Assembly: GCF_014640175.1 (NCBI RefSeq)
Contig: NZ_BMGL01000001.1
Span: forward strand, 186,001 to 250,000
Direction of reading: 5' to 3'
From: Psychroflexus salis
Lineage (GTDB): Bacteria; Bacteroidota; Bacteroidia; Flavobacteriales; Flavobacteriaceae
Length of the DNA: 64,000 nucleotides
Part shown: positions 1 to 64,000 of the stretch, piece by piece
Position numbering within the stretch: position 1 is the first letter of the stretch
Layout: the number at the start of each line of letters is the position of its first letter
Program-made: the position numbers and the translations under genes
Notes under the pieces: model-generated
The model's input: only the letters and a program-made list of their open reading frames with translations
Databases searched by the model: none
What the model was told of the DNA's origin: nothing

Positions 1-29
1 TAGGAAAAACACAATCGTTTACACAAAAT

Positions 30-437
30 ATGAAAGTAGAAAACTGCATGCAAAAAAATATAGTAACTTTTACAGAAGAAATGAGCTTAGTTGAAGCTAT
101 GAAAATCATGATTCAGAAAAAAGTTTCGGGTGGACCATTTATAAATGATAAAAATGAAGTAATTGGTGTTATTTCTGAAGGCGATTGTGTAAAGCAAATT
201 TCAGATTCACGATATTACAACATGCCAATGTCAGACGTAAGTGTAGGCAGTAAAATGAGTCGAAATGTGCAAAGCATTAAAACCGACGAGAATGTTTTTG
301 ACGTTGCTAATAAATTTCTTCATTTTAAACGAAGACGTTTTCCGGTAATTAAAGATGGTAAATTAGTAGGGCTACTAAGCCAAAAAACTTTAATGAAAGT
401 TGCCTTAGAGTCTACAGGAAACCACTGGAAAAAATAA
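30..437 (+). CDS. CBS-domain pair protein
   Basis: A 135-residue protein made almost entirely of two CBS motifs. The first (about residues 5-60) contains the usual VISEGD-type turn, and the second (about 70-128) contains the FPVIKDGKLVGLLS-like strand and turn. CBS pairs bind adenosine nucleotides and act as energy-sensing modules, but no attached catalytic or channel domain is present, so the output is unknown. There is no signal peptide, so it should be cytosolic. The gene ends 3 bases before the convergent trpS gene. Upstream sequence is cut by the window edge, so its promoter is not seen. The family assignment is firm; the physiological role is not. Confidence 0.88.
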   Translation: MKVENCMQKNIVTFTEEMSLVEAMKIMIQKKVSGGPFINDKNEVIGVISEGDCVKQISDSRYYNMPMSDVSVGSKMSRNVQSIKTDENVFDVANKFLHFKRRRFPVIKDGKLVGLLSQKTLMKVALESTGNHWKK

Positions 438-440
438 TTT

Positions 441-1409
441 TTAATACCCCAGTTTAGCTCGTACCCTCTGTAAAACTTTGTTAGCAACTAAGCTTGCTTT
501 TTCTGCTCCTAATTGTAAAGCATTATCTACTTCTTCCAGGTTTTGAATGTAATAATTGTACTTTTCTCGTTCTTTTTTAAAGCGTTCTACTATTAATTCG
601 TAAAGTGCTTGTTTAGCATGGCCATAACCAAAATTACCAGCTTCATATTTAGCTTTTAATGCTTCTGTTTGAGTAGGATTTGCAATCAATTTGTACAATG
701 CAAATACGTTGCATGTAGTTGTATCTTTTGGCTCTTCTAAAGGTGTAGAATCGGTTTCAATTTTCATAATGGTTTTGCGAAGCTTCTTGTCACTTTCAAA
801 AATATTGATGGTATTGCCTTTAGATTTACTCATTTTTTCGCCATCAATACCGGGTATAATTTTAGCATCATCGCTAATCTTAGCATCGGGCATAACAAAA
901 GTCTCTCCAAATTTAGAATGAAAACGGTTTGCCACATCGCGCGTAATTTCTAAATGCTGTAGCTGATCTTTTCCAACAGGTACAACCTCAGCGTCATAAA
1001 GCAAAATATCGGCCGCCATTAACATAGGGTAAGTAAATAAACCCGAGTTTACATCTTCTAATCGGTCGGCTTTATCTTTAAAAGAATGAGCCAGTGTTAG
1101 GCGCTGATAAGGAAAAAAACAATTTAAATACCAAGCCAATTCCGTTACCTGTGGAACATCGCTTTGACGATAAAAAACAGTTTTATTAATGTCAAGTCCG
1201 CAAGCCAACCACGTAGCAGCTGTAGAATAAGTGTTGTTTTTTAAAACAGAAGCATCTTTAATTTGGGTTAATGAATGCATATCTGCAATAAACAAAAACG
1301 ATTCATTATCAGGCTTGTTAGCCATTGTAACTGCCGGTAAGATGGCACCCAATAAATTACCTAAATGCGGAGTTCCTGTACTTTGTACGCCGGTTAAAAT
1401 TCTTGACAT
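441..1409 (-). CDS. trpS: Tryptophanyl-tRNA synthetase
   Basis: Class I aminoacyl-tRNA synthetase that charges tRNA-Trp with tryptophan using ATP in the cytosol. The 322-residue length is normal for bacterial TrpRS. The HIGH-type signature appears as HLGN at residues 15-18 and the KMSKS loop lies at about residue 193, both intact. The start ATG is preceded on the minus strand by a -7 box TATCTTTG (plus-strand 1430-1437), giving a short leader. It is divergent from plsC and convergent with the CBS gene, so it is probably a single-gene transcript. Assignment is certain. Confidence 0.98.
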   Translation of the reverse strand: MSRILTGVQSTGTPHLGNLLGAILPAVTMANKPDNESFLFIADMHSLTQIKDASVLKNNTYSTAATWLACGLDINKTVFYRQSDVPQVTELAWYLNCFFPYQRLTLAHSFKDKADRLEDVNSGLFTYPMLMAADILLYDAEVVPVGKDQLQHLEITRDVANRFHSKFGETFVMPDAKISDDAKIIPGIDGEKMSKSKGNTINIFESDKKLRKTIMKIETDSTPLEEPKDTTTCNVFALYKLIANPTQTEALKAKYEAGNFGYGHAKQALYELIVERFKKEREKYNYYIQNLEEVDNALQLGAEKASLVANKVLQRVRAKLGY

Positions 1410-1429
1410 AGTCGATTTTAAATTTTGTT

Positions 1430-1437
1430 CAAAGATA
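1430..1437 (-). promoter_or_regulatory. -7 box of the trpS promoter
   Basis: The minus strand reads TATCTTTG, a perfect match to the Bacteroidota -7 element TAnnTTTG, 20 bases before the trpS start codon. No clear -33 TTG was found at the usual spacing, so this is supported by one element and position only. Confidence 0.5.
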
Positions 1438-1484
1438 TAAGTTTTTGCTTCTTAAATTCGCTTGTTTTACTAATTTTGACACCT

Positions 1485-2213
1485 ATGATAGTTGTAAATT
1501 TTTTAAGTCTTGTTTGGAGAATTTGGTTTTACATCTGGATGCTAATCGTCATTATTATCCTATTCCCACTTTTGTTTATTAGCACATTAAAAGAAAATTG
1601 GTATCCCTGTTTTTTTAAGGTTGCTCGTATTTGGGGTATGGCTATGTTATTTGGTATGGGATTTATACCAAAAGTAAAAGCAAAACAAAAAATTGAAAAA
1701 GGAAAAAGCTACATGCTAACTGCTAATCATACGAGTATGATGGATATTATGCTAATGCTTTATGTTTCAAAAAACCCATTTGTTTTTGTGGGCAAAAAGG
1801 AGTTAGCTAAACTTCCTATTTTTGGTTATTTTTATAAACGCACGTGTATTTTAGTAGACCGGAATTCTGCCCAAAGCAGGAAAGCTGTTTTCGAAGAATG
1901 TCAACGCCGCTTAAATCAAGGCACTAGTATTTGTATTTTCCCAGAAGGCGGAGTGCCAGACGATGAGCATATTACCTTAGCTCCATTTAAAGACGGTGCG
2001 TTTCGTTTGGCAATAAACCACCAAATACCGATTGTACCCATTTCGTTTATAAACAACAAAAAACACTTCCCTTATAGCATTTTTAAAGGAAAGCCAGGTG
2101 TATTAAAAGCTTATATTCATCCCTTCGTTCCTACAAAAAATCTAGAAGTAAACGACAAATTAAAATTGAAAGCTGATATATATCAAAGCATTAAAAGTAA
2201 ACTTCAATATTAA
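1485..2213 (+). CDS. plsC: 1-acyl-sn-glycerol-3-phosphate acyltransferase
   Basis: Membrane enzyme that acylates lysophosphatidic acid to phosphatidic acid in phospholipid synthesis. The PlsC signature is present: the NHTSMMDI block carries the catalytic H(x)4D motif and a FPEGG block follows about 70 residues later. One or two hydrophobic segments occupy the first 40 residues. I start it at ATG 1485 (242 residues). The frame is open back to a TTG at 1425, but that codon lies in the divergent trpS promoter region and would add an untypical hydrophobic extension. A TAATTTTG box lies at 1471-1478, which would give an almost leaderless transcript. The family is certain and the start fairly so. 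Confidence 0.92.
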   Translation: MIVVNFLSLVWRIWFYIWMLIVIIILFPLLFISTLKENWYPCFFKVARIWGMAMLFGMGFIPKVKAKQKIEKGKSYMLTANHTSMMDIMLMLYVSKNPFVFVGKKELAKLPIFGYFYKRTCILVDRNSAQSRKAVFEECQRRLNQGTSICIFPEGGVPDDEHITLAPFKDGAFRLAINHQIPIVPISFINNKKHFPYSIFKGKPGVLKAYIHPFVPTKNLEVNDKLKLKADIYQSIKSKLQY

Positions 2214-2255
2214 TTTTAAATGTAGTATAATCTTTAATTTATAAGGATAATATTC

Positions 2256-2263
2256 TATATTTG
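2256..2263 (+). promoter_or_regulatory. -7 box of the TPR histidine kinase promoter
   Basis: TATATTTG matches the Bacteroidota -7 element exactly. It overlaps the first in-frame TTG (2261), showing that this codon cannot be the start and supporting the TTG at 2291. No -33 TTG is evident at the usual distance. Confidence 0.5.
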
Positions 2264-2290
2264 AAGTACAAACATGGTAAAACACTTCAA

Positions 2291-4681
2291 TTGAAAACCT
2301 ATTTATTAGCTTTTCTTTATTTTATCGGAACTTTTGGTGTATTAGCACAGCAGCATAAAATTGATAGCTTAAAGTTTCAAATCAATTCAATAAAGATTGA
2401 TAATAATAAAAAAGTAGATTTATATAATGATTTAGCACATTTGTACACTAAATCTTCGCCAGATAGTATTAAGTTATTTACAGAAAAGTCTATCTCCTTA
2501 GCCAAAGAATTAAATTACAAAAATGGTATTGCTGATGCTTTAAAAGTTGAAGCTGTTTATCATTATTACCAAGGCAATATCGATCAGAGTTACAAAAACT
2601 TAAACCAATCTATTGCTATTTACAAAGAAGAAGATAACTTAAAAGGCTTAGCCAATGCTTATAATAATTATGGTCTTGTTTTAAATACCTACGGAGCATA
2701 TAAAGAATCTTCAGAAAAATATAAACAAGCATTAGCAATTAACGAAAAAAGAAAAGATACAATTAGTATAGTTCGTAACTTAGTTAACTTAGGAAATAAT
2801 GTTTCGAACCGATCTGAATATAAAGAAGCTAAAAGTTACTACGATAGAGCAATGCTGTTAGCTAATAGTACAAAAAATTACGAGCAACAAGCAAACATTT
2901 ATAATGGCTATGCTATAGTTGCAGAGCGAACTGGTAATTTTGAAGAAGCTAAACAAAACATTTTAAAGGCACAGGAAATTTATGAAAATTTAAAAACTCC
3001 ATCCTACTTGTTTATTACCTATAACAATATTGCTAACATTAATAGAAAGCAATCTGACTATGCTGAAGCTATTCGTAACTTTCAAAAAGCATTAGAAATT
3101 GCTAACAAAATTGAAAATAAACGTTACCAAGGCATCGTATTTAACAATATTGCCAGCTGTTGGTACAACTTAGAAAGCTATGATAAAGCTTTAGAAATGT
3201 ATAAAGCATCTGCTGCTATTGCAGAACCTATTGATCAGAGAACCTACATGGCAAGCATCTCGAATATTGCTTTAATATATGAAAGAGATGAAGATAATTT
3301 ACAGCGACTTCAAGATGCACTCAATCTTTACAAAAAAGCAGAAGCTTATTTTATTGAACAAAACTCGAATAGCGACTTAACCAATACGTACAATAACATA
3401 GCTAATGTTTACCTAAAACTTAAAGATACACTGGCTAGTAAAAATTATTACGAAGTTGCAAAAAAATTGGGTGAAAAAGTCTCAGCAAAGTATAGTTTAA
3501 CCGACACCTATGCAAGCTTAGCTGAAATCTATGCGAATAAAAAACAGTGGAATAAGGCCATTGAATTAGCTGAAAAATCTATTCAAACAGCAGAAGAATT
3601 AAAAATTTTCAATGAAGTAATTTATGCAGCCAATATATTGGTAGAAGCTCATGAAGCAAGTAAAAATTATGCAGAAGCATTATATTATCAAAAAAAAATA
3701 AACGAAGTTTCTACAGAGTTATTCGATAAAGAAAAGAACAGAGAAATTGGTAGGCTAGAGGCAGAAATGGAATTTAAAGTAATTGAAGAAGAAATAAAGC
3801 TGGCCAACGAGACTGAAATTTTAAAAAAAGAAGTATCCATAAACAGGCAAAAAAATTTAATTGTTTTATTTAGCGTTATTTTATTAGCCCTAATTATAAT
3901 TATTGGCTTGCTTATAAAGTTAAAAATCAACGAACAAAAAGCTTATCAAAGTTTGCAAAAAAGCCAAGAAAAAATCGAAAATCAAAATCGTGAATTAAAA
4001 AAATTACACGATGAAAAAAACAAACTTTTTTCAATAATTCCACACGATTTACGAGGTCCACTAAAAACATTAAAATCCTTTTTCGAAATGAGTATTCGCA
4101 ATGAAATTTCTGAAAAAGAATTAAAAACAATGGTGCCAGAAATAGATAAAAATCTTGAACGGATTATAATTTTAACCGATAATTTATTAAACTGGTCTAG
4201 CAAATTGATAAAAAATGAACAAAGCACAAAGAAACTTGTAGCTATCCTAGATAAAATTAATGAAGTTGAAACCTTATTCAAAACTTCTTTAGATGATAAG
4301 AAAATTCAGTTTATTAAAGTTATCGATGCTAATTTAAAAGTTTGGATTATCGAAAATAATTTAGAATTGATTTTTAGAAACCTTATTTCTAATGCAATTA
4401 AATACAGTAAGATAAATGGCAAGATTACAATTACGGCTAAAGAATTAAAAAGCCATACAGAAATTTGTATAGAAGACAACGGTATAGGAATGACCAAAAA
4501 ACAAGCCCAAAAAGTATTCAATGGTGAATTAAACTCTATTATTGGTACCAATAACGAAAAAGGCTCGGGTATCGGATTGCTATTATGCAAAACTTTTGTT
4601 GAAGAAAACAGTGGAGAAATCTGGGTAAAACATACTAAACCAGGAAAAGGGACTACTGTTTGTTTTACCATCCCTAAATAA
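2291..4681 (+). CDS. TPR-repeat sensor histidine kinase
   Basis: A 796-residue membrane sensor kinase. In order: a signal peptide ending in VLAQQ, about 9-10 tetratricopeptide repeats in the periplasm (about residues 25-460), a coiled coil, one membrane helix (about 522-545), a second coiled coil, a dimerisation/phosphoacceptor helix with the H-box FSIIPHDLRGPL (His585), and a HATPase domain with N-box NLISNAIKYS, DNGIGMT and GSGIGLLL. All kinase boxes look intact. The TTG start at 2291 gives a clean signal peptide; the upstream TTG at 2261 lies in the -7 box. No response-regulator gene adjoins it, so the partner is unknown. TPR-HK architecture is common in flavobacteria; the signal sensed cannot be inferred. 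Confidence 0.9.
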   Translation: MKTYLLAFLYFIGTFGVLAQQHKIDSLKFQINSIKIDNNKKVDLYNDLAHLYTKSSPDSIKLFTEKSISLAKELNYKNGIADALKVEAVYHYYQGNIDQSYKNLNQSIAIYKEEDNLKGLANAYNNYGLVLNTYGAYKESSEKYKQALAINEKRKDTISIVRNLVNLGNNVSNRSEYKEAKSYYDRAMLLANSTKNYEQQANIYNGYAIVAERTGNFEEAKQNILKAQEIYENLKTPSYLFITYNNIANINRKQSDYAEAIRNFQKALEIANKIENKRYQGIVFNNIASCWYNLESYDKALEMYKASAAIAEPIDQRTYMASISNIALIYERDEDNLQRLQDALNLYKKAEAYFIEQNSNSDLTNTYNNIANVYLKLKDTLASKNYYEVAKKLGEKVSAKYSLTDTYASLAEIYANKKQWNKAIELAEKSIQTAEELKIFNEVIYAANILVEAHEASKNYAEALYYQKKINEVSTELFDKEKNREIGRLEAEMEFKVIEEEIKLANETEILKKEVSINRQKNLIVLFSVILLALIIIIGLLIKLKINEQKAYQSLQKSQEKIENQNRELKKLHDEKNKLFSIIPHDLRGPLKTLKSFFEMSIRNEISEKELKTMVPEIDKNLERIIILTDNLLNWSSKLIKNEQSTKKLVAILDKINEVETLFKTSLDDKKIQFIKVIDANLKVWIIENNLELIFRNLISNAIKYSKINGKITITAKELKSHTEICIEDNGIGMTKKQAQKVFNGELNSIIGTNNEKGSGIGLLLCKTFVEENSGEIWVKHTKPGKGTTVCFTIPK

Positions 4682-4811
4682 AGCTTCAAAGCATGTTTTT
4701 TGTATAAAAAGACAAGCTAAAAACTACTCAATTTACTGAACAACTTTGTGTGCGGTAAAAATGATCAATTTACTATTTAGTAAAATTTAGTTGTACTTGC
4801 AAGGCTTAAAG

Positions 4812-4886
4812 TCGGGATGAGAGGATTCGAACCTCCGATCTCGCGCCCCCCAGACGCGCACTTTAACCGGACTAAGCTACATCCCG
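4812..4886 (-). tRNA. tRNA-Pro (anticodon GGG)
   Basis: The minus strand folds into a complete cloverleaf: acceptor stem CGGGATG/CATCCCG, D stem GCTT/AAGT, anticodon loop CTGGGGG giving anticodon GGG, and a T arm with TTCGAAT loop. Discriminator base is A, and CCA is not encoded. It lies between the histidine kinase and aspS on the opposite strand to both. A decayed partial copy lies about 130 bases to the right. Confidence 0.95.
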
Positions 4887-5017
4887 AATAGAAAGCGTAA
4901 ATTTAATTTTTTTAATTAAATTTTATAAGACTTTTAGCGAAAGTTAATAGATTATATTTAAATGAAGATTAAAATAAAAAATCTTATAAATTGAGAGTCA
5001 ATTCCGCCTAAAATACT

Positions 5018-5101
5018 TGGGGTGAAAGCTAAGAAGTATAGGGAGAACATCCCATCTTGCACACCCCAGACGCACACTTTAACCGGACTAAGCTACATCC
5101 C
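5018..5101 (-). pseudogene. Decayed tRNA-Pro copy
   Basis: The 5' half is nearly identical to the intact tRNA-Pro(GGG) nearby: D arm unchanged, anticodon loop CTGGGGT still with GGG, and an anticodon stem that pairs with G-U help. A diverged 3' acceptor strand (plus-strand 5018-5024) could pair at 6 of 7 positions. The T arm is destroyed: the TTCGAAT loop is absent and about 33 bases replace the usual 22 or so between the anticodon stem and the acceptor. It is therefore unlikely to be a working tRNA. It could be a duplication remnant or a scar of an integrated element. Confidence 0.7.
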
Positions 5102-5215
5102 AAATAATTTAGTCTATTAGATAGTTTAATCCTTACTTTTAATCTTACATTCCATTCATTTTTCATTTTTAGAAAATAACAGCCCCCTTAACAAAGCTTT
5201 CAACAAAGAACTTCT

Positions 5216-5223
5216 TACTTTTG
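5216..5223 (+). promoter_or_regulatory. -7 box of the aspS promoter
   Basis: TACTTTTG matches TAnnTTTG, 22 bases before the aspS ATG. No good -33 TTG is seen. Confidence 0.45.
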
Positions 5224-5245
5224 CAGCTTGTAAAAAAGCAAATTC

Positions 5246-7000
5246 ATGTACAGAAGTCATACCAACGGAGAGTTACGCCAATCACACCTTAACCAAGATG
5301 TCACCTTGTCGGGTTGGGTACAGAAATCGAGAGACAAAGGTTTTATTATTTGGGTAGATTTACGCGATCGCTACGGAATTACACAATTGGTCTTCGATGC
5401 GGAACGCACTCCTGCAGAAATGATGGAAAAAGCAAGAAAGCTTCAACGTGAGTTTGTTATACAAATACAAGGAAAAGTAATTGAACGCGAATCGAAAAAC
5501 AATTCAATTCCTACTGGAAACATCGAGGTTTTAGTTGAAAAATTAATTGTACTAAACGAATCGAAAACACCTCCCTTCACCATTGAAAATGAAACCGATG
5601 GCGGGGAAGATTTACGTATGAAGTATCGCTACTTAGACATTAGACGAAATCCGGTTAAAGATAAATTGGTATTTAGAAGTAAGGTCAGTATGGAGGTTCG
5701 CAAATACTTAAGCAATCAAGATTTTGTGGAAGTAGAAACTCCTTATTTAATAAAATCTACACCCGAAGGCGCACGCGATTTTGTAGTGCCTAGCCGTATG
5801 AATGCAGGACAGTTTTACGCACTACCACAATCGCCACAAACCTTCAAACAACTTTTGATGGTTGGCGGAATGGATAAATATTTTCAGATTGTTAAATGCT
5901 TTCGCGATGAAGATTTACGCGCAGACAGGCAACCCGAATTTACGCAGATTGACTGTGAAATGGCTTTTGTAGAACAAGAAGATATTTTGCAAACTTTTGA
6001 AGGCTTAACCAAACATTTATTGAAAGAAATTAATGGTATTAAAGTGGAAGATTTCCCAAGAATGACCTACGATGATGCTATGCAAACCTACGGAAACGAC
6101 AAGCCCGACATCCGTTTTGGAATGCAATTTGCCGAATTAAATGAAGTTGCTCAACACAAAGATTTCAACGTATTTAATGAAGCTGAATTGGTAGTTGGTA
6201 TTGCCATTCCAAGCTGTGCAAGTTACTCGCGAAAGGAATTAGATGCCTTGGTAAAATGGGTGCAAAGACCACAAGTTGGTGCCAAAGGAATGGTCTATGT
6301 TAAGTTTAACGAAGATGGTAGCTTTAAATCTACGGTAGATAAATTTTACAACCAAGAAGACTTAGCGCAATGGGCAGAAAAAACGGGAGCGAAACCAGGC
6401 GACTTAATCGCTGTACTTTCTGGTGAGAAAAATACAACTCGAGCTCAACTAAGCGCTTTACGAATGGAAATGGGTAATCGCTTAGGCTTACGAAAACCAA
6501 GTGAGTTCGCCCCACTTTGGGTAGTCGATTTTCCTTTATTAGAGTGGGATGAAGAAACTAAACGTTACCATGCCATGCATCATCCATTTACTTCACCTAA
6601 AGCAGAACAAATTCCATTATTAGCAACCGACCCTGCTGCTGTAAAAGCAAATGCATACGATTTGGTATTAAACGGAAACGAAATCGGTGGTGGTTCTATC
6701 CGTATTCACGATAAAGCAACCCAAGCCCAAATGTTTGACTATTTAGGTTTTACTGAAGAAGAAGCCAAAGCACAATTTGGTTTCTTAATGGATGCTTTTC
6801 AATATGGAGCTCCACCACACGGCGGAATTGCTTTCGGTTTAGATCGATTAGTCGCTATTTTAGGCGGACAAGAAAGCATACGCGATTTTATTGCTTTTCC
6901 AAAAAACAATGCAGGAAGGGACATCATGATCGATGCTCCAGCGGCTATTGATGAAAAACAACTGGCAGAATTGCATTTAGCTAAAGTAGAAAAGAAATAG
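5246..7000 (+). CDS. aspS: Aspartyl-tRNA synthetase
   Basis: Class II synthetase charging tRNA-Asp (or Asp/Asn if non-discriminating). At 584 residues it is the long bacterial type: an N-terminal OB-fold anticodon-binding domain (about 1-105), the catalytic core with [14 protein letters not shown] motif 2 near residue 220, the bacterial GAD insertion (about 290-420), and motif 3 [10 protein letters not shown] near the C-terminus. All motifs are intact. The start ATG follows a consensus -7 box. The next gene, lysS, is convergent across a 392-base gap. Confidence 0.98.
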
Positions 7001-7392
7001 CTCTCGGTTAACACCCTTTACTTCGACAGGCTCAACACAAATGACAATCGACATTTCCATCAAAGGAAAAGTTTAATAAAGAACGAAATAAAACTGTGTA
7101 GAGACTCTTATCAATTTGAGCATCCGAAAATTTTGAAAATTTAATTCAATGGGAATTTACATTTTTTTGATTTTTCTTTCAATTTCTTTTTTATTGCCCC
7201 AGCACTTAAGGGTGCTAAAAAGTATCAAAATTGTAGCCATTCACCCTTTAGGGTCGGAGCAAAAATGGCTCTAGATACAATCCTAATTTATTTTCTCCTA
7301 AAATAAATTAGCAGCACAGGCAACCTGACAAAACTAACATTATAACTTCTTCCCTTAAAAGAAGACTAGAGATGGGTGTTTTTATGCACTAA
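7001..7392. other. Non-coding gap between aspS and lysS
   Basis: No convincing gene. The left end (about 7018-7045) carries an 'acttcgacaggctcaac' tract resembling a dispersed intergenic repeat family of flavobacteria. Two small hairpins follow: AGCAC/GTGCT with a TTAAGG loop (about 7202-7217) and ACCCT/AGGGT with a TT loop (about 7242-7253). The two flanking genes converge here, so terminators would be expected, but neither hairpin has a clear T-tract. Confidence 0.4.
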
Positions 7393-9084
7393 TTATAAAA
7401 GTTGAATAAACAAACCTTCTTCGGTTTTCTCTACTTTAGCAACATCCTTACTGCGCAAACCTTTGGTAGCTTTGTCCCATTTTTTGTTACTTAAACCAGA
7501 AGCTTCTTTCACCACATTTAATTCTTGATGAGATGCTTTTTTTAGAATTTCAACTATTATTTTTTCTTCTTCATTAAGCTCTACTTTCTTCTTTTCTGGT
7601 CGCATTTGTGGGAAAAACAAGACTTCTTGAATAGCAGGATTATTGGTTAAAAACATAATTAATCGATCCATGCCAATACCTAAACCAGAAGTTGGTGGCA
7701 TTCCGTATTCCAAAGCACGTAAAAAATCATAATCTATGAATTCCGTAGCTTCGTCGTCTCCTTTTTTAGCCAATTTCAGTTGTTCTTCAAATCGTTCGCG
7801 CTGATCGATAGGGTCGTTTAATTCTGAGTACGCATTGGCTATTTCTTTACCACAAACCATTAGTTCAAAACGTTCTGTCAGTTCAGGATTGTCGCGATGT
7901 TCTTTACATAGCGGACTCATTTCCTTAGGATAATCAGTAATAAATGTGGGTTGTATAAAATTCCCTTCGCATTTTTCGCCAAAAATCTCGTCGATGAGTT
8001 TGCCTTTTCCCATGGTATCATTTACTTCAATATCCATTTCTAAAGCTGCTTTTCGCAATTCGTCTTCGGTTTTTCCCGTAATATCAAAACCAGTAAATTC
8101 TTTAATGGCTTCCGTCATGCTAATACGCTTGTAAGGCGCTTTAAAATCTACATCGTGTTCTTTAAAAGTTGTTTTAGTTGTTCCGTTTACCTGCATGGCA
8201 CAGTGTTCAAGCAGCTGTTCAGTAAACTCCATCATCCAATTGTAATCCTTATAAGCTACGTAAATTTCCATAGCTGTAAATTCAGGATTATGGGTGCGAT
8301 CCATGCCTTCATTCCTAAAGTTTTTAGAAAACTCGTATACACCATCAAAACCACCAACAATTAATCGTTTTAAATACAATTCGTTAGCAATGCGCAAATA
8401 CAGCGGAATATCTAAAGCATTGTGGTGTGTTACAAACGGACGAGCAGCTGCACCACCAGGAATGGACTGCAATACGGGAGTTTCTACCTCCATGTATCCT
8501 TGTTCATTGAAAAAATTCCGCATAGCGGTAAAAAGCTTGTTCCTTTTTACAAATATTTCTTTCACATGCGGGTTTACGGCTAAATCTGCATAACGTTGGC
8601 GATAACGCATTTCTGCATCAGTAAAACCGTCGTATTCGTTTCCTTCTCTATCTTTTTTTGGTAAAGGCAAAGGCTTCAAAGACTTACTAAGTAACTTAAA
8701 ATTTTTCACTAAAACGGTTTTTTCGCCTACTTGAGTTGTAAATAATTCACCTTCAACACCAATAAAATCACCAATATCAAGTAATTTTTTGTATACATCA
8801 TTGTACAAAGTTTTGTCTTCTCCTGTACAAATTTCATCGCGATTAAAATAGACCTGAATTCTTCCAGCTGCATCTTGAACTTCAGCAAAAGAAGCTTTTC
8901 CCTGAATTCTTCTAGACATTATTCGTCCTGCTATAATTACTTTTTTACCTTCTTCAAATTCAGCTTTTAACTGCTTACTTGTATGTTTTACAGGAAATAA
9001 ATCTGCTGGATAGGGATTAATTCCTAAATTTCTTAATTCGTTTAATTTGTTACGGCGAACTTGTTCTTGTTCCGATAATTGCAT
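7393..9084 (-). CDS. lysS: Lysyl-tRNA synthetase (class II)
   Basis: Charges tRNA-Lys in the cytosol. The N-terminal OB-fold anticodon domain (about 55-150) is followed by the class II core with FRNEGMDRTHNPEFT motif 2 near residue 265 and motif 3 GLGIGMDRLIMFLTN near 485. At 563 residues it is longer than the roughly 500 usual elsewhere because of a Lys/Glu-rich C-terminal extension of about 60 residues, an extension I believe is common in Bacteroidota. A -7 box TATCTTTG lies 21-28 bases upstream on the minus strand (9105-9112). Confidence 0.98.
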   Translation of the reverse strand: MQLSEQEQVRRNKLNELRNLGINPYPADLFPVKHTSKQLKAEFEEGKKVIIAGRIMSRRIQGKASFAEVQDAAGRIQVYFNRDEICTGEDKTLYNDVYKKLLDIGDFIGVEGELFTTQVGEKTVLVKNFKLLSKSLKPLPLPKKDREGNEYDGFTDAEMRYRQRYADLAVNPHVKEIFVKRNKLFTAMRNFFNEQGYMEVETPVLQSIPGGAAARPFVTHHNALDIPLYLRIANELYLKRLIVGGFDGVYEFSKNFRNEGMDRTHNPEFTAMEIYVAYKDYNWMMEFTEQLLEHCAMQVNGTTKTTFKEHDVDFKAPYKRISMTEAIKEFTGFDITGKTEDELRKAALEMDIEVNDTMGKGKLIDEIFGEKCEGNFIQPTFITDYPKEMSPLCKEHRDNPELTERFELMVCGKEIANAYSELNDPIDQRERFEEQLKLAKKGDDEATEFIDYDFLRALEYGMPPTSGLGIGMDRLIMFLTNNPAIQEVLFFPQMRPEKKKVELNEEEKIIVEILKKASHQELNVVKEASGLSNKKWDKATKGLRSKDVAKVEKTEEGLFIQLL

Positions 9085-9104
9085 AGCGCTTAATTTTGAA
9101 GCTG

Positions 9105-9112
9105 CAAAGATA
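9105..9112 (-). promoter_or_regulatory. -7 box of the lysS promoter
   Basis: Minus strand TATCTTTG, an exact TAnnTTTG match, 20 bases before the lysS start codon. A -33 element was not identified. Confidence 0.5.
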
Positions 9113-9332
9113 CATTTTTAACACTTGAATTTAAAGTATGTAGTAAAGCTTAGCATACTTTTTAAAAATATCTATAAAGTCGGTTTAAATTAAATTGATT
9201 GCCAATACTTAAAACCAATTGTTATTTTTAGGTGTCGCATAAATACTCCCTAAAATCTACAGCGGCATTATACCCTGATTAATAGTTTACGATATTATAC
9301 TTACAAATTGGTATAATTTGTATTTTAGCTGG

Positions 9333-11117
9333 ATGAATAAATTTCTTTTTATCTTTTTTTTAATTACTTCCATAACTTTTGGGCAATCCTTTAGTTTGGG
9401 TGAAAATTACTTGGACCAAGGTGAATATGAAAAAGCGAAAAGCATTTTTAAAAACCTGTACGAAAAGCAACCCCGCTCCCAAAAATATTTACTAGCTTAT
9501 ACTGAAGCATTAAAGGAATTAGAAGAATTAGAAAAAGCGGAAGAAGTTTTTTTGAATTATTTAAACACAACCAATAACTACCCAAATATAGACATCGAAC
9601 TTGGTCGGATTTACGAGTTGCAAGAAAAAAATGAATTGGCACAAAAATCGTATCAAAAAGCAATTGCTTCTATTTATGATAATCCAAATTATGCCTATGC
9701 CGTAGGAAGAACTTTTCAAGATTACAATTTACTGGACCAAGCTATTGTGGTTTATGAAAAAGCAAACGAACTGCAACCAAGAATAAATTACAAAGTTCAA
9801 TTGGCTCGAATTTATGGTGAACAAGGTAAATTGGAGCAAATGTTTCAAAATTACATTTACTTAATCTTAGAAAGTCCTAACTATTTTAATGTGGTGAGTA
9901 GAAACTTTAACGAATACATTACCGAAAATGCACAAAATGAAGCCAATACAGTCTTCAGAAAATTACTGCTAAAAGAGCTTCAAAAAGAACCCAATGTATT
10001 ATACAATCAACTACTAAGCTGGCTTTTTATGCAGCAAGGAGACTTTAGCAAAGCATTTGCGCAAGAAAAAGCAATTTACAAACGCAGCCAAAGTCAAAAT
10101 TTTCAACGCCTTATTGAATTAGCCGATGAAGCTGGAAATGCAAGTCAAAACACAGAAACATCGCAACTAATTTTAAATTATGTTATAGAAGAAGCAAAAG
10201 ACCGACGCAACCAACTTCGTGCAGTGCAATTGCTTATGAAACAAAAAGTTGCTTTTGCTAAACCCACAGAAAATCTAAACATAAAAGCTGATTTTGAAAA
10301 GTATTTAGACACGTATGGATATACTCCGAATACAGCCGAATTGCAATTGGTTTATGCTGAATTTTTAGCTTTTAGATTGCAAGAGAAAGAAGAAGCAAAA
10401 CAGCTTATTAATCAACTTTCTGAGCAAGCCATCAATACTTTTACCCAAGCCAATGCCAAGATGTTATTAGCTGATATTTTTGTACTAGAAGAACAATTTA
10501 ATCAAGCTTTGGTGTATTATTCTCAAGTAGAAAAATTGGTTAAAAACACCAATTTAGCACAAGAAGCAAAATTTAAAGTCGCAAAAACAAGCTATTTTAA
10601 AGGTGATTTTGAATGGGCAGTTACGCAACTAGACGTACTTAAAAACGCAACTTCGCAGCTAATTGCTAACGATGCCATGGCTTTAGCTAGAAATATAAAA
10701 GACAATTCGTACCAAGATTCCATTCAAACTGCATTACAAAAAATAGCTAAAGCAGATTTGTTGACTTTTCAAGAAGAAAGCGAAAATGCTATTGTATTAC
10801 TAAATGAAATTTTAAATGAATTTAAAGGTGAACCCATCGAAGATGAAGCGCTTTACAGAAAAGCAAATTTATTAAGCAAACTAGGAAATTTTCAAGCTGC
10901 AGCTGATGCCTACGAGCAAATTATTGAAAATTTTCCTTTCGATATTTTAGCTGATGATGCTTTGTTTGCGCTTAGTAAATTATATGAAAACCAATTGGCA
11001 CTCCCAGAAAAAGCCAAAACACAATACGAAAAAATTATTTTTGAACATCCCGACAGCATTTATTTTGTAGATGCGCAAAAGGCTTTCAGAAAATTACGTG
11101 GCGATGCAATTAATTAA
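9333..11117 (+). CDS. Secreted TPR protein
   Basis: A 594-residue protein with a signal peptide (about 1-17, ending ITFGQ) and tetratricopeptide repeats over nearly the whole mature chain; the final repeats (about 490-585) resemble the C-terminal TPRs of YbgF/CpoB-type proteins. It is probably periplasmic or outer-membrane-attached and acts as a protein-interaction scaffold; no catalytic domain is seen. I use ATG 9333. An in-frame TTG at 9318 adds only five residues and lies in a promoter-like TATAATTTG tract. It sits 64 bases before the ABC-F gene on the same strand. Its partner is unknown. Confidence 0.8.
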   Translation: MNKFLFIFFLITSITFGQSFSLGENYLDQGEYEKAKSIFKNLYEKQPRSQKYLLAYTEALKELEELEKAEEVFLNYLNTTNNYPNIDIELGRIYELQEKNELAQKSYQKAIASIYDNPNYAYAVGRTFQDYNLLDQAIVVYEKANELQPRINYKVQLARIYGEQGKLEQMFQNYIYLILESPNYFNVVSRNFNEYITENAQNEANTVFRKLLLKELQKEPNVLYNQLLSWLFMQQGDFSKAFAQEKAIYKRSQSQNFQRLIELADEAGNASQNTETSQLILNYVIEEAKDRRNQLRAVQLLMKQKVAFAKPTENLNIKADFEKYLDTYGYTPNTAELQLVYAEFLAFRLQEKEEAKQLINQLSEQAINTFTQANAKMLLADIFVLEEQFNQALVYYSQVEKLVKNTNLAQEAKFKVAKTSYFKGDFEWAVTQLDVLKNATSQLIANDAMALARNIKDNSYQDSIQTALQKIAKADLLTFQEESENAIVLLNEILNEFKGEPIEDEALYRKANLLSKLGNFQAAADAYEQIIENFPFDILADDALFALSKLYENQLALPEKAKTQYEKIIFEHPDSIYFVDAQKAFRKLRGDAIN

Positions 11118-11181
11118 TAGGCACAAGCTTTAAATTTCATTCCTACGCGAAACTTCCCTACTTTCGCAAAAAATATAAACT

Positions 11182-13062
11182 TTGAATTACGTTTCTGTTG
11201 AAAATGTTGCCAAATCCTATGGAATGCTTCAATTATTTGAAGGTGTTTCTTTTGGAATTAACCAAGGCCAAAAAGTAGGTTTTGTAGCTAAAAATGGTTC
11301 TGGTAAAACCACCTTACTAAAAATTTTAGCTGGAAAAGAAACTGCCGATGCAGGCGAAGTAAATTACCGTAAATCTTTAAAAGTAGGTTTTCTAGATCAA
11401 GAACCCGATTTAGCATCTAATTTAACCGTAGAAGAAACCATTTTTGCTTCAGATAACGAAGTCTTACAAGTTATTAATAATTACGAAAAAGCACTACAAA
11501 ATCCTGAAGACACGGAAGCTTATCAAGCAGCATTCGAACAAATGGATGCTCTACAAGCTTGGGATTTTGAAACCCAATACCAACAAATACTATTCAAATT
11601 AAAACTATCAGACCTCAACAAAAAAGTAGGCGATTTGTCGGGTGGTCAAAAAAAACGCTTAGCACTTGCTAACTTAATCTTAGGCAAACCCGACCTGTTA
11701 ATTTTAGATGAACCTACCAACCACTTAGATTTAGAAATGATTGAGTGGTTGGAAGCTTTTTTCGCTTCAGAAAACCTTACTTTATTTATGGTAACACACG
11801 ATCGGTACTTTTTAGAGCGTGTTTGCAACCATATTATTGAATTAGACGAAGGTATAATTTACAATTACAAAGGAAACTATTCGTACTACCTAGAAAAACG
11901 CGAACAACGTTTAGAAACCGAAGCTGTAGAAACAGGAAAAGCCAAGCAACTTTATAAAAAAGAATTGACTTGGATGCGACGCCAACCAAAGGCACGAACT
12001 ACCAAATCGAAATCTAGAGTTAGCGGTTTCGACGAAATTAAAGAACGAGCCCACAAACGCCGAAATAGCCATGAAGTTGAACTGGAAATTAACATGGAGC
12101 GCATGGGAACTAAGGTGGTAGAGTTGCATCAAATTGGAAAATCTTTCGATAATAAACAACTCTTCGATCAATTTTCGTACAACTTTAAACGTGCCGAACG
12201 CATTGGTATAATTGGCAAAAACGGAACAGGTAAATCTACTTTTTTACATATACTTACCGGTAACTTAGTACCCGATTCTGGTAAAGTTGTGCATGGCGAA
12301 ACCATAAAATTTGGGTATTATACACAAGGTGGAATTAAAGCTAAAGAAGGACAAAAAGTAATCGATGTAATTCGCGAATTTGGCGAATACATTCCGCTTC
12401 AAAAAGGAAGAAAAATTTCTGCACAACAATTGCTCGAACGCTTTTTATTCGACCGAAAAAAACAATACGATTTTGTTGAAAAACTAAGTGGTGGCGAACG
12501 TAAACGACTCTATTTATGTACCGTTTTAATACAAAACCCTAACTTTTTAATTCTCGATGAACCAACCAACGATTTAGACATTGTAACTTTAAATGTGCTA
12601 GAAAACTTTTTGTTAGACTTCCCAGGCTGTTTAATTGTAGTTTCTCACGACCGTTATTTCATGGATAAAATTGTAGATCATTTATTTGTGTTTGGCGAAG
12701 GTGAAACTGGAATTGCAGACTTCCCAGGTAATTATTCAGATTACCGAGAATACAAAGCAGAATTAGATGCAGCGCCAAAAGAAAAAAAGGAAATTACCAA
12801 GCCAACTGAAGCTAAGGTAATTGAAAAAACAACTTCTTCTAAATCGAATGCTTTAAGTTACAACGAGCAGAAAGAATTTAAAAAATTAGAACGAGAAATA
12901 GTTGAATTAGAGAAGAAAAAAGAAAACTTACAACAAAGCTTTTTAAAAGATTTAGATGCCGAAGAAATTAAAAAAAATTCAATTCAACTAGAAGAAACGG
13001 AACATCAAATCGAAAAGAAAACCGAGCGTTGGTTCGAACTTTCAGCTCAATTAGAAGATTAA
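11182..13062 (+). CDS. ABC-F family ATPase (Uup-like)
   Basis: Soluble ABC protein with two ATPase domains and no membrane segment. Domain 1 has Walker A (AKNGSGKTT, near residue 40), signature SGGQKKRLALA and LILDEPTNHLD. Domain 2 has GKNGTGKST, SGGERKRL and LILDEPTNDLD. A basic inter-domain linker (about 245-300) and a C-terminal coiled coil (about 545-626) fit the Uup branch. ABC-F proteins bind the ribosome and modulate translation, or confer antibiotic resistance; Uup is also linked to ribosome assembly. The start is TTG, giving MNYVSVENV; no ATG lies near the conserved N-terminus. Confidence 0.92.
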   Translation: MNYVSVENVAKSYGMLQLFEGVSFGINQGQKVGFVAKNGSGKTTLLKILAGKETADAGEVNYRKSLKVGFLDQEPDLASNLTVEETIFASDNEVLQVINNYEKALQNPEDTEAYQAAFEQMDALQAWDFETQYQQILFKLKLSDLNKKVGDLSGGQKKRLALANLILGKPDLLILDEPTNHLDLEMIEWLEAFFASENLTLFMVTHDRYFLERVCNHIIELDEGIIYNYKGNYSYYLEKREQRLETEAVETGKAKQLYKKELTWMRRQPKARTTKSKSRVSGFDEIKERAHKRRNSHEVELEINMERMGTKVVELHQIGKSFDNKQLFDQFSYNFKRAERIGIIGKNGTGKSTFLHILTGNLVPDSGKVVHGETIKFGYYTQGGIKAKEGQKVIDVIREFGEYIPLQKGRKISAQQLLERFLFDRKKQYDFVEKLSGGERKRLYLCTVLIQNPNFLILDEPTNDLDIVTLNVLENFLLDFPGCLIVVSHDRYFMDKIVDHLFVFGEGETGIADFPGNYSDYREYKAELDAAPKEKKEITKPTEAKVIEKTTSSKSNALSYNEQKEFKKLEREIVELEKKKENLQQSFLKDLDAEEIKKNSIQLEETEHQIEKKTERWFELSAQLED

Positions 13063-13168
13063 TTTAAAAGTAAATATCTTGTATAAGTAGTTGCCAATGA
13101 CACGAAAAAAAAATCAGTTCTATCATTAAACGATTGTTTTGAAGGACAAATTTTCGTAAATTAAAAAA

Positions 13169-13704
13169 GTGGAAAAAAAGAAAGTAACGAACTTGATTTC
13201 TTAGTTAAAAAACTAACAAATTCGATTGAAAATGTTGTTACTGGCGACAGTTTTTAAATGGTAGTTACGCTAGCATCAAAAAGTGATTTAAGAGCTATAA
13301 TGAAAAAGAATGGTTGGCTTTTCAATAGGAAAATTGAACATAAAAAACCTGAATCAGAAGTTTATAAATTAACGATTGTTGGAAATCCAAATGTAATAAA
13401 AGGATTAATGTGTGTTGAAATTAAACGAGAACACGTTTATATGCATTTGGTAGAGAATGCACCTTTTAATCGTGGTAAAGTAAAAATGTATGCAGGGGTT
13501 ACTGGGAATTTGATAGCTTTTGCGTGCCGACTTTCCTTTCAGCGTGGGCACGACGGAAATGTGTCCTTTTTGTCAAAAACTGATTTAATTGAACATTACG
13601 AAAAAACACTTGTAGCGTTTCATTTTGGTGGCCGAATAATGATAATAGAAACTAAATCAGCAATCAAACTAATAAATAGATATTTTAAAAACTTGGAATT
13701 ATGA
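13169..13704 (+). pseudogene. Broken conserved protein of unknown function
   Basis: The intact part is a 148-codon frame from ATG 13258, encoding a basic protein with a MKKNGWLFN block near the start and SFQRGHDGNVSF and HYEKTL...HFGGR blocks later. Directly upstream and in the same frame, separated only by a TAA (13255-13257), lie codons for LVKKLTNSIENVVTGDSF. This looks like the normal N-terminal helix with a CAA or GAA changed to TAA. Further upstream the only start-like codon (GTG 13169) is one base out of frame across an A7 run. I read this as a gene with a nonsense change and a frameshift, although the 148-residue part could still be made. The function is not recognised. Confidence 0.55.
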
Positions 13705-13865
13705 AAAAGAATAGAAATGAAACAGATATTATAGGTGGACAAGGCTCATTAACAAAAAAAGAAGAATTAGCCTTAAAAGAATATTTCTCAAAGAAAAAGA
13801 AAAATATTTCCGAAAGGAGAACGAATAAGCGAACTGAAAAGAAAAGTCAAGACTTAACAGCATAG
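13701..13865 (+). CDS. Small basic protein, 54 residues
   Basis: An ATG overlaps the TGA of the preceding frame by four bases (ATGA), a classic translational-coupling arrangement. It encodes a 54-residue, Lys/Arg-rich, soluble peptide with a GGQGSLTKKEE segment near residue 12-22 and a strongly basic tail. It is too short for confident family assignment. The coupled pair, a protein of about 175 residues followed by a tiny basic one, is organised like a toxin-antitoxin or protein-regulator pair, but that is only inference. With the upstream gene damaged, it may be a remnant too. Confidence 0.45.
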   Translation: MKKNRNETDIIGGQGSLTKKEELALKEYFSKKKKNISERRTNKRTEKKSQDLTA

Positions 13866-14022
13866 CGAAAAGTAATACTTGCAACAGCGCAAAACAAAAA
13901 CCTGCCATCCAAAAAACGCAGTTAGGCAGGACGAGACTTTTATGTATTTTTGAAAATGTAAAACCTTAAAAAAAATTCGTGTATTTTAAGTTGTCACTTA
14001 TTTATATGCGCCCAACGTAACT

Positions 14023-14796
14023 ATGTGGTTTCAAATAAAAGCATACATCTGGTTTTTGTTGACTTCTAAAAATCAACATGGCATTCATTCGCCATTTGTT
14101 TACCAATTAATTACAAAATGTTTTTACGACAAGTCGCACTACCCTATTTACCATAAGTGGAAAGCAGTTCAACAAACGTATTTTAAGTCAAAAAAAACTT
14201 TTAATATGTATGATGCAGGTGCTGGTTCGCGTGTTTTTAAAAACACACAAAGAAAAGTTTCAGCAGTTGCAAAAAATGCAGGTATCACCTACAAACGTGC
14301 AAAATTATTATACCGAATTTCGAAATATCTTCACATTAAAAAAGCCTTAGAACTAGGAACATCTCTAGGTTTAGGCAGTATTGCTTTAGGTTTAAACAAC
14401 CAACTAGAATTAACTACGGTTGAAGCTTGCTCCACTACTTCACAATTTGCAAAATCTGCTGCCGAAAGCTTAAAATTAAAAAATATTCAGTTTAGTAATG
14501 AAGCTTTCGAAAGCTATTTAGAGAATCTTTCAATTCACACCAAATTCGATTTAATTTTCATCGATGGGAATCATCAAAAGGAAGCAACACTTACTTATTT
14601 TAGTAAATTGCTGCCGCATACCCATAACGATTCCATTGTAATTTTAGACGATATTCACTGGAGCAAAGGCATGCAAGATGCTTGGAAAGAAATAAAACAA
14701 AACCCACAAGTACGAGTAAGCATAGATACTTTTTTTTGGGGCATGATTTTCTTCAGAAAAGAACAAGAAAAAGAGCATTTTAAAATTCGTGTTTAA
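14023..14796 (+). CDS. SAM-dependent O-methyltransferase-like protein
   Basis: A 257-residue cytosolic class I methyltransferase. The SAM-binding glycine motif ALELGTSLGLGSIALG lies at about residues 107-122, a post-II acidic strand with EACS follows, and FDLIFIDGNHQKEA (about 183-196) resembles the DGNH metal/substrate site of the methyltransferase-24/catechol-type branch. The N-terminal block with HGIHSPFVY is a hallmark I associate with Bacteroidota members of this family. The substrate is unknown. It lies 20 bases before folB and is probably co-transcribed with it. Confidence 0.8.
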   Translation: MWFQIKAYIWFLLTSKNQHGIHSPFVYQLITKCFYDKSHYPIYHKWKAVQQTYFKSKKTFNMYDAGAGSRVFKNTQRKVSAVAKNAGITYKRAKLLYRISKYLHIKKALELGTSLGLGSIALGLNNQLELTTVEACSTTSQFAKSAAESLKLKNIQFSNEAFESYLENLSIHTKFDLIFIDGNHQKEATLTYFSKLLPHTHNDSIVILDDIHWSKGMQDAWKEIKQNPQVRVSIDTFFWGMIFFRKEQEKEHFKIRV

Positions 14797-14816
14797 TCCC
14801 TATAAATTAAGAAAAA

Positions 14817-15179
14817 ATGAAATTAGATTATATTGTATTAGAAAATATTCGCTGTTATTCCTACCACGGTTGTTTGCCACAAGAAACTAAAATTGGTAGT
14901 GATTATCGGGTAGATTTAAAAGTGGAAGCCGACTTGAGTATTTCTGCTCAAAGCGACGATTTAAAAGACACTGTAGATTATGTACACCTTAACAAAATTG
15001 TAATAGAAGAAATGAATATTCCTTCCAAATTACTAGAACATGTTGCCGAACGCATTGCCAATCGTATTTTAAATGAACTTGTAAGCGTTCAACATTTAAG
15101 AGTAGAAGTAGCTAAAATTAATCCCCCATTAGGTGGCGATGTGCAATCTGTGAAAATTGGTTTGCAAAAAAGCAGATAA
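14817..15179 (+). CDS. folB: Dihydroneopterin aldolase
   Basis: Cytosolic enzyme of folate synthesis that splits 7,8-dihydroneopterin to 6-hydroxymethyl-dihydropterin and glycolaldehyde. The 120-residue length is normal. Typical features are the N-terminal CYSYHGCLPQE segment, a DTVDYVHL block and the C-terminal KINPPLGGDV strand, where the Lys is the family's catalytic lysine region. It is followed 30 bases later by a strong intrinsic terminator shared with the convergent acyl-CoA dehydrogenase. Confidence 0.95.
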   Translation: MKLDYIVLENIRCYSYHGCLPQETKIGSDYRVDLKVEADLSISAQSDDLKDTVDYVHLNKIVIEEMNIPSKLLEHVAERIANRILNELVSVQHLRVEVAKINPPLGGDVQSVKIGLQKSR

Positions 15180-15209
15180 TTTTAGTAAAGCAATTAGTAG
15201 AATAAACTA

Positions 15210-15239
15210 AAAAATCCCGCTTTAATCAGCGGGATTTTT
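15210..15239. terminator. Bidirectional intrinsic terminator
   Basis: An inverted repeat (AAATCCCGC with GCGGGATTT, loop TTTAATCA) is flanked by A and T runs on the two sides, so it can terminate folB on the plus strand and the acyl-CoA dehydrogenase on the minus strand. Confidence 0.9.
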
Positions 15240-15267
15240 AATATCATGTAATCTAATTTAATAAATT

Positions 15268-16410
15268 TTAGTCTTCTAATATTGTTCTAGAAATTACAAT
15301 CTTTTGAATTTCTGAAGTTCCTTCGTAAATCTGTGTAATTTTTGCGTCACGCATTAAACGCTCAACATGGTATTCTTTTACATAACCATTCCCACCGTGA
15401 ACTTGTACAGCTTCAGTAGTCACATCCATAGCAACTTGCGAAGCATACAATTTAGCCATGGCACCAGATAAATCGTAATTGTCGCCATTATCTTTATCTA
15501 CAGCTGCCTTCATAACTAAATGTCTAGCTGCTTCAATACTGGTATGCATATCGGCTAATTTAAAAGCAATAGCTTGGTGGTTTTTAATTTCGGTTCCAAA
15601 GGCTTTTCTAGTTTTGGCATATTCTAGTGCTAATTCGTAGGCACCAGCTGCAATTCCTAAAGCTTGAGCTGCAATACCAATTCTCCCACCAGAAAGTGTT
15701 TTCATGGCAAATTTAAAACCAAAACCATCTTCTCCTATTCTGTTTTCTTTAGGCACTTTAACATCGTTAAAAATCAACGAATGGGTGTCACTCCCTCGGA
15801 TTCCCATTTTATCTTCCTTGGGGCCAATTTCGAAACCTTCCCAGCCTTTTTCGACAATAAAAGCATTAATTCCGCGGTGTTTTTTTTCACGATCGGTTTG
15901 AGCAATTATCAGGTAATAGTCGGCAGAATTTCCGTTCGTAATCCAGTTTTTGGTTCCATTTAAAATATAATGATCGCCTTGATCTATGGCAGTAGTTTTT
16001 TGCGAAGTTGCATCACTTCCAGCTTCGGGTTCACTTAAACAAAAAGCTCCTATGGATTCTCCTGAAGTTAATTTAGTTAAATATTTTTCTTTTTGTTCTT
16101 TCGATCCGTAAGTATCTAAACCCCAACAAACCAAAGAATTGTTTACCGATACTACAACAGAAGCAGATGCATCAACTTTAGAAAGCTCTTCCATGGCGAT
16201 TACGTAAGCAACCGTATCCATACCACCACCACCATATTCAGGACTAGCCATCATTCCCATAAAACCAAGCTCTCCTAACTGCTTAATTTGCTCCTTAGGA
16301 AATTCTTGCTTATTATCACGTTCAATTACACCAGGTAAAAGTTCATTTTTCGCAAAATCACGAGCCGCTTGGCGAATCATTTCGTGTTCTTCAGTTAATT
16401 TAAAATCCAT
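15268..16410 (-). CDS. Acyl-CoA dehydrogenase
   Basis: FAD-dependent dehydrogenase introducing the alpha,beta double bond into acyl-CoA in fatty-acid or branched amino-acid breakdown. At 380 residues it is the standard short form. The FAD/substrate signature FCLSEPEAGSDA is near residue 127, and the C-terminal QIYEGTSEIQ motif near 362 carries the catalytic-base position of the short/medium-chain branch. It most resembles short-chain (butyryl-) type enzymes; chain length cannot be settled here. A -7 box TATATTTG lies on the minus strand at 16442-16449. It is a single-gene unit. Confidence 0.93.
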   Translation of the reverse strand: MDFKLTEEHEMIRQAARDFAKNELLPGVIERDNKQEFPKEQIKQLGELGFMGMMASPEYGGGGMDTVAYVIAMEELSKVDASASVVVSVNNSLVCWGLDTYGSKEQKEKYLTKLTSGESIGAFCLSEPEAGSDATSQKTTAIDQGDHYILNGTKNWITNGNSADYYLIIAQTDREKKHRGINAFIVEKGWEGFEIGPKEDKMGIRGSDTHSLIFNDVKVPKENRIGEDGFGFKFAMKTLSGGRIGIAAQALGIAAGAYELALEYAKTRKAFGTEIKNHQAIAFKLADMHTSIEAARHLVMKAAVDKDNGDNYDLSGAMAKLYASQVAMDVTTEAVQVHGGNGYVKEYHVERLMRDAKITQIYEGTSEIQKIVISRTILED

Positions 16411-16441
16411 ATCTAATTTCTTAATCCTTAATTTTAAAGCA

Positions 16442-16449
16442 CAAATATA
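16442..16449 (-). promoter_or_regulatory. -7 box of the acyl-CoA dehydrogenase promoter
   Basis: Minus strand TATATTTG, an exact TAnnTTTG match, 31 bases before the start codon. No -33 element was assigned. Confidence 0.5.
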
Positions 16450-16530
16450 CTTTAAACTGCTTAATTTTCAGTGATTTTTAGCTATTTTTACGAATTATTC
16501 AATCGATATAGTGAATAGGTATAAAATATC

Positions 16531-17595
16531 ATGAAATCAATAAAAACTTTCTCAGTGCTTGGTGTAATGTCTGGAACTTCGCTAGATGGAATAGATTTTT
16601 GTTGGGTGAAATTTTCTAATACAAACAATTGGCAGTTTGAAATTGTAGAAGCTCAAACCATACCCTATTCAATTAAATGGAAAGAAAAATTAAATCAGGC
16701 TCACCGGCTAACTTCAAATAACTTAGCCCGATTAAATGAAGAATACAGTCTTTTTTTAAGTGAAGCTATAGCGCATTTTATAGCTAAAAAAAACATTATT
16801 AATTTAGACTTTGTAGCTTCACATGGACATACCATTTTGCATCAGCCTAAAAATGGAATTACACTTCAAATTGGAAATTTACAGCAAATTACTAACAAAT
16901 TAAATCTACCAGTAATATGCGATTTTAGAGTGCAAGATGTGCAACTTGGTGGTCAAGGTGCTCCATTAGTACCCATTGGAGATCGTTTGCTTTTTGGTGA
17001 ATATGACTCTTGTGTTAATTTGGGTGGTTTTGCTAATATTTCTTTCGAAGAAAACAAGCAACGCATTGCTTACGATATTTGTCCTGTTAATATAGTACTG
17101 AATTATTTTGCTGAAAAATTAGGCGTTAATTTTGATGAAGATGGTGCAATTGCAAAAGCCAATAAACACGATGATGCTTTATTAGAAGATTTAAATAGGC
17201 GAACCTATTATGCAGAAAAAAGTCCAAAATCTTTAGGAAAAGAATGGGTTGAAGATGAATTTTTACCGATAATTGAAACCTATAAACTATCTCCAGAAGT
17301 AATAATTGCAACACTTACGCATCATGCTGCCTACCAAATAGCAAAAAACCTAAAACCAAACCAAAAGGTTTTAGTAACAGGCGGCGGAGCGTTCAATTCA
17401 CATTTAATTCGACTGCTTCAATCGCAAACTTTGGCTAAAATAATCTTACCAGATAACAAGATTATTAACTACAAAGAAGCTTTAATTTTCGCATTTTTAG
17501 GTGTATTACGTAAGCTAAATCAGCCAAATGTTTTGGCTAGCGTAACAGGAGCTTCAAAAAACCATTCTTCAGGAATTATTCATTTACCAGTTTAA
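16531..17595 (+). CDS. anmK: Anhydro-N-acetylmuramic acid kinase
   Basis: Converts 1,6-anhydro-MurNAc to MurNAc-6-phosphate with ATP and water during peptidoglycan recycling in the cytosol. The N-terminal GVMSGTSLDGIDF motif (about residues 11-23) is diagnostic, as are the SHGHTILHQP segment and the C-terminal VTGGGAFNSHL nucleotide-binding block. The length of 354 is typical. It is followed by a short AT-rich hairpin with a T-rich tail at about 17615-17640, separating it from the dehydrogenase operon. No other murein-recycling gene is adjacent. Confidence 0.96.
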   Translation: MKSIKTFSVLGVMSGTSLDGIDFCWVKFSNTNNWQFEIVEAQTIPYSIKWKEKLNQAHRLTSNNLARLNEEYSLFLSEAIAHFIAKKNIINLDFVASHGHTILHQPKNGITLQIGNLQQITNKLNLPVICDFRVQDVQLGGQGAPLVPIGDRLLFGEYDSCVNLGGFANISFEENKQRIAYDICPVNIVLNYFAEKLGVNFDEDGAIAKANKHDDALLEDLNRRTYYAEKSPKSLGKEWVEDEFLPIIETYKLSPEVIIATLTHHAAYQIAKNLKPNQKVLVTGGGAFNSHLIRLLQSQTLAKIILPDNKIINYKEALIFAFLGVLRKLNQPNVLASVTGASKNHSSGIIHLPV

Positions 17596-17614
17596 CTCAC
17601 TGAAATTAAATACT

Positions 17615-17640
17615 TAGTATTTTAAAAAATACTATTTTCT
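17615..17640 (+). terminator. Probable terminator after anmK
   Basis: TAGTATTTT pairs with AAAATACTA across a minimal loop, followed by TTTTCTTTTT. The stem is AT-rich, so it is a weaker candidate than the GC-rich ones in this window. Confidence 0.45.
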
Positions 17641-17677
17641 TTTTAGCAGAAAGCTTAAATAAACTTCTTTCATTACT

Positions 17678-17685
17678 TATATTTG
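17678..17685 (+). promoter_or_regulatory. -7 box of the dehydrogenase/antiporter/TonB operon
   Basis: TATATTTG matches TAnnTTTG exactly, 25 bases before the dehydrogenase ATG. It is the likely promoter for the tightly spaced genes that follow. Confidence 0.5.
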
Positions 17686-17710
17686 TCTGCATTATTAAGA
17701 AAATTTTTAC

Positions 17711-18937
17711 ATGAAAGATTTACTCAATACCTACGAAAATAAAACTCCAGAGATTATCTTTAATTGGAATGATAGCGAAACCGAAGCAGAAGGCTGGGTA
17801 GTAATTAACTCACTTCGTGGTGGTGCAGCTGGTGGCGGAACCCGAATGCGCAAAGGTTTAGACATGAATGAAGTGCTTTCGTTAGCCAAAACTATGGAAG
17901 TAAAATTTACAATTTCTGGCCCAGCCATTGGTGGAGCAAAATCGGGTATAAACTTCGACCCAAACGACCCCAGAAAAAAAGGAGTTTTAGAACGTTGGTA
18001 TAAAGCCGTTTCTCCACTTTTAAAAAGTTATTACGGCACCGGCGGTGACTTAAATGTAGATGAAATTCATGAAGTAATTCCTATAACAGAAGAATGTGGA
18101 GTATGGCATCCACAAGAAGGTGTTTTTAATGGACACTTTCAACCTTCTGAAGCCGATAAAATTAACCGAATCGGGCAATTGCGAAACGGGGTAATTAAAG
18201 TTTTAGAAAACTCAACATATTCGCCAGATGTGTACAAGAAATATACCGTAGCCGACATGATTACCGGTTTTGGTGTAGCCGAATCGATAAAGCATTATTA
18301 CTCAATTTATGGTGGAGACCTTACCCAAAAAAGAGCCATTGTTCAAGGCTTTGGCAATGTAGGTTCGGCAGCAGCCTTTTACCTAGCTAAAATGGGAGTT
18401 AAAATTGTTGGTATTATTGATAGTGTTGGCGGATTAATTAATCAGGATGGTTTTTCGTTTGAAGACATAAGAGAACTTTATCTCAATAAAGATGGAAATA
18501 AACTGAAAGCAGAAAACATGCTAAGCTTTGATGATGTAAATGAACAAATTTGGAAACTAGAAGCAGAAATATTTGCTCCCTGTGCCGCTTCTCGATTAAT
18601 TACAAAATCGCAAGTTGACCAGATGCTAGATAGCAGTTTAGAAGTAATCTCTTCTGGGGCAAATGTTCCCTTTGCTGATAAGGAAATATTTTTTGGCCCA
18701 ATCATGGAATATACAGATGAACGAGTTAGCTTAATACCAGATTTTATAAGCAATTGCGGCATGGCTCGCGTATTTGCTTATTTTATGGAACGCAAAGTAC
18801 AAATGACGGATGAAGCCATTTTTAACGATACTTCTATTACCATAAAAAATGCATTGCAAAATGTATTTGACCACAGCAACGATAAACAAAACTTAAGCGC
18901 AACTGCTTTTGAAATTTCACTAAAACAACTTTTATAA
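17711..18937 (+). CDS. Glu/Leu/Phe/Val dehydrogenase family protein
   Basis: NAD(P)-dependent amino-acid dehydrogenase performing reversible oxidative deamination. The N-terminal substrate domain contains GGGTRMRKGL, then a GGAKSGINFDP block with the catalytic lysine, and YGTGGDLNVDE. The C-terminal Rossmann domain carries VQGFGNVGSAAA near residue 215. The 408-residue length lies between leucine dehydrogenases (about 360) and glutamate dehydrogenases (about 450), so substrate choice is uncertain. It is one base upstream of the nhaD start and heads a compact operon. Confidence 0.88.
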   Translation: MKDLLNTYENKTPEIIFNWNDSETEAEGWVVINSLRGGAAGGGTRMRKGLDMNEVLSLAKTMEVKFTISGPAIGGAKSGINFDPNDPRKKGVLERWYKAVSPLLKSYYGTGGDLNVDEIHEVIPITEECGVWHPQEGVFNGHFQPSEADKINRIGQLRNGVIKVLENSTYSPDVYKKYTVADMITGFGVAESIKHYYSIYGGDLTQKRAIVQGFGNVGSAAAFYLAKMGVKIVGIIDSVGGLINQDGFSFEDIRELYLNKDGNKLKAENMLSFDDVNEQIWKLEAEIFAPCAASRLITKSQVDQMLDSSLEVISSGANVPFADKEIFFGPIMEYTDERVSLIPDFISNCGMARVFAYFMERKVQMTDEAIFNDTSITIKNALQNVFDHSNDKQNLSATAFEISLKQLL

Positions 18938-18938
18938 C

Positions 18939-20324
18939 ATGAGCATGACCGCACTCCTACTCGTTATTTTTGTAATTGGTTATTTAGCAATTACTCTAGA
19001 GCATCCTCTTAAATTAGATAAGGCAGTGCCGGCTTTGCTAATGGGAACATTAATGTGGGCTTTATTGTCTATAGGCTTTAATTTTTCATGGTTTGATATC
19101 ATTAATTACCAAGGCGAAGTATTTAGCCTTTCTGATGGTTTTAATGAAGAACAAGCCTATGGTTTTAAAAAGAATCTTATGCATCATTTTAGTAAAATTG
19201 GTGAAATTCTTTTTTTCTTAATCGGAGCAATGACTATTGTTGAAATTATCGATTTGCATCGAGGTTTTTCTATTATTAAAAAAGTTATTAAACCCAAATC
19301 TAAACAACGTTTACTTTGGATATTAGGTATTTTAGCTTTTATACTTTCTGCAATTATAGATAACTTAACAGCTACTATTATACTTATTACATTGCTTAGA
19401 AAAATTTTAGCAAAACACCAATATAGAGTTTGGTATGCTGCTATGATTATTATTGCAGCTAACGCAGGTGGAGCTTGGTCGCCTATAGGAGATGTAACAA
19501 CAACCATGCTATGGATTGGCGGAAAAGTAACCGCCCTAAAGTTATCTGAATATTTAATTGTTCCATCTCTAATATGTTTTGTGGTTCCCTTTTTAATTGC
19601 TGGATATTTAAAACCATTTCGTGGAAAAGCAATTCGAAAAGAATTAATTGCAGACGAAGAAGCACAACGTATTTTAAGTAGTAAAAAAATGCTATGGACA
19701 GGCTTGGGTGCTATTGCTTTTGTGCCGATTTTTAAAGCAATTACAGGCTTACCACCTTACTTGGGAATGATGTTTAGCTTAGGTGTAGTCTGGTTAGTTT
19801 CAGAATATGTAAAGCCAGAAAAAGATTTACCAAGAACACAAAAACATGTCTATTCAACACATAAAGCACTTTCAAAAATAGAATTTTCTAGTATTCTTTT
19901 TTTCTTAGGAATTTTATTAGCTGTAGGTGTGCTAGAAAGTGTGGTTTGGGGTAACATTAATGGTACTGAAGTTGGCGCTTTACGCTATGCGGCAGAATCG
20001 ATCTCTCAAACCATACCCAATATGGATATTGTTGTACTACTGCTTGGTGCTTTATCAGCACTCATAGATAATGTGCCTATGGTTGCAGCATCAATGGGAA
20101 TGTACACTTACGAAGTTGACCATCCCGTTTGGCACTTTATTGCATATTCTGCTGGAACTGGCGGGAGTTTATTGGTTATTGGTTCGGCAGCTGGAGTTGC
20201 AGCTATGGGAATGGAAAAAATTGACTTTGTTTGGTATTTAAAAAAAATAACCTGGCTTGCTTTAGTTGGCTTTCTTGCTGGAGCTGCTGTTTTTATACTC
20301 ATTGAAAAGTTTTTCTACACTTAA
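18939..20324 (+). CDS. nhaD: NhaD-type Na+/H+ antiporter
   Basis: Integral membrane protein of 461 residues with about 11-12 hydrophobic helices, belonging to the ion-transporter/arsenite-permease superfamily. The AIIDNLTATIILITLLRK stretch (about 129-146) and the later ALIDNVPMVAASMGMY repeat (about 369-384) are the paired DN-containing half-helices typical of NhaD. It expels Na+ in exchange for H+, which suits a marine bacterium. It starts one base after the dehydrogenase stop, implying translational coupling. A 64-base gap separates it from the ExbB-like gene. Confidence 0.9.
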   Translation: MSMTALLLVIFVIGYLAITLEHPLKLDKAVPALLMGTLMWALLSIGFNFSWFDIINYQGEVFSLSDGFNEEQAYGFKKNLMHHFSKIGEILFFLIGAMTIVEIIDLHRGFSIIKKVIKPKSKQRLLWILGILAFILSAIIDNLTATIILITLLRKILAKHQYRVWYAAMIIIAANAGGAWSPIGDVTTTMLWIGGKVTALKLSEYLIVPSLICFVVPFLIAGYLKPFRGKAIRKELIADEEAQRILSSKKMLWTGLGAIAFVPIFKAITGLPPYLGMMFSLGVVWLVSEYVKPEKDLPRTQKHVYSTHKALSKIEFSSILFFLGILLAVGVLESVVWGNINGTEVGALRYAAESISQTIPNMDIVVLLLGALSALIDNVPMVAASMGMYTYEVDHPVWHFIAYSAGTGGSLLVIGSAAGVAAMGMEKIDFVWYLKKITWLALVGFLAGAAVFILIEKFFYT

Positions 20325-20388
20325 TGAAAGCTTCACAAAATTTATTAATTACTTTAGCGTTTAAATTACGTTATAACTCAATACAACT

Positions 20389-21075
20389 ATGTTAACATAT
20401 ATATTTCAAGATGTTGCCAATACAGCTGAAGAAGTAACCGAAGAAAAAATTGTATTATTCGATTTGCTTTTTAAAAGTGGAACAGGTGGTGCTATTGTAA
20501 TTAGCATTTTGTGTGTGCTTTTATTTGCAGCCATGTACATTTACTTTGAACGTCTTTTTGCTGTCCGAGCTGCTTCAAAAACCGATAAAAATTTCATGGC
20601 GCAAATTCGCGATGCAGTAACTGGCGGAAATATTGAGTCGGCTAAAGTACGATGTGCTCAAGAAAATTCTCCTGTAGCCAGACTTACGGCTAAAGGAATA
20701 TCTAGAATTGGCAGTCCGCTAGAAGACATCAATACTGCCATAGAAAATGCAGGTCGCTTAGAAGTTTATAAACTCGAAAAAAATGTGGCTATTTTGGCTA
20801 CCATTGCTGGTGCTGCCCCTATGATTGGTTTTTTAGGTACTGTTATTGGTATGGTTTTAGCTTTTCATGAATTAGCAACTAGTAGCGGTCAAGCCGAAAT
20901 GGGATTACTTGCCGAAGGAATTTATACAGCTATGACCACTACAGTTTGTGGTTTAGTGGTCGGTATTATTGCTTATATGGGTTATAACCATTTAGTTGTA
21001 AAAACCGACAAAGTAGTTCACCAAATGGAAACTACCGCTGTAGATTTCCTAGATTTATTAAACGAACCTACCTAA
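20389..21075 (+). CDS. MotA/TolQ/ExbB proton-channel protein
   Basis: Inner-membrane protein of 228 residues with three membrane helices (about 32-52, 135-160, 180-205) and the conserved GLLAEGIYTAMTTTVCGLVVG block forming the proton path. With ExbD it uses the proton-motive force to energise TonB- or TolA-type partners. It starts the ExbB-ExbD-TonB triplet, with one-base gaps to the following two genes. SusC-type transporters need such a motor, but this set is far from the glucan locus and may serve any TonB-dependent receptor. Confidence 0.93.
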   Translation: MLTYIFQDVANTAEEVTEEKIVLFDLLFKSGTGGAIVISILCVLLFAAMYIYFERLFAVRAASKTDKNFMAQIRDAVTGGNIESAKVRCAQENSPVARLTAKGISRIGSPLEDINTAIENAGRLEVYKLEKNVAILATIAGAAPMIGFLGTVIGMVLAFHELATSSGQAEMGLLAEGIYTAMTTTVCGLVVGIIAYMGYNHLVVKTDKVVHQMETTAVDFLDLLNEPT

Positions 21076-21076
21076 G

Positions 21077-21469
21077 ATGAATTTACGCGGAAGAAATAAA
21101 GTAAGCCCAGAATTTAGCATGTCTTCTATGACAGACATTGTGTTTCTATTACTGGTTTTTTTCATGCTTACTTCTCCAGTTATTACACCTGAAGCTTTAG
21201 ATTTAATTTTACCTAAGGCCAAAGGGAAATCGACGAATCAACAAAATCTTTCAGTAAGTATAACTGAAGCTTTAGATTTTTATGTAAACGACGAAAAGAT
21301 AAATAAAAACCAACTAGAATCGGTTTTAAAGGCCAAACTAAAAGGAATTGAAGAACCAACCATTATCTTAAGAGCAGCCGAAACTGTGCCAATTGAAAGT
21401 GCAGTAAATGTAATGGATATTGCCAATAAAAATCGCTTTAAAGTAATTTTAGCGGTAAAACCAAACTAA
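21077..21469 (+). CDS. ExbD/TolR-type biopolymer transport protein
   Basis: A 130-residue protein with one N-terminal membrane helix (about 17-37). The segment SSMTDIVFLLLVFFMLTS contains the conserved membrane Asp needed for proton coupling, followed by a small periplasmic domain. It pairs with the ExbB-like protein encoded one base upstream and the TonB-like protein one base downstream. Confidence 0.94.
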   Translation: MNLRGRNKVSPEFSMSSMTDIVFLLLVFFMLTSPVITPEALDLILPKAKGKSTNQQNLSVSITEALDFYVNDEKINKNQLESVLKAKLKGIEEPTIILRAAETVPIESAVNVMDIANKNRFKVILAVKPN

Positions 21470-21470
21470 A

Positions 21471-22355
21471 ATGCCATTTTTAGAAACCAAACATCAAAAA
21501 AAATCTTTTATCATCACCAGCATTTTGTACGTGTTGATCTTTATATTTTTGTTTTTAGTTGGTTTAAAATATCTAAATCCTCCACCAGAAAGCGGAATTG
21601 CAGTAAATTTTGGAACTACAGATTATGGATCGGGAGATGTACAACCTACCGAACCCGTTAAAACAACCCCACAACAAAATATACCTGAACCTACTCCACA
21701 AGAAACCACAACTTCAACTTCTGAATTGGAAGACGATGTAGCAACCCAAGATATTGAAGATGCTCCTGTTATTGAAGATAAAGAAGAAACGCAAATAGAA
21801 AAAGAAAAACCTGTTGAAGAAACTCCAGAGAAAGAGCAACAAGAAGAAGTAGAAGAAATCCCCGAAGAAGAACCTGTAGAAGAAGTTCCAGAAAAGGAAC
21901 CCGACCCACAACCCAACAAAGACGTTACCGATGCGATGGATAGTATGCTTAATGGTAACGAACAAGATGGAGCCGATGCCGAAGGAGAAGGTGACGACGA
22001 CAAAGCAGGCGACAAAGGCGATCCCGATGGCGATCCTAATGCAAAATCTTATTACGGAACGGGAACAGGAATTGATGGCGATGGAAATTATCGCTTGGGA
22101 GGTAGAAAAGCACTTGCTAAAACAAAATATGTACAAGATTGCAACGAAACAGGTGAAGTTGTCGTTGAAATTGAAGTCAACCAAAATGGTGAAGTTGTTA
22201 GAGCAAAGGCTGGTGTTAAAGGAACAACCAATACCAGTAGATGTTTACTAGAACCAGCCGAAAGAGCGGCAAGAAACACGAAATTTAATAAAGACCTAAA
22301 TGCTCCATCCAGACAAATAGGCTACATAACCTACGTGTTTAGGCTATCTGAATAA
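21471..22355 (+). CDS. TonB/TolA-like energy transducer
   Basis: A 294-residue protein with a single N-terminal membrane helix (about 14-33), a long Pro/Glu-rich periplasm-spanning region (about 55-170, very acidic), a Gly/Asp-rich stretch, and a C-terminal TonB-like alpha/beta domain (about 215-294) with paired cysteines. It would carry energy from the ExbB/ExbD motor to outer-membrane receptors. The acidic rather than Lys-Pro spacer and lack of a standard YP motif leave TolA-like function possible. It is followed five bases later by folC. Confidence 0.82.
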   Translation: MPFLETKHQKKSFIITSILYVLIFIFLFLVGLKYLNPPPESGIAVNFGTTDYGSGDVQPTEPVKTTPQQNIPEPTPQETTTSTSELEDDVATQDIEDAPVIEDKEETQIEKEKPVEETPEKEQQEEVEEIPEEEPVEEVPEKEPDPQPNKDVTDAMDSMLNGNEQDGADAEGEGDDDKAGDKGDPDGDPNAKSYYGTGTGIDGDGNYRLGGRKALAKTKYVQDCNETGEVVVEIEVNQNGEVVRAKAGVKGTTNTSRCLLEPAERAARNTKFNKDLNAPSRQIGYITYVFRLSE

Positions 22356-22360
22356 AACTT

Positions 22361-23596
22361 ATGAATTACGAAGAGTGCATTAATTGGTTATTTAACCAAT
22401 TACCCATGTATCAGCGCCAAGGCAAAGCAGCTTATAAAGCCAATTTAAACAATACCATAGCTTTCGCTGAGTATTTAAATTATCCTGAAAAAAAATTTAA
22501 ATCCATACATGTTGGTGGTACAAATGGCAAAGGTTCTATAAGCCATAATTTAGCTTCAATTTTTCAGGAAGCAGGCTATAAGGTTGGATTATACACATCA
22601 CCACACTTAATTGATTTTCGCGAACGCATCAAAATTAATGGCCAATTAATTCCCCAACAAAATGTAATTCAATTTGTCGAAAACAACCGTGAGTTTATGC
22701 AAAAACAAGAACTTTCGTTTTTTGAAATGACAGTTGGCATGGCATTTTCTTATTTTGCTGAACAAAAAGTAGATATCGCTATCATTGAAGTTGGATTGGG
22801 TGGAAGATTAGACTCTACTAATATTATTGAACCAGAACTTTCGGTAATAACCAATATTTCTTTCGACCACACGGCTTTTTTAGGAAATACCTTAGCTAAA
22901 ATTGCTGGTGAAAAAGCTGGAATTATTAAAAAAAACACCCCTGTAGTTATCGGAGAATTTAATTCGGAAACTTTTTCTGTCTTTAAAGCAAAAGCCGAAA
23001 TAGAAAATGCACAACTACATTTAGTGAATGAAAAGGAAGCTATCCCTAAAGATTTAAACTTGGTAAAGTTTCAACAGAAAAATTTACGCACGCTACAAAC
23101 AGCCATAGATTTGTTGAAAACTAAATTCAATATAAGCAAAAATAACATTGAAAAAGGAATTGCCAATGTAAGAGAAAACACCGGTTTATTAGGCCGTTGG
23201 CAAATTATACAACAAAATCCGAAAGTGATTTGTGATACAGGACACAACGAAGCTGGAATTACATTAATAGCAGAAGAATTAGCTAAAGAAAATTTCATAA
23301 AATTACATGTTGTTTTTGGAATGGTAAACGACAAAGATGTAAACCGCAGCTTACAATTACTTCCTAAGTCGGCTAATTATTATTTTTGCGAACCAAAAAT
23401 TCCTAGAGCACAATCTCACTTAAAACTTTTAAGTGAAGGGCAGCAAATTGGTCTAAACTGCAAATCCTTTCGTTCTGTTGAAGAAGCCTATCAAAATGCA
23501 TGTACAGCTTCAACAAAGCAAGATTTAATTTTTGTGGGAGGTAGCACTTTTGTGGTAGCCGATTTTCTTCAGTATTTAAAGAAGGAAAATTTATAA
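22361..23596 (+). CDS. folC: Folylpolyglutamate synthase/dihydrofolate synthase
   Basis: Mur-ligase family enzyme of 411 residues that adds glutamate to dihydropteroate/folates using ATP. The P-loop HVGGTNGKGS is near residue 50, with a SPHLIDFRERI block after it, the Lys-containing GEKAGIIK segment near 190 and a CDTGHNEAG motif near 290. Its position as the last gene of the dehydrogenase-NhaD-TonB operon is typical of the loose functional grouping of flavobacterial operons. folB lies elsewhere in this window. Confidence 0.95.
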   Translation: MNYEECINWLFNQLPMYQRQGKAAYKANLNNTIAFAEYLNYPEKKFKSIHVGGTNGKGSISHNLASIFQEAGYKVGLYTSPHLIDFRERIKINGQLIPQQNVIQFVENNREFMQKQELSFFEMTVGMAFSYFAEQKVDIAIIEVGLGGRLDSTNIIEPELSVITNISFDHTAFLGNTLAKIAGEKAGIIKKNTPVVIGEFNSETFSVFKAKAEIENAQLHLVNEKEAIPKDLNLVKFQQKNLRTLQTAIDLLKTKFNISKNNIEKGIANVRENTGLLGRWQIIQQNPKVICDTGHNEAGITLIAEELAKENFIKLHVVFGMVNDKDVNRSLQLLPKSANYYFCEPKIPRAQSHLKLLSEGQQIGLNCKSFRSVEEAYQNACTASTKQDLIFVGGSTFVVADFLQYLKKENL

Positions 23597-23652
23597 AAAA
23601 TCATCTTACTACATCCAACAAGTAATTTAGTATTTACATCGGACATGCAAAT

Positions 23653-24369
23653 TTACATCTTAAGATAAAAATCCTTAGTAAGCGCAACATAATCTTCTGT
23701 GTAGTGATGTCTCGCAAACTCGATGGTTAAATCTTCTTCCTGTAATTGGCTTTTCTGAAAAGAAAATTCCATTAAACAGCGTTTTACCGGCGTATCTGGA
23801 TTCCCTTTTACGTAACAAATTCGGTTTAATCGTAATTTATTTTCTTTCGCAATTGCTATAAATTCTAAATGAAACTCTGCTGGAATAATACAAGAAAAAA
23901 CACCATTTTCACTTAATAAGTTGGCCACACCTGCAAGCAAATCTTCAAATGCTAAGGTTTCTGTAAAACGTGCATTTGTTCTTGGGTTTTGCACGCCTGT
24001 ATTCCTTTTGTGGTTAAAAAATGGAGGATTCGAAATTATGCTTTCATAAAGTTCGTCAACTTCAACAACAAACTCTTGAAAGCTGGCGTGATAACAAAAA
24101 AGCCGAGCTCCCCAAGAGCTGTTTTCAAAATTAGTTACACATTCTTCAAAAGCGGCATCGTTTAACTCAATTGCATCAATAGTTTCTGCTAAACTCCGTT
24201 GAGCCATTTGCAAGGCAATAATTCCCGTGCCTGCTCCTACATCTAAAATAGAATTGGGTTGATGTTTTAGCGAAGCCCAAGCACCAAGCAAAACAGCATC
24301 TGTCCCTATTTTCATAGCAGATTGATCTTGTTGTACGGTGAAATGTTTAAATCTAAAAGTTGAAGACAA
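23653..24369 (-). CDS. trmN6: tRNA1(Val) (adenine-37-N6)-methyltransferase
   Basis: YfiC/TrmN6-type enzyme that makes m6A at position 37 of tRNA-Val. The SAM site ILDVGAGTGIIALQMA lies near residues 38-53, and the N6-adenine catalytic motif appears as ISNPPFF near 110. I set the start at TTG 24369 (238 residues): the resulting N-terminus, with FRFKHFTVQQDQSAMKIGTD, matches the family. The frame is open to another TTG at 24384, but that codon is the last triplet of the -7 box (24382-24389). It is convergent with folC and divergent from the antiterminator gene. Confidence 0.9.
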   Translation of the reverse strand: MSSTFRFKHFTVQQDQSAMKIGTDAVLLGAWASLKHQPNSILDVGAGTGIIALQMAQRSLAETIDAIELNDAAFEECVTNFENSSWGARLFCYHASFQEFVVEVDELYESIISNPPFFNHKRNTGVQNPRTNARFTETLAFEDLLAGVANLLSENGVFSCIIPAEFHLEFIAIAKENKLRLNRICYVKGNPDTPVKRCLMEFSFQKSQLQEEDLTIEFARHHYTEDYVALTKDFYLKM

Positions 24370-24381
24370 GGTGTTTTTTAG

Positions 24382-24389
24382 CAAACTTA
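24382..24389 (-). promoter_or_regulatory. -7 box of the trmN6 promoter
   Basis: Minus strand TAAGTTTG, an exact TAnnTTTG match, placed so that the longest-frame TTG start falls inside it. This forces the downstream TTG at 24369. Confidence 0.5.
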
Positions 24390-24443
24390 GTAAATTTGTA
24401 GAAAGCTTAGTCGATTAGTGATTTGAAATCCCATCAAAAAAAA

Positions 24444-24474
24444 TTGATAAAAGCTAAATGAAAATGTACTTTTG
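24444..24474 (+). promoter_or_regulatory. Complete Bacteroidota promoter of the NusG-like gene
   Basis: TTG at 24444-24446 and TACTTTTG at 24467-24474 are 20 bases apart, matching the -33/-7 architecture of the Bacteroidota primary sigma factor. The two-element match makes this the best promoter seen in the window. Transcription should begin near 24480, so the ATGs at 24458 and 24464 are upstream of the transcript. Confidence 0.7.
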
Positions 24475-24490
24475 TGTAAAACTAACTATC

Positions 24491-24985
24491 TTGAAAATTA
24501 TTGAAAAAGAAGTAGAAGAATGGATGGTGCTATACACCAAGCCCAATGCTTCTCGAAATTTAACCAAGCAACTTCATGCTGCAAATATTGAAGCATACTG
24601 TCCTACACGAACAGAAATTAGGCAGTGGAGCGACCGAAAAAAGAAAGTACAAGTTCCTGTTTTACCATCTATGATACTGGTAAAGTTAAAGGAATCTGAA
24701 CGAAGTCTTGTTTTTGAATTTAGTGGTGCCATTCGGTATTTATTTTGGCAAAGAAAACCAGCAAAAGTAAGCGAAGAAGAAATAAAGGCTCTTAGAGATT
24801 CTTTAGAGAAACCCAACGTAGTAAACACAGAAATTGAAACATTAAAGCCTGGACAGGATATCGATTTAAGTGAGTTAGGGTTTGAAGGCCAAAAAGGAAA
24901 AATTAAATATGTGTCTGGTAATAAATGCTGGGTAATATTAGAAAAACTAGGCTTTGTGGTAAAAGTTACGCTTGCCGAAGACTAA
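24491..24985 (+). CDS. NusG-like transcription antiterminator (UpxY/RfaH type)
   Basis: A 164-residue protein with an N-terminal NGN domain (WMVLYTKPNASRNL, then AYCPTRTEIRQWSDRKKKVQ and VLPSMILVKL) and a C-terminal KOW-like domain (about residues 115-160). Such NusG paralogues bind RNA polymerase and prevent early termination in polysaccharide export operons. The TTG start at 24491 is chosen because the promoter ends at 24474 and the conserved Trp before VLYTKP must be included. No capsule or O-antigen cluster follows; lpxB is next, 90 bases on with its own -7 box, so the target operon is not local. Confidence 0.85.
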   Translation: MKIIEKEVEEWMVLYTKPNASRNLTKQLHAANIEAYCPTRTEIRQWSDRKKKVQVPVLPSMILVKLKESERSLVFEFSGAIRYLFWQRKPAKVSEEEIKALRDSLEKPNVVNTEIETLKPGQDIDLSELGFEGQKGKIKYVSGNKCWVILEKLGFVVKVTLAED

Positions 24986-25045
24986 TTTTAATTTGCTGCG
25001 GTCTGGTTTCATTAGAATTTTAAGGTTTAGCTCGGGTTTTAATTT

Positions 25046-25053
25046 TAACTTTG
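25046..25053 (+). promoter_or_regulatory. -7 box of the lpxB promoter
   Basis: TAACTTTG matches TAnnTTTG, 22 bases before the lpxB ATG. Confidence 0.45.
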
Positions 25054-25075
25054 CTAGAGCTTTCAAAATTATAAC

Positions 25076-26191
25076 ATGAAATACTACATTATTGCTGGTG
25101 AAGCTTCTGGAGATTTACATGCGGCCAACCTTATTAAAGCGCTTCGTAAAAAAGATACGCAAGCAGAAATACGAGCTTGGGGTGGGGATTTAATGGAAGC
25201 TGCTGGAGCAAAACTTGTAAAACATTATCGCGATCTAGCTTTTATGGGGTTTTGGGAAGTAATTACTAACCTAAAAACTATTTTACAAAACATCAAGTTT
25301 TGTAAGCAAGATATTGCTTCATTTAATCCAGATGCAATTATATTTATAGATTATCCAGGATTTAATATGCGCATTGCCAAGTGGGCAAAAATCAAAGGAA
25401 TAACTACACATTATTACATTTCTCCACAAATTTGGGCGTGGAAAGAAAACCGCATTAAGTCTATTAAATGTGATGTAGACCACATGTATGTAATTCTGCC
25501 TTTTGAAAAAGATTTTTATGAAAAAAAACATCAATTTCCTGTTCATTTTGTGGGGCATCCTTTATTAGATGCCGTTGAAAATAGGCCTAGTGTAAATGAA
25601 GCGAAATTTAGAAAAAAACACAAATTAAGCGAGTTACCGATTATTGCGCTTTTGCCCGGAAGCAGAAAACAAGAAATTGCAAAAATGTTACAAAGCATGT
25701 TGGCCATGCTTAAATATTTTCCAAGCTATCAATTTGTTATAGCTGGAGCACCAAGTCAAGGTGATGAGTTTTATATGCAATTTATAAAAAACACTCAAGT
25801 AGTTTTAGTAAAAAATGAAACTTACGATTTATTAAGTATTTCGCATGCTGCCTTAGTTACATCGGGGACAGCTACTTTAGAAACGGCTTTGTTTCAGGTG
25901 CCCGAAGTAGTTTGTTATAAAGGAAATTTTATTTCTTACCACATTGCCAAACGCATTGTTCAATTAAAATATATTTCTTTGGTTAATTTAATTATGGGCC
26001 GAGAAGTAGTAACTGAGCTAATTCAAAATAACTTTAACGAAAAACGACTTCAACAGGAATTAAAAGTCATTTTGGAAACCGAAAACAGAAATCGAATCTT
26101 AAAAGATTATTATTTACTTCAAAAAAAATTGGGTGGTCTAGGTGCAAGTGAACGAACAGCAGACTTAATTTTGGCTACAACTAAAAATTAA
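25076..26191 (+). CDS. lpxB: Lipid-A-disaccharide synthase
   Basis: GT19 glycosyltransferase joining lipid X and UDP-2,3-diacylglucosamine to form lipid A disaccharide at the inner membrane. The 371-residue chain starts with the family hallmark IIAGEASGDLHAANLIKAL and contains the YYISPQIWAWKENR block near 118, LLPGSRKQEI near 195 and TSGTATLE near 262. All look intact. It has a single -7 box upstream and is followed by decayed DNA, not another LPS gene. Confidence 0.97.
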   Translation: MKYYIIAGEASGDLHAANLIKALRKKDTQAEIRAWGGDLMEAAGAKLVKHYRDLAFMGFWEVITNLKTILQNIKFCKQDIASFNPDAIIFIDYPGFNMRIAKWAKIKGITTHYYISPQIWAWKENRIKSIKCDVDHMYVILPFEKDFYEKKHQFPVHFVGHPLLDAVENRPSVNEAKFRKKHKLSELPIIALLPGSRKQEIAKMLQSMLAMLKYFPSYQFVIAGAPSQGDEFYMQFIKNTQVVLVKNETYDLLSISHAALVTSGTATLETALFQVPEVVCYKGNFISYHIAKRIVQLKYISLVNLIMGREVVTELIQNNFNEKRLQQELKVILETENRNRILKDYYLLQKKLGGLGASERTADLILATTKN

Positions 26192-26241
26192 AGCTCGAGT
26201 TTATTTTTAAGCTCTTGTTTCTCTTCTTCTTGCATTATTAT

Positions 26242-26485
26242 TTAAACCAGTTTGACCCTTAGCAATCTACTAATTTTATGTATTAAGATAGCAACCAAAC
26301 ACGTTTTTTTCACTTGCATTTCCTTTAAAGCTAGCTTTTGAATTTAGTACTGCTAAAAAAGTTTCTGCCACCAAGACATTAGCGGTGTTTCAGTTATTAA
26401 CCCGACTTATGGCAAAGTTGAACAAATAGTCTGAATATTTGTCAACCCAATTTATAGGATTTAACTTTGTTCTTGCTTTCGTCAT
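26242..26485 (-). pseudogene. Decayed ECF sigma-70 factor gene
   Basis: Reading the minus strand from ATG 26485 gives an ECF sigma region-2 start (INWVDKYSDYLFNFAISRVN), then a TGA. The same frame continues with the region-2 core, reading as VLVAETFLAVLNSKASFKGN and then ASEK, and one base must be dropped in an A7 run to continue as a degenerate KTWLVAILKNK-like stretch. The remainder (sigma region 4) is missing. At least one stop, one frameshift and a 3' truncation mean it cannot yield a working sigma factor. A -7 box TACTTTTG lies just upstream on the minus strand. Confidence 0.8.
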
Positions 26486-26541
26486 ATACCAAAAGTACAA
26501 ATATTTTGATGCAGTCGAAGTAAAATGTAAATCGTTACACC

Positions 26542-27777
26542 ATGAAGAAATTACTTATAGTAGGAATGCTTTGGCCCGAACCTACATCTTCTGCAGCCGG
26601 AAGTAGAATGCTTCAGCTCATCGATGTGTTTTTAGATTGGGGTTTTGAAGTTTGCTTTGCGTCTGCAGCACAAAAAACACTGCACAGTGAAGCTTTATCT
26701 AAACGAAAAATTAAAGAAACCAGAATTAAAATAAACGATGCTAGTTTTGATCAATTTATAGAAAACTTACAACCAACGTATGTATTATTCGACCGTTTTA
26801 TAATGGAAGAACAGTTAGGTTGGCGCGTTCGCGAAATTTGTCCAGATGCTATTACGGTACTAGACACAGAAGACTTACACTTTTTACGTAAAGCTAGACA
26901 AGAAGCAAAAAAGCAAAACATCAATTTTAAGCCTAATTTACTTTTTACTGAAAGTGCGAAACGCGAAATTGCTTCTATATTACGTTGTGACCTAAGTTTA
27001 TTAATATCTGAAGCTGAAATGCGTATATTAATGCTTCATTTTAATATTAAGCCAACGCAATTGTTTTACTTGCCTTTTTTGGTAAATAAGGATGAAATTC
27101 CGCAGTTAAGTAATTTACAATCCTTTTCAAACAGAGCACATTTTTTAAGTATTGGAAATTTTTTACATCCTCCAAATTGGGATCAAGTATTGTATTTAAA
27201 AGAGCAAATTTGGCCCTTAATTAAACAAGAGCTTCCCGATGCAGAATTACACATTTACGGAGCTTATGCCAAACAAAAAGTAGAACAGCTCCACAATACT
27301 AAGCAAGGTTTTTTAGTAAAAGGAAGAGCAGAAAATGCCTTAGAGGTTATTCAAAATGCAAAAGTTCTTTTAGCGCCACTTCGTTTTGGTGCAGGTTTAA
27401 AAGGAAAATTGCTAGATGCCTTATTAACTGGTACACCAAGTATAACCACAAGCATTGGCGTAGAAGGAATGCCTGGCGATTTACCTTGGGCTGGAGAAAT
27501 TGCCAATACACCAAATGAAATTGCTAAACAAGCGATTTTGTTGTATAAATTAGAAAAACGCTGGAATAAAGCACAACGAAATGCCATTGATATTTTAGAA
27601 AAACGATTTTCTAAAAACACATTTATAAGGCATTTTGAAGCTAAATTACATTACATTGAAGATAGTTTAGCCAAGCATAGGCAGCAACACTTCTTTGGTC
27701 AAATTTTACAGCACAATCAATTACAAAGCACAAAATATATGTCGCTTTGGATAGAAGAAAAAAACAAGCCACGCTAA
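26542..27777 (+). CDS. Glycosyltransferase, GT4-like
   Basis: A 411-residue cytosolic protein with a GT-B fold. The N-terminal half begins LLIVGMLWPEPTSSAAGSRM, typical of GT4 enzymes, and the C-terminal donor-binding half has LSIGNFLHPPNWDQV near 205, a YGAYAK strand, and GLKGKLLDALLTGTPSITTS near 288-307. It transfers an unknown sugar to an unknown acceptor. It stands alone between the decayed sigma gene and a terminator that begins inside its last codons. A TAACTTTG box lies at 26462-26469, inside the decayed gene, so the leader may be about 70 bases. Confidence 0.82.
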   Translation: MKKLLIVGMLWPEPTSSAAGSRMLQLIDVFLDWGFEVCFASAAQKTLHSEALSKRKIKETRIKINDASFDQFIENLQPTYVLFDRFIMEEQLGWRVREICPDAITVLDTEDLHFLRKARQEAKKQNINFKPNLLFTESAKREIASILRCDLSLLISEAEMRILMLHFNIKPTQLFYLPFLVNKDEIPQLSNLQSFSNRAHFLSIGNFLHPPNWDQVLYLKEQIWPLIKQELPDAELHIYGAYAKQKVEQLHNTKQGFLVKGRAENALEVIQNAKVLLAPLRFGAGLKGKLLDALLTGTPSITTSIGVEGMPGDLPWAGEIANTPNEIAKQAILLYKLEKRWNKAQRNAIDILEKRFSKNTFIRHFEAKLHYIEDSLAKHRQQHFFGQILQHNQLQSTKYMSLWIEEKNKPR

Positions 27778-27795
27778 ATTAGCGTGGCTTGTTTT
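27761..27795 (+). terminator. Intrinsic terminator overlapping the glycosyltransferase stop codon
   Basis: A near-perfect stem (AACAAGCCACGCTAA with TTAGCGTGGCTTGTT, one-base centre) ends in TTTT. Its left arm includes the last codons and TAA stop of the glycosyltransferase gene. Confidence 0.9.
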
Positions 27796-27837
27796 GGTTT
27801 GAGCTTCAGTTCTAGTGTATAATATGTTGTTTAAAGT

Positions 27838-27879
27838 TCGAGCGGAGTCGAGAACCAGTTAGATCCCGACTTCGCTCGA
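27838..27879. repeat. Inverted-repeat intergenic element
   Basis: TCGAGCGGAGTC (27838-27849) and GACTTCGCTCGA (27868-27879) are complementary at 11 of 12 positions with an 18-base loop. The wording matches a dispersed intergenic repeat family I recall from flavobacteria; a related fragment may be present near 7020. Confidence 0.5.
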
Positions 27880-27911
27880 TGCTAAAAATTATAAAATACA
27901 TTAGCTTCAAA

Positions 27912-30407
27912 TTATCCTTTGGGGTCTAAAATATCGTTAATACGTGCAATTGCATCTTCAATATGGTACCTGGACATTTTATCTGTAGTTCGGTTTAAAC
28001 CACGTTGTAAATCTCTTTTTAGTTGTTTTAATTCTGCTCTAACTAAAGGGCGGATATCACTTTTTTCTACATCAATATTACTTTGGTTAATGTATCTTTG
28101 GTAACGAGCCGGAACGCTATTTTGTTTTTCAGTCATTAAATAATGCATTCTTGAAATATAGACACGTTGTAAATTTCTTCTAATTCTAGAAATTTCTTCA
28201 CCACTTCTTAATTCGCCAAATAATCCCTGGCGTAAGTCTAGCATCATTTCATCTATAGCATAAGCTTCGTTTCCATTAAGCTCTTCATTTTCCATCATTC
28301 GGGCAAATCGACCAAAATCTAATATATTATTTAATGTTCTTTCTTGGTATCCGCGGATGCGTTCCAAGTAACCGTCAAATTCAAATTTATTTAATATTTC
28401 AGCATCAATCATCCATTCTGGAGTGGTAAACAATTGATCTTGTAAGAAATTCATTGCCTTTTTTTGATGTGTTTTCTCTACATGTACATAATTTGCTTTT
28501 TCTTGGTCGTAGGTATAGTAGTATTCGTAAACACCACCAATATTAGCAGTTACGTGTCCCATATAGCGATTAAATTGACCTAAACTTTGTTTATACAACT
28601 CTTCTAAGTCATCATAATTTTTTCCACTTTCTTCGGTCCATTTAATTAGGTTTGGAACAATTCTTTTTAGGTTTTTTATTCCATATTCTGAAGCAAGCAT
28701 AGCATCGTCTCCTAAATCTTCAGTTTGTGCAGAGGGATCGATAATACCACCACTTTGTTGTTTCCCAAAACGGTAAACGGGGTCATCTGCTTTTGCTACA
28801 ATCCATTGATCTAAAATTTCTTTTTCTTCTTTTGGAGTTTTATCTAAAATTGGTTTGTAACCCCACATGATGGCATATTTATCGTAAGGTCCTATTTCTG
28901 GCATTAAAGCAACATCGCCATCTTCTGGTTGTGCTATATAATTAAAACGTGCATAGTCCATAATAGATGGAGCTGTTCCCATTTTTTTAGTAAATTCTGG
29001 ATCTCTTAATTTTTCGACCGGATAAGCAGAAGAGCTTGCCATGTTATGTGGTAAACCTAAGGTATGACCAACTTCGTGCGAAGAAACAAAGCGAATTAAT
29101 CTTCCCATTACTTCATCTTCAAATTCTACACCTTGCGCTTGTGGATTAATGGCTGCAGTTTGCACAAAAAACCAGTTTCTTAACAGTGTCATTACATTAT
29201 GATACCAATTAATATCAGATTCAATAATTTCTCCACTTCTCGGGTCACTTACGTGAGGTCCGTTGGCATTAGGGATGGGTGATGCTAAATAACGAACTAC
29301 CGAGTAGCGTGCATCTTCTGGGCTCCAATCTGGATCTTCTTCTACTGTTGGTGGATCTTTTGCAATAATTGCATTTTTAAATCCAGCAGCTTCAAAAGCT
29401 ACTTGCCAGTCTTCAATACCTTGTTTAATGTATGGTATCCATTTTTTGGGTGTGGCACGATCTACATAATAAACAATTTGTTTCTTTGGTTCCACCAATT
29501 CACCGTTATTAAACTTTTCAATGTCTTCATCTTTTACTTCCAATCTCCAACGATCTAAATATCGAACAGATTCTGATTTTTGAGCGTCTAAGCCATAGTC
29601 TACTTGTCCTGTGGTAAACCAACCTACGCGCTGATCAAAATATCTTCTTCGGTAAGGTTCTTTGTCTAATAAAATCATAGAATTACTAAACTCTAAAGAA
29701 ATAGACCCTGTACTTGAATTGGAAGGCGGTTCGCCTGCATTGTAGGTTTTTACATGGCGAACTTCAATGTTTTTTGGATATGAACGAATGGTATCGATGT
29801 ACGAACGAGAATCGTCTAAGCGAGAAACTTTATATTGTTTTCTTCTCCGATCTTGAAAACCGATGGCTTTTACATCTTTTTGAAATAAATCAGTAACATC
29901 TACTACCGTGTTGTTATTTATTGAATCATTTTTTCTGGCTTTTACATCAAAAGAATATAAGATTGGTTCAAAATTAGAATTTACAACTGCTTCATGTACA
30001 GGTAGTGAATCTGCAGCAACTACATTGTACGAAACTACTTTTACATGAACTTTATCTCCTTTTTGTACCCAGCGCAATACTTGTTCGTTTTGTTTACCGC
30101 CACCAAAACCAATGCCACTAGCTGTTTTAGCTATTCGAGTTACCATTAACATTTCTCGGTTAAATAAACTATCTGGTATTTCGAAAAAGTATTTATCATC
30201 TACTAAATGAACGGTGAATAAACCTTCGTCTGATTTAGCTTCTTTTGTAATTACTTTTGAATAGGGCTGAACTCCTCCTTTTTTACTTTTTTTACCTTGG
30301 GCCTGGGCTGAACTGGGCTTTCCTTTTTTAGCTTGAAAAATACTACACGAAGAAATCGAAAGTACAAGTATAAAAGCAAAACTCAGGTAAAATAATTTTT
30401 TTAGCAT
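27912..30407 (-). CDS. Secreted zinc-dependent metalloprotease (DUF5117/DUF5118 type)
   Basis: An 831-residue lipoprotein: the signal peptide ends with LSISSCS, giving a lipidated Cys near residue 22. A Lys-rich linker is followed by the DUF5118/DUF5117 region and a metzincin-like catalytic domain with HEVGHTLGLPHN at residues 444-455, a consensus zinc site with all three His ligands. An SIMDYARFNY Met-turn-like segment lies about 35 residues later. It probably digests proteins or peptides at the cell surface or periplasm. The gene is monocistronic, with the next gene on its strand (mscL) 192 bases upstream. The substrate is unknown. Confidence 0.88.
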   Translation of the reverse strand: MLKKLFYLSFAFILVLSISSCSIFQAKKGKPSSAQAQGKKSKKGGVQPYSKVITKEAKSDEGLFTVHLVDDKYFFEIPDSLFNREMLMVTRIAKTASGIGFGGGKQNEQVLRWVQKGDKVHVKVVSYNVVAADSLPVHEAVVNSNFEPILYSFDVKARKNDSINNNTVVDVTDLFQKDVKAIGFQDRRRKQYKVSRLDDSRSYIDTIRSYPKNIEVRHVKTYNAGEPPSNSSTGSISLEFSNSMILLDKEPYRRRYFDQRVGWFTTGQVDYGLDAQKSESVRYLDRWRLEVKDEDIEKFNNGELVEPKKQIVYYVDRATPKKWIPYIKQGIEDWQVAFEAAGFKNAIIAKDPPTVEEDPDWSPEDARYSVVRYLASPIPNANGPHVSDPRSGEIIESDINWYHNVMTLLRNWFFVQTAAINPQAQGVEFEDEVMGRLIRFVSSHEVGHTLGLPHNMASSSAYPVEKLRDPEFTKKMGTAPSIMDYARFNYIAQPEDGDVALMPEIGPYDKYAIMWGYKPILDKTPKEEKEILDQWIVAKADDPVYRFGKQQSGGIIDPSAQTEDLGDDAMLASEYGIKNLKRIVPNLIKWTEESGKNYDDLEELYKQSLGQFNRYMGHVTANIGGVYEYYYTYDQEKANYVHVEKTHQKKAMNFLQDQLFTTPEWMIDAEILNKFEFDGYLERIRGYQERTLNNILDFGRFARMMENEELNGNEAYAIDEMMLDLRQGLFGELRSGEEISRIRRNLQRVYISRMHYLMTEKQNSVPARYQRYINQSNIDVEKSDIRPLVRAELKQLKRDLQRGLNRTTDKMSRYHIEDAIARINDILDPKG

Positions 30408-30599
30408 GGTTTTAGTTTTAATTAAACAAAATTCTTGAATACCTGTTAGACTTATGAATATAGAAAAGGTTTAATAAACTTGGGATACTAACTCATCCTT
30501 ATTTAAACATGGTTGTACAGCAGAACATAGAAGCTTAGTTTCGTTTATAATTGAAACAAGTCCTTTTTTTAATCGGACACTAAAGATTTTAAAAGGGTT

Positions 30600-31028
30600 T
30601 TATTTAGTTTGTTGATTTTCTTTCAGTAAATCGCGTATTTCTGCTAAAAGCTCTATGTTTTTTGGTGTAGCTTCAACAGGATTACTTTCGTCTTCTGCTT
30701 TATTTCTTAACCTATTGAAAAATTTAATAACTAAAAAAATAGAAATTCCAACAATAATAAAATCGAATAATGATTCTAGGAATAAACCATAATTAATAGC
30801 TACGACTTCTTTTGAAGTACCATCTGGATTAACTTCTGCTTCTTGCAAAATAATTTGATAACTAGAAAAATTAATTTTACCTGTTACATAACCTAAAGGA
30901 GGCATAATTATGTCCTTTACTAAAGAAGTTACTATTTTACTAAATGCTGCACCTATAATAATTCCGATTGCCATATCGAACATGTTTCCTTTAATGGCAA
31001 ATTCTTTGAATTCTTTTAGAAACTTCAT
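30600..31028 (-). CDS. mscL: Large-conductance mechanosensitive channel
   Basis: A 142-residue inner-membrane channel that opens on membrane tension to release solutes at hypo-osmotic shock. It has the N-terminal amphipathic helix FLKEFKEFAIKGNMFDMAIG, TM1 (about 16-40), a periplasmic loop that is slightly long with acidic residues, and TM2 (about 85-108), followed by a cytoplasmic helix. It starts 18 bases after the stop of the lacI-type gene, so it may be read from that transcript even though it is functionally unrelated. Confidence 0.96.
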   Translation of the reverse strand: MKFLKEFKEFAIKGNMFDMAIGIIIGAAFSKIVTSLVKDIIMPPLGYVTGKINFSSYQIILQEAEVNPDGTSKEVVAINYGLFLESLFDFIIVGISIFLVIKFFNRLRNKAEDESNPVEATPKNIELLAEIRDLLKENQQTK

Positions 31029-31046
31029 TCTTAAAAAATTTTATAG

Positions 31047-32042
31047 TTAAACTTCAACTACATCAGTAGCTACTTTAATTTCCTTATATGTAGGGTTATC
31101 ACTTTTATCTTTAATACGTTCAATTATTAAATCTACTGCTTGTTCACCAATTTTAGTAGCATTTTGATTGATGTAACTCAAAGGTGGATAAGCCAGTTTT
31201 GATGTTTTAGAATTAGCAAAACCAATACAAGTAATTTGGTTAACCAATTCTGGTTTAAAACTCTTTAGTAAACTCTGAAACATAATAGCTGAATTATTAT
31301 CTACTGCAATAGCGGCATCAAAATGATTAGATTTAATAAATTTTTCGATGGTTTTATGAGCAGTTTCAATATTGGTTAAATTCAATTCAAATTCGGGTTG
31401 AATTTGAATATTATGTTTGTGTAATGCTTCATGGAAACCCTTTTTACGATCTGAGCTAATATTTAAGTTCTCAATATTGCTTAAATATACAATCTTAGAT
31501 TTTCCTTTTTTAATGAGCCATTCTGTAGCACTGAAAACTGCTTTTTGGTCGTCTATACTTACTTTATCAGTTTGAATATTGTTGTCTACCCGATCGAACA
31601 TTACAAATTTTATACGTTCGTTTTTTGCTGCTTCTAAGTGTGTAAAATTATTGGTTTGAATGGTTTGGGAAGCTGGTGAAATTATAAACCCATCAATTCT
31701 TCCTTGTTTTAAAAGTTGAATAGCGTTAATTTCTGTTTGTGTTGTTTCATTTGAAATACATACCAAAGTATCATAACCTTTTGCGTTGGCTTGTTTTTGG
31801 ATTCCGTAGAGCACTTCAGCAAAAAAAGGATTAAGAATATCTGGAATAACTACACCTAGTGTATTGGTTACATTACTTTTTAATCCTAGTGCAAGCTTAT
31901 TTGGTTTATAATTTAAGGTTTCAGCAAGTTCTTTAACTCGCTTTTTAGTTTCTTCTCCAATATCGTCAGCATCGCTTAAAGCTTTAGAAACAGTTGAAAC
32001 TGAAACATTAAGAAGTTTAGCAAGTTGTTTGAGTGTTGTCAT
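31047..32042 (-). CDS. LacI-family transcriptional regulator
   Basis: A 331-residue DNA-binding regulator: an N-terminal LacI helix-turn-helix (TTLKQLAKLLNVSVSTVSKA), a hinge helix with YKPNKLA, and a periplasmic-binding-protein-like sugar-sensing domain (about 60-331). It closes the glucan locus at its downstream end and is the obvious candidate to control it, sensing a sugar or sugar phosphate in the cytosol. A strong hairpin ends five bases before its start codon. Whether it represses or activates, and where it binds, cannot be told from the sequence. Confidence 0.93.
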   Translation of the reverse strand: MTTLKQLAKLLNVSVSTVSKALSDADDIGEETKKRVKELAETLNYKPNKLALGLKSNVTNTLGVVIPDILNPFFAEVLYGIQKQANAKGYDTLVCISNETTQTEINAIQLLKQGRIDGFIISPASQTIQTNNFTHLEAAKNERIKFVMFDRVDNNIQTDKVSIDDQKAVFSATEWLIKKGKSKIVYLSNIENLNISSDRKKGFHEALHKHNIQIQPEFELNLTNIETAHKTIEKFIKSNHFDAAIAVDNNSAIMFQSLLKSFKPELVNQITCIGFANSKTSKLAYPPLSYINQNATKIGEQAVDLIIERIKDKSDNPTYKEIKVATDVVEV

Positions 32043-32046
32043 AAAA

Positions 32047-32083
32047 AAAGAGTATGTTCAAAAATAATTCAAACATACTCTTT
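32047..32083 (-). terminator. Hairpin between the T9SS binding protein and lacI
   Basis: AAAGAGTATGTT and AACATACTCTTT form a perfect 12-base stem around a 13-base AT-rich loop. Read on the minus strand it is followed by CTTTTTTTAT, making it an intrinsic terminator for the upstream gene. It ends five bases before the lacI start codon. Confidence 0.8.
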
Positions 32084-32100
32084 AATCACTAAAATTTAGT

Positions 32101-33414
32101 TTATTTTTTTATTAACTTAATAGTTTTAGTTTGATCGAATTCGTTAGAAATTCTTGCAAAATAAATTCCAGTTGGTAAATTGTTTGCTTCAATTTGTGCT
32201 TCATTACCTGAAACATTTACTTCATTTACTAAACGACCAACGGTATTATAAATTTGAATTTTACTGATATTCTCGCTAGTTTGAATATTCCAAACGTCGT
32301 TAGTTGGGTTAGGAAAAGTTGTAAATTCAGCTTTAGTGAATTTATCATTATTCAATGTTTGGTTGTGCAGATAAATATTATCAACATATGCAACACCACC
32401 AATATTAGATGTTATTAAAAACTGAGCAAATGCTGATCTATCTGCGCCGTTAACTAAATTAAAGGCGGATAAAGGTACATCTAGCTGTATCCATTCTCCA
32501 GATGGTTGACCAATTAATTCATTGTTTAGGTCGTAAGCATTTGTCTCTCCTGCACCTCCTAAATGATTTGACCATTTTGGATTAAACACCTTATTTACTA
32601 AATCAGGATTAGCTACCCAATAATCCATATGGAAATGAGTCATTCCTGTAGCGTCAAAAGCATTATCAGCGAAATCAACACCTAAAAAACCACCAAAAGT
32701 AATTTTTTTAGTAGCGTTACCTTCAATCACAACATCTTCAATTTCTGCAGAATCCCAAGGAGCTGACCATGTAGTTACAGTAATATTGCTGTATTGATCA
32801 CTAAATAATGAAATAACATCTTCTGAAGCTCTATTTGGTGGTGTTGGAGCAGCAACAGATGGTTCTGGATCTGGATCTGGAACGCTAGTAGAACTAGTTA
32901 CATTATCTAAATATAATGTAAAATCTTGTGGAGCATTAAACCCACTATCGTCAGATGCCCAGTTAGGGAAAAAAACTAACTTTTCATAAATACCATCTGC
33001 TATTGAAGTACCATCTAATGACTCGTTAAAAGTAAATGTAATTGTTTGCCATTGGTTAGGAGTTGTGTAAGATTGTGATGCAGCAGAATTAGGTCCTCCA
33101 ATCTCAACTTTAGCAAGTAAAGTAAAAGCTTGAGTTGAATATACATCAACAGACATTGTTTTATCGTCAGTTAATTCAACAAAATTAGAAGCTTGTTCTA
33201 TTTCTGCACCTTGCCATGGATTTCCACCCGTTACACTTACCAATTTAAAAGAATTTCCATTAGTTCCAACTGGAGCAGCTTCTACAGCAACGCTTCCTAA
33301 ACCTTCAAACCCAGCAAATGTAAATGAACTTGCTGATTCAAAATCTTGAACTACAGTTTGTTGAGAAAACCCAACCGCTGCAATCATCATAAATAGTAAA
33401 GTAATTTGTCTCAT
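32101..33414 (-). CDS. T9SS-secreted carbohydrate-binding protein
   Basis: A 437-residue exported protein with no catalytic domain. In order: a signal peptide (1-18, ending GFSQQ), a jelly-roll-like module resembling carbohydrate-binding modules (about 20-175), a second module (about 187-352) starting with a PPNRASEDVISLFSD motif and ending in YVDNIYLHNQ, and a type A Por-secretion C-terminal sorting domain (about 365-437, with FPNPTNDVWNI and ARISN blocks). It is probably released or anchored on the cell surface by type IX secretion to capture glucan. The second module recurs in two other proteins of the locus. It is isolated by terminators on both sides. Confidence 0.82.
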   Translation of the reverse strand: MRQITLLFMMIAAVGFSQQTVVQDFESASSFTFAGFEGLGSVAVEAAPVGTNGNSFKLVSVTGGNPWQGAEIEQASNFVELTDDKTMSVDVYSTQAFTLLAKVEIGGPNSAASQSYTTPNQWQTITFTFNESLDGTSIADGIYEKLVFFPNWASDDSGFNAPQDFTLYLDNVTSSTSVPDPDPEPSVAAPTPPNRASEDVISLFSDQYSNITVTTWSAPWDSAEIEDVVIEGNATKKITFGGFLGVDFADNAFDATGMTHFHMDYWVANPDLVNKVFNPKWSNHLGGAGETNAYDLNNELIGQPSGEWIQLDVPLSAFNLVNGADRSAFAQFLITSNIGGVAYVDNIYLHNQTLNNDKFTKAEFTTFPNPTNDVWNIQTSENISKIQIYNTVGRLVNEVNVSGNEAQIEANNLPTGIYFARISNEFDQTKTIKLIKK

Positions 33415-33467
33415 AATTTTTTATTTTTAATTATTTAATAAATGTAAGAAAATATTAAGTTGAATGA

Positions 33468-33505
33468 AAAAAACCAGCAATACAAATAATATACAACTGG
33501 TTTTT
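33468..33505 (-). terminator. Terminator after the GH17 end of the phosphorylase unit
   Basis: AAAAACCAG and CTGGTTTTT form a 9-base stem with a 20-base AT-rich loop; on the minus strand the descending arm is a T-run. It separates the cytoplasmic GH17 gene from the T9SS binding protein. Confidence 0.7.
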
Positions 33506-33621
33506 ATCGTTTTTTTACTACATCGTTATAGATTTGTTGACTCTTTGAAGTTTAACCAATAAAAGCTATTTACAGGTGTATTGTTAATGTATAGGTTATT
33601 TTTTAGAACTATACAGCTTGT

Positions 33622-34542
33622 CTAATATTTCAACTTTTCGTTTTTATCCCAAATACCCCAATAAGCACCAACTTCTCCTTCATCTCCAATTTTCCATGAT
33701 TCATCGAAAGATGAAAAATAAAAACTTTCTACACCAGCTTGTTTACACCAATTTTGTGTATTAATAAAATATTTCATGAAATTCTCGTCTGATGCTTGTG
33801 CACCACCTAAACTTTCTCCTTTACTTGGCCAACCTGTTTCTGTAATAATTACCTTTTTACCTCGGGCTGCATTTAGGGCTTGACCAAACATCTGTTGCAT
33901 GTGGGTTAGTGAATAATCGATGTGGCAACTTTCCCAAAAAGGGTAACAATTTGCTAAAATAACATCGCATAAATCAGTTAAATCTGGATGTTTAGAAAAT
34001 TCATAATATGCATCGACATATCCAACAGGTATTTTTTTAGGAATGGCCGCTCTAACTTCTCGAATATAAGATTTTAAATCTTCTAAAGGTATATCATTTC
34101 TGTATAAAACTTCATTACCAACGGCTGCAATATCTACTAAACCTTTATTTGCAAGTTGTATAAGGGCATCTACTTCTTGTCTGTTTTTTTTGGGGTCATC
34201 ACCAATCCAGGCTCCAACCAGTGTTTTCATACCTTCTTCTTTAGCAGCTTGGGGAACAAATTCGTTGCCTTCAATACAAGAAAAAGAACGCACCCACTTG
34301 GAGTAGGGTTTTAAAATTTTAATTCGTCTTCTAACTTGTTCGATTGTAATGTGGTCTCCAGGTTGCTGACCATCTTCATACATACTAAAACAAATGCCAT
34401 GCATTCCTGTTGAAAGTAATTTGTTATAAATTTCTTTTAAGTCTTTAAAAGAAGTCTCTGCAGGAAAAAAGTCTTGATGTGGTAAAGAAGAGAGAAAATT
34501 CTCCTGTTTGGCTGTTAGTAATTGTTCTTTTCTGTAAGACAT
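33622..34542 (-). CDS. Cytoplasmic GH17 beta-1,3-glucanase-like enzyme
   Basis: A 306-residue TIM-barrel glycoside hydrolase of family 17. The acid/base lies in AVGNEV (Glu144) and the nucleophile in ITETGWPS (Glu235); both are intact and 91 residues apart. There is no signal peptide or membrane segment, so it should act in the cytosol, on laminari-oligosaccharides brought in by the MFS protein encoded just upstream. It is clearly a paralogue of the GH17 domain fused to that transporter, with matching blocks along its whole length. The three-base gap to the upstream gene implies coupling. Hydrolysis versus transglycosylation cannot be decided. Confidence 0.88.
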   Translation of the reverse strand: MSYRKEQLLTAKQENFLSSLPHQDFFPAETSFKDLKEIYNKLLSTGMHGICFSMYEDGQQPGDHITIEQVRRRIKILKPYSKWVRSFSCIEGNEFVPQAAKEEGMKTLVGAWIGDDPKKNRQEVDALIQLANKGLVDIAAVGNEVLYRNDIPLEDLKSYIREVRAAIPKKIPVGYVDAYYEFSKHPDLTDLCDVILANCYPFWESCHIDYSLTHMQQMFGQALNAARGKKVIITETGWPSKGESLGGAQASDENFMKYFINTQNWCKQAGVESFYFSSFDESWKIGDEGEVGAYWGIWDKNEKLKY

Positions 34543-34545
34543 AGG

Positions 34546-37041
34546 TTAAAATTTTAATTGTTCATTTTCGTTCCAAATTCCCCAACGTTGCCCAACATCT
34601 CCTTCATGATGAATTTTCCAGGATTCGTCAAAGGAAGAGAAATAAAACAGCTGGATGTTTTCTTTATTTGCCCAATGGTTAACATTAATAAAATATTTCA
34701 TAGCATTTATATTGGATGGGTCGGCATTTTCAGTACTCTCTCCATCGCTAGGCCAACCAGTTTCTGAAATAATTACAGGTTTTCCTTGTGCTTGCTTTTT
34801 AATTAATTTGTACATATACCTTAGATAAGCTGAAGAAACATCTATATGAGCTCCTTCCCAAAATGGGTAACAATTTATTAAAATTAAATCTGATGCTTCA
34901 ATTAATGAAGGATATTGATCAAAAATATAGTATGAATCTACGTATGCAACTGGAATACCTTCAGGAATAAGACTTTTTACACGTTCGAGATAAGTTATAA
35001 CTTCTTCAACTGAAAGTTCACCACGTAGCAAGACTTCGTTACCTACCACAGCTACATCGACCATACCAGTTTTAGCTAATGATACCAATTCTTTAATTTC
35101 AGCTTCGTTTTTCTCTACATCATTACTAATCCAAGCACCTACTACCGTTTGCAAGTTGTTTTCTTTTGCAATTTTTGGGATGTATTCGTTTCCTTTTGTA
35201 CAGGAGAAAGAACGTACCCATTGGGTATAAGGTTTAATTATACGCATTCTTCTGCTAATCTGTTCTTCTGTAAGCTCATCGCTTAAATCTTGTCCTTCTT
35301 CATAGGGGCTAAAACAAATACCATGTAGGCCATTTTTTAAAGTGGAAGCAAATAGCATTTTGATTTCCTTAGGAGATTTACTAGCGTAGTCTAAATCATA
35401 CTTTAATTCTGGTTGAAGATTAAGTTCTTCAAAAGAAAAGTTTTTATGATTTAAATACCCACTAGATGAAATAACTTTAGGTTTAACTTTTCTACGTTTT
35501 AGCACTTTACCAATTTCGGCCACCCGGTCTTCATCTAAATTGTAACCCCACATAACTATAAAGGCTATGGCTGCTGTACCAGCTGGAACAATAATATCTG
35601 CAATTCGAAGATTATACATGGTTTCGATGGTTTGAATTTCTGCATCAGGAACAAAACCAACCATACTCAAAATAACTCCACTAAGCACTAAGGCAATAGA
35701 TTGGCCAAGTTTTACCATTAACCAATAAATTGCTCCAAATGTTCCCTCTTTTCGTGGTAGACCGTTTTCTAATTCATCTAAATCGCATACGTCTGCTGTC
35801 ATAGACATCATAAGGGTAAATAATCCACCCATACCAAAAGCAAAAAGTGGAATAGGCAAGAAAATAAGCCAAGGCACTCCATCATCTACATTAATGGCAA
35901 ACCAACTAGCGCCTATGCTTTCAAAAAAAGGATTTAAGAAGTTAAAAACAGTTCCAAGTCCTTGTGTTAAAGATTGACCTAAGGCTGTTTCGTTAAATTG
36001 AGCGTTGAGTTCTACATCAAACCCCCACCATTTAAGAACATAACCAAGGATGGATAGAAATGTTGATAATAAAAATGCATTTCGTTTTCCTATTTTTGTA
36101 GCAATTTTAGAAATAATTGGGATAACAACAAATGCTGTAATAATTGCATTGATGGTGTTGAACCAAGCAGGCCAAGTTCCGGCCATTTCGTAACTTCCGT
36201 TATACATGTAAAACACAATGATAAAAACCCCAAAAGCCGCTACCAATTGAAACCCATTAAATACTAAAAAAGTAGCACCACAAAGTTTCATAAATGGCTT
36301 ATTTTTTGAAACTTGTACAATGCCTTCCCACAATTTTTTCAAGTTTTTAGCCAGAGTTTTGAAACTAATTCGTTCTCTATCTTCCATATCGCCTGCATCC
36401 ATTCCTTTGCAGAAAAGAGAAGGTAATACTCCAAAAAGAATGGTCATACTTCCTACAATAAGCGCCATAGTTCTTACTCCTTCAGGTTTAGTACTAAATG
36501 TATTCGAATCTGGAATAATTACATAAAGCCAAGGAACAATTATCCATGCAATTTGCCCCATAGTATTAGAAAATGCCATTAAGCGAGTTCGTTCATGATA
36601 ATCAGATGTCATTTCGTAACCTAAACCAACAAGTGGAGTAGCAAACATCGTGTTACCAATTAAAAATAATAATTGAAGGGTCATTACATGCCAAATAATG
36701 TAAGATTGAGATGCATTATCATCCAATTGCCACATTAAAAAGAAAAGTATACCGCTTATAATTGAACCAAAAAAAATGTAAGGTCTTCTTCGCCCCCATC
36801 TCGACTTGGTATTATCAGTTATAAAACCCATTATAGGGTCTGTGAAAGCATCGAATATTCTAGGTAAACCGCCTAACAAACCAGCCCACAAAGGATCTAC
36901 ACCCCAAGCAGTTAGTAGAAAAAACTGAATAAAAACACCTAGCGTGCCAGGTAGTACATTTAATATAAAATGTCCTGCACCAAAAGCAGCCTTTTGTCCT
37001 ACGGGTACTTTTGCTTGGTCGGGGGTGTTCTTATTAGACAT
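34546..37041 (-). CDS. MFS sugar transporter fused to a GH17 domain
   Basis: An 831-residue two-part protein. Residues about 1-510 are a 12-helix transporter of the glycoside-pentoside-hexuronide (MelB-like) branch, with FTDPIMGFITDNTKSRWGRR as the loop 2-3 motif. Residues about 530-831 are a complete GH17 domain with catalytic Glu669 (VVGNEV) and Glu760 (ISETGWPS), 91 residues apart as in the free paralogue next door. With an even number of helices, the GH17 part should face the cytosol, so the protein may import laminari-oligosaccharides and cut them at the exit. The join is a short polar linker with no stop or frameshift. Confidence 0.88.
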   Translation of the reverse strand: MSNKNTPDQAKVPVGQKAAFGAGHFILNVLPGTLGVFIQFFLLTAWGVDPLWAGLLGGLPRIFDAFTDPIMGFITDNTKSRWGRRRPYIFFGSIISGILFFLMWQLDDNASQSYIIWHVMTLQLLFLIGNTMFATPLVGLGYEMTSDYHERTRLMAFSNTMGQIAWIIVPWLYVIIPDSNTFSTKPEGVRTMALIVGSMTILFGVLPSLFCKGMDAGDMEDRERISFKTLAKNLKKLWEGIVQVSKNKPFMKLCGATFLVFNGFQLVAAFGVFIIVFYMYNGSYEMAGTWPAWFNTINAIITAFVVIPIISKIATKIGKRNAFLLSTFLSILGYVLKWWGFDVELNAQFNETALGQSLTQGLGTVFNFLNPFFESIGASWFAINVDDGVPWLIFLPIPLFAFGMGGLFTLMMSMTADVCDLDELENGLPRKEGTFGAIYWLMVKLGQSIALVLSGVILSMVGFVPDAEIQTIETMYNLRIADIIVPAGTAAIAFIVMWGYNLDEDRVAEIGKVLKRRKVKPKVISSSGYLNHKNFSFEELNLQPELKYDLDYASKSPKEIKMLFASTLKNGLHGICFSPYEEGQDLSDELTEEQISRRMRIIKPYTQWVRSFSCTKGNEYIPKIAKENNLQTVVGAWISNDVEKNEAEIKELVSLAKTGMVDVAVVGNEVLLRGELSVEEVITYLERVKSLIPEGIPVAYVDSYYIFDQYPSLIEASDLILINCYPFWEGAHIDVSSAYLRYMYKLIKKQAQGKPVIISETGWPSDGESTENADPSNINAMKYFINVNHWANKENIQLFYFSSFDESWKIHHEGDVGQRWGIWNENEQLKF

Positions 37042-37052
37042 GATTTACATTT

Positions 37053-38558
37053 TTAGTTAATAATTTTTATAGTTTGAATAGCCTGTGGACTAATAGAAAT
37101 TGTTTTTGTTGCTTCACCTAGTTGAAGATTAAATATTTTTTCTTCTTCAGACGGGTTAAATACAATTACCACATGATGTCCATCAGGATTAGTAGCTGCA
37201 GTAACTTGTAATTCTTTATCGGTTGATTCGAAATCAATACGTTTAGCACCAGGACGAACATATTTGCTAAAATGTGCCATTGTATAATACAATGGTGTAA
37301 AGTATACTTCATCTTGGTCAGGATCTACAATTACAGGAGCAACACACCAATTTTTAAACCAATTAGGTCCGCCTTGTCGATCTAGCACCATGTTCCAGTC
37401 TACCCATCCGTCTACCATATTATTCATACAACCTATAATGTCTCTAGCATAACGGTAAACAGGTCTATATTTAGGATGTAAGTATTTTTGGTCTTCTGAA
37501 GCCCAATCCCAGCCCCAATCCGTTGCTTCTTTTCTCCAGTACCAATCGTCCTCTTGCCAAACAGGAACCTGAGCATCTATGCAGGCTTCTGTTTCTATTA
37601 AATATTTATCGGGAGCTTTGTTGTGTGCATATTGTAAGTCTTCTGCAAAAATTTTATACGTACTTTCGTACCAATGTACAGCTATTCCATCAAAATATTT
37701 TGCATTGGCTTCATTTTTATACATGACATCTACCCATTCTTTAATCCCAGCTCTATTCTGATCGTAACCTAAAATAACCAAATCGCCTTTGCCATCTTGT
37801 TCAAGTTTAGGGCCTAAATAATCTCTTACAAATTCAGTCATTTCTTTGGGTGTATAATGCATACTTTCCCAATTATTCCCATTACCATGTGGTTCATTTT
37901 CTACGGTAAAGCCCCAAAGATCAATTCCTTCTGCTTTATATGCATCTACATATTTTGAAAAGAAAAGCGCCCAAGTATCGTAATATTCAGGTTTAAGCTT
38001 GCCGCCAACCCATTCGTTATTAGTTTTCATCCATGGTGGAGCTGTCCAAGGTGATGCAAATAGTTTGAATCCTTCATTAGAAGCCTTCATGGCGTCTTTA
38101 ATCATTGGGATTAAATCTGATTTATCTTCTTCTACTGAGAAATGTTCTAAATTGGTATCGCCTTCTACTGGGGCATACGAATATTGACTTAATGAAAAAT
38201 CGCACGAATTCATGTGGGTTCTCATTAAAGAATATCGTGCTCCAGTTTCAGCAAAATACGCATCGATAATTTTTTTTCTGTTTTCGGGGCTAAGCTGATT
38301 TAGCAAGTAAGCTGAAGATTCGGTAAAAGCACCTCCAAAACCTGTAAAAGTCTGGAAGGTTTTTTGAGGATTTAAAGTAACTTTAGTTTGAGCTTCAGAC
38401 TGGCTAAATATTTTTATTTCAGTTAGTTGATTTCCACTTCTTGATGTTTCAACTACTTCAACTTTTAATTTAGCTTTGGAGTTGTCTTTAGCTTCTTCGC
38501 AAGAACTAGCAATCATAATAATTAATAAGTTTAGTATTAAAATATAAAACCGTCTCAT
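37053..38558 (-). CDS. GH30 lipoprotein, probable beta-1,6-glucosidase/glucanase
   Basis: A 501-residue lipoprotein: the signal peptide ends IASSCEE. A GH30 TIM barrel follows, with acid/base Glu222 in TVENEPHG and nucleophile Glu324 in ETEAC, and a C-terminal beta-sandwich (about 425-501) typical of GH30. In laminarin loci GH30 enzymes remove or cut beta-1,6-linked glucose side chains, exposing the beta-1,3 main chain to GH17 and GH3. Location should be periplasmic or surface. It lies 24 bases from the GH17 lipoprotein gene and 11 from the MFS-GH17 gene, in one unit. Confidence 0.92.
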   Translation of the reverse strand: MRRFYILILNLLIIMIASSCEEAKDNSKAKLKVEVVETSRSGNQLTEIKIFSQSEAQTKVTLNPQKTFQTFTGFGGAFTESSAYLLNQLSPENRKKIIDAYFAETGARYSLMRTHMNSCDFSLSQYSYAPVEGDTNLEHFSVEEDKSDLIPMIKDAMKASNEGFKLFASPWTAPPWMKTNNEWVGGKLKPEYYDTWALFFSKYVDAYKAEGIDLWGFTVENEPHGNGNNWESMHYTPKEMTEFVRDYLGPKLEQDGKGDLVILGYDQNRAGIKEWVDVMYKNEANAKYFDGIAVHWYESTYKIFAEDLQYAHNKAPDKYLIETEACIDAQVPVWQEDDWYWRKEATDWGWDWASEDQKYLHPKYRPVYRYARDIIGCMNNMVDGWVDWNMVLDRQGGPNWFKNWCVAPVIVDPDQDEVYFTPLYYTMAHFSKYVRPGAKRIDFESTDKELQVTAATNPDGHHVVIVFNPSEEEKIFNLQLGEATKTISISPQAIQTIKIIN

Positions 38559-38582
38559 AGATACTTTTTTTCATGATTAATT

Positions 38583-39866
38583 TTAATGATTTACCGTAAT
38601 TTCATTTTTAACTGGAGGCATAGATACATCCAGAAGAAGATCCGTCATTTTACCTTTGTATGTTTTCGTTATTTCGTTACCATCTCGGGTTAAGCCTTCA
38701 AATACTTTATGATCTACCGCATCCCAAAGGGCGTATTTTGCTTTTCCTTCGACCGTAAAAAGCCCAAAAAAGTTTTCTGAACCAGTTGGATTATGTGCAT
38801 CTTTCCATGGCTCGTCGAAAGCTTCAAAATAGAAACACTTAATTTTATTTTGAGTAGCCCATTCTCTTATTTTGTGGTAATACAATGCTTGTTTATACTC
38901 ATCGGTAGCTTTTGATCCATGTTCTCCATAAAAACCACTAGATACACTTGCCCATCCAGTTTCGCCGATATGAACTGGTTTTTTAAGGCCTTGAGATTGC
39001 ATATAACTGACCACGCTATCGTATTGAGATATAGCATAACTTAAGGAACGATTCATTACTTTATCGAGTTTTTCAGTGTTACTCAGTTTTTTTTCTTTAG
39101 ATAAAATACCCCAAAATACCGGGTTATAATGGGTATCGTGCATAGGATAAGTGTGGATAGACAAGTAATCTACACTATTAATTAATTCGTTAAGTTCTGG
39201 AGTATGATATTCGGCTGCTCCACCACCCCAAGAGGCAAAGTTATCTGAACTAGTAATCCATACATCTTGGTTTATTTTTCCTTCCTTTTTTAAATTTTGA
39301 AGGTATTTAACCCACTTTAGTATAATATGTGGTTGAACAAAATATGCTGTTGCCCATTTTACCATAGCTTCATTACCAACAGCAATTATTTTAACAATAT
39401 CTGGATAAGTATTGGCCAGCTCTACAGCACGCATAATTTCAGCCTGGTTATACTCACTTTCTTCATTATGATTAAGAGGCATTTCGGTCCATGCATTTTT
39501 GCAATCTATCCAAGCACCTAACATCACGTACATTTCAAAATTAACGTCTTCTTTTTTTAATTCGTCTATTGCTTTAAGTACATTGGCTGCATGCGGCAAA
39601 CGCACATTATACGTTCTTAAAATACGAATCCCCATGGCATGCATTATTTTTAAATCGTCTTTTAATTGATTTAATGTGGGTTGGGTATTACGTGTTTTTG
39701 TACGATATCCTCCATAAGAAATAGCTAAATAATCAGGTTTATTTAGTATTTCTTTGGCACTTAAATTATGAGTGTTTTGCATGGGTTTTTGCTCTTTTTG
39801 AGATGGTTGACATGAAGCCAATACAACTAAACTAATTGTTAAAAAAATTTGAAATATTGACTTCAT
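38583..39866 (-). CDS. GH17 lipoprotein
   Basis: A 427-residue lipoprotein (signal ending VVLASCQ) of glycoside hydrolase family 17, more diverged than the two other GH17 domains of the locus. Catalytic Glu166 lies in AVGNEA and Glu302 in HIGETGWAS; the 136-residue spacing indicates insertions in the barrel compared with the 91 of its paralogues. The FYFEAFDEPWKD block near the C-terminal part of the barrel matches the FYFSSFDESWK block of the others. It probably degrades beta-1,3-glucan or oligosaccharides in the periplasm; exo or transferase activity is possible. It starts six bases after the phosphorylase. Confidence 0.88.
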   Translation of the reverse strand: MKSIFQIFLTISLVVLASCQPSQKEQKPMQNTHNLSAKEILNKPDYLAISYGGYRTKTRNTQPTLNQLKDDLKIMHAMGIRILRTYNVRLPHAANVLKAIDELKKEDVNFEMYVMLGAWIDCKNAWTEMPLNHNEESEYNQAEIMRAVELANTYPDIVKIIAVGNEAMVKWATAYFVQPHIILKWVKYLQNLKKEGKINQDVWITSSDNFASWGGGAAEYHTPELNELINSVDYLSIHTYPMHDTHYNPVFWGILSKEKKLSNTEKLDKVMNRSLSYAISQYDSVVSYMQSQGLKKPVHIGETGWASVSSGFYGEHGSKATDEYKQALYYHKIREWATQNKIKCFYFEAFDEPWKDAHNPTGSENFFGLFTVEGKAKYALWDAVDHKVFEGLTRDGNEITKTYKGKMTDLLLDVSMPPVKNEITVNH

Positions 39867-39872
39867 GGTTTC

Positions 39873-42800
39873 TTATTTTAAAAGTGAAGTATCAACTTGA
39901 ACAACTACTTGTTTTACCTTTCCTGTTCTATTAAAAATCTCTATACTTATTTTATTTGGTAAGTATTGACCATCTAAACGATTTTTAGTGGCATCGCTAA
40001 ATTCAATTTCAAGGGTATTATGGTCTCCCATTTTATAAATTATTGGAACTTGACAAAAAGTAAAACCTAAAGAATTAGATTGTATTTTTAAAGCGTGTTT
40101 TTCTTGGTTAACGTCTACAAATCTAAACACATGTTCTTCTTCTAAAAATTCAGTTTTTCTGAGTAGATGTGGCGTAAATTGGAGCTGTCCATTTTTAATG
40201 CTTACACCTAATTCTCCAAACCTGCTTAAAATATCTTCTTTAACTTGCCCAGTCATACCAGGTTGCTGCGCTCCTTTTCCTTGCGGTGTGTGCGAGTATG
40301 GATCGGTTGGAAATGCACCATACAATTTAGGAGATTTATGTACACCTATGCCTTCATTAATTTCGTAATAATGTTCTAATAATCCACCTACTATTTCTGG
40401 CAATTCGTTAGTTTTAATAGCTTGTAAACAGGTTTCTAAAACCGCTAATTGCAGTTTTGAAACCATATGCCAATAAATAGAACCTAAACCTTCGTAGCCA
40501 TAAAATGTTCCTGAACGACCAGTAAATGATTTATGATTAAAAACGTCTTCATAAATTTGAAGTACTTTTGACAATTCTTCTTCAACTAAATCTTGATGCT
40601 GATTTAAGTTTTGTAAAGCTTCTTTTAACTTTTTGGCATTGTTGAAATTTCCATTGAAATGATATTGGTTATCTACATCTTTTTCAATAATATTTTTGTT
40701 GCCTTCTTCAACTAATTTTTGAAGTAATTTTGAAGAATTTATTGCTGCTGCTGAAACATTATTTCTATTTAAGAAGCCTTTTAGTTGTTTATTAGGATAA
40801 AGTAAATAACTGTATTGATCTGGTCTAAACAATGCACTTTTCTTTAAGGCATCGAGTAAGGCCAAAGATTGTTGCGCATTTAAATAACCTGAACTTAATA
40901 CAGCTACTTGACCTTCTAGCATTTCATCCAGATAATCTATACTAACTTCATTTTTAGTAATCGTCATTAAATTGTAAGCGTGATACAGATTATCTTCACG
41001 TTTGTTCGCTTCAATAGATTGTTCTAAGTAAACTAAACTGGTGTTAATAAAATCGATTAAGTCTTTTACTGAAATTTCTGTTTTCTTACCTGAAAAACCT
41101 TTTTGGTAAACACTAGTTCTAAATAAGCTAGCAGCTTCACCTAATTCGTCTAATACTTGTTTACGTTGCTCATCATTAAAGCTAGATTGCGTTAAGGCGA
41201 AAAACTTATTGAAGGTTTTATGCATTGCAGCAAACATTCCAGCTAATTCTTCAGAAACAGCATACGCCTTATCGCTATCTAATTTTACAATTAATTTTTT
41301 GAAAAAATCTAAAAACCTTCTCAGATAGGACAATGTAACCATCGAGACACCGTTTCCTACTAAAGCATTATTAGCATCGTTCCATTCGGGGCGTTGTGTA
41401 TTCATCCAAATTCCGGCTTCTGGAATTAAATTTGATAATTTAGCCAAACTAGTTGCTAAAATTTTCTCGACGAAATTTACATGGATTGTATTTTCTTTTT
41501 GGTCGGTTAACAAAGCACCATCAGCCCCTATTTTATTACGCTTATCACGAATTTTTGCATCGTTCTCATGATCGAAATCTATAGTATCTTTAGGGTCGTT
41601 AACAATATCTTGATAAGGCTTAATTCGGTATGGAACATTGGCGTACACAAACATAGATTCACTAAAAAGTTGAACTAGTTTTCCTGGCTCATAGTCTTCA
41701 TAAAACTCTAAGAACTTGAGTAAATAAATTATTTGATGATCGCCCCAATACCCAATATATGACCAAGGATCGTCTGGCTCGATGGTTTCCCAATCAAATC
41801 CATCTTTGGTTACGCGGTATGGGTTGTAGCCGTCGAAGGTAGATGCATTTAAAAATTTAAAAATCATCCCTTCAATAAAGGCTGGATACGAATGAGCAAG
41901 GCTTTCCCAATTCTGAAAAATGTCTCGCCAATTGCCTTCATAATCTAATACTTTTGTTCCGTCGTCTGCTTTTGTATTTATAGAAAATTGGTTCCAAGGT
42001 CGACTTGGATCGCCATGTCGACGGCTAAATTTTAATGGTAAATATTCGGTTGCTAAACGTGTAAAATCTTCGTTAGCAATTTTTTCTGAAAGTGTTTGCA
42101 ATTGACTTACAGAAAATACTTCAGGTAAACTTTTTACTTCTCCTTCAACTTTTAAAGCTAGTGGCGCATTGGCTTTACTTAGGTATTGCTTAAAATCCCA
42201 GGCTTCAATTTGGTAATTGTTATCAAAAATTCCACCACGCATAATGTTAAACATGGTGTTAGAATAATGACGAATATCTCTTAAATTATCGTTTGATCGT
42301 TGCAAACCATCGGCAGCTGCATTGAGTTTAATTAATTTTTCGGTACCAAGTTTTATATCTGCTTCAATAAGCTGTTGAAGATTGCTTTTATGTAAATCTT
42401 TTTGAAGTTGAATTACTTTAGCGTGGTTATAATTTACATCGGCAACTATAAACCAAGTTTGTTCTGCTTTTGCATTTAATTGAAGCTTTTTATGAAGGAA
42501 ATAGGCTCCTTTTTCAGCTTTAACATCGGTTTCTGGGGTAATGCTTTGCCCTGTTCTAAATTTTTCTAATTGTAAAGAAGATAATAAATGAATGGGATTT
42601 TCTAAACCAAAATGCCAAACTACATTAGCTTTTAAGGCTTCGCTAGGTTCTGCTTTGTCTACTGGTACTGCACTAAGCGCAAATATTCCTAATCCTGTTT
42701 TTGGGTCAAGTTCACTGCGTTTATAAGCATCAACCAGATTACTACTTTGTGTTTGTAAATCGCTTACAACTCCAGCGGGTAAGACATTTTGTAAACCGTC

Positions 42801-43319
42801 GAGTAGTTCAACTTCAACTAAAGAAGGACTCAAATTTTCAAGTTTTGCTTCTTTTACAAAACCATATTCGTCACTTGTAGACCAACGATATGTAAATTTT
42901 AAATTTAAAGTGTGGTTTATTTCTTCAAAAAGAATTTTATCTCCATAAATATTCTTGTAAAGATTTCTAGTAATTTCGTATTGTTCTAGAAAACGGTTTG
43001 AGAATGGTTCCCAAAATTTAATTTCATTTTCTAGACGTGCTTTAATTATGGTTTTGCTTCCGGTGTAATGAGCAGATTCGGTTATTTTATCGTCGGTATA
43101 GTAAGGGAACAATGCGTATTCTGCATTTCTTCTTCCTGCGGTAAGTCCGCCATTACTTGAAATAAACATCCAGTGGTTAGAATCGCTCACAATGCTCATA
43201 AAAAACGGACGCATAACGTCGTTATTATTAATTTTAAGAAACTTTTCGCCGTTTAGTCTTACTTGTTCTAATTCACTTTCTTTTGCCATATGCTGATTGT
43301 TGGGTCGCTCTTTAATCAT
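39873..43319 (-). CDS. GH149-type beta-1,3-glucan phosphorylase
   Basis: A very large (1148-residue) cytosolic protein without signal peptide. Its layout, with an N-terminal beta-sandwich region (MSNGG-like SSNGGLTAGRRNAEYALFPY block near 55-75), a central alpha/alpha-barrel with EPDDPWSYIGYWGDHQIIYL near 510-530, and a long C-terminal tail, fits GH149, relatives of GH94 that phosphorolyse beta-1,3-oligoglucosides to glucose-1-phosphate. This matches the cytoplasmic GH17s and importer in its unit. The family call is from recalled features, not a search. An alternative start is the Met at residue 11. A terminator-like hairpin lies 39 bases upstream. Confidence 0.8.
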   Translation of the reverse strand: MIKERPNNQHMAKESELEQVRLNGEKFLKINNNDVMRPFFMSIVSDSNHWMFISSNGGLTAGRRNAEYALFPYYTDDKITESAHYTGSKTIIKARLENEIKFWEPFSNRFLEQYEITRNLYKNIYGDKILFEEINHTLNLKFTYRWSTSDEYGFVKEAKLENLSPSLVEVELLDGLQNVLPAGVVSDLQTQSSNLVDAYKRSELDPKTGLGIFALSAVPVDKAEPSEALKANVVWHFGLENPIHLLSSLQLEKFRTGQSITPETDVKAEKGAYFLHKKLQLNAKAEQTWFIVADVNYNHAKVIQLQKDLHKSNLQQLIEADIKLGTEKLIKLNAAADGLQRSNDNLRDIRHYSNTMFNIMRGGIFDNNYQIEAWDFKQYLSKANAPLALKVEGEVKSLPEVFSVSQLQTLSEKIANEDFTRLATEYLPLKFSRRHGDPSRPWNQFSINTKADDGTKVLDYEGNWRDIFQNWESLAHSYPAFIEGMIFKFLNASTFDGYNPYRVTKDGFDWETIEPDDPWSYIGYWGDHQIIYLLKFLEFYEDYEPGKLVQLFSESMFVYANVPYRIKPYQDIVNDPKDTIDFDHENDAKIRDKRNKIGADGALLTDQKENTIHVNFVEKILATSLAKLSNLIPEAGIWMNTQRPEWNDANNALVGNGVSMVTLSYLRRFLDFFKKLIVKLDSDKAYAVSEELAGMFAAMHKTFNKFFALTQSSFNDEQRKQVLDELGEAASLFRTSVYQKGFSGKKTEISVKDLIDFINTSLVYLEQSIEANKREDNLYHAYNLMTITKNEVSIDYLDEMLEGQVAVLSSGYLNAQQSLALLDALKKSALFRPDQYSYLLYPNKQLKGFLNRNNVSAAAINSSKLLQKLVEEGNKNIIEKDVDNQYHFNGNFNNAKKLKEALQNLNQHQDLVEEELSKVLQIYEDVFNHKSFTGRSGTFYGYEGLGSIYWHMVSKLQLAVLETCLQAIKTNELPEIVGGLLEHYYEINEGIGVHKSPKLYGAFPTDPYSHTPQGKGAQQPGMTGQVKEDILSRFGELGVSIKNGQLQFTPHLLRKTEFLEEEHVFRFVDVNQEKHALKIQSNSLGFTFCQVPIIYKMGDHNTLEIEFSDATKNRLDGQYLPNKISIEIFNRTGKVKQVVVQVDTSLLK

Positions 43320-43357
43320 TCTTTATTAATTACTTCTATTCCTTTTTTATTTGCAAA

Positions 43358-43381
43358 AAGCGGTAATTAAAGTTACCGCTT
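43358..43381 (-). terminator. Terminator between GH16 and the phosphorylase unit
   Basis: AAGCGGTAA and TTACCGCTT form a perfect 9-base stem with a six-base loop; on the minus strand it ends in a T-run. It lies after the GH16 stop and 39 bases before the phosphorylase start. Confidence 0.8.
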
Positions 43382-43404
43382 ATTTTTTAATTATTTGTTT
43401 AATT

Positions 43405-44220
43405 TTATTTTTCGTAAATTCTTACATAATCAACTTCTAGTGTTTGTGGAAAAACTGTTTGTGGAGAAGGTGAACCAACAAAAGTACCGCCAACTGCCAT
43501 GTTGATTAACATAAAAAATGGTTTATTAAACACCCACTCTCCACTAACGTCTTCTGGGGTAATGCGGTTGTATAAAAAATCATCTACATAATAATTAATG
43601 TAATTTTCGCCCCACTCAATTCCAAAAACATGAAAATCGGTATCGAAACGATCATTTTTTAAATCGTAGGTTTTTGTAACAGCATTTCCAGCAGAATATC
43701 CTGGACCGTGCACACTTCCGTGAACGATGGTAGGATCTTGACCACGGTATTCCATAATATCTATTTCTCCTGTTTGTGGCCAACTTACTTCGTCTATATT
43801 TTCACCAAGCATCCAAAATGCTGGCCATAAACCGCGACCCCAAGGCATCTTCATGCGAGCTTCAATACGACCGTATTGTTTGTTGTATTTATCTTTTGTT
43901 AAAATTCTAGCCGAAGAATAACCAGAGCCTTCAAAAGATTCTTGTTTTGCTGTAATGATTAACTTTCCGTCTTCAACTTTTATATTTTCAGGTCTATCGG
44001 TATAGTATTGAAGCTCTTGGTTTCCCCAACCATCTACACCTGTACCAATTTCATAATCCCACACGTTCATATCTAGCGCATTGCCTTCAAATTCATCTTC
44101 AAAAACTAAGTTTTCGAATGTGGTTATCGTTTGGGTTTCGTCGGTATCGCAGCTGTTAAAGCTGAATGCTAATATGCATACACACAGTATTTTTTTTGAT
44201 AATGTGATTATCTTCTTCAT
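43405..44220 (-). CDS. GH16 laminarinase lipoprotein
   Basis: A 271-residue lipoprotein (signal ending SFNSCDT) consisting of a single GH16 beta-jelly-roll. The catalytic motif GEIDIMEYRG places the nucleophile at Glu152, the assisting Asp154 and the acid/base Glu157. The WPAFWMLGENIDEVSWP block before it and the IEWGENYINYYVDD block after it are typical of bacterial endo-beta-1,3-glucanases (laminarinase branch). It should be tethered in the outer membrane or periplasm and cut glucan internally. It is followed by a terminator that ends this unit. Confidence 0.94.
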   Translation of the reverse strand: MKKIITLSKKILCVCILAFSFNSCDTDETQTITTFENLVFEDEFEGNALDMNVWDYEIGTGVDGWGNQELQYYTDRPENIKVEDGKLIITAKQESFEGSGYSSARILTKDKYNKQYGRIEARMKMPWGRGLWPAFWMLGENIDEVSWPQTGEIDIMEYRGQDPTIVHGSVHGPGYSAGNAVTKTYDLKNDRFDTDFHVFGIEWGENYINYYVDDFLYNRITPEDVSGEWVFNKPFFMLINMAVGGTFVGSPSPQTVFPQTLEVDYVRIYEK

Positions 44221-44282
44221 CTTCTTCTTTTTTATATTGTTAGAGTATAGTCAAAGGATTATATTTTAGATTTTATGCTACG

Positions 44283-45710
44283 TTATTCATCTGCGTAATA
44301 ATAAATGTTATCTACATAAATGTCAGATATTGTACCATCAGAGACAAAAAACAATAATCCTATTTGAGAAGTGTCTGTCAGACCTGGAAAACTATTTAAT
44401 GGTAAATCGAAGCTTTCCCATTGAAATGATGAAAGTTGATTTGCTAATAAAATTATTGAGCTAGAAGATTCATTGTTTCCAACGCTGTTAATTAATTGAA
44501 TTCTTAAAAAGTCTGAAGAATTCATTTGTTCGTTTACATTAATATCTAAGTGTAAATGAGTCATAGCTGTTGCGTCTATTGGAGAGACTTCATTAAAAGT
44601 ACCTATTCCAACAAAGTTAAGGTCAGTATAATTTATAATTCCATCGCCATCAACAATTATATCTGCACCACCTGGTCCTGTTCCGCCTAGAGTAGTTTGC
44701 CCATCTCCTGTAAAAAAGCCATTGTAATAAAGCACAGGCACATTTTCATAGGCATCACTAAAAACAGAAATTACATTTTCTGGATTTTGAGTAGGTGTTG
44801 GAGCTGGAGAAAAGTTTCCTAAAGATTCAACAATTAGAGAGCCTTCTGCATCATCTTCGCCTAAAGTAGCAGAAATTACAGCAGTTCCTAAGCCTATTAC
44901 TTGAACTATACCATCTTGATCTACAGTTGCAACACTTTCATCTGATGATTCAAATTCAAAATAACTTGGCGAAACAGAAGCTGTTACATCGCCTTTTGTG
45001 GTATTAAAGGTTTGCGTCAAACCAGTTACCTGCAAACTACCACCTGTAAAAGTTTGGGCTACAGTATTATTTCCATTTTGAATAGCTGGTCTAGGTTGGG
45101 CTATTGTTCCTAATTTTTCAAATTGCAACTCGTCTACCCAAAAAGTATATGCATTTCCTCCAGTTCCTTGTGAGCCAGCTGCATACCTAAACATTCCTAA
45201 CACTTGATCTAATCTAGATGAATCTGGTATTGGTATAACTATTTTTTGCCAAGCAGTGCTTAAGCTTATGTTAGTAATTGTTGTTTGAAATTCGTTTTCC
45301 ATAAAGTCTTCACCGAAACCAAATTCTCCAATGGTTACACCTTGAGATGCTTTAGCCCAAAAAGTTAATGCATCGAAGCCTGTTAAGTTGCGTGGTGATC
45401 CATCTATTCTTAAAATGGCACCCGCATAACTTCCTTCAGGGTCGTTTGCATTTGGTACATCAACTCGCATAGAAGCTTGACCTTCGTAACTTTCTTCTTG
45501 ATCTACAGACCAAGCCGTTGGTTTAGAACCATCATATGGAAAATAAAAATCGCTTCCTAAGCCAACTGGAACATCTGTAAAAATTTCGCCTACATTTGGA
45601 AATGAAGCTAATACTGCATCATCTGAAATATCTCTTTCACAACTTAACACAAAAAGCAAACTAGCTGCTAGGCACCAAGTAAAGTTAAATTTTATTTTAT
45701 TTGTTATCAT
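44283..45710 (-). CDS. Glycan-binding lipoprotein with Ig-like domain
   Basis: A 475-residue lipoprotein (signal ending VLSCERD) with no catalytic motif. It contains a jelly-roll module (about 30-195) with FDALTFWAKAS and FWVDELQFEK strands, a bacterial Ig-like (BIG2) domain (about 205-293, with SSDESVATVDQDGIVQV), and a C-terminal module (about 300-475) with NPENVISVFSDAYENV and IYVDNIYYY that is shared with two other proteins of the locus. It probably acts as a surface glycan-binding protein helping the barrel protein encoded six bases before it. Binding specificity is inferred only from context. Confidence 0.75.
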   Translation of the reverse strand: MITNKIKFNFTWCLAASLLFVLSCERDISDDAVLASFPNVGEIFTDVPVGLGSDFYFPYDGSKPTAWSVDQEESYEGQASMRVDVPNANDPEGSYAGAILRIDGSPRNLTGFDALTFWAKASQGVTIGEFGFGEDFMENEFQTTITNISLSTAWQKIVIPIPDSSRLDQVLGMFRYAAGSQGTGGNAYTFWVDELQFEKLGTIAQPRPAIQNGNNTVAQTFTGGSLQVTGLTQTFNTTKGDVTASVSPSYFEFESSDESVATVDQDGIVQVIGLGTAVISATLGEDDAEGSLIVESLGNFSPAPTPTQNPENVISVFSDAYENVPVLYYNGFFTGDGQTTLGGTGPGGADIIVDGDGIINYTDLNFVGIGTFNEVSPIDATAMTHLHLDINVNEQMNSSDFLRIQLINSVGNNESSSSIILLANQLSSFQWESFDLPLNSFPGLTDTSQIGLLFFVSDGTISDIYVDNIYYYADE

Positions 45711-45716
45711 GGTATT

Positions 45717-48700
45717 TTATTTTCCTAAGTTAAAATGAATGTATGTTCTAATTTCCCACTCCGAACCATCAGAAAAACCTATAGGATTTAATATTGGCTG
45801 AGGTGGAAAAACATTTTCGGGTGGTGTAGCTGGAGCGTATCTAGGCGAATTTTGATTTAATGATCGCCATGTACCACGAATACCAATTCTTGTATTCGGC
45901 AATACAAACCAGTCTGGTTTTCCGACAGTAGTTGAGACATCTAACATCAATTGCAAGGGGAAGGTTAAGTTAAAATCTCTGTGGTAATCGAAAGGACCCC
46001 AGTCGTTAACTTTTACATGAGTTTGTACTTTTATCTTTTTATAAATCATCCTGATATCTCCACCGTAACGAGTAATTAATCTTGCGTCGTCACCATTGGC
46101 TTGCCCATTACCGTAGTACAAGTTAGCGATAAAACCTAAGTCTGGGCTTAATTTAGAAACAATTCTAGTGTTTGCTTCCCATAAATCTTCGGCTGGTGCA
46201 GAAGTTGGAAAAGCGAAGAAAGTACGATCGGCTAAGAAACCAATGTGTCCATCCATAGTAGTTGGTAAGTGTCTATATACAAATCCTGCGCTCATTGCAA
46301 AAGCAGCATCTTCAGATCGGTCGTTATCCCATTCGTACATCCAAGTTCCTGGAGTTGGATCGTAGGTTAGTAACAACTCTCCAGCTGTTGTTTCTCTATT
46401 GCCATCTCTAACTGCAAAAGGATCGTCTATAAAATTACGTAATCTGCCAGGTGCATCAATACCGTTTGGCATTGCTTCAACCAAAGGTTTGCGCCACATA
46501 AAATTTGGAGCAATTTGCCAGTTACCAACACTATAAGTAAAGCCCGTTAAAAAATTAGATTGGTTACCACTGCCCGAATCTTTCAATTTCCAGCCTGTAA
46601 AGGTTTGTGTCATATCTGCACTTCCGTTAGCAACTAATCCCATAACAGCACCTTGTGCATACCAATTAAATTTTCCGCCTTCGTATATTAATTTGGCTTT
46701 CCCTCCCCAGTTGTCTTTGGATTTAATTTTATCTTCAAAAACAGTATAGTTTCCTTCTGTTCCTGTAAAGTCTTGATAGGAGCTTCCATTTAGTGGACTA
46801 CCAGCCCAAAGACCTCCTAAAGTTATTTCAAATTTACCAAATGTACGTTCGATCGCAACCGACATTTTTTCGCTAGGCCAAGGTGGAATAATACCACTTC
46901 GAACTTGATTTTGATCTAATACACGGCGACCATTTTCATCGAAACGTAAATCGGTTTGTATATCTCTATTGTAAACTCCTGTAACATTCCATTTACCAAT
47001 TTGAGTTCTATATTTTAAGAGAGTTGTTGGGTTTGCTCCCCACCAAAGTTGCGGACCAAAAGCAGCTTTTAAACCTTCAGCTACTCCTTTACCATCAACT
47101 TCAAAACCAAGAATTTCACCTCCATAAATATCTAAATTCGGACCATAATTAGCTTCTGGGTATAGGCCAAAAATATCACCTTCGTATTGCCAGTGATAAT
47201 GATTGGTTCTGTAAAAACCCCGCAAATCGAAGTGTTTAGCATTCCATTCATATTCTGCCTGGTATACATTTAGACGATTAATATCGTTTAAGATTGTTTC
47301 TCCTTCTGGAGTATCGACAATTAGGTTTCTAGACCGGTTTTCATAAAAGATTTCGTCAATTGGATTTTCAGCAACATTGCCTATAATATTGAACTGAACT
47401 TCTGCTCGCATGTTTGGGGCAGGTTTAGCTTCAACGCCTACAAAGTAAGATTCCATATGGTCGAATCCTAATTGATTTGGAAAAGCATTGCTATCTGGAT
47501 TAGGTGTGTCTGGTGTAGTAATTAAATGTCCGTCTGTGTAAAAAGTAGAAAATTGAGCAGATAACCTACTAATGCTAAGTTTTTCTGAATCTCCACCACC
47601 TAAAGCTGCTTTGTCGCCTCGTGCTTTTAATACGGCTCCCATTATTTCGATTTTTTCGAAATGTATTTCTAAATCTGATAAATCTTTTTCGCCTGCATAA
47701 GGATTAAAATCGTGCGCTTCTTTTAAAGCATAATAGGCAGCTCTTGGGTATAAATCGTATAATCCACTTGCATTAGTTGGTCCTTTAGCACATACTCCAA
47801 ACCATTCTTCGTTCATATTATTTTCTCCTTCAGCAAAGTCTCTGTCGTATCCACCGTTAGACCAAGATGCGTTTGAGTCATGCACATCTAAATTAGAAGT
47901 TTGGCCATATTTCCACCAACCATCGCTAAATTGAAAGGTGAAGCCACCAATAGAGTTTTCAGCTAAGCCTAAACCTGCGGCATTTTGGTAAATATCTTTC
48001 CAATTATTTAGCATGTAATAAGCTTGCGATTTTTGGTCTTCTTGATTATCTCTAGCGTTAAATGCATCTGCACCAAATTCTGTAAACAAAATTGGCTTTC
48101 CATAAACATCTTTCACTTTTTGAAATGCATCTCCAAAGCTTTCTCCACGATACATATTCGTTCCGTAAATATCTACATCTGGACATTCTTCAGCTACAAT
48201 TTCTAAAAACAACAGGTCTCCGTTACAAATCGCAACAGGAGCTGAATTATCGATAGCCTTCATTTTCTTAGATGCTTCATTCATTAATTGGTACATAGGG
48301 CGAGCTCTATTTTCGCCAACTGCATTAATTTGGTCTTCTTCATCTGGAAAATCTTCAGTTTCAGCACCTGCCCAAAACAAACCATAGTTGTTTTCGTTAC
48401 CTAATAAATATAAAAGTAAACCTGGGGTTCCTTTATAAGTATTGGCTAGATCGGTTATTTCTGACATTAGCAATTGTTTGGTGGCAGGATCGTCATACTT
48501 TGTTACTGGCGTCCAAACGCCATCTATTGTAAGGCCATATCTTCCAAAAGAATGGTTTAACATCGTATAAATTCCATAATTCTCGTATATGTATTTAATC
48601 CATTTAGGTTGTATACCTGTATATACTCGAATTGTATTTACACCCATATTTTTGAGTAATCCCATTTCAGAATCTAAAGCAGATTTTATAATGTTATCTG

Positions 48701-48896
48701 GTTGATTCCACAGACTGTAATTGTAGTTTGTACCAATAGGAAAATAATCCCAATTCATCCCATTTACCATTAAGTCTTTCCCATCAACTTGTAGTTTTAG
48801 ACCTTGGTCGTTAGACACAACTTTAACATTATGACCTTGCGAAAAACTTAAGGATACAAAAAGAAATAATGCACTAGCAAAAATAATTTTTTTCAT
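45717..48896 (-). CDS. GH clan-A hydrolase domain fused to an outer-membrane beta-barrel
   Basis: A 1059-residue exported protein with an unusual two-part build. After a signal peptide (1-19) comes a TIM-barrel glycoside hydrolase domain (about 20-395) resembling GH2/GH5-type clan-A enzymes, with LLGNENNYG (Glu168) and LFTEFGADA (Glu273) as the likely acid/base and nucleophile. Residues about 400-1059 are long amphipathic, aromatic-rich beta-strands with Gly/Asp/Asn turns, ending in TYIHFNLGK, like an outer-membrane barrel. No SusC plug is present. It may be a hydrolase tethered to its own porin. A -7 box TAAGTTTG (48925-48932) lies upstream. The exact GH family is not recognised. Confidence 0.75.
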   Translation of the reverse strand: MKKIIFASALFLFVSLSFSQGHNVKVVSNDQGLKLQVDGKDLMVNGMNWDYFPIGTNYNYSLWNQPDNIIKSALDSEMGLLKNMGVNTIRVYTGIQPKWIKYIYENYGIYTMLNHSFGRYGLTIDGVWTPVTKYDDPATKQLLMSEITDLANTYKGTPGLLLYLLGNENNYGLFWAGAETEDFPDEEDQINAVGENRARPMYQLMNEASKKMKAIDNSAPVAICNGDLLFLEIVAEECPDVDIYGTNMYRGESFGDAFQKVKDVYGKPILFTEFGADAFNARDNQEDQKSQAYYMLNNWKDIYQNAAGLGLAENSIGGFTFQFSDGWWKYGQTSNLDVHDSNASWSNGGYDRDFAEGENNMNEEWFGVCAKGPTNASGLYDLYPRAAYYALKEAHDFNPYAGEKDLSDLEIHFEKIEIMGAVLKARGDKAALGGGDSEKLSISRLSAQFSTFYTDGHLITTPDTPNPDSNAFPNQLGFDHMESYFVGVEAKPAPNMRAEVQFNIIGNVAENPIDEIFYENRSRNLIVDTPEGETILNDINRLNVYQAEYEWNAKHFDLRGFYRTNHYHWQYEGDIFGLYPEANYGPNLDIYGGEILGFEVDGKGVAEGLKAAFGPQLWWGANPTTLLKYRTQIGKWNVTGVYNRDIQTDLRFDENGRRVLDQNQVRSGIIPPWPSEKMSVAIERTFGKFEITLGGLWAGSPLNGSSYQDFTGTEGNYTVFEDKIKSKDNWGGKAKLIYEGGKFNWYAQGAVMGLVANGSADMTQTFTGWKLKDSGSGNQSNFLTGFTYSVGNWQIAPNFMWRKPLVEAMPNGIDAPGRLRNFIDDPFAVRDGNRETTAGELLLTYDPTPGTWMYEWDNDRSEDAAFAMSAGFVYRHLPTTMDGHIGFLADRTFFAFPTSAPAEDLWEANTRIVSKLSPDLGFIANLYYGNGQANGDDARLITRYGGDIRMIYKKIKVQTHVKVNDWGPFDYHRDFNLTFPLQLMLDVSTTVGKPDWFVLPNTRIGIRGTWRSLNQNSPRYAPATPPENVFPPQPILNPIGFSDGSEWEIRTYIHFNLGK

Positions 48897-49263
48897 TTGT
48901 TTGAATTTAATAATTCATTATACTCAAACTTAAAGCTTTTAGTTAAGATTTTATTTAGAAAATGCTAAACAAAATATATACATTTAATGAATTAATGCAG
49001 TTTATGAATTATTTAAAGCTCTTAAGGCCAATAAACACGATAGAATATGAAGTATATTAAACAAGAAAGTCTTTTAATTCTTTAAGTGTTAAAAAAGAAT
49101 AATGTAGTGATTATGTATAGCTAATTTAATTAAGTGTATTGTTTTTTAGATTTTTAAATCAATAATGAAATAGTTTTAAAGGAGATTTAAAGACAAAATT
49201 CGCAAACGTTATCGTAGTTTCTATTGATTTAAATTAAAAATAAAATTTAAATGTTAATCTGTT
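48897..49263 (-). promoter_or_regulatory. Promoter region of the barrel-fusion unit
   Basis: A 367-base AT-rich gap without a gene. On the minus strand a TAAGTTTG -7 box lies at 48925-48932, 28 bases before the barrel-fusion start. Near the far end, 49204-49220 reads AAACGTTATCGTAGTTT, resembling a segment upstream of susC. No strong terminator for the GH3 gene is seen, so readthrough from the susC unit is possible. Confidence 0.5.
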
Positions 49264-51552
49264 TTATTGAAGATTTAGTTCTGCTTGAAGAGATGTATCT
49301 GAACTTGTTCCGATAAAAAAATTGAATTTTCCTTTTTCAAAAATCCAATCTCCATTGGGTAAATAATACCCCAAATCTTTTTCACTCAATAGAAAATTTA
49401 TCAATTTCTTTTGATTTGGATTTAGTGAGACTTGTCTAAAAGACTTTAGTTCTTTAATTGGACGTGATATTTGAGCCACAGGATCTTGAATATATAATTG
49501 AACTGTTTCCGTGCCAAATAAAGATCCGGTATTAGTTAATTCTACACTAATACTAACTTTAAATTCATTACTTTCTGAAAAAGAATTCACACTAAAATTG
49601 CTTAGTTTAAATTGCGTGTATGAAAGTCCATAACCAAATGGGTAAAGCGGAGTGTTTTGTTGGTCTATATAAAAAGATTTAAATACATCTTGCTGTGAAG
49701 GATCGTTGGGTCTTCCTGTTGGTAAGTGGTTATAATAAAGTGGCAGCTGACCTACACTTCTAGGGAATGACATAGGCAGTTTCCCACTAGGATTATAATC
49801 GCCATAAAGAACTTGAGCAATGGCGGAACCATTAAAAGAGCCTAGTTGCCAAGCTTCAACAATTGCAGGAATGTGTTGCTCTGCCCATGTTAAAGTAAGT
49901 GGACGACCATTTTGAAGCACCAAGACTATATTTGGATTTACTTCATAAACGGCTTCTAAAAGTTCTTGTTGTAATCCGGGCAAACCAAGCTTGGTTCGAC
50001 TTCTACCTTCACCACTCTGAAAACCATGTTCGCCAAGGTTCATAATTACAATGTCTGCTTGTTTTGCAATTTTAATAGCTTCTTCGAATCCTGATTTATC
50101 TGTAGTATTAACATTGAGTTCTTTCACAAAATGAACATCTCCTTTAATAAATTTAGGACCTTGCGCGTAACGAATTGAATTGGTTGCCGGGTAGTTTTGC
50201 ATTGCTTCGACTAGGGACTCTGCTTTTCCATCGTCTGATGCTATTCTCCAACTACCTAAAGCTGAAGTTTTGTCTTGTGCTAAATCGCCTATTATAGCTA
50301 TTTGTTGATGATCTTTTTTTAAAGGTAAAAGTTGATTATTATTTTTCAGTAAAACAATAGACTGCCTGGCTATATTTAGAATATCTTTTTTAAATTTTTG
50401 GCTATATACGGTTTCCTTTTCACGTTTTTTGGATAAATACTTGTAAGGATCGTCAAAAAGACCAAGCTCAAACTTAAGGGTTAAAATTCTACGAACAGCA
50501 TCGTTAATTAATTGTAAGTCAACTTCTCCATCATTTACCAAACTAGCAAGCTCTTCAATAAAATGGTAAGACTCCATATCCATGTCACATCCAGCAATAA
50601 TAGCCTTTTTGGCAGCGTCCCGACCATCTTGGGCAAAACCATGGTTTTTTAATTCACCTACCGAATCCCAATCTGATACAACAAAGCCATTAAAATTCCA
50701 TTTCTTTTTAAGCACATCTCTGATTAGAAATTGGTCTGCTGTTGCTGGGATACCATTAAGCACATTAAAAGAATTCATAACTGCCTTAACATCAGCATCT
50801 ACTGCAGCTTTAAAAGGTGGAAATATAGTATTGTACAAAGTAGTTGTACCCACATCTACTGTATTATATTCTCTACCGGCTTCAGCAAATCCGTATGCAG
50901 CAAAATGTTTTGCTGTGGCGGCGATTGTATGGGGTAAACCTAAGTCTTTACCTTGAAATCCTTCAACTCTAGCTTTTGCTATTAAACTACCTAAGTAAGG
51001 ATCTTCGCCAGCACCTTCCATTACTCTGCCCCATCGAGCATCGCGTGAAATATCTACCATTGGAGCAAAAGTTAGATTTATACCTGCTGCAGAAGCTTCT
51101 TCAGCAGCAATTTCAGCGGAGCGTTTAATTAAGGATAAATTCCAACTGGCAGCTTCAGCTAAAGGAATAGGGCTTATTGTTTTATAGCCATGCACGATAT
51201 CGAAAGCAAAAATAAGTGGAATACCTAAACGTGAATTTTCAACAGCTATTTTTTGAACTGCTTTTACATTTTCAACTCCATGAACATTAAGCATTGAGCC
51301 CACAAGACCCTTTTCAATATCTTTATATTTTTTAGCCTGCTGACCACCTTTGGGTTGTGGACCTGTAAAATCCATAAAACCACTATACTGGTTCATTTGT
51401 CCAATTTTTTCTTCCAAAGTCATTTTGGCTAAAAGTGCTTCAACTTTTTCAGAAATCATGGTATTAGAATTATTTAAAACAAAATCTTGGTTGGATGAAT
51501 TACAAGCAAAACATCCAACCAAGATTAAACTATAGATCAATACTTTCTTCAA
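49264..51552 (-). CDS. GH3 beta-glucosidase
   Basis: A 762-residue exported glycoside hydrolase of family 3 that removes terminal beta-glucose. The N-terminal signal ends LVGCFACNSS, probably lipidated. A TIM-barrel domain (about 40-370) carries the nucleophile Asp294 in VVSDWDSVGE, followed by the alpha/beta sandwich domain (about 400-620) and a C-terminal fibronectin-III-like domain (about 660-750), the usual three-domain BglX layout. It should split laminari-oligosaccharides to glucose in the periplasm. It is eight bases downstream of the GH16 gene and ends the susC unit. Confidence 0.93.
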   Translation of the reverse strand: MKKVLIYSLILVGCFACNSSNQDFVLNNSNTMISEKVEALLAKMTLEEKIGQMNQYSGFMDFTGPQPKGGQQAKKYKDIEKGLVGSMLNVHGVENVKAVQKIAVENSRLGIPLIFAFDIVHGYKTISPIPLAEAASWNLSLIKRSAEIAAEEASAAGINLTFAPMVDISRDARWGRVMEGAGEDPYLGSLIAKARVEGFQGKDLGLPHTIAATAKHFAAYGFAEAGREYNTVDVGTTTLYNTIFPPFKAAVDADVKAVMNSFNVLNGIPATADQFLIRDVLKKKWNFNGFVVSDWDSVGELKNHGFAQDGRDAAKKAIIAGCDMDMESYHFIEELASLVNDGEVDLQLINDAVRRILTLKFELGLFDDPYKYLSKKREKETVYSQKFKKDILNIARQSIVLLKNNNQLLPLKKDHQQIAIIGDLAQDKTSALGSWRIASDDGKAESLVEAMQNYPATNSIRYAQGPKFIKGDVHFVKELNVNTTDKSGFEEAIKIAKQADIVIMNLGEHGFQSGEGRSRTKLGLPGLQQELLEAVYEVNPNIVLVLQNGRPLTLTWAEQHIPAIVEAWQLGSFNGSAIAQVLYGDYNPSGKLPMSFPRSVGQLPLYYNHLPTGRPNDPSQQDVFKSFYIDQQNTPLYPFGYGLSYTQFKLSNFSVNSFSESNEFKVSISVELTNTGSLFGTETVQLYIQDPVAQISRPIKELKSFRQVSLNPNQKKLINFLLSEKDLGYYLPNGDWIFEKGKFNFFIGTSSDTSLQAELNLQ

Positions 51553-51560
51553 AAAAACAA

Positions 51561-53255
51561 TTATTGATAAACTCTTACGTAGTCAATTTCCATTGTATCT
51601 TCTGTAAAATTAGGGTCTACATCACCACCTAAGCTTCCTCCCATCGCGATATTTAGGATTAGGAAAAAATCGCTTTCAAAAGGTAAGTCTGGAGAATTAG
51701 CAACCGTATGATACACATTGTCGTCTACAAGAAATTCAATGGTATCTGGGGTCCATTCTACAGTATAATTATGAAATTCTGTTGTAGAAGTGGTTAAAAC
51801 GGTGCTAGCAGAATCTCCAGCTCCTGGAGAAACACCTGGATGATGAACAGTTGCTAAAACTGTATTTTTATCCTGTCCTTTTTGTTCCATTATATCTATT
51901 TCTCCACAAGCAGGCCAAGTATTGGTTTGATAATCAGCTCCTAGCATCCATATTGCTGGCCAAGTTCCAATAGAAGAAGGTAATTTTGCTCTGACCTCAA
52001 CTCTTCCATAGGTAAATTCAAATAAGCCTTCAGATTTTAAACGGGCAGAAGTATAACCGCTCCCATCTGCTAAAGCTGTAATTTTTAAGAGTCCATCTTC
52101 TACAATAACGTTTTCTGAGTTATCTGTATAGGATTGGAGCTCTTGGTTACCCCAACCATCTGAACCAGTTCCTAAATCGTAGGTCCAATTACTTGAATTA
52201 GGTGCACCATCTTCATCAAATTCATCTTCCCAAATTAAATCATTGTAAATTGAAGTAAAGTCGTTTGAAGGTGGAGTAGTTGTAAATTTTTGATACCAAG
52301 CTAAGACAGGGTTTTCATTATCAAAAAACCTTACGTACAAATAGCTATCTGTAATTTCTAGAATTTCATAGGATGAAACACCCGTATAATAACCCATGAA
52401 TGCATTATTAGAATAATTCAAAACCGTACCTCTTGGTTCGGGGAACTCAGGATCTGCAACTTGTGACCAATCTGTAGATGAAGGAGCTACAGAAACAATA
52501 CTCTGTCCTGATGTATCAAATTCAAAACATGTATCTGCAAATTGTTCAAAATCCTGTCCTACAGCTCCACCGCTGGCCCAGTTAAAAAATGTTTCTCCAT
52601 TATTTTCATGAGTAAAAGATAATTCACCATCTGGAGACATTGTAAATGTTAAAAAGAAATTACAAAAACAATCGGAATCTGAACTTGCACATTTTCCAAA
52701 AGCATTAGTTGAATCATATTGAGGGTACCAATGACCGTTTATATTACTATCGTCTGCAAGGTCTTGTGTTAAAGTTGGTCCTACTCCTAAATGACCATTT
52801 TCGTCTAATTTAGGATACCAAACTTTTGAGCTGCCAGTACCTCCACTTAAAAACTCTTTTGCTTCCACATCATCGAAGGAGCTAAAAACTTCTACATCTA
52901 TTGTTGTAGTTGTGGTTAGGCCTCCAGTTCCTGTTGCAGTTATAACAGCTGTATAGGTATTTAAGCCTGGTAAACTATATCGGTTTGTTACTATACCAGA
53001 AGGAACAACTTCGCTAGTTCCGTCTCCAAATTGAAAATTGTAACTTATAGCATTATCTGCTGTAGCGGTAAACTCAACAAATCCACTTCCATCGCCATTA
53101 GGGTTTTCTGCATCAACTCCAAAAATTTCTGCATTAATCTCAAGATTAGAAGGAGCAATAAGATTTCCCAAGTTAGCATCATCATCTTGACACCCTACAA
53201 AAAGCGTAAGTGTAAGAATTATACTTGTTAATTTTATTATATTTTTCATATTCAA
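51561..53255 (-). CDS. Multidomain GH16 laminarinase lipoprotein
   Basis: A 564-residue lipoprotein (signal ending FVGCQDD). It has a PKD-like domain (about 40-128), a middle module (about 133-325) beginning KVWYPKLDENGHLGVGPT with several cysteines, and a C-terminal GH16 domain (about 330-564). The catalytic motif GEIDIMEQKGQ places Glu452, Asp454 and Glu457. It is probably the main surface endo-beta-1,3-glucanase that starts laminarin breakdown. The middle module resembles the duplicated domain of the binding protein encoded just upstream, five bases away, suggesting shared glucan binding. Confidence 0.92.
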   Translation of the reverse strand: MNMKNIIKLTSIILTLTLFVGCQDDDANLGNLIAPSNLEINAEIFGVDAENPNGDGSGFVEFTATADNAISYNFQFGDGTSEVVPSGIVTNRYSLPGLNTYTAVITATGTGGLTTTTTIDVEVFSSFDDVEAKEFLSGGTGSSKVWYPKLDENGHLGVGPTLTQDLADDSNINGHWYPQYDSTNAFGKCASSDSDCFCNFFLTFTMSPDGELSFTHENNGETFFNWASGGAVGQDFEQFADTCFEFDTSGQSIVSVAPSSTDWSQVADPEFPEPRGTVLNYSNNAFMGYYTGVSSYEILEITDSYLYVRFFDNENPVLAWYQKFTTTPPSNDFTSIYNDLIWEDEFDEDGAPNSSNWTYDLGTGSDGWGNQELQSYTDNSENVIVEDGLLKITALADGSGYTSARLKSEGLFEFTYGRVEVRAKLPSSIGTWPAIWMLGADYQTNTWPACGEIDIMEQKGQDKNTVLATVHHPGVSPGAGDSASTVLTTSTTEFHNYTVEWTPDTIEFLVDDNVYHTVANSPDLPFESDFFLILNIAMGGSLGGDVDPNFTEDTMEIDYVRVYQ

Positions 53256-53260
53256 TTTTT

Positions 53261-55348
53261 CTAAAGTTTAATTAGTTTGAATTGCCAGAAGATACCACCT
53301 CCAATATCGATGCTCACATTAATAGTATTAGCATCTTGAAAGGTTACATTGTATGTTATTGAGTCTGGAACAGGTACATTTGGTAACTCACCTTGATTAT
53401 TTGCCTTAGCCAAACCAATATATGCGCCAGCACCGTTAAGCGTTAGCGTGCCTGCTGCTTCATCGTAGACATAAGTTGCTGGGCTAGAACCGTCGTGAGG
53501 CGCAACAGGAGTGCCACAGGCATCTCCACCGCCTTGCCAGCCTTCGATCCAAGACTGGTCTCCTAAAACATTTGTAAATGAACCGTCTGCTCCAAAAACA
53601 TAATTATCATCGAAATAACAATCTCTTAAATCAACACAAGCTGCATCGCAAGAAAAGAAACTAATATCACCCATAGAAGGACCAACTCCTAAAGAACCGG
53701 CTTCTGGAGCCATTTGCCACACACCAGTTAATGGAGTAGCCGGTGGTAATTCTCTTACTAATTTAAATTGCCAAAATATCCCCCCTCCTATGTCTATATT
53801 TACATCTATTTCATTAGGGCCAGTAAAAGTTACGTTATAAGTAATTGAATCTGGAACAGGAACATTAGGTAATTCTCCTTGGTTATTAGCTTTTGCTAGA
53901 CCAATATATGCTCCGACACCGTTAAGGGTTACCGTACCCGCTGCTTCATCGTAGACATAAGTTGCTGGGTTAGAACCGTCGTGAGGCGCCACAGGAGTGC
54001 CGCATGCATCGCCACCACCTTGCCAACCTTCAATCCAAGATTCGGCGCCTAAATCATTTGTGAATGAGCCGTCTGCTCCAAAAATATAACTATCATCAAA
54101 ATAGCAAGCTCTTAAATCAACACAACCCACATCGCAAGAAAAGAAGCTAATATCACCAACTGAAGGACCTACACCAAGTGAACCAGCTTGTGGTGCCATT
54201 TTCCAAGTCCCTTGTAAACCTTCTGGAACATTGCTAGGCGCTTTATAAAAATATACATTATCTATAAAGAAATCGAAAGTCCCTACTGGTAAACCAGAGA
54301 ATATTAATTGTTGAATTGAACTAATCGATGTCATCCCTGCGTCTGTGAAATTTGACATTGGGATATCTATTGAAACCCATTCGTTTTGTGGTATATCTTC
54401 AATTACAATTTCTGCTTCTGTAGGTGTGCCTCCTAAATCTACTAATTTAATTCTAAAAGTAGTAGCGTTTAAGCTCCAGAAATCTAAATGAAATGCATCC
54501 ATGCCTGAAGCATCTACAGCATCTTCATCATAAAATTCAACTCCTACAAAATCTGCATCTGCATAAAACTTCGTATCGTTTCCATTAATTTGGATGTCTG
54601 TAAGAACGCTTGTACTCCATTCGGAACGCCAAGAACTTACATTAACGTCTAATTCGTATGCGTTGCTGTACATTGAAATTACATCTGAATCTTGTCTATT
54701 AGGTGGGTTTGGTGCTGCAACTAAGGGTTGTAAAATTTCAGTAACTTCGAACTCTTCCGTGTAAGAAACGGTTTCTATAGCGGCACTAAAAGCGGTTACT
54801 GTAATGGTGTACGTTCCAGCTTCATCATATTGATATGAAACTGTATCGTCAATATTAGCAGTTAAAGGCTCAAGGTCTGGCACTCCAAAATCAACTTCAT
54901 AAGATAAAGCGAAATCTGCCGAAGCAGTAACATTAACTTGTCTTGAAATAGAAGAGTCGTTTTCAATAAACACCTCTAAATTTTCTGGAGCTTGAAATGA
55001 AACGTCGATAGTTTGAATCGATGTTGTAGATAAACCATTAAGACCATTGGCTGTAATAGATAATTCGTAGCTGCCTTCTTCGTAAATATGGTCGACGCTA
55101 GAACCTGGCTCAATTAAATCTGATACTTCAGATCCATCACCAAAATCGAGAACATAGTTAATAGCTCCTTCTGCTAATGGAATAATAGTTACTAAGCCTG
55201 TGTTATCTTGTGTAACGCTTACTTTAGCAGAAACATTTATAGGTGGCTCTGTGTTATTTAGAAAATCTTTATAATCGTCTTCATCTTTACAACCGAAAAG
55301 AGACAAAACAACAATAAAGATGCTTAAAATATATTTTACTTTTTTCAT
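53261..55348 (-). CDS. Surface glycan-binding lipoprotein with duplicated C-terminal domains
   Basis: A 695-residue lipoprotein (signal ending LFGCKDE) with no catalytic motif. In order: two PKD-like domains (about 35-115 and 118-200), a module (about 205-375) with PPNRQDSDVISMYSNAYE and FFIDNVYFYK that recurs in two other locus proteins, then two tandem domains of about 154 residues (about 381-534 and 542-695), roughly 85 percent identical, each with GSLGVGP, four cysteines and WQFKL at the end. Its place directly after susD is where surface glycan-binding proteins are encoded, so it likely holds laminarin for SusCD. Confidence 0.85.
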   Translation of the reverse strand: MKKVKYILSIFIVVLSLFGCKDEDDYKDFLNNTEPPINVSAKVSVTQDNTGLVTIIPLAEGAINYVLDFGDGSEVSDLIEPGSSVDHIYEEGSYELSITANGLNGLSTTSIQTIDVSFQAPENLEVFIENDSSISRQVNVTASADFALSYEVDFGVPDLEPLTANIDDTVSYQYDEAGTYTITVTAFSAAIETVSYTEEFEVTEILQPLVAAPNPPNRQDSDVISMYSNAYELDVNVSSWRSEWSTSVLTDIQINGNDTKFYADADFVGVEFYDEDAVDASGMDAFHLDFWSLNATTFRIKLVDLGGTPTEAEIVIEDIPQNEWVSIDIPMSNFTDAGMTSISSIQQLIFSGLPVGTFDFFIDNVYFYKAPSNVPEGLQGTWKMAPQAGSLGVGPSVGDISFFSCDVGCVDLRACYFDDSYIFGADGSFTNDLGAESWIEGWQGGGDACGTPVAPHDGSNPATYVYDEAAGTVTLNGVGAYIGLAKANNQGELPNVPVPDSITYNVTFTGPNEIDVNIDIGGGIFWQFKLVRELPPATPLTGVWQMAPEAGSLGVGPSMGDISFFSCDAACVDLRDCYFDDNYVFGADGSFTNVLGDQSWIEGWQGGGDACGTPVAPHDGSSPATYVYDEAAGTLTLNGAGAYIGLAKANNQGELPNVPVPDSITYNVTFQDANTINVSIDIGGGIFWQFKLIKL
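53264..54208 (-). repeat. Tandem domain duplication inside the glycan-binding protein gene
   Basis: Two copies of about 462 bases (54208-53747 and 53725-53264) encode domains with about 85 percent identical residues, separated by a seven-codon linker. The copies differ by many synonymous and some amino-acid changes, so the duplication is not recent. Confidence 0.9.
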
Positions 55349-55366
55349 AATTCAAATTTTTATCTT

Positions 55367-56845
55367 TTAATATCCTGCATTTTGTTCCCAATTGCCCTGA
55401 GAGAATTGTATTTCTTCTAATGGAACAGGAAATACTTCATTTTTATTAGCTGTAAATCCTTCGATATTTTGGGCGGCTCTGCCTGTTCTAACTAGATCAA
55501 AAAAGCGATGACCTTCGCCTACAAGTTCTAATCTTCTTTCAGAGTAGATGTTCTCTAAGAGTGCATTACCTGAAGAGTCTAAATCGTCAAGCCCAGCTCT
55601 ATTCCTTACTTGATTTACATATCCTCTTGCTAATTCATCATTACCACCACCTCTTATTAAGGCCTCTGCAGCCATTAACAATACATCAGCATAACGAATT
55701 GCTCTGTAATTATTAGGTTGTGTTAAGTTAGCATCAGGTTCATTTTCTGCAATTCTTGGAATATATTTCCTGTTATAATAACCAGTATGCCCAGTATCTG
55801 GATCTTGGTTTCCAATATTAAAATCTGCACTATTATCGGCTGCCCATTCTTCAATGTTTAAGATGCTAACATCTCTTCTTAAGTCGTTTTCATTATAAGC
55901 ATTGTAAATATCTTCTCTAGGTAAGATAAAGCCAAATCCTGGTTCAAAAGTAGGGCCGTTATAACCTCTAACTCCACTAAATCCTACCATAACGTTTCCT
56001 GTACTACACTGTAAACAATCAAAACTTGCTCCTAAAGCTCCAGTATATTGAATTTCAAAAACAGATTCTGCACTATTTTCGCCAACAAACTCAAATAAGT
56101 TTTCGTAGGATTCGTTTCCTTGCGTTCCGTAAAGGTGAAATTGGCCAGAGTTAATTACATCAGTTAATTCTGCAACTGCAGCTCCAAAATTTTCTTGGTA
56201 AAGGTATACTTTACCTAAAAGTGCTTTCGCTGAAAATTGATTGGCTCTCCAAACTTCTTGTGCAGATGGGGACATATTTTCGATAGCAAACAACAAGTCT
56301 GCTTCAATATATGCATACACATCTTCTATACTAGCTCTTGGCAGTGAAGTTTCTTCACCTAACAAAAATCTACCTTCTGGTTTGATCGGAATTTCACCAA
56401 AAAAGCGAACCAAATTAAAGTTAAAAAACGCTCGTAAGAATCGTGCTTCTGCAAGTATTTGATTTTTACCATCAAATTCGATATTATCTTTATTTTCGAC
56501 CATAAAGCTGGCTCTATAAACTCCCGCATAATTAAAATTCCATACATCTCTTAATTGCTGATTTATTGGTGTATGTATCATTCTATCTATCTGCTGCCAA
56601 CCAATAACATCTGTTGGGCTTTCTCCACCAGCATTGATATCGTCCGAAGCAATTTCTGCCAACATAACACTAGCGTAGTTAGACTGTAACAAGTCGTAAA
56701 CAGCAATCAAGCCATTGTAATAATCTTCTTCAGATAAAAAGAAGTTTTCTGAGTCTACCGTAAATGGTGGGTCTACTTCAACAAAATCGTCTGAACATGA
56801 AAAGCTTATTAAAGCGATCAATAAGATTGTGATATATTTTTTCAT
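55367..56845 (-). CDS. susD: SusD/RagB-type nutrient-binding lipoprotein
   Basis: A 492-residue outer-membrane lipoprotein (signal ending ISFSCSDD) of the RagB/SusD family. It has TPR-like helices in the N-terminal half (LAEARFLRAFFNFNLVRFFGEIP block near 130-152) and the family C-terminus with NYRAIRYADVLLMAAEALI near 375 and YSERRLELVGEGHRFFDLVRTG near 435. It forms a lid over the SusC barrel and binds incoming glucan oligosaccharides. The gene follows susC after 18 bases, the standard paired arrangement. Confidence 0.97.
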   Translation of the reverse strand: MKKYITILLIALISFSCSDDFVEVDPPFTVDSENFFLSEEDYYNGLIAVYDLLQSNYASVMLAEIASDDINAGGESPTDVIGWQQIDRMIHTPINQQLRDVWNFNYAGVYRASFMVENKDNIEFDGKNQILAEARFLRAFFNFNLVRFFGEIPIKPEGRFLLGEETSLPRASIEDVYAYIEADLLFAIENMSPSAQEVWRANQFSAKALLGKVYLYQENFGAAVAELTDVINSGQFHLYGTQGNESYENLFEFVGENSAESVFEIQYTGALGASFDCLQCSTGNVMVGFSGVRGYNGPTFEPGFGFILPREDIYNAYNENDLRRDVSILNIEEWAADNSADFNIGNQDPDTGHTGYYNRKYIPRIAENEPDANLTQPNNYRAIRYADVLLMAAEALIRGGGNDELARGYVNQVRNRAGLDDLDSSGNALLENIYSERRLELVGEGHRFFDLVRTGRAAQNIEGFTANKNEVFPVPLEEIQFSQGNWEQNAGY

Positions 56846-56863
56846 TGTGCTAAAAATTTAAAA

Positions 56864-59800
56864 TTAAAATTGAGCATTTAGTCCAAGAATGGCTGTCCTT
56901 GGTAATGGATAAAAACCGAAATCTATTCCGCCTCCAATTGGCGCACCTGTTGATGCAGTAGGGTCATAGCCAGAGTAGTTAGTAAAAGTGAATACATTAT
57001 CTACCTTAGCATAAAGTCGAAGATTAGAAATTTTTATTTTTTCAAGCAGTTGTGGTTTAAAATTATAACCTACGCTAACTGTTTGTACTCTTAAAAAAGA
57101 ACCATCTTCTACGAAAAAATCAGAAAAAACACGATTGGCTGTTGCTCCAGAAGTTAGTCTTGGCACTTCGTTGCTTGTTCCAGGTCCAACCCATCGATCC
57201 ATGTTGTATGACATCATATTTACATTGGGTTGGTCTCTTTCAAAATTTCTAACAATATCGTTTCCTATATTAGCAAACATATATGTAGAAAAATCAAATT
57301 GCTTGTATTTAAGGCTTAAGTTATACCCTAGAGTAAATTCAGGTATAGGGCTACCAATTCGTTTTCTGTCATTTAAATCTATCACTCCGTCTCCATTTGC
57401 ATCTACAAATCTCAAATCTCCTGGCTGAGCATTTGCTCCTAGCGCCAATTGAGATGGATGAGCTGCTACTTCTTCGGGAGTTTGAAAAATTCCATTAGTT
57501 TGATATCCGTAGAAATAACCAATAGGTTGTCCTACTTCCATTCTTGATGGAGCGGGTTGCCCAACACCGAATTGTCCGCCTTCTAAAAAGTCTGCACCAT
57601 TTATGCCTGTTACTTCATTGGTAAGAGTAGATATGTTAAAGCTAGTGCTTATGCTTAAATCTTCTGTCCAATTATCAGAATAGGAAATTTCAAATTCAAC
57701 CCCTTGGTTACGCACATCACCAGCATTAATTGTAGGTGCAGATGATCCTGGCGCTGTAATTCCAGTAATTCCTGTAACTGGAATACCAGGGATTAATAAA
57801 TCTTTGGTATCTTTTTGGAAATAATCTACTACCAAGTTTAATTTATTGTTCCAAAGTCTTAAATCAAAACCAATATCAAACATGGTGGTTTCTTCCCATT
57901 TTACATTTGGATTCGATAATGGACCTAAAGATTGGCCTTGTATAATTCCAGTGGTAGGATCTACATAATTTGCAGAACCTGTCATTAAGGATCTATATAA
58001 AAAATCTCCTATTCTGTCATTTCCTAAAATACCAAAACTACCTCTAACCTTTAAAAAATCTATGGCATCTACTTTTGGGAAAAAGTCTTCATCTGAAGCA
58101 ATCCAACCTGCTGTGGCCGAAGGGAAATATCCAAATCTATTATCTGGACCAAATCGTGTGGTTGCGTCTCTTCTTAACATCCCTGAAAAAAGATATTTAT
58201 CTTTCAAGGTATATTGGACTCTTCCAAAGTAAGAAAGCCTTCTTACATCGTAAGCAAATGAACCAGCGTTAAGTTGATCTCCAGTTCCAGTTGCGCTACC
58301 AATATTTGCAAATTCCCAAGAATTGTTAGGAACACCTGTTCTAGTTGCATTTACATTTTCTCCAAACTGTTTAAAAATATTCATTCCCACTACAAAAGTT
58401 AGGTCGTGGATGTCATTAAATTTATTTGAATAAGTATGAAAGATGTCGACAGTGTAGTCGTAGTCACTTTGTTGATTTTGAATAACCAAGTTATCATCTA
58501 ATCGGTTAAAAACCTTATTTGGACCGTAGTTGAATATTGGTAAAAACTCTCTGTATCTGGAATTAGCAGAATTAAAACCTATTCTAGCTTGGATATCTAC
58601 ATTTTTCATATACTCAAATGTAGCATGAATGTTACCGCTTAAACGATTAGCTATTCCTTCGTTATACGTGTTTCTAATTTGTGTTAGTGGGTTTACTACC
58701 TCATTACCTAAGTCAATTTCACCTGTTAAATTATCTACATTGCGGCCAATTGTTGGGGCCATGTTAATTGCATTAAAAAGAACTGAGCCTAATCCAAAGG
58801 TGTTAAGGTTCCTATTTTCAGTACGGAAATAAGAAAGTGTAGTTTTTAAATTGAATTTATCTGTTAAGTCTGAATTTAAATTAAGCTGAGCAGTTTGTCT
58901 TTTAAAACCAGATTTATCGCCACCAACTATACCTTCTTGTTCTAATTGAGATGCGCTTAATCGATAAGTTGTTTTTTCTGAGCCACCGCGAACAGAAATA
59001 TTATGACTTACAACTGGAGCAGTTTCAAAAACTTCTTTTTGCCAATCTGTGCCTGTACCCAAGCTGTTAATATTTTGGAGTGGATTAACTTGTCCAGCAT
59101 TAGTATACTTTTCGTTCATCAATATGCCATATTCCGTAGCATTTAAAAGAGGCAAACTACGAGTTGTTTCCTGTAAGCCATAATACGTAGAATACTCAAA
59201 CTGCGCTGCTTGGTTTTTAGATCCTGACTTGGTAGTAACGAGTACAACACCATTTGCACCTAATGTTCCGTAAATTGCCGCTTGTGCATCTTTTAAAACA
59301 GTAATGTTTTCAATATCCTGCGGGTTTATAGAATTAAGACCTCCTTCGTATTGATAACCATCTAGTATAATAAGCGGTTTGTTATTACCATTGGTAGAGA
59401 CCCCGCGAATCCTAATGTTGGCTTCTGCTCCAGGTGCTCCACCTTGTGGAGTAACATTTACACCAGATACAGTACCTTGTAAGGATTGAGCGGCATTAAG
59501 AGGTTCTAACTTCTTAATGGACTCTGAACCTACTTTTGAAACTGCTCCAGTAATGTTTCTTCTAGAAGACTTACCATAACCTATTACGACCACATCGTCC
59601 AAAGCTTCGGTATCGGGCTGTAACACAATTTCAAACTTAGTTTGACCATTTACTGGTATTTTTTGAGTAACAAAACCCAAATAAGATACCACTATAGTTG
59701 CACTTGGTGAAACATTAGATAAACTGAAATTTCCATCGAAATCTGTAGATGTTCCGTTTTGTGTGCCTTCGACTGAAACATTTGCGTCGGGTAAGGGTAT

Positions 59801-59902
59801 GTTACTACTGCCATCGATAACAGTTCCTGATATCTCGATAGTTTGTGCAAATACACCCAAACTTATTACGCTGCATAAAATGAATAAATAGTTTTTGAGC
59901 AT
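56864..59902 (-). CDS. susC: SusC/RagA-type TonB-dependent transporter
   Basis: A 1012-residue outer-membrane transporter importing oligosaccharides with energy from TonB. In order: signal peptide (1-19), carboxypeptidase-regulatory-like domain (about 22-95, starting ISGTVIDGSSNIPLPDANVS), a TonB-box/plug region (DDVVVIGYGK near 104, GVNVTPQGGAPGAEANIRIR in the plug), and a 22-strand barrel ending in the usual aromatic residue (AILGLNAQF). It heads the uptake unit of the locus. The substrate is inferred to be laminarin-derived oligosaccharides from the GH16/GH17/GH30/GH3/phosphorylase neighbours. Confidence 0.97.
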   Translation of the reverse strand: MLKNYLFILCSVISLGVFAQTIEISGTVIDGSSNIPLPDANVSVEGTQNGTSTDFDGNFSLSNVSPSATIVVSYLGFVTQKIPVNGQTKFEIVLQPDTEALDDVVVIGYGKSSRRNITGAVSKVGSESIKKLEPLNAAQSLQGTVSGVNVTPQGGAPGAEANIRIRGVSTNGNNKPLIILDGYQYEGGLNSINPQDIENITVLKDAQAAIYGTLGANGVVLVTTKSGSKNQAAQFEYSTYYGLQETTRSLPLLNATEYGILMNEKYTNAGQVNPLQNINSLGTGTDWQKEVFETAPVVSHNISVRGGSEKTTYRLSASQLEQEGIVGGDKSGFKRQTAQLNLNSDLTDKFNLKTTLSYFRTENRNLNTFGLGSVLFNAINMAPTIGRNVDNLTGEIDLGNEVVNPLTQIRNTYNEGIANRLSGNIHATFEYMKNVDIQARIGFNSANSRYREFLPIFNYGPNKVFNRLDDNLVIQNQQSDYDYTVDIFHTYSNKFNDIHDLTFVVGMNIFKQFGENVNATRTGVPNNSWEFANIGSATGTGDQLNAGSFAYDVRRLSYFGRVQYTLKDKYLFSGMLRRDATTRFGPDNRFGYFPSATAGWIASDEDFFPKVDAIDFLKVRGSFGILGNDRIGDFLYRSLMTGSANYVDPTTGIIQGQSLGPLSNPNVKWEETTMFDIGFDLRLWNNKLNLVVDYFQKDTKDLLIPGIPVTGITGITAPGSSAPTINAGDVRNQGVEFEISYSDNWTEDLSISTSFNISTLTNEVTGINGADFLEGGQFGVGQPAPSRMEVGQPIGYFYGYQTNGIFQTPEEVAAHPSQLALGANAQPGDLRFVDANGDGVIDLNDRKRIGSPIPEFTLGYNLSLKYKQFDFSTYMFANIGNDIVRNFERDQPNVNMMSYNMDRWVGPGTSNEVPRLTSGATANRVFSDFFVEDGSFLRVQTVSVGYNFKPQLLEKIKISNLRLYAKVDNVFTFTNYSGYDPTASTGAPIGGGIDFGFYPLPRTAILGLNAQF

Positions 59903-60137
59903 GACTAAAAGATTTTGAAATAAAAATAGCTTAACAATATTATAAATTGGTTAACATTGTATTTACAAAAAAACTACAACGCTATAGTAAATTTAAAACA
60001 TTTTTAATTATTTATCTATATTTCTGATTTTCTTATAATTAAATATGGTAATTAAATAATAATTAAATTTAAAAAAACATTTAAAGACCTTAAGATAGAG
60101 GTTAAATGTAGTGTTATTTTTAACAAATGTATTGTTT

Positions 60138-62966
60138 TTAGATCTCTAAAATGTAGTTTGTTAAGCTAGTTTCCCTGTCCAAATCCATCTTTTTACGCAA
60201 ACGATATCGTTTAACTTCTACACTTTTAATTGAAATATTAAAAAGTGGAGCTATTTCTTTAGATGAAAGGTTGAGTCTTAAATAAGCACACAATCTCAAG
60301 TCGTTTGGAGTTAAAGATGGGTGCTTTGTTTTAATTTTCTTTAAAAAATCTTTATCTGCATTATTAAAAGCTTCTTCAAAGAACTTCCAGTCGTCTGAGT
60401 TATTTAAATTCTTGTCGATAATTCTTAAAATTCGTTTTATAGCAGTAGACTCTTGTGTTAGTTTTTTTAATTCACTTTTTATACTATTAAGAAACTCATT
60501 CTTTTTAATCAAACTCATTGTTGAGATAGCTAATTCTCGATTTTTGCTTTCAATATCTTGCTGTAGTTTTTCATTTTTAATATTCATTAAATTTTGCTCT
60601 GATTCAAGCTTATTGATTTCAAGAAAGCGTTGATTTTCTGCTTTTATTTTCTTCTTTTGTCTTTTGTAATATTGTTTGTAAATATTATGAATAGTAATGA
60701 TTACAAGTAAAAGGATAATAATATAAACAGTAATCATTAAGTTAGAAAGCAATTTAGGTCTTTTAATTGTAAAAGGAAATTGTATTTGAGTTGCAGAAGT
60801 TTTTGAGCCTCTTTTAGCTCGAGCTTCAAAAGTGTAATCTCCAAAAGAGAGATTATTAAAACTAACCTTATTCTTGGTATGCCAATTACTCCATTGATCG
60901 GATAGACCTTTCAGTCTATATTGATATTCAATTTCGTAAAGATTATCGAATAATGCTGAGCTAAAATTGAACTGTAAATTATTGCTTTTGTTTTCAAGTA
61001 CAGTTGCATCGTTTAAAGGTAAGTATTCTAATGGTTCGTCTAAAGAATTTACCTGTACAGAATTTAAAGTTAAATTAAAAGATTCTTCCATTGCTTTTAA
61101 TCGGTATAAATCTAAGAGTAAATAACCTTGCGAATTACCAAATAAATAGGTGTTTTCTGAAAATTTGGTTATATTCTCATAACCTATCATAGCGTTTCTT
61201 ACATGACTAGGAATTGGTATAAATAAGGATTCGAAATCTCCATTTAATTTACTAGGTGAAATAAAATTAATTCCCTTATTGGTGAAAGACCAAATTGAAT
61301 TATTAGAATTTTCAGGAATAAGTTTACCTGAAGAATAGGTGCTTGTATCGAAACTTAAATTACTTAAGGTAGAATCCTTTTTAAATTTATTTTCTTGTTC
61401 ATGGTAGTAAAAAACCCCTTCTTCATAAGCGTACAAAACCTTGTCGTCGAATTTAGTAATGCTTGAATATAGCCCTTTTTCAATTTCGTTATGCTGAAAA
61501 GAAGAATCTACATTGGTATAATTAGCATTCAAATTAAGATGAAAAACACCTTTGTATTCGTGGTTAATAATTAACTCATTGGGCTTAGAAAATTCAACAA
61601 ACTTAGAAGATATATGAAAGCCATCTACAGCATTTCGGTAAAACCAGCCTTCATCACCAAGACTTAAGACACCTAAACCGTTATATGTACCTAATAATAG
61701 CAAGTTAGGTCGATTAGGAATTTTTTTAAAACACCAAGTGCCGGGTGCTCCTTGTAATACTTTAAGCTCAAAATCAGCAACAATAAATGCCCCATTATTA
61801 TGACCACAAAACAAACTGTTTTTATGTACAAATAAATTCCAAACCTGTCCGCTAGAATTTTTAACCAATTTAAATTCTTGAGATGCGGCATCAAGGGCTT
61901 TATAAAAAAGCCCTTGATTTGTTCCTAAGTACAAAACCCCTTGATGAACTATGGATGTATAAACAGTACCGACATTTCCGCTACCATCACTATAAATTCG
62001 TACTGGAAGTGACAAATTAATACAACTTATACCATTATCAAGACCTAACCAAATATTGTAATCCGCATCTTCAAAAATATTTAAAATCGTATTGTTGTTA
62101 AGTCTTTTATTCTGGTTGATATGATAAATAATATTACCATCTTGATCTAAAAAAACCACTCCGTTAGAGATAGTTCCTAAAACAAGTTTACCAGAATGTG
62201 TTTGTAAACTGCTGTAAACAGTTAAAGAACTTAAAAAGTCGCTATTTTTGTTACCCCATACTGCAGGTTCCTTTTCTAATGTAAAAATTCCGTTTTTATC
62301 GGTTTGAACTAGAATTTGATTGCCATAAGCATAAATATTTATAACTAAATTATCAGTAAAAATAGGGTGGTTACTTATTAATTTAGAAGTTCCATTTACC
62401 AATTGAAATATTCCTTTGTTAGGCACATTATAATATAGTTCGTTATTAACAACAAAAAGTTTAAATAACTCTGGTATGTTGTCTACTTTATTGATTGTAT
62501 TTTCTTGGGAATCATAAAAGTAAATATTGTTTAAAGATTGAAAAATAACAAACTTATTTAAGCTTATAATTTTCCAAAATTGCTCATCTTCTTCAAGTTG
62601 AAGATCATATTCTTTTACTAAAGATTGGTAATTAAAATTTCCTTTCTGGTCTTTTTCCCAATATCCAAAATCTTTGTAACAGCCTGTATATATTGTTTGT
62701 TTAACAGCGTGAACTGATCGTATAATGCTTTCATTTGGAGAAGGATACAAAGTCCAATTCTCTCCATTAAAATTGAGTAAGCCTTTATTATTTGCAACAA
62801 ATATTTGTTTGTCTTCTGTTTGAGAGATAGACCAGTTTTGGTTATCGGCTTGATATTCTAAAGGTGTGAAATTATTTATAGGGGGGAGTTCTTGTGCGAA
62901 AAAGTTAATGGATAATAAAATAGCTATTAAACTAATACAGTTAGTTGATTTAAAAACTTTATCCAT
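60138..62966 (-). CDS. Propeller sensor with LuxR-type DNA-binding domain (SusR-like role)
   Basis: A 942-residue membrane-spanning regulator. In order: signal peptide (1-24), two seven-bladed periplasmic propellers built from two-component-regulator propeller repeats (about 30-610), a Y_Y_Y domain (about 650-725), one membrane helix (about 735-757), a coiled coil, and a C-terminal LuxR-type helix-turn-helix (LTPNDLRLCAYLRLNLSSKE and SVEVKRYRLRKKM). There is no kinase domain, so unlike hybrid two-component sensors it must bind DNA while membrane-attached. Encoded directly upstream of susC on the same strand, it is the probable glucan-responsive activator. Confidence 0.9.
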   Translation of the reverse strand: MDKVFKSTNCISLIAILLSINFFAQELPPINNFTPLEYQADNQNWSISQTEDKQIFVANNKGLLNFNGENWTLYPSPNESIIRSVHAVKQTIYTGCYKDFGYWEKDQKGNFNYQSLVKEYDLQLEEDEQFWKIISLNKFVIFQSLNNIYFYDSQENTINKVDNIPELFKLFVVNNELYYNVPNKGIFQLVNGTSKLISNHPIFTDNLVINIYAYGNQILVQTDKNGIFTLEKEPAVWGNKNSDFLSSLTVYSSLQTHSGKLVLGTISNGVVFLDQDGNIIYHINQNKRLNNNTILNIFEDADYNIWLGLDNGISCINLSLPVRIYSDGSGNVGTVYTSIVHQGVLYLGTNQGLFYKALDAASQEFKLVKNSSGQVWNLFVHKNSLFCGHNNGAFIVADFELKVLQGAPGTWCFKKIPNRPNLLLLGTYNGLGVLSLGDEGWFYRNAVDGFHISSKFVEFSKPNELIINHEYKGVFHLNLNANYTNVDSSFQHNEIEKGLYSSITKFDDKVLYAYEEGVFYYHEQENKFKKDSTLSNLSFDTSTYSSGKLIPENSNNSIWSFTNKGINFISPSKLNGDFESLFIPIPSHVRNAMIGYENITKFSENTYLFGNSQGYLLLDLYRLKAMEESFNLTLNSVQVNSLDEPLEYLPLNDATVLENKSNNLQFNFSSALFDNLYEIEYQYRLKGLSDQWSNWHTKNKVSFNNLSFGDYTFEARAKRGSKTSATQIQFPFTIKRPKLLSNLMITVYIIILLLVIITIHNIYKQYYKRQKKKIKAENQRFLEINKLESEQNLMNIKNEKLQQDIESKNRELAISTMSLIKKNEFLNSIKSELKKLTQESTAIKRILRIIDKNLNNSDDWKFFEEAFNNADKDFLKKIKTKHPSLTPNDLRLCAYLRLNLSSKEIAPLFNISIKSVEVKRYRLRKKMDLDRETSLTNYILEI

Positions 62967-63442
62967 AACTAAAATAATTACCTTAAATTAATAAAAAGCA
63001 TACAATAAAAGCCAAACTAAATTTATAATTAAAAATTAGTTCATGTTAAAACAACACTCTATTTTGTTGTAAAATTGGGTTACAATAATTTGTTGCAATT
63101 TAGTAAGATAATCTAAATAAATCTATTTTTGTATAGGTAAAATTAAGGTTGGTATGGGTAAATAGAAATAAAATTATAGGTATAGCATGTTGCTTTATTA
63201 CTATTTCCCGTGTTCTAAATTAAATAGATTAGGTTGATTTGTTGTAAAAATTATAGATAAGAGCTTTCAATACATTCTTTTTTGTAAATCAGAGATTAAA
63301 AATTTATATGTTGGTAAACATTAGTATATAATGAGTAAAAATGAAACACAAAAACATCATAAAATAAACTTAATGAAGGCTTTAAAAGATGTTGTGGTAT
63401 GTTTTTTGGTAAACTCAATTAAAATATATAAAAAAGAAAACT
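62967..63442. other. Divergent intergenic region between the sensor-regulator and band-7 genes
   Basis: A 476-base AT-rich region with no gene. It must hold the promoters of both divergent genes. A perfect inverted repeat TTGTAA/TTACAA with a seven-base spacer lies at 63067-63085, near further TTGTTG tracts, and could be an operator. No clean TAnnTTTG plus TTG pair was found on either strand. Confidence 0.4.
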
Positions 63443-64000
63443 ATGAAACTAAAAACATTTTTGGGAATTGCCCTAGCGACAATTTTCATGAGCAATTGTG
63501 CCGTAATTAGGCCTGGAGAAGTCGGTGTAAAACAAAGACTTGGAAAGTTGAATGATAAAGTAGTAGATCAGGGTATTCGTTTTTTTAATCCATTTACAAC
63601 TATTTATGTTAAGGTGCCTATTAGAACTACAAACATCGAGCAAGTTTTACTGTTGCCATCTAAAGAAGGTTTAACTATTACTGCAGAAGTTTCTGTATTG
63701 TATAATTTAGAACGTGATCAAGTTCCTAGAATTATAAATGACATAGGTAAAGACTTTGAAAGAAATGTACTCGTAAATACCTTACGTTCTTCTGCAGCGA
63801 ACATTTCGGCAGAATATTTTGCTAAAGATATGCACAGTTTGAAACGAAATGAAATTGAACGTTCTATTCAAGATAAAATGAATAAAATATTAGGCGATAA
63901 AGGCTTCGAAATACAAACAGTTTTAATGAAGAGTATTAATCTTCCACAACGATTATCTTCTGCTATTGAAGATAAATTAAGAGCTGAGCAGCAGTTTCAA
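63443..64000 (+). CDS. SPFH/band-7 (prohibitin-like) protein, 3' end missing
   Basis: Frame open from ATG 63443 to the window edge (186 codons, incomplete). The N-terminus is a signal-like helix ending MSNCAV, which could be a lipobox or a membrane anchor, followed by an SPFH domain: RPGEVGVKQRLGKLNDKVV, then RTTNIEQVLLLPSKEGLTIT, and the helix DKLRAEQQF just before the cut. Prohibitin-like proteins form large membrane-associated rings linked to protein quality control or membrane organisation. It is divergent from the glucan locus and probably unrelated to it. Confidence 0.85.
   Translation, partial: MKLKTFLGIALATIFMSNCAVIRPGEVGVKQRLGKLNDKVVDQGIRFFNPFTTIYVKVPIRTTNIEQVLLLPSKEGLTITAEVSVLYNLERDQVPRIINDIGKDFERNVLVNTLRSSAANISAEYFAKDMHSLKRNEIERSIQDKMNKILGDKGFEIQTVLMKSINLPQRLSSAIEDKLRAEQQFQ

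Follow-up and report, generated by a model that had tools for sequence, protein, structure and literature searches.

Laminarin uptake in marine Bacteroidota is currently explained by the TonB-driven SusCD system. The barrels of SusC and other TonB-dependent receptors have 22 strands. SusC/D expression serves to predict the sugars that are fed on in blooms (PMC6298971). An MFS-GH17 fusion, FbGH17B, has been described from the laminarin loci of Formosa (PMC6246565; Unfried et al, 2018). Here we analyzed a 64,000-nucleotide stretch of the Psychroflexus salis genome (the window), in which a gene for a glycosidase fused to a predicted outer-membrane β-barrel heads a conserved β-1,3-glucan module. 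Our literature search, which covered mostly papers free of subscription and their main texts, found no description of this fusion. From upstream to downstream, the locus comprises:

49264..62966, minus strand: upstream SusCD part, with Y_Y_Y/LuxR-type regulator, SusC, SusD, PKD protein, PKD-GH16 protein and GH3
48897..49263, no strand: 367-bp gap 5' of the fusion gene
45717..48896, minus strand: fusion gene, enzyme plus outer-membrane barrel, 1059 aa in a single ATG-started frame
44283..45710, minus strand: Big_2 lipoprotein (partner gene), reading CERDISDDA from the lipobox cysteine, 6 bp downstream of the fusion
43405..44220, minus strand: GH16 lipoprotein (profile match and N-terminus)
39873..43319, minus strand: GH149 β-1,3-oligoglucan phosphorylase (PDB 6hq6, E=0)
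38583..39866, minus strand: GH17 lipoprotein (weak PF00332 match, 26 bits against a cut-off of 28.2; N-terminus)
37053..38558, minus strand: GH30 lipoprotein (profile match and N-terminus)
34546..37041, minus strand: MFS transporter fused to GH17, an inner-membrane transporter-enzyme fusion (profile match)

The joint presence of GH16, GH17, GH30, GH149 and MFS(-GH17) identifies a laminarin utilization locus. Upstream, the genes from SusC to GH3 are separated by gaps of 5-18 bp (mechanically called starts), and the fusion gene likely begins a separate transcription unit. A search of the 367-bp gap for inverted repeats of at least 10 found none. Nor did a promoter match fall there in a scan with a Bacteroidetes-type consensus, which proved uninformative (31 matches against 25 expected, one mismatch allowed). 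The fusion gene is followed by a conserved set of genes for the lipoprotein, GH16, in most cases GH149, and GH17, GH30 and MFS. Among 80 related loci, 79 have a homolog of the Big_2 lipoprotein as the first assigned gene after the fusion, the 80th ending at that point, and 60 of the 79 homologs show a lipobox pattern; a profile scan of the window's own lipoprotein gave no SusD match. GH16 lies on the same strand in 77 loci and GH149 is present in 66. In many of the GH16 lipoproteins acidic residues follow the cysteine, which we take to be a surface-export signal. Among the 17 locus proteins scanned, no glycosyltransferase or synthase was found, save for a glucan-synthesis-associated SKN1/KRE6 model that overlaps the GH16 domains.

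A preliminary description of the window had claimed an uninterrupted frame of 1059 codons that joins a TIM-barrel domain with two plausible catalytic glutamates (Glu168 and Glu273) to a porin-like barrel without a plug. The frame is as claimed, and its two-part architecture is borne out by the sequence, by two AlphaFold2 models and by fold searches. Within the fusion gene we assign:

48840..48896, minus strand: signal peptide, about residues 1-19, without a lipobox (judged by eye)
47616..48839, minus strand: TIM-barrel glycosidase domain, residues 20-427 (PF02836; (β/α)8 pattern; Foldseek)
48393..48395, minus strand: codon of E168, putative acid/base in the motif LGNEN (invariant; weak alignments place it at GNE in GH158(Pro) and in a β-galactosidase)
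48078..48080, minus strand: codon of E273, putative nucleophile in the motif TEFG (invariant; weakly aligned with TEFG of 9oro and 9fz9)
45720..47576, minus strand: plug-less outer-membrane β-barrel, residues 441-1059, 24-26 predicted strands (two models; fold search)
47115..47207, minus strand: long loop after strand 5, aromatic/acidic, residues 564-594 (48% near-invariant in 43 phylum proteins)
46566..46637, minus strand: long loop after strand 15, residues 754-777 (50% near-invariant in 43 phylum proteins)
45957..46007, minus strand: long loop after strand 23, residues 964-980 (71% near-invariant in 43 phylum proteins)

Scanned alone, the enzyme domain scores 23.4 bits with PF02836 (GH2_C; cut-off 21), and 15 of 16 family members match the same model (E ≤0.01); a scan of the whole protein does not list PF02836 and returns clan-A models only, weaker and below their cut-offs. 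Profile scans of the window protein gave no match to PF02837 or PF00703, the N-terminal sandwich domains of classical GH2. Foldseek places GH158 laminarinases first and GH2 glucuronidases next, with similar E-values, and the fold alignments to GH158 endo-β-1,3-glucanases show 12-15% identity. The domain's profile reaches E 6e-4 against 9oro (GH158(Pro)), not better than against a β-galactosidase. E168 and E273 show no variation in 16 aligned proteins, nor in 73, and weak alignments match E273 to the glutamate in the TEFG motif of GH158(Pro) and of the GH2-type structure 9fz9. The domain has the fold of GH158 and, through weak alignments, both of its catalytic glutamates. An identity as GH5_46, an enzyme described with CBM6, was dropped.

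The barrel has 26 antiparallel strands in the two AlphaFold2 models, or 24 if the hairpin at residues 706-723 is counted as a loop. Long and short connections alternate, with means of 21.5 and 4.6, and the difference between strand faces exceeds that in all 2000 shuffles. A PDB fold search gave 304 matches with E ≤0.001, and all 50 of those listed are outer-membrane barrels, not the soluble β-sandwich modules considered beforehand for the C-terminal part. They include the Mtr complex chain 6r2q_B, which we take to be MtrB, and OprD/Occ porins, at 7-10% identity; the top query-normalized TM-score among the matches listed is 0.42, to 6r2q_B. The TIM barrel and the plug-less barrel that had been anticipated were both predicted, the latter with 24-26 strands instead of the 14-18 looked for. 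No Pfam or NCBIfam family model matches the barrel. The plug model PF07715, CarbopepD_reg and the SusC model TIGR04056 match the true SusC of the window locus and none matches the fusion protein, and a SusC-like or other known receptor identity of the barrel is ruled out by profile models. A PDB profile search with the barrel returned seven antibody light chains at E ≥0.22, which we regard as noise, and a viral fold library gave nine uninformative matches (E ≤0.001), among them phage-encoded SusC and porins. A lipobox pattern appears in two of 80 fusion homolog ORFs, both resembling ordinary signal peptides. By prediction, the protein shows what characterizes an outer-membrane β-barrel: a signal peptide, amphipathic strands in an even number, alternating loops and the barrel fold.

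Near-invariant residues are commoner in the long loops (87 of 279) than in the strands (59 of 282; Fisher p 0.007), a pattern unlike that of a mere anchor. Two other long loops vary (7% and 9% of residues near-invariant), and most indels of the barrel fall in long loops. The preliminary description had left open whether the enzyme sits at the periplasmic or the surface mouth. The predicted strand number is even and both termini lie on the side of the short turns, a topology that indicates the periplasmic mouth. The full-length AlphaFold2 model is of moderate confidence (pTM 0.48, pLDDT about 71), so that strand number and the packing of the enzyme against the barrel are unsure, and the model does not fix the placement of one relative to the other.

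A search for the same fusion elsewhere found single-frame matches that cover 94% or more of the protein in 56 of 299 family genomes, counting that of P. salis itself. The fusion also occurs outside the class, and identity is about 64-75%. In a phylum set of 395 genomes, 35 match: 33 with frames of 1028-1084 aa, of which that of G492 is cut by a contig end, and two with broken genes. No lone barrel homolog was seen in these 395 genomes, with up to three candidates scored in each. Identities of the enzyme and barrel parts correlate (Spearman 0.66, 780 pairs of 40 fused rows). Fused and unfused states changed at least five times in a tree that has good support for 20 of its 46 inner branches and was built from trimmed rows without the distant homologs L047-L050 and the partial row L168; alignment A4 holds 72 of the 80 named loci, a motif filter having dropped L055, L059, L060, L088, L091, L097, L111 and L115. 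Of six assessable unfused enzymes, five are encoded within or close to a SusC/SusD cluster, and no SusC/SusD was seen near the unfused enzyme of G529. This link is weak (p 0.026 at unequal search distances, 0.18 at equal ones, with related rows). One unfused locus retains a decayed barrel remnant. By eye, three of seven unfused enzymes have a lipobox, suggesting that tethering may be what matters.

We counted SusC/SusD around the module in those 71 of the 80 loci whose upstream sequence extends for 7 kb or more (7-8.7 kb examined), using only the window's own proteins as queries, so that diverged SusC/SusD could be missed. In 45 loci a regulator adjoins the fusion and SusC/SusD was not found upstream on that strand; the other 26 comprise 21 with SusC/SusD, three with both regulator and SusC/SusD, and two with neither. 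In the 24 loci with SusC/SusD, the fusion would not be the only route. A second entry route beside SusCD, as first suggested, fits the window, where both are present. Comparison with related loci goes beyond this suggestion: 45 of them carry the module, and upstream of it SusC/SusD was not found. A wider view of ten hand-chosen genomes showed no SusC/SusD in the cluster; five were chosen for want of PF07980, and in a sixth such genome, G492, the contig is just 3.9 kb long. In four genomes neither PF07980 nor PF14322, two models for SusD, finds a match. The SusD search covered 73 genomes, with PF14322 and TIGR04056 run on ten, and omitted 11 family genomes with a match (G124, G072, G207, G148, G037, G235, G140, G195, G189, G223 and G062) and three from the phylum set (G590, G411 and G522). 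SusCD-poor genomes retain other TonB-dependent receptors, which could import glucan there; the ten ORFs scanned in or near distant clusters contain no receptor domain.

Overall, we think that the fusion is probably an enzyme-coupled outer-membrane channel of a laminarin (β-1,3-glucan) uptake module, replacing or supplementing SusCD. The surface GH16 and the surface lipoprotein from the next gene would catch and shorten the glucan, and oligosaccharides would pass in via the plug-less 24-26-strand barrel, whose conserved long loops would confer substrate selection. On arrival, the oligosaccharides would be cut by the TIM-barrel domain, tethered at the mouth on the periplasmic side. This would maintain a downhill gradient, and the domain may also narrow the wide pore. 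The breakdown would be completed by GH17 and GH30 in the periplasm, by the MFS(-GH17) transporter and by GH149 in the cytoplasm. The fusion would replace SusC/SusD in many related loci and supplement them in the window. What we observed is the architecture, its conservation, the order of genes and the searches that found no SusC/SusD near those loci; transport by the fusion, the side and substrate of its enzyme and the timing of cutting we infer. A broader claim, which we consider conceivable and somewhat doubtful, is a SusCD-independent import used for laminarin across the phylum, consisting of one channel-plus-hydrolase protein with its own surface lipoprotein and regulation, and driven by cutting at the pore exit, not by TonB energy.

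The barrel might instead serve as a membrane anchor only, keeping a periplasmic β-glucanase at the outer membrane, close to SusC or to other receptors responsible for import. We judge this rather unlikely. The lipoproteins among the unfused relatives would fit it, since tethering may be selected, as would the 24 loci with SusC/SusD upstream and the other TonB-dependent receptors kept by SusCD-poor genomes. However, a barrel of about 615 residues is a costly anchor, its near-invariant residues are concentrated in long loops over strands, and SusC/SusD was not found upstream in 45 loci. Display of the enzyme outside the cell, reached through the barrel as an autotransporter passenger, agrees with the order of N-terminal passenger and C-terminal barrel, and a laminarin locus would profit from a surface endo-glucanase. 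The C-terminal translocator domain of (type Va) autotransporters has 12 strands, however, against 24-26 predicted over about 615 residues here; no autotransporter model appeared in the Pfam scan and no such fold among the PDB matches listed, and the many GH16 lipoproteins with a putative surface-export signal would already supply surface enzymes. We therefore hold surface display to be improbable.

Some exopolysaccharide systems couple outer-membrane barrels to hydrolases, and by analogy the fusion could be a polysaccharide exporter or secretion pore with a trimming hydrolase. This is very improbable given that its neighbors are degradative and import genes (GH16, GH17, GH30, GH149 and MFS) and that the scanned locus proteins include no glycosyltransferase or synthase match beyond SKN1/KRE6. 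Broken or unfused versions in a few genomes (G411, G522 and G061) could hint at an assembly artifact or recent chimera, an accidental or non-functional fusion; the recurrence of the same fusion in the family and outside the class, and the correlated identities of its two parts, refute this reading and leave it a negligible probability. Returning to the enzyme-coupled channel, related bacteria share the enzyme-barrel pairing, and in many of them the usual sugar importer was not found close by, suggesting a pore in which sugar is cut during entry. If true, this would be a simple answer to the coupling of uptake with hydrolysis at the outer membrane. Pfam and NCBIfam are blind to the barrel, and PUL callers that need a SusCD pair would miss loci with the module but without SusCD.

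Among known systems, SusC/SusD resembles this arrangement in that the gene for a large outer-membrane barrel precedes one for a lipoprotein in a polysaccharide locus, often beside a regulator. Unlike SusC, the window fusion lacks the plug, CarbopepD_reg and TIGR04056 matches and has a hydrolase instead; unlike SusD, the partner lipoprotein has a Big_2 domain. The 6r2q_B and OprD/Occ barrels share the fold at 7-10% identity, and to our knowledge none carries a glycosidase domain. On the enzyme side, the GH158 endo-β-1,3-glucanases BuGH158 (6pal) and GH158(Pro) (9oro) are the best fold matches, but their chains are without a barrel and only 12-15% identical to the window domain. GH2 TIM-barrel enzymes (9fz9-like) have PF02836 in common with it, whereas the window protein is without the GH2 sandwich domains. 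Muricauda loci have a 'GH2 β-glycosidase' gene upstream of GH16 and GH149 (PMC13188888); this position suggests the same gene as ours, and it is apparently the fusion gene, with no barrel mentioned in the accessible text. FbGH17B likewise joins a transporter and a β-1,3-glucan hydrolase in one polypeptide in the same type of locus, and the window itself encodes an MFS-GH17 fusion of this type ~9 kb downstream of the barrel fusion. In FbGH17B, however, the transporter is helical, lies in the inner membrane and carries its enzyme at the C-terminus, whereas the window fusion pairs an outer-membrane barrel with an N-terminal enzyme.

The gene considered here is one uninterrupted frame, as the preliminary description had stated:
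45717-48896, minus strand: 1059 amino acids, predicted N-terminal glycosidase domain joined to a predicted C-terminal outer-membrane barrel.

It is the single match when its own genome is searched, and its N-terminus reads by eye as an ordinary signal peptide without a lipobox. Residues 20-427 are predicted to form a (beta/alpha)8 domain which, scanned alone, matches PF02836 (the GH2 TIM-barrel model) at 23.4 bits against a cut-off of 21; 15 of 16 family members also match, with E up to 0.01. Among PDB fold matches, GH158 laminarinases are best (one soaked with laminaritetraose), with GH2 glucuronidases close behind. The two proposed catalytic residues, E168 and E273, show no variation in 16 aligned proteins or in 73, and both pair with glutamates of solved relatives in alignments that are weak.

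Full-length and barrel-only structure models both place 26 strands in residues 441-1056, or 24 if the polar hairpin 706-723 sits outside. The models show both the TIM barrel and the membrane barrel that the preliminary description had looked for, the latter with more strands than the 14-18 sought. The pTM is 0.73 for the barrel-only model and 0.48 for the full-length model, so the mutual placement of enzyme and barrel in the latter is tentative. Strand connections alternate between 13 long (mean 21.5) and 12 short (mean 4.6; p 1e-4), and the two faces of the strands differ more in hydrophobicity than in any of 2000 shuffles; both tests use model-derived strand limits and are not fully independent of the model. 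All 50 listed PDB fold matches are outer-membrane barrels, among them Bacteroides BtuB, siderophore receptors, OprD/Occ porins, MOMP, Mtr, LptD and FimD. Scans with family profiles found neither a plug nor a known family, consistent with the earlier proposal of an outer-membrane barrel lacking the SusC plug. Both barrel termini lie on the short-turn side, which in outer-membrane barrels is generally periplasmic; the enzyme domain is therefore most likely periplasmic.

The same fusion recurs elsewhere. The protein matches in 94 of 299 family genomes, of which 56, including its own, carry a single frame over at least 94% of its length (the others among the 56 being about 64-75% identical); the remainder of the 94 are mostly distant enzyme-only homologues at about 30% identity, and a few are copies that are broken, split or truncated. 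Its closest relative among the named loci returned is from Psychroflexus planctonicus (93% identity over the barrel). A barrel profile matches 35 of 395 phylum genomes, 33 with a frame 1028-1084 aa long (in G492 a contig end interrupts it) and two, G411 and G522, with broken genes; no stand-alone barrel was seen with this profile in the 395. Enzyme and barrel identities are correlated (Spearman 0.66; 780 pairs from 40 fused proteins).

A gap of 367 bp precedes the fusion gene, against 5-18 bp from SusC to GH3 farther upstream, and the gene may thus begin a separate transcript. At a distance of 6 bp on its 3' side lies a lipoprotein gene with acidic residues behind its cysteine, followed by GH16, GH149 (E=0 to PDB 6hq6), GH17, GH30, an MFS-GH17 fusion and a second GH17. 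In 79 of 80 named loci the first gene assigned after the fusion is that of the lipoprotein, and the remaining locus ends there. GH16 is present in 77 loci, GH149 in 66, GH17 in 62 and GH30 in 44, the last of these counts being limited by locus length; GH3 lies downstream in 7 of the 13 without GH149 in view. Enzymes of the same families were shown to be active on laminarin in a Formosa cluster of like order (PMC6246565), a likeness of enzyme families and gene order. Two further window features are:
34546-37041: the MFS-GH17 gene, a second transporter-enzyme fusion of this locus, at the other membrane and of a known type (FbGH17B).
27912-30407: a Met-zincin (DUF4953/DUF5117) protein immediately past the locus.

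SusC and SusD lie upstream of the fusion in the window. Using these as queries in the 71 of 80 loci that extend 7 kb or more upstream of the fusion, we found SusC/SusD upstream in 21; in 45, a Y_Y_Y/LuxR-type regulator adjoins the fusion and no SusC/SusD was detected upstream on that strand. Two have neither, and in three a SusCD module and then a second regulator precede the fusion. L058, L091 and L101 each hold a SusD-containing glucan module, with a second regulator and the fusion module behind it; these are two neighbouring glucan modules that are probably regulated apart. None of the 71 showed SusC/SusD downstream on the fusion's strand. In ten chosen genomes, viewed over about 19 to 58 kb, the cluster shows no SusC/SusD; G434 has the fusion last in the cluster instead of first, and G028 has a weak SusC-like receptor about 15 kb away on the opposite strand. 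PF07980 has no match in 6 of 73 fusion-bearing genomes, and neither it nor PF14322, the two SusD models used, matches in G347, G361, G434 or G542, all listed as 99-100% complete. Of ten genomes scanned with TIGR04056, two (G361 and G542) lack a SusC above its cut-off, though both retain many weaker TonB-receptor-like matches. The SusCD-free cluster of G347 (L164) also contains a ROK-family regulator (6036-7310) and a periplasmic sugar-binding protein (9725-10765).

Seven close relatives lack the barrel: six are enzyme alone (G258, G176, G398, G415, G529, G411), and in G199 (L187 9382-11457; same gene in L032) a GH16 domain replaces it. In a 49-row tree of the N-terminal domain, unfused enzymes are scattered among fused ones, and the well-supported branches (20 of 46 inner branches) require at least five changes between the two states. 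In G411 the change is a loss, because a decayed remnant of the first barrel strands persists past the stop codon (L184, about 3461-3680); in the other relatives the direction is a matter of inference. SusC/SusD accompanies five of six assessable unfused enzymes (G398, G258, G176, G199 and G415, in the last about 12 kb off on the opposite strand); G529 has none from the contig start to 40 kb, and G411, on an 11-kb contig, falls outside the six. Compared with 24 of 71 fused loci (p 0.026; p 0.18 at equal distance), this association is suggestive only. Distant enzyme-domain homologues in other family members (L049 5440-6636, 399 aa; L050 7072-8811, 580 aa) end in what resembles, by eye, a type IX secretion tail.

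Simplest is a model in which the protein acts as an enzyme-coupled channel: lipoproteins on the surface would bind and trim laminarin, fragments would traverse the barrel, which has no plug, and the enzyme tethered to it would cleave them at the exit. Sequence and structure prediction show the parts, and comparison shows their conservation and gene company; transport, enzyme side, timing of cutting and linkage specificity are what we infer. The main rival, in which the barrel merely anchors the enzyme, is kept alive by a lipobox seen by eye in three of the seven unfused enzymes. Across 43 proteins from the phylum, however, near-invariant residues are more frequent in long loops (87/279) than in strands (59/282; p 0.007), notably in loops 564-594, 616-622, 754-777 and 964-980, with 646-675 and 1013-1044 variable. 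Such conservation is expected more of a selective channel than of an anchor.

GH149 clusters without a susCD-like pair have been noted before (PMC5827456). A paper of 2026 on Muricauda names a "GH2 beta-glycosidase" at what seems to be the fusion's position, which would make it this gene; the available sections make no mention of a barrel with it (PMC13188888). The literature searches turned up no glucan locus described as having a glycosidase domain joined to a large outer-membrane barrel. Among the closest known systems is FbGH17B, an inner-membrane transporter-enzyme fusion of laminarin loci; its authors state that they knew of no description of such a fusion from other bacteria (PMC6246565). 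Each protein joins an enzyme to a membrane component, an inner-membrane transporter in FbGH17B and a predicted outer-membrane barrel in the window's fusion.
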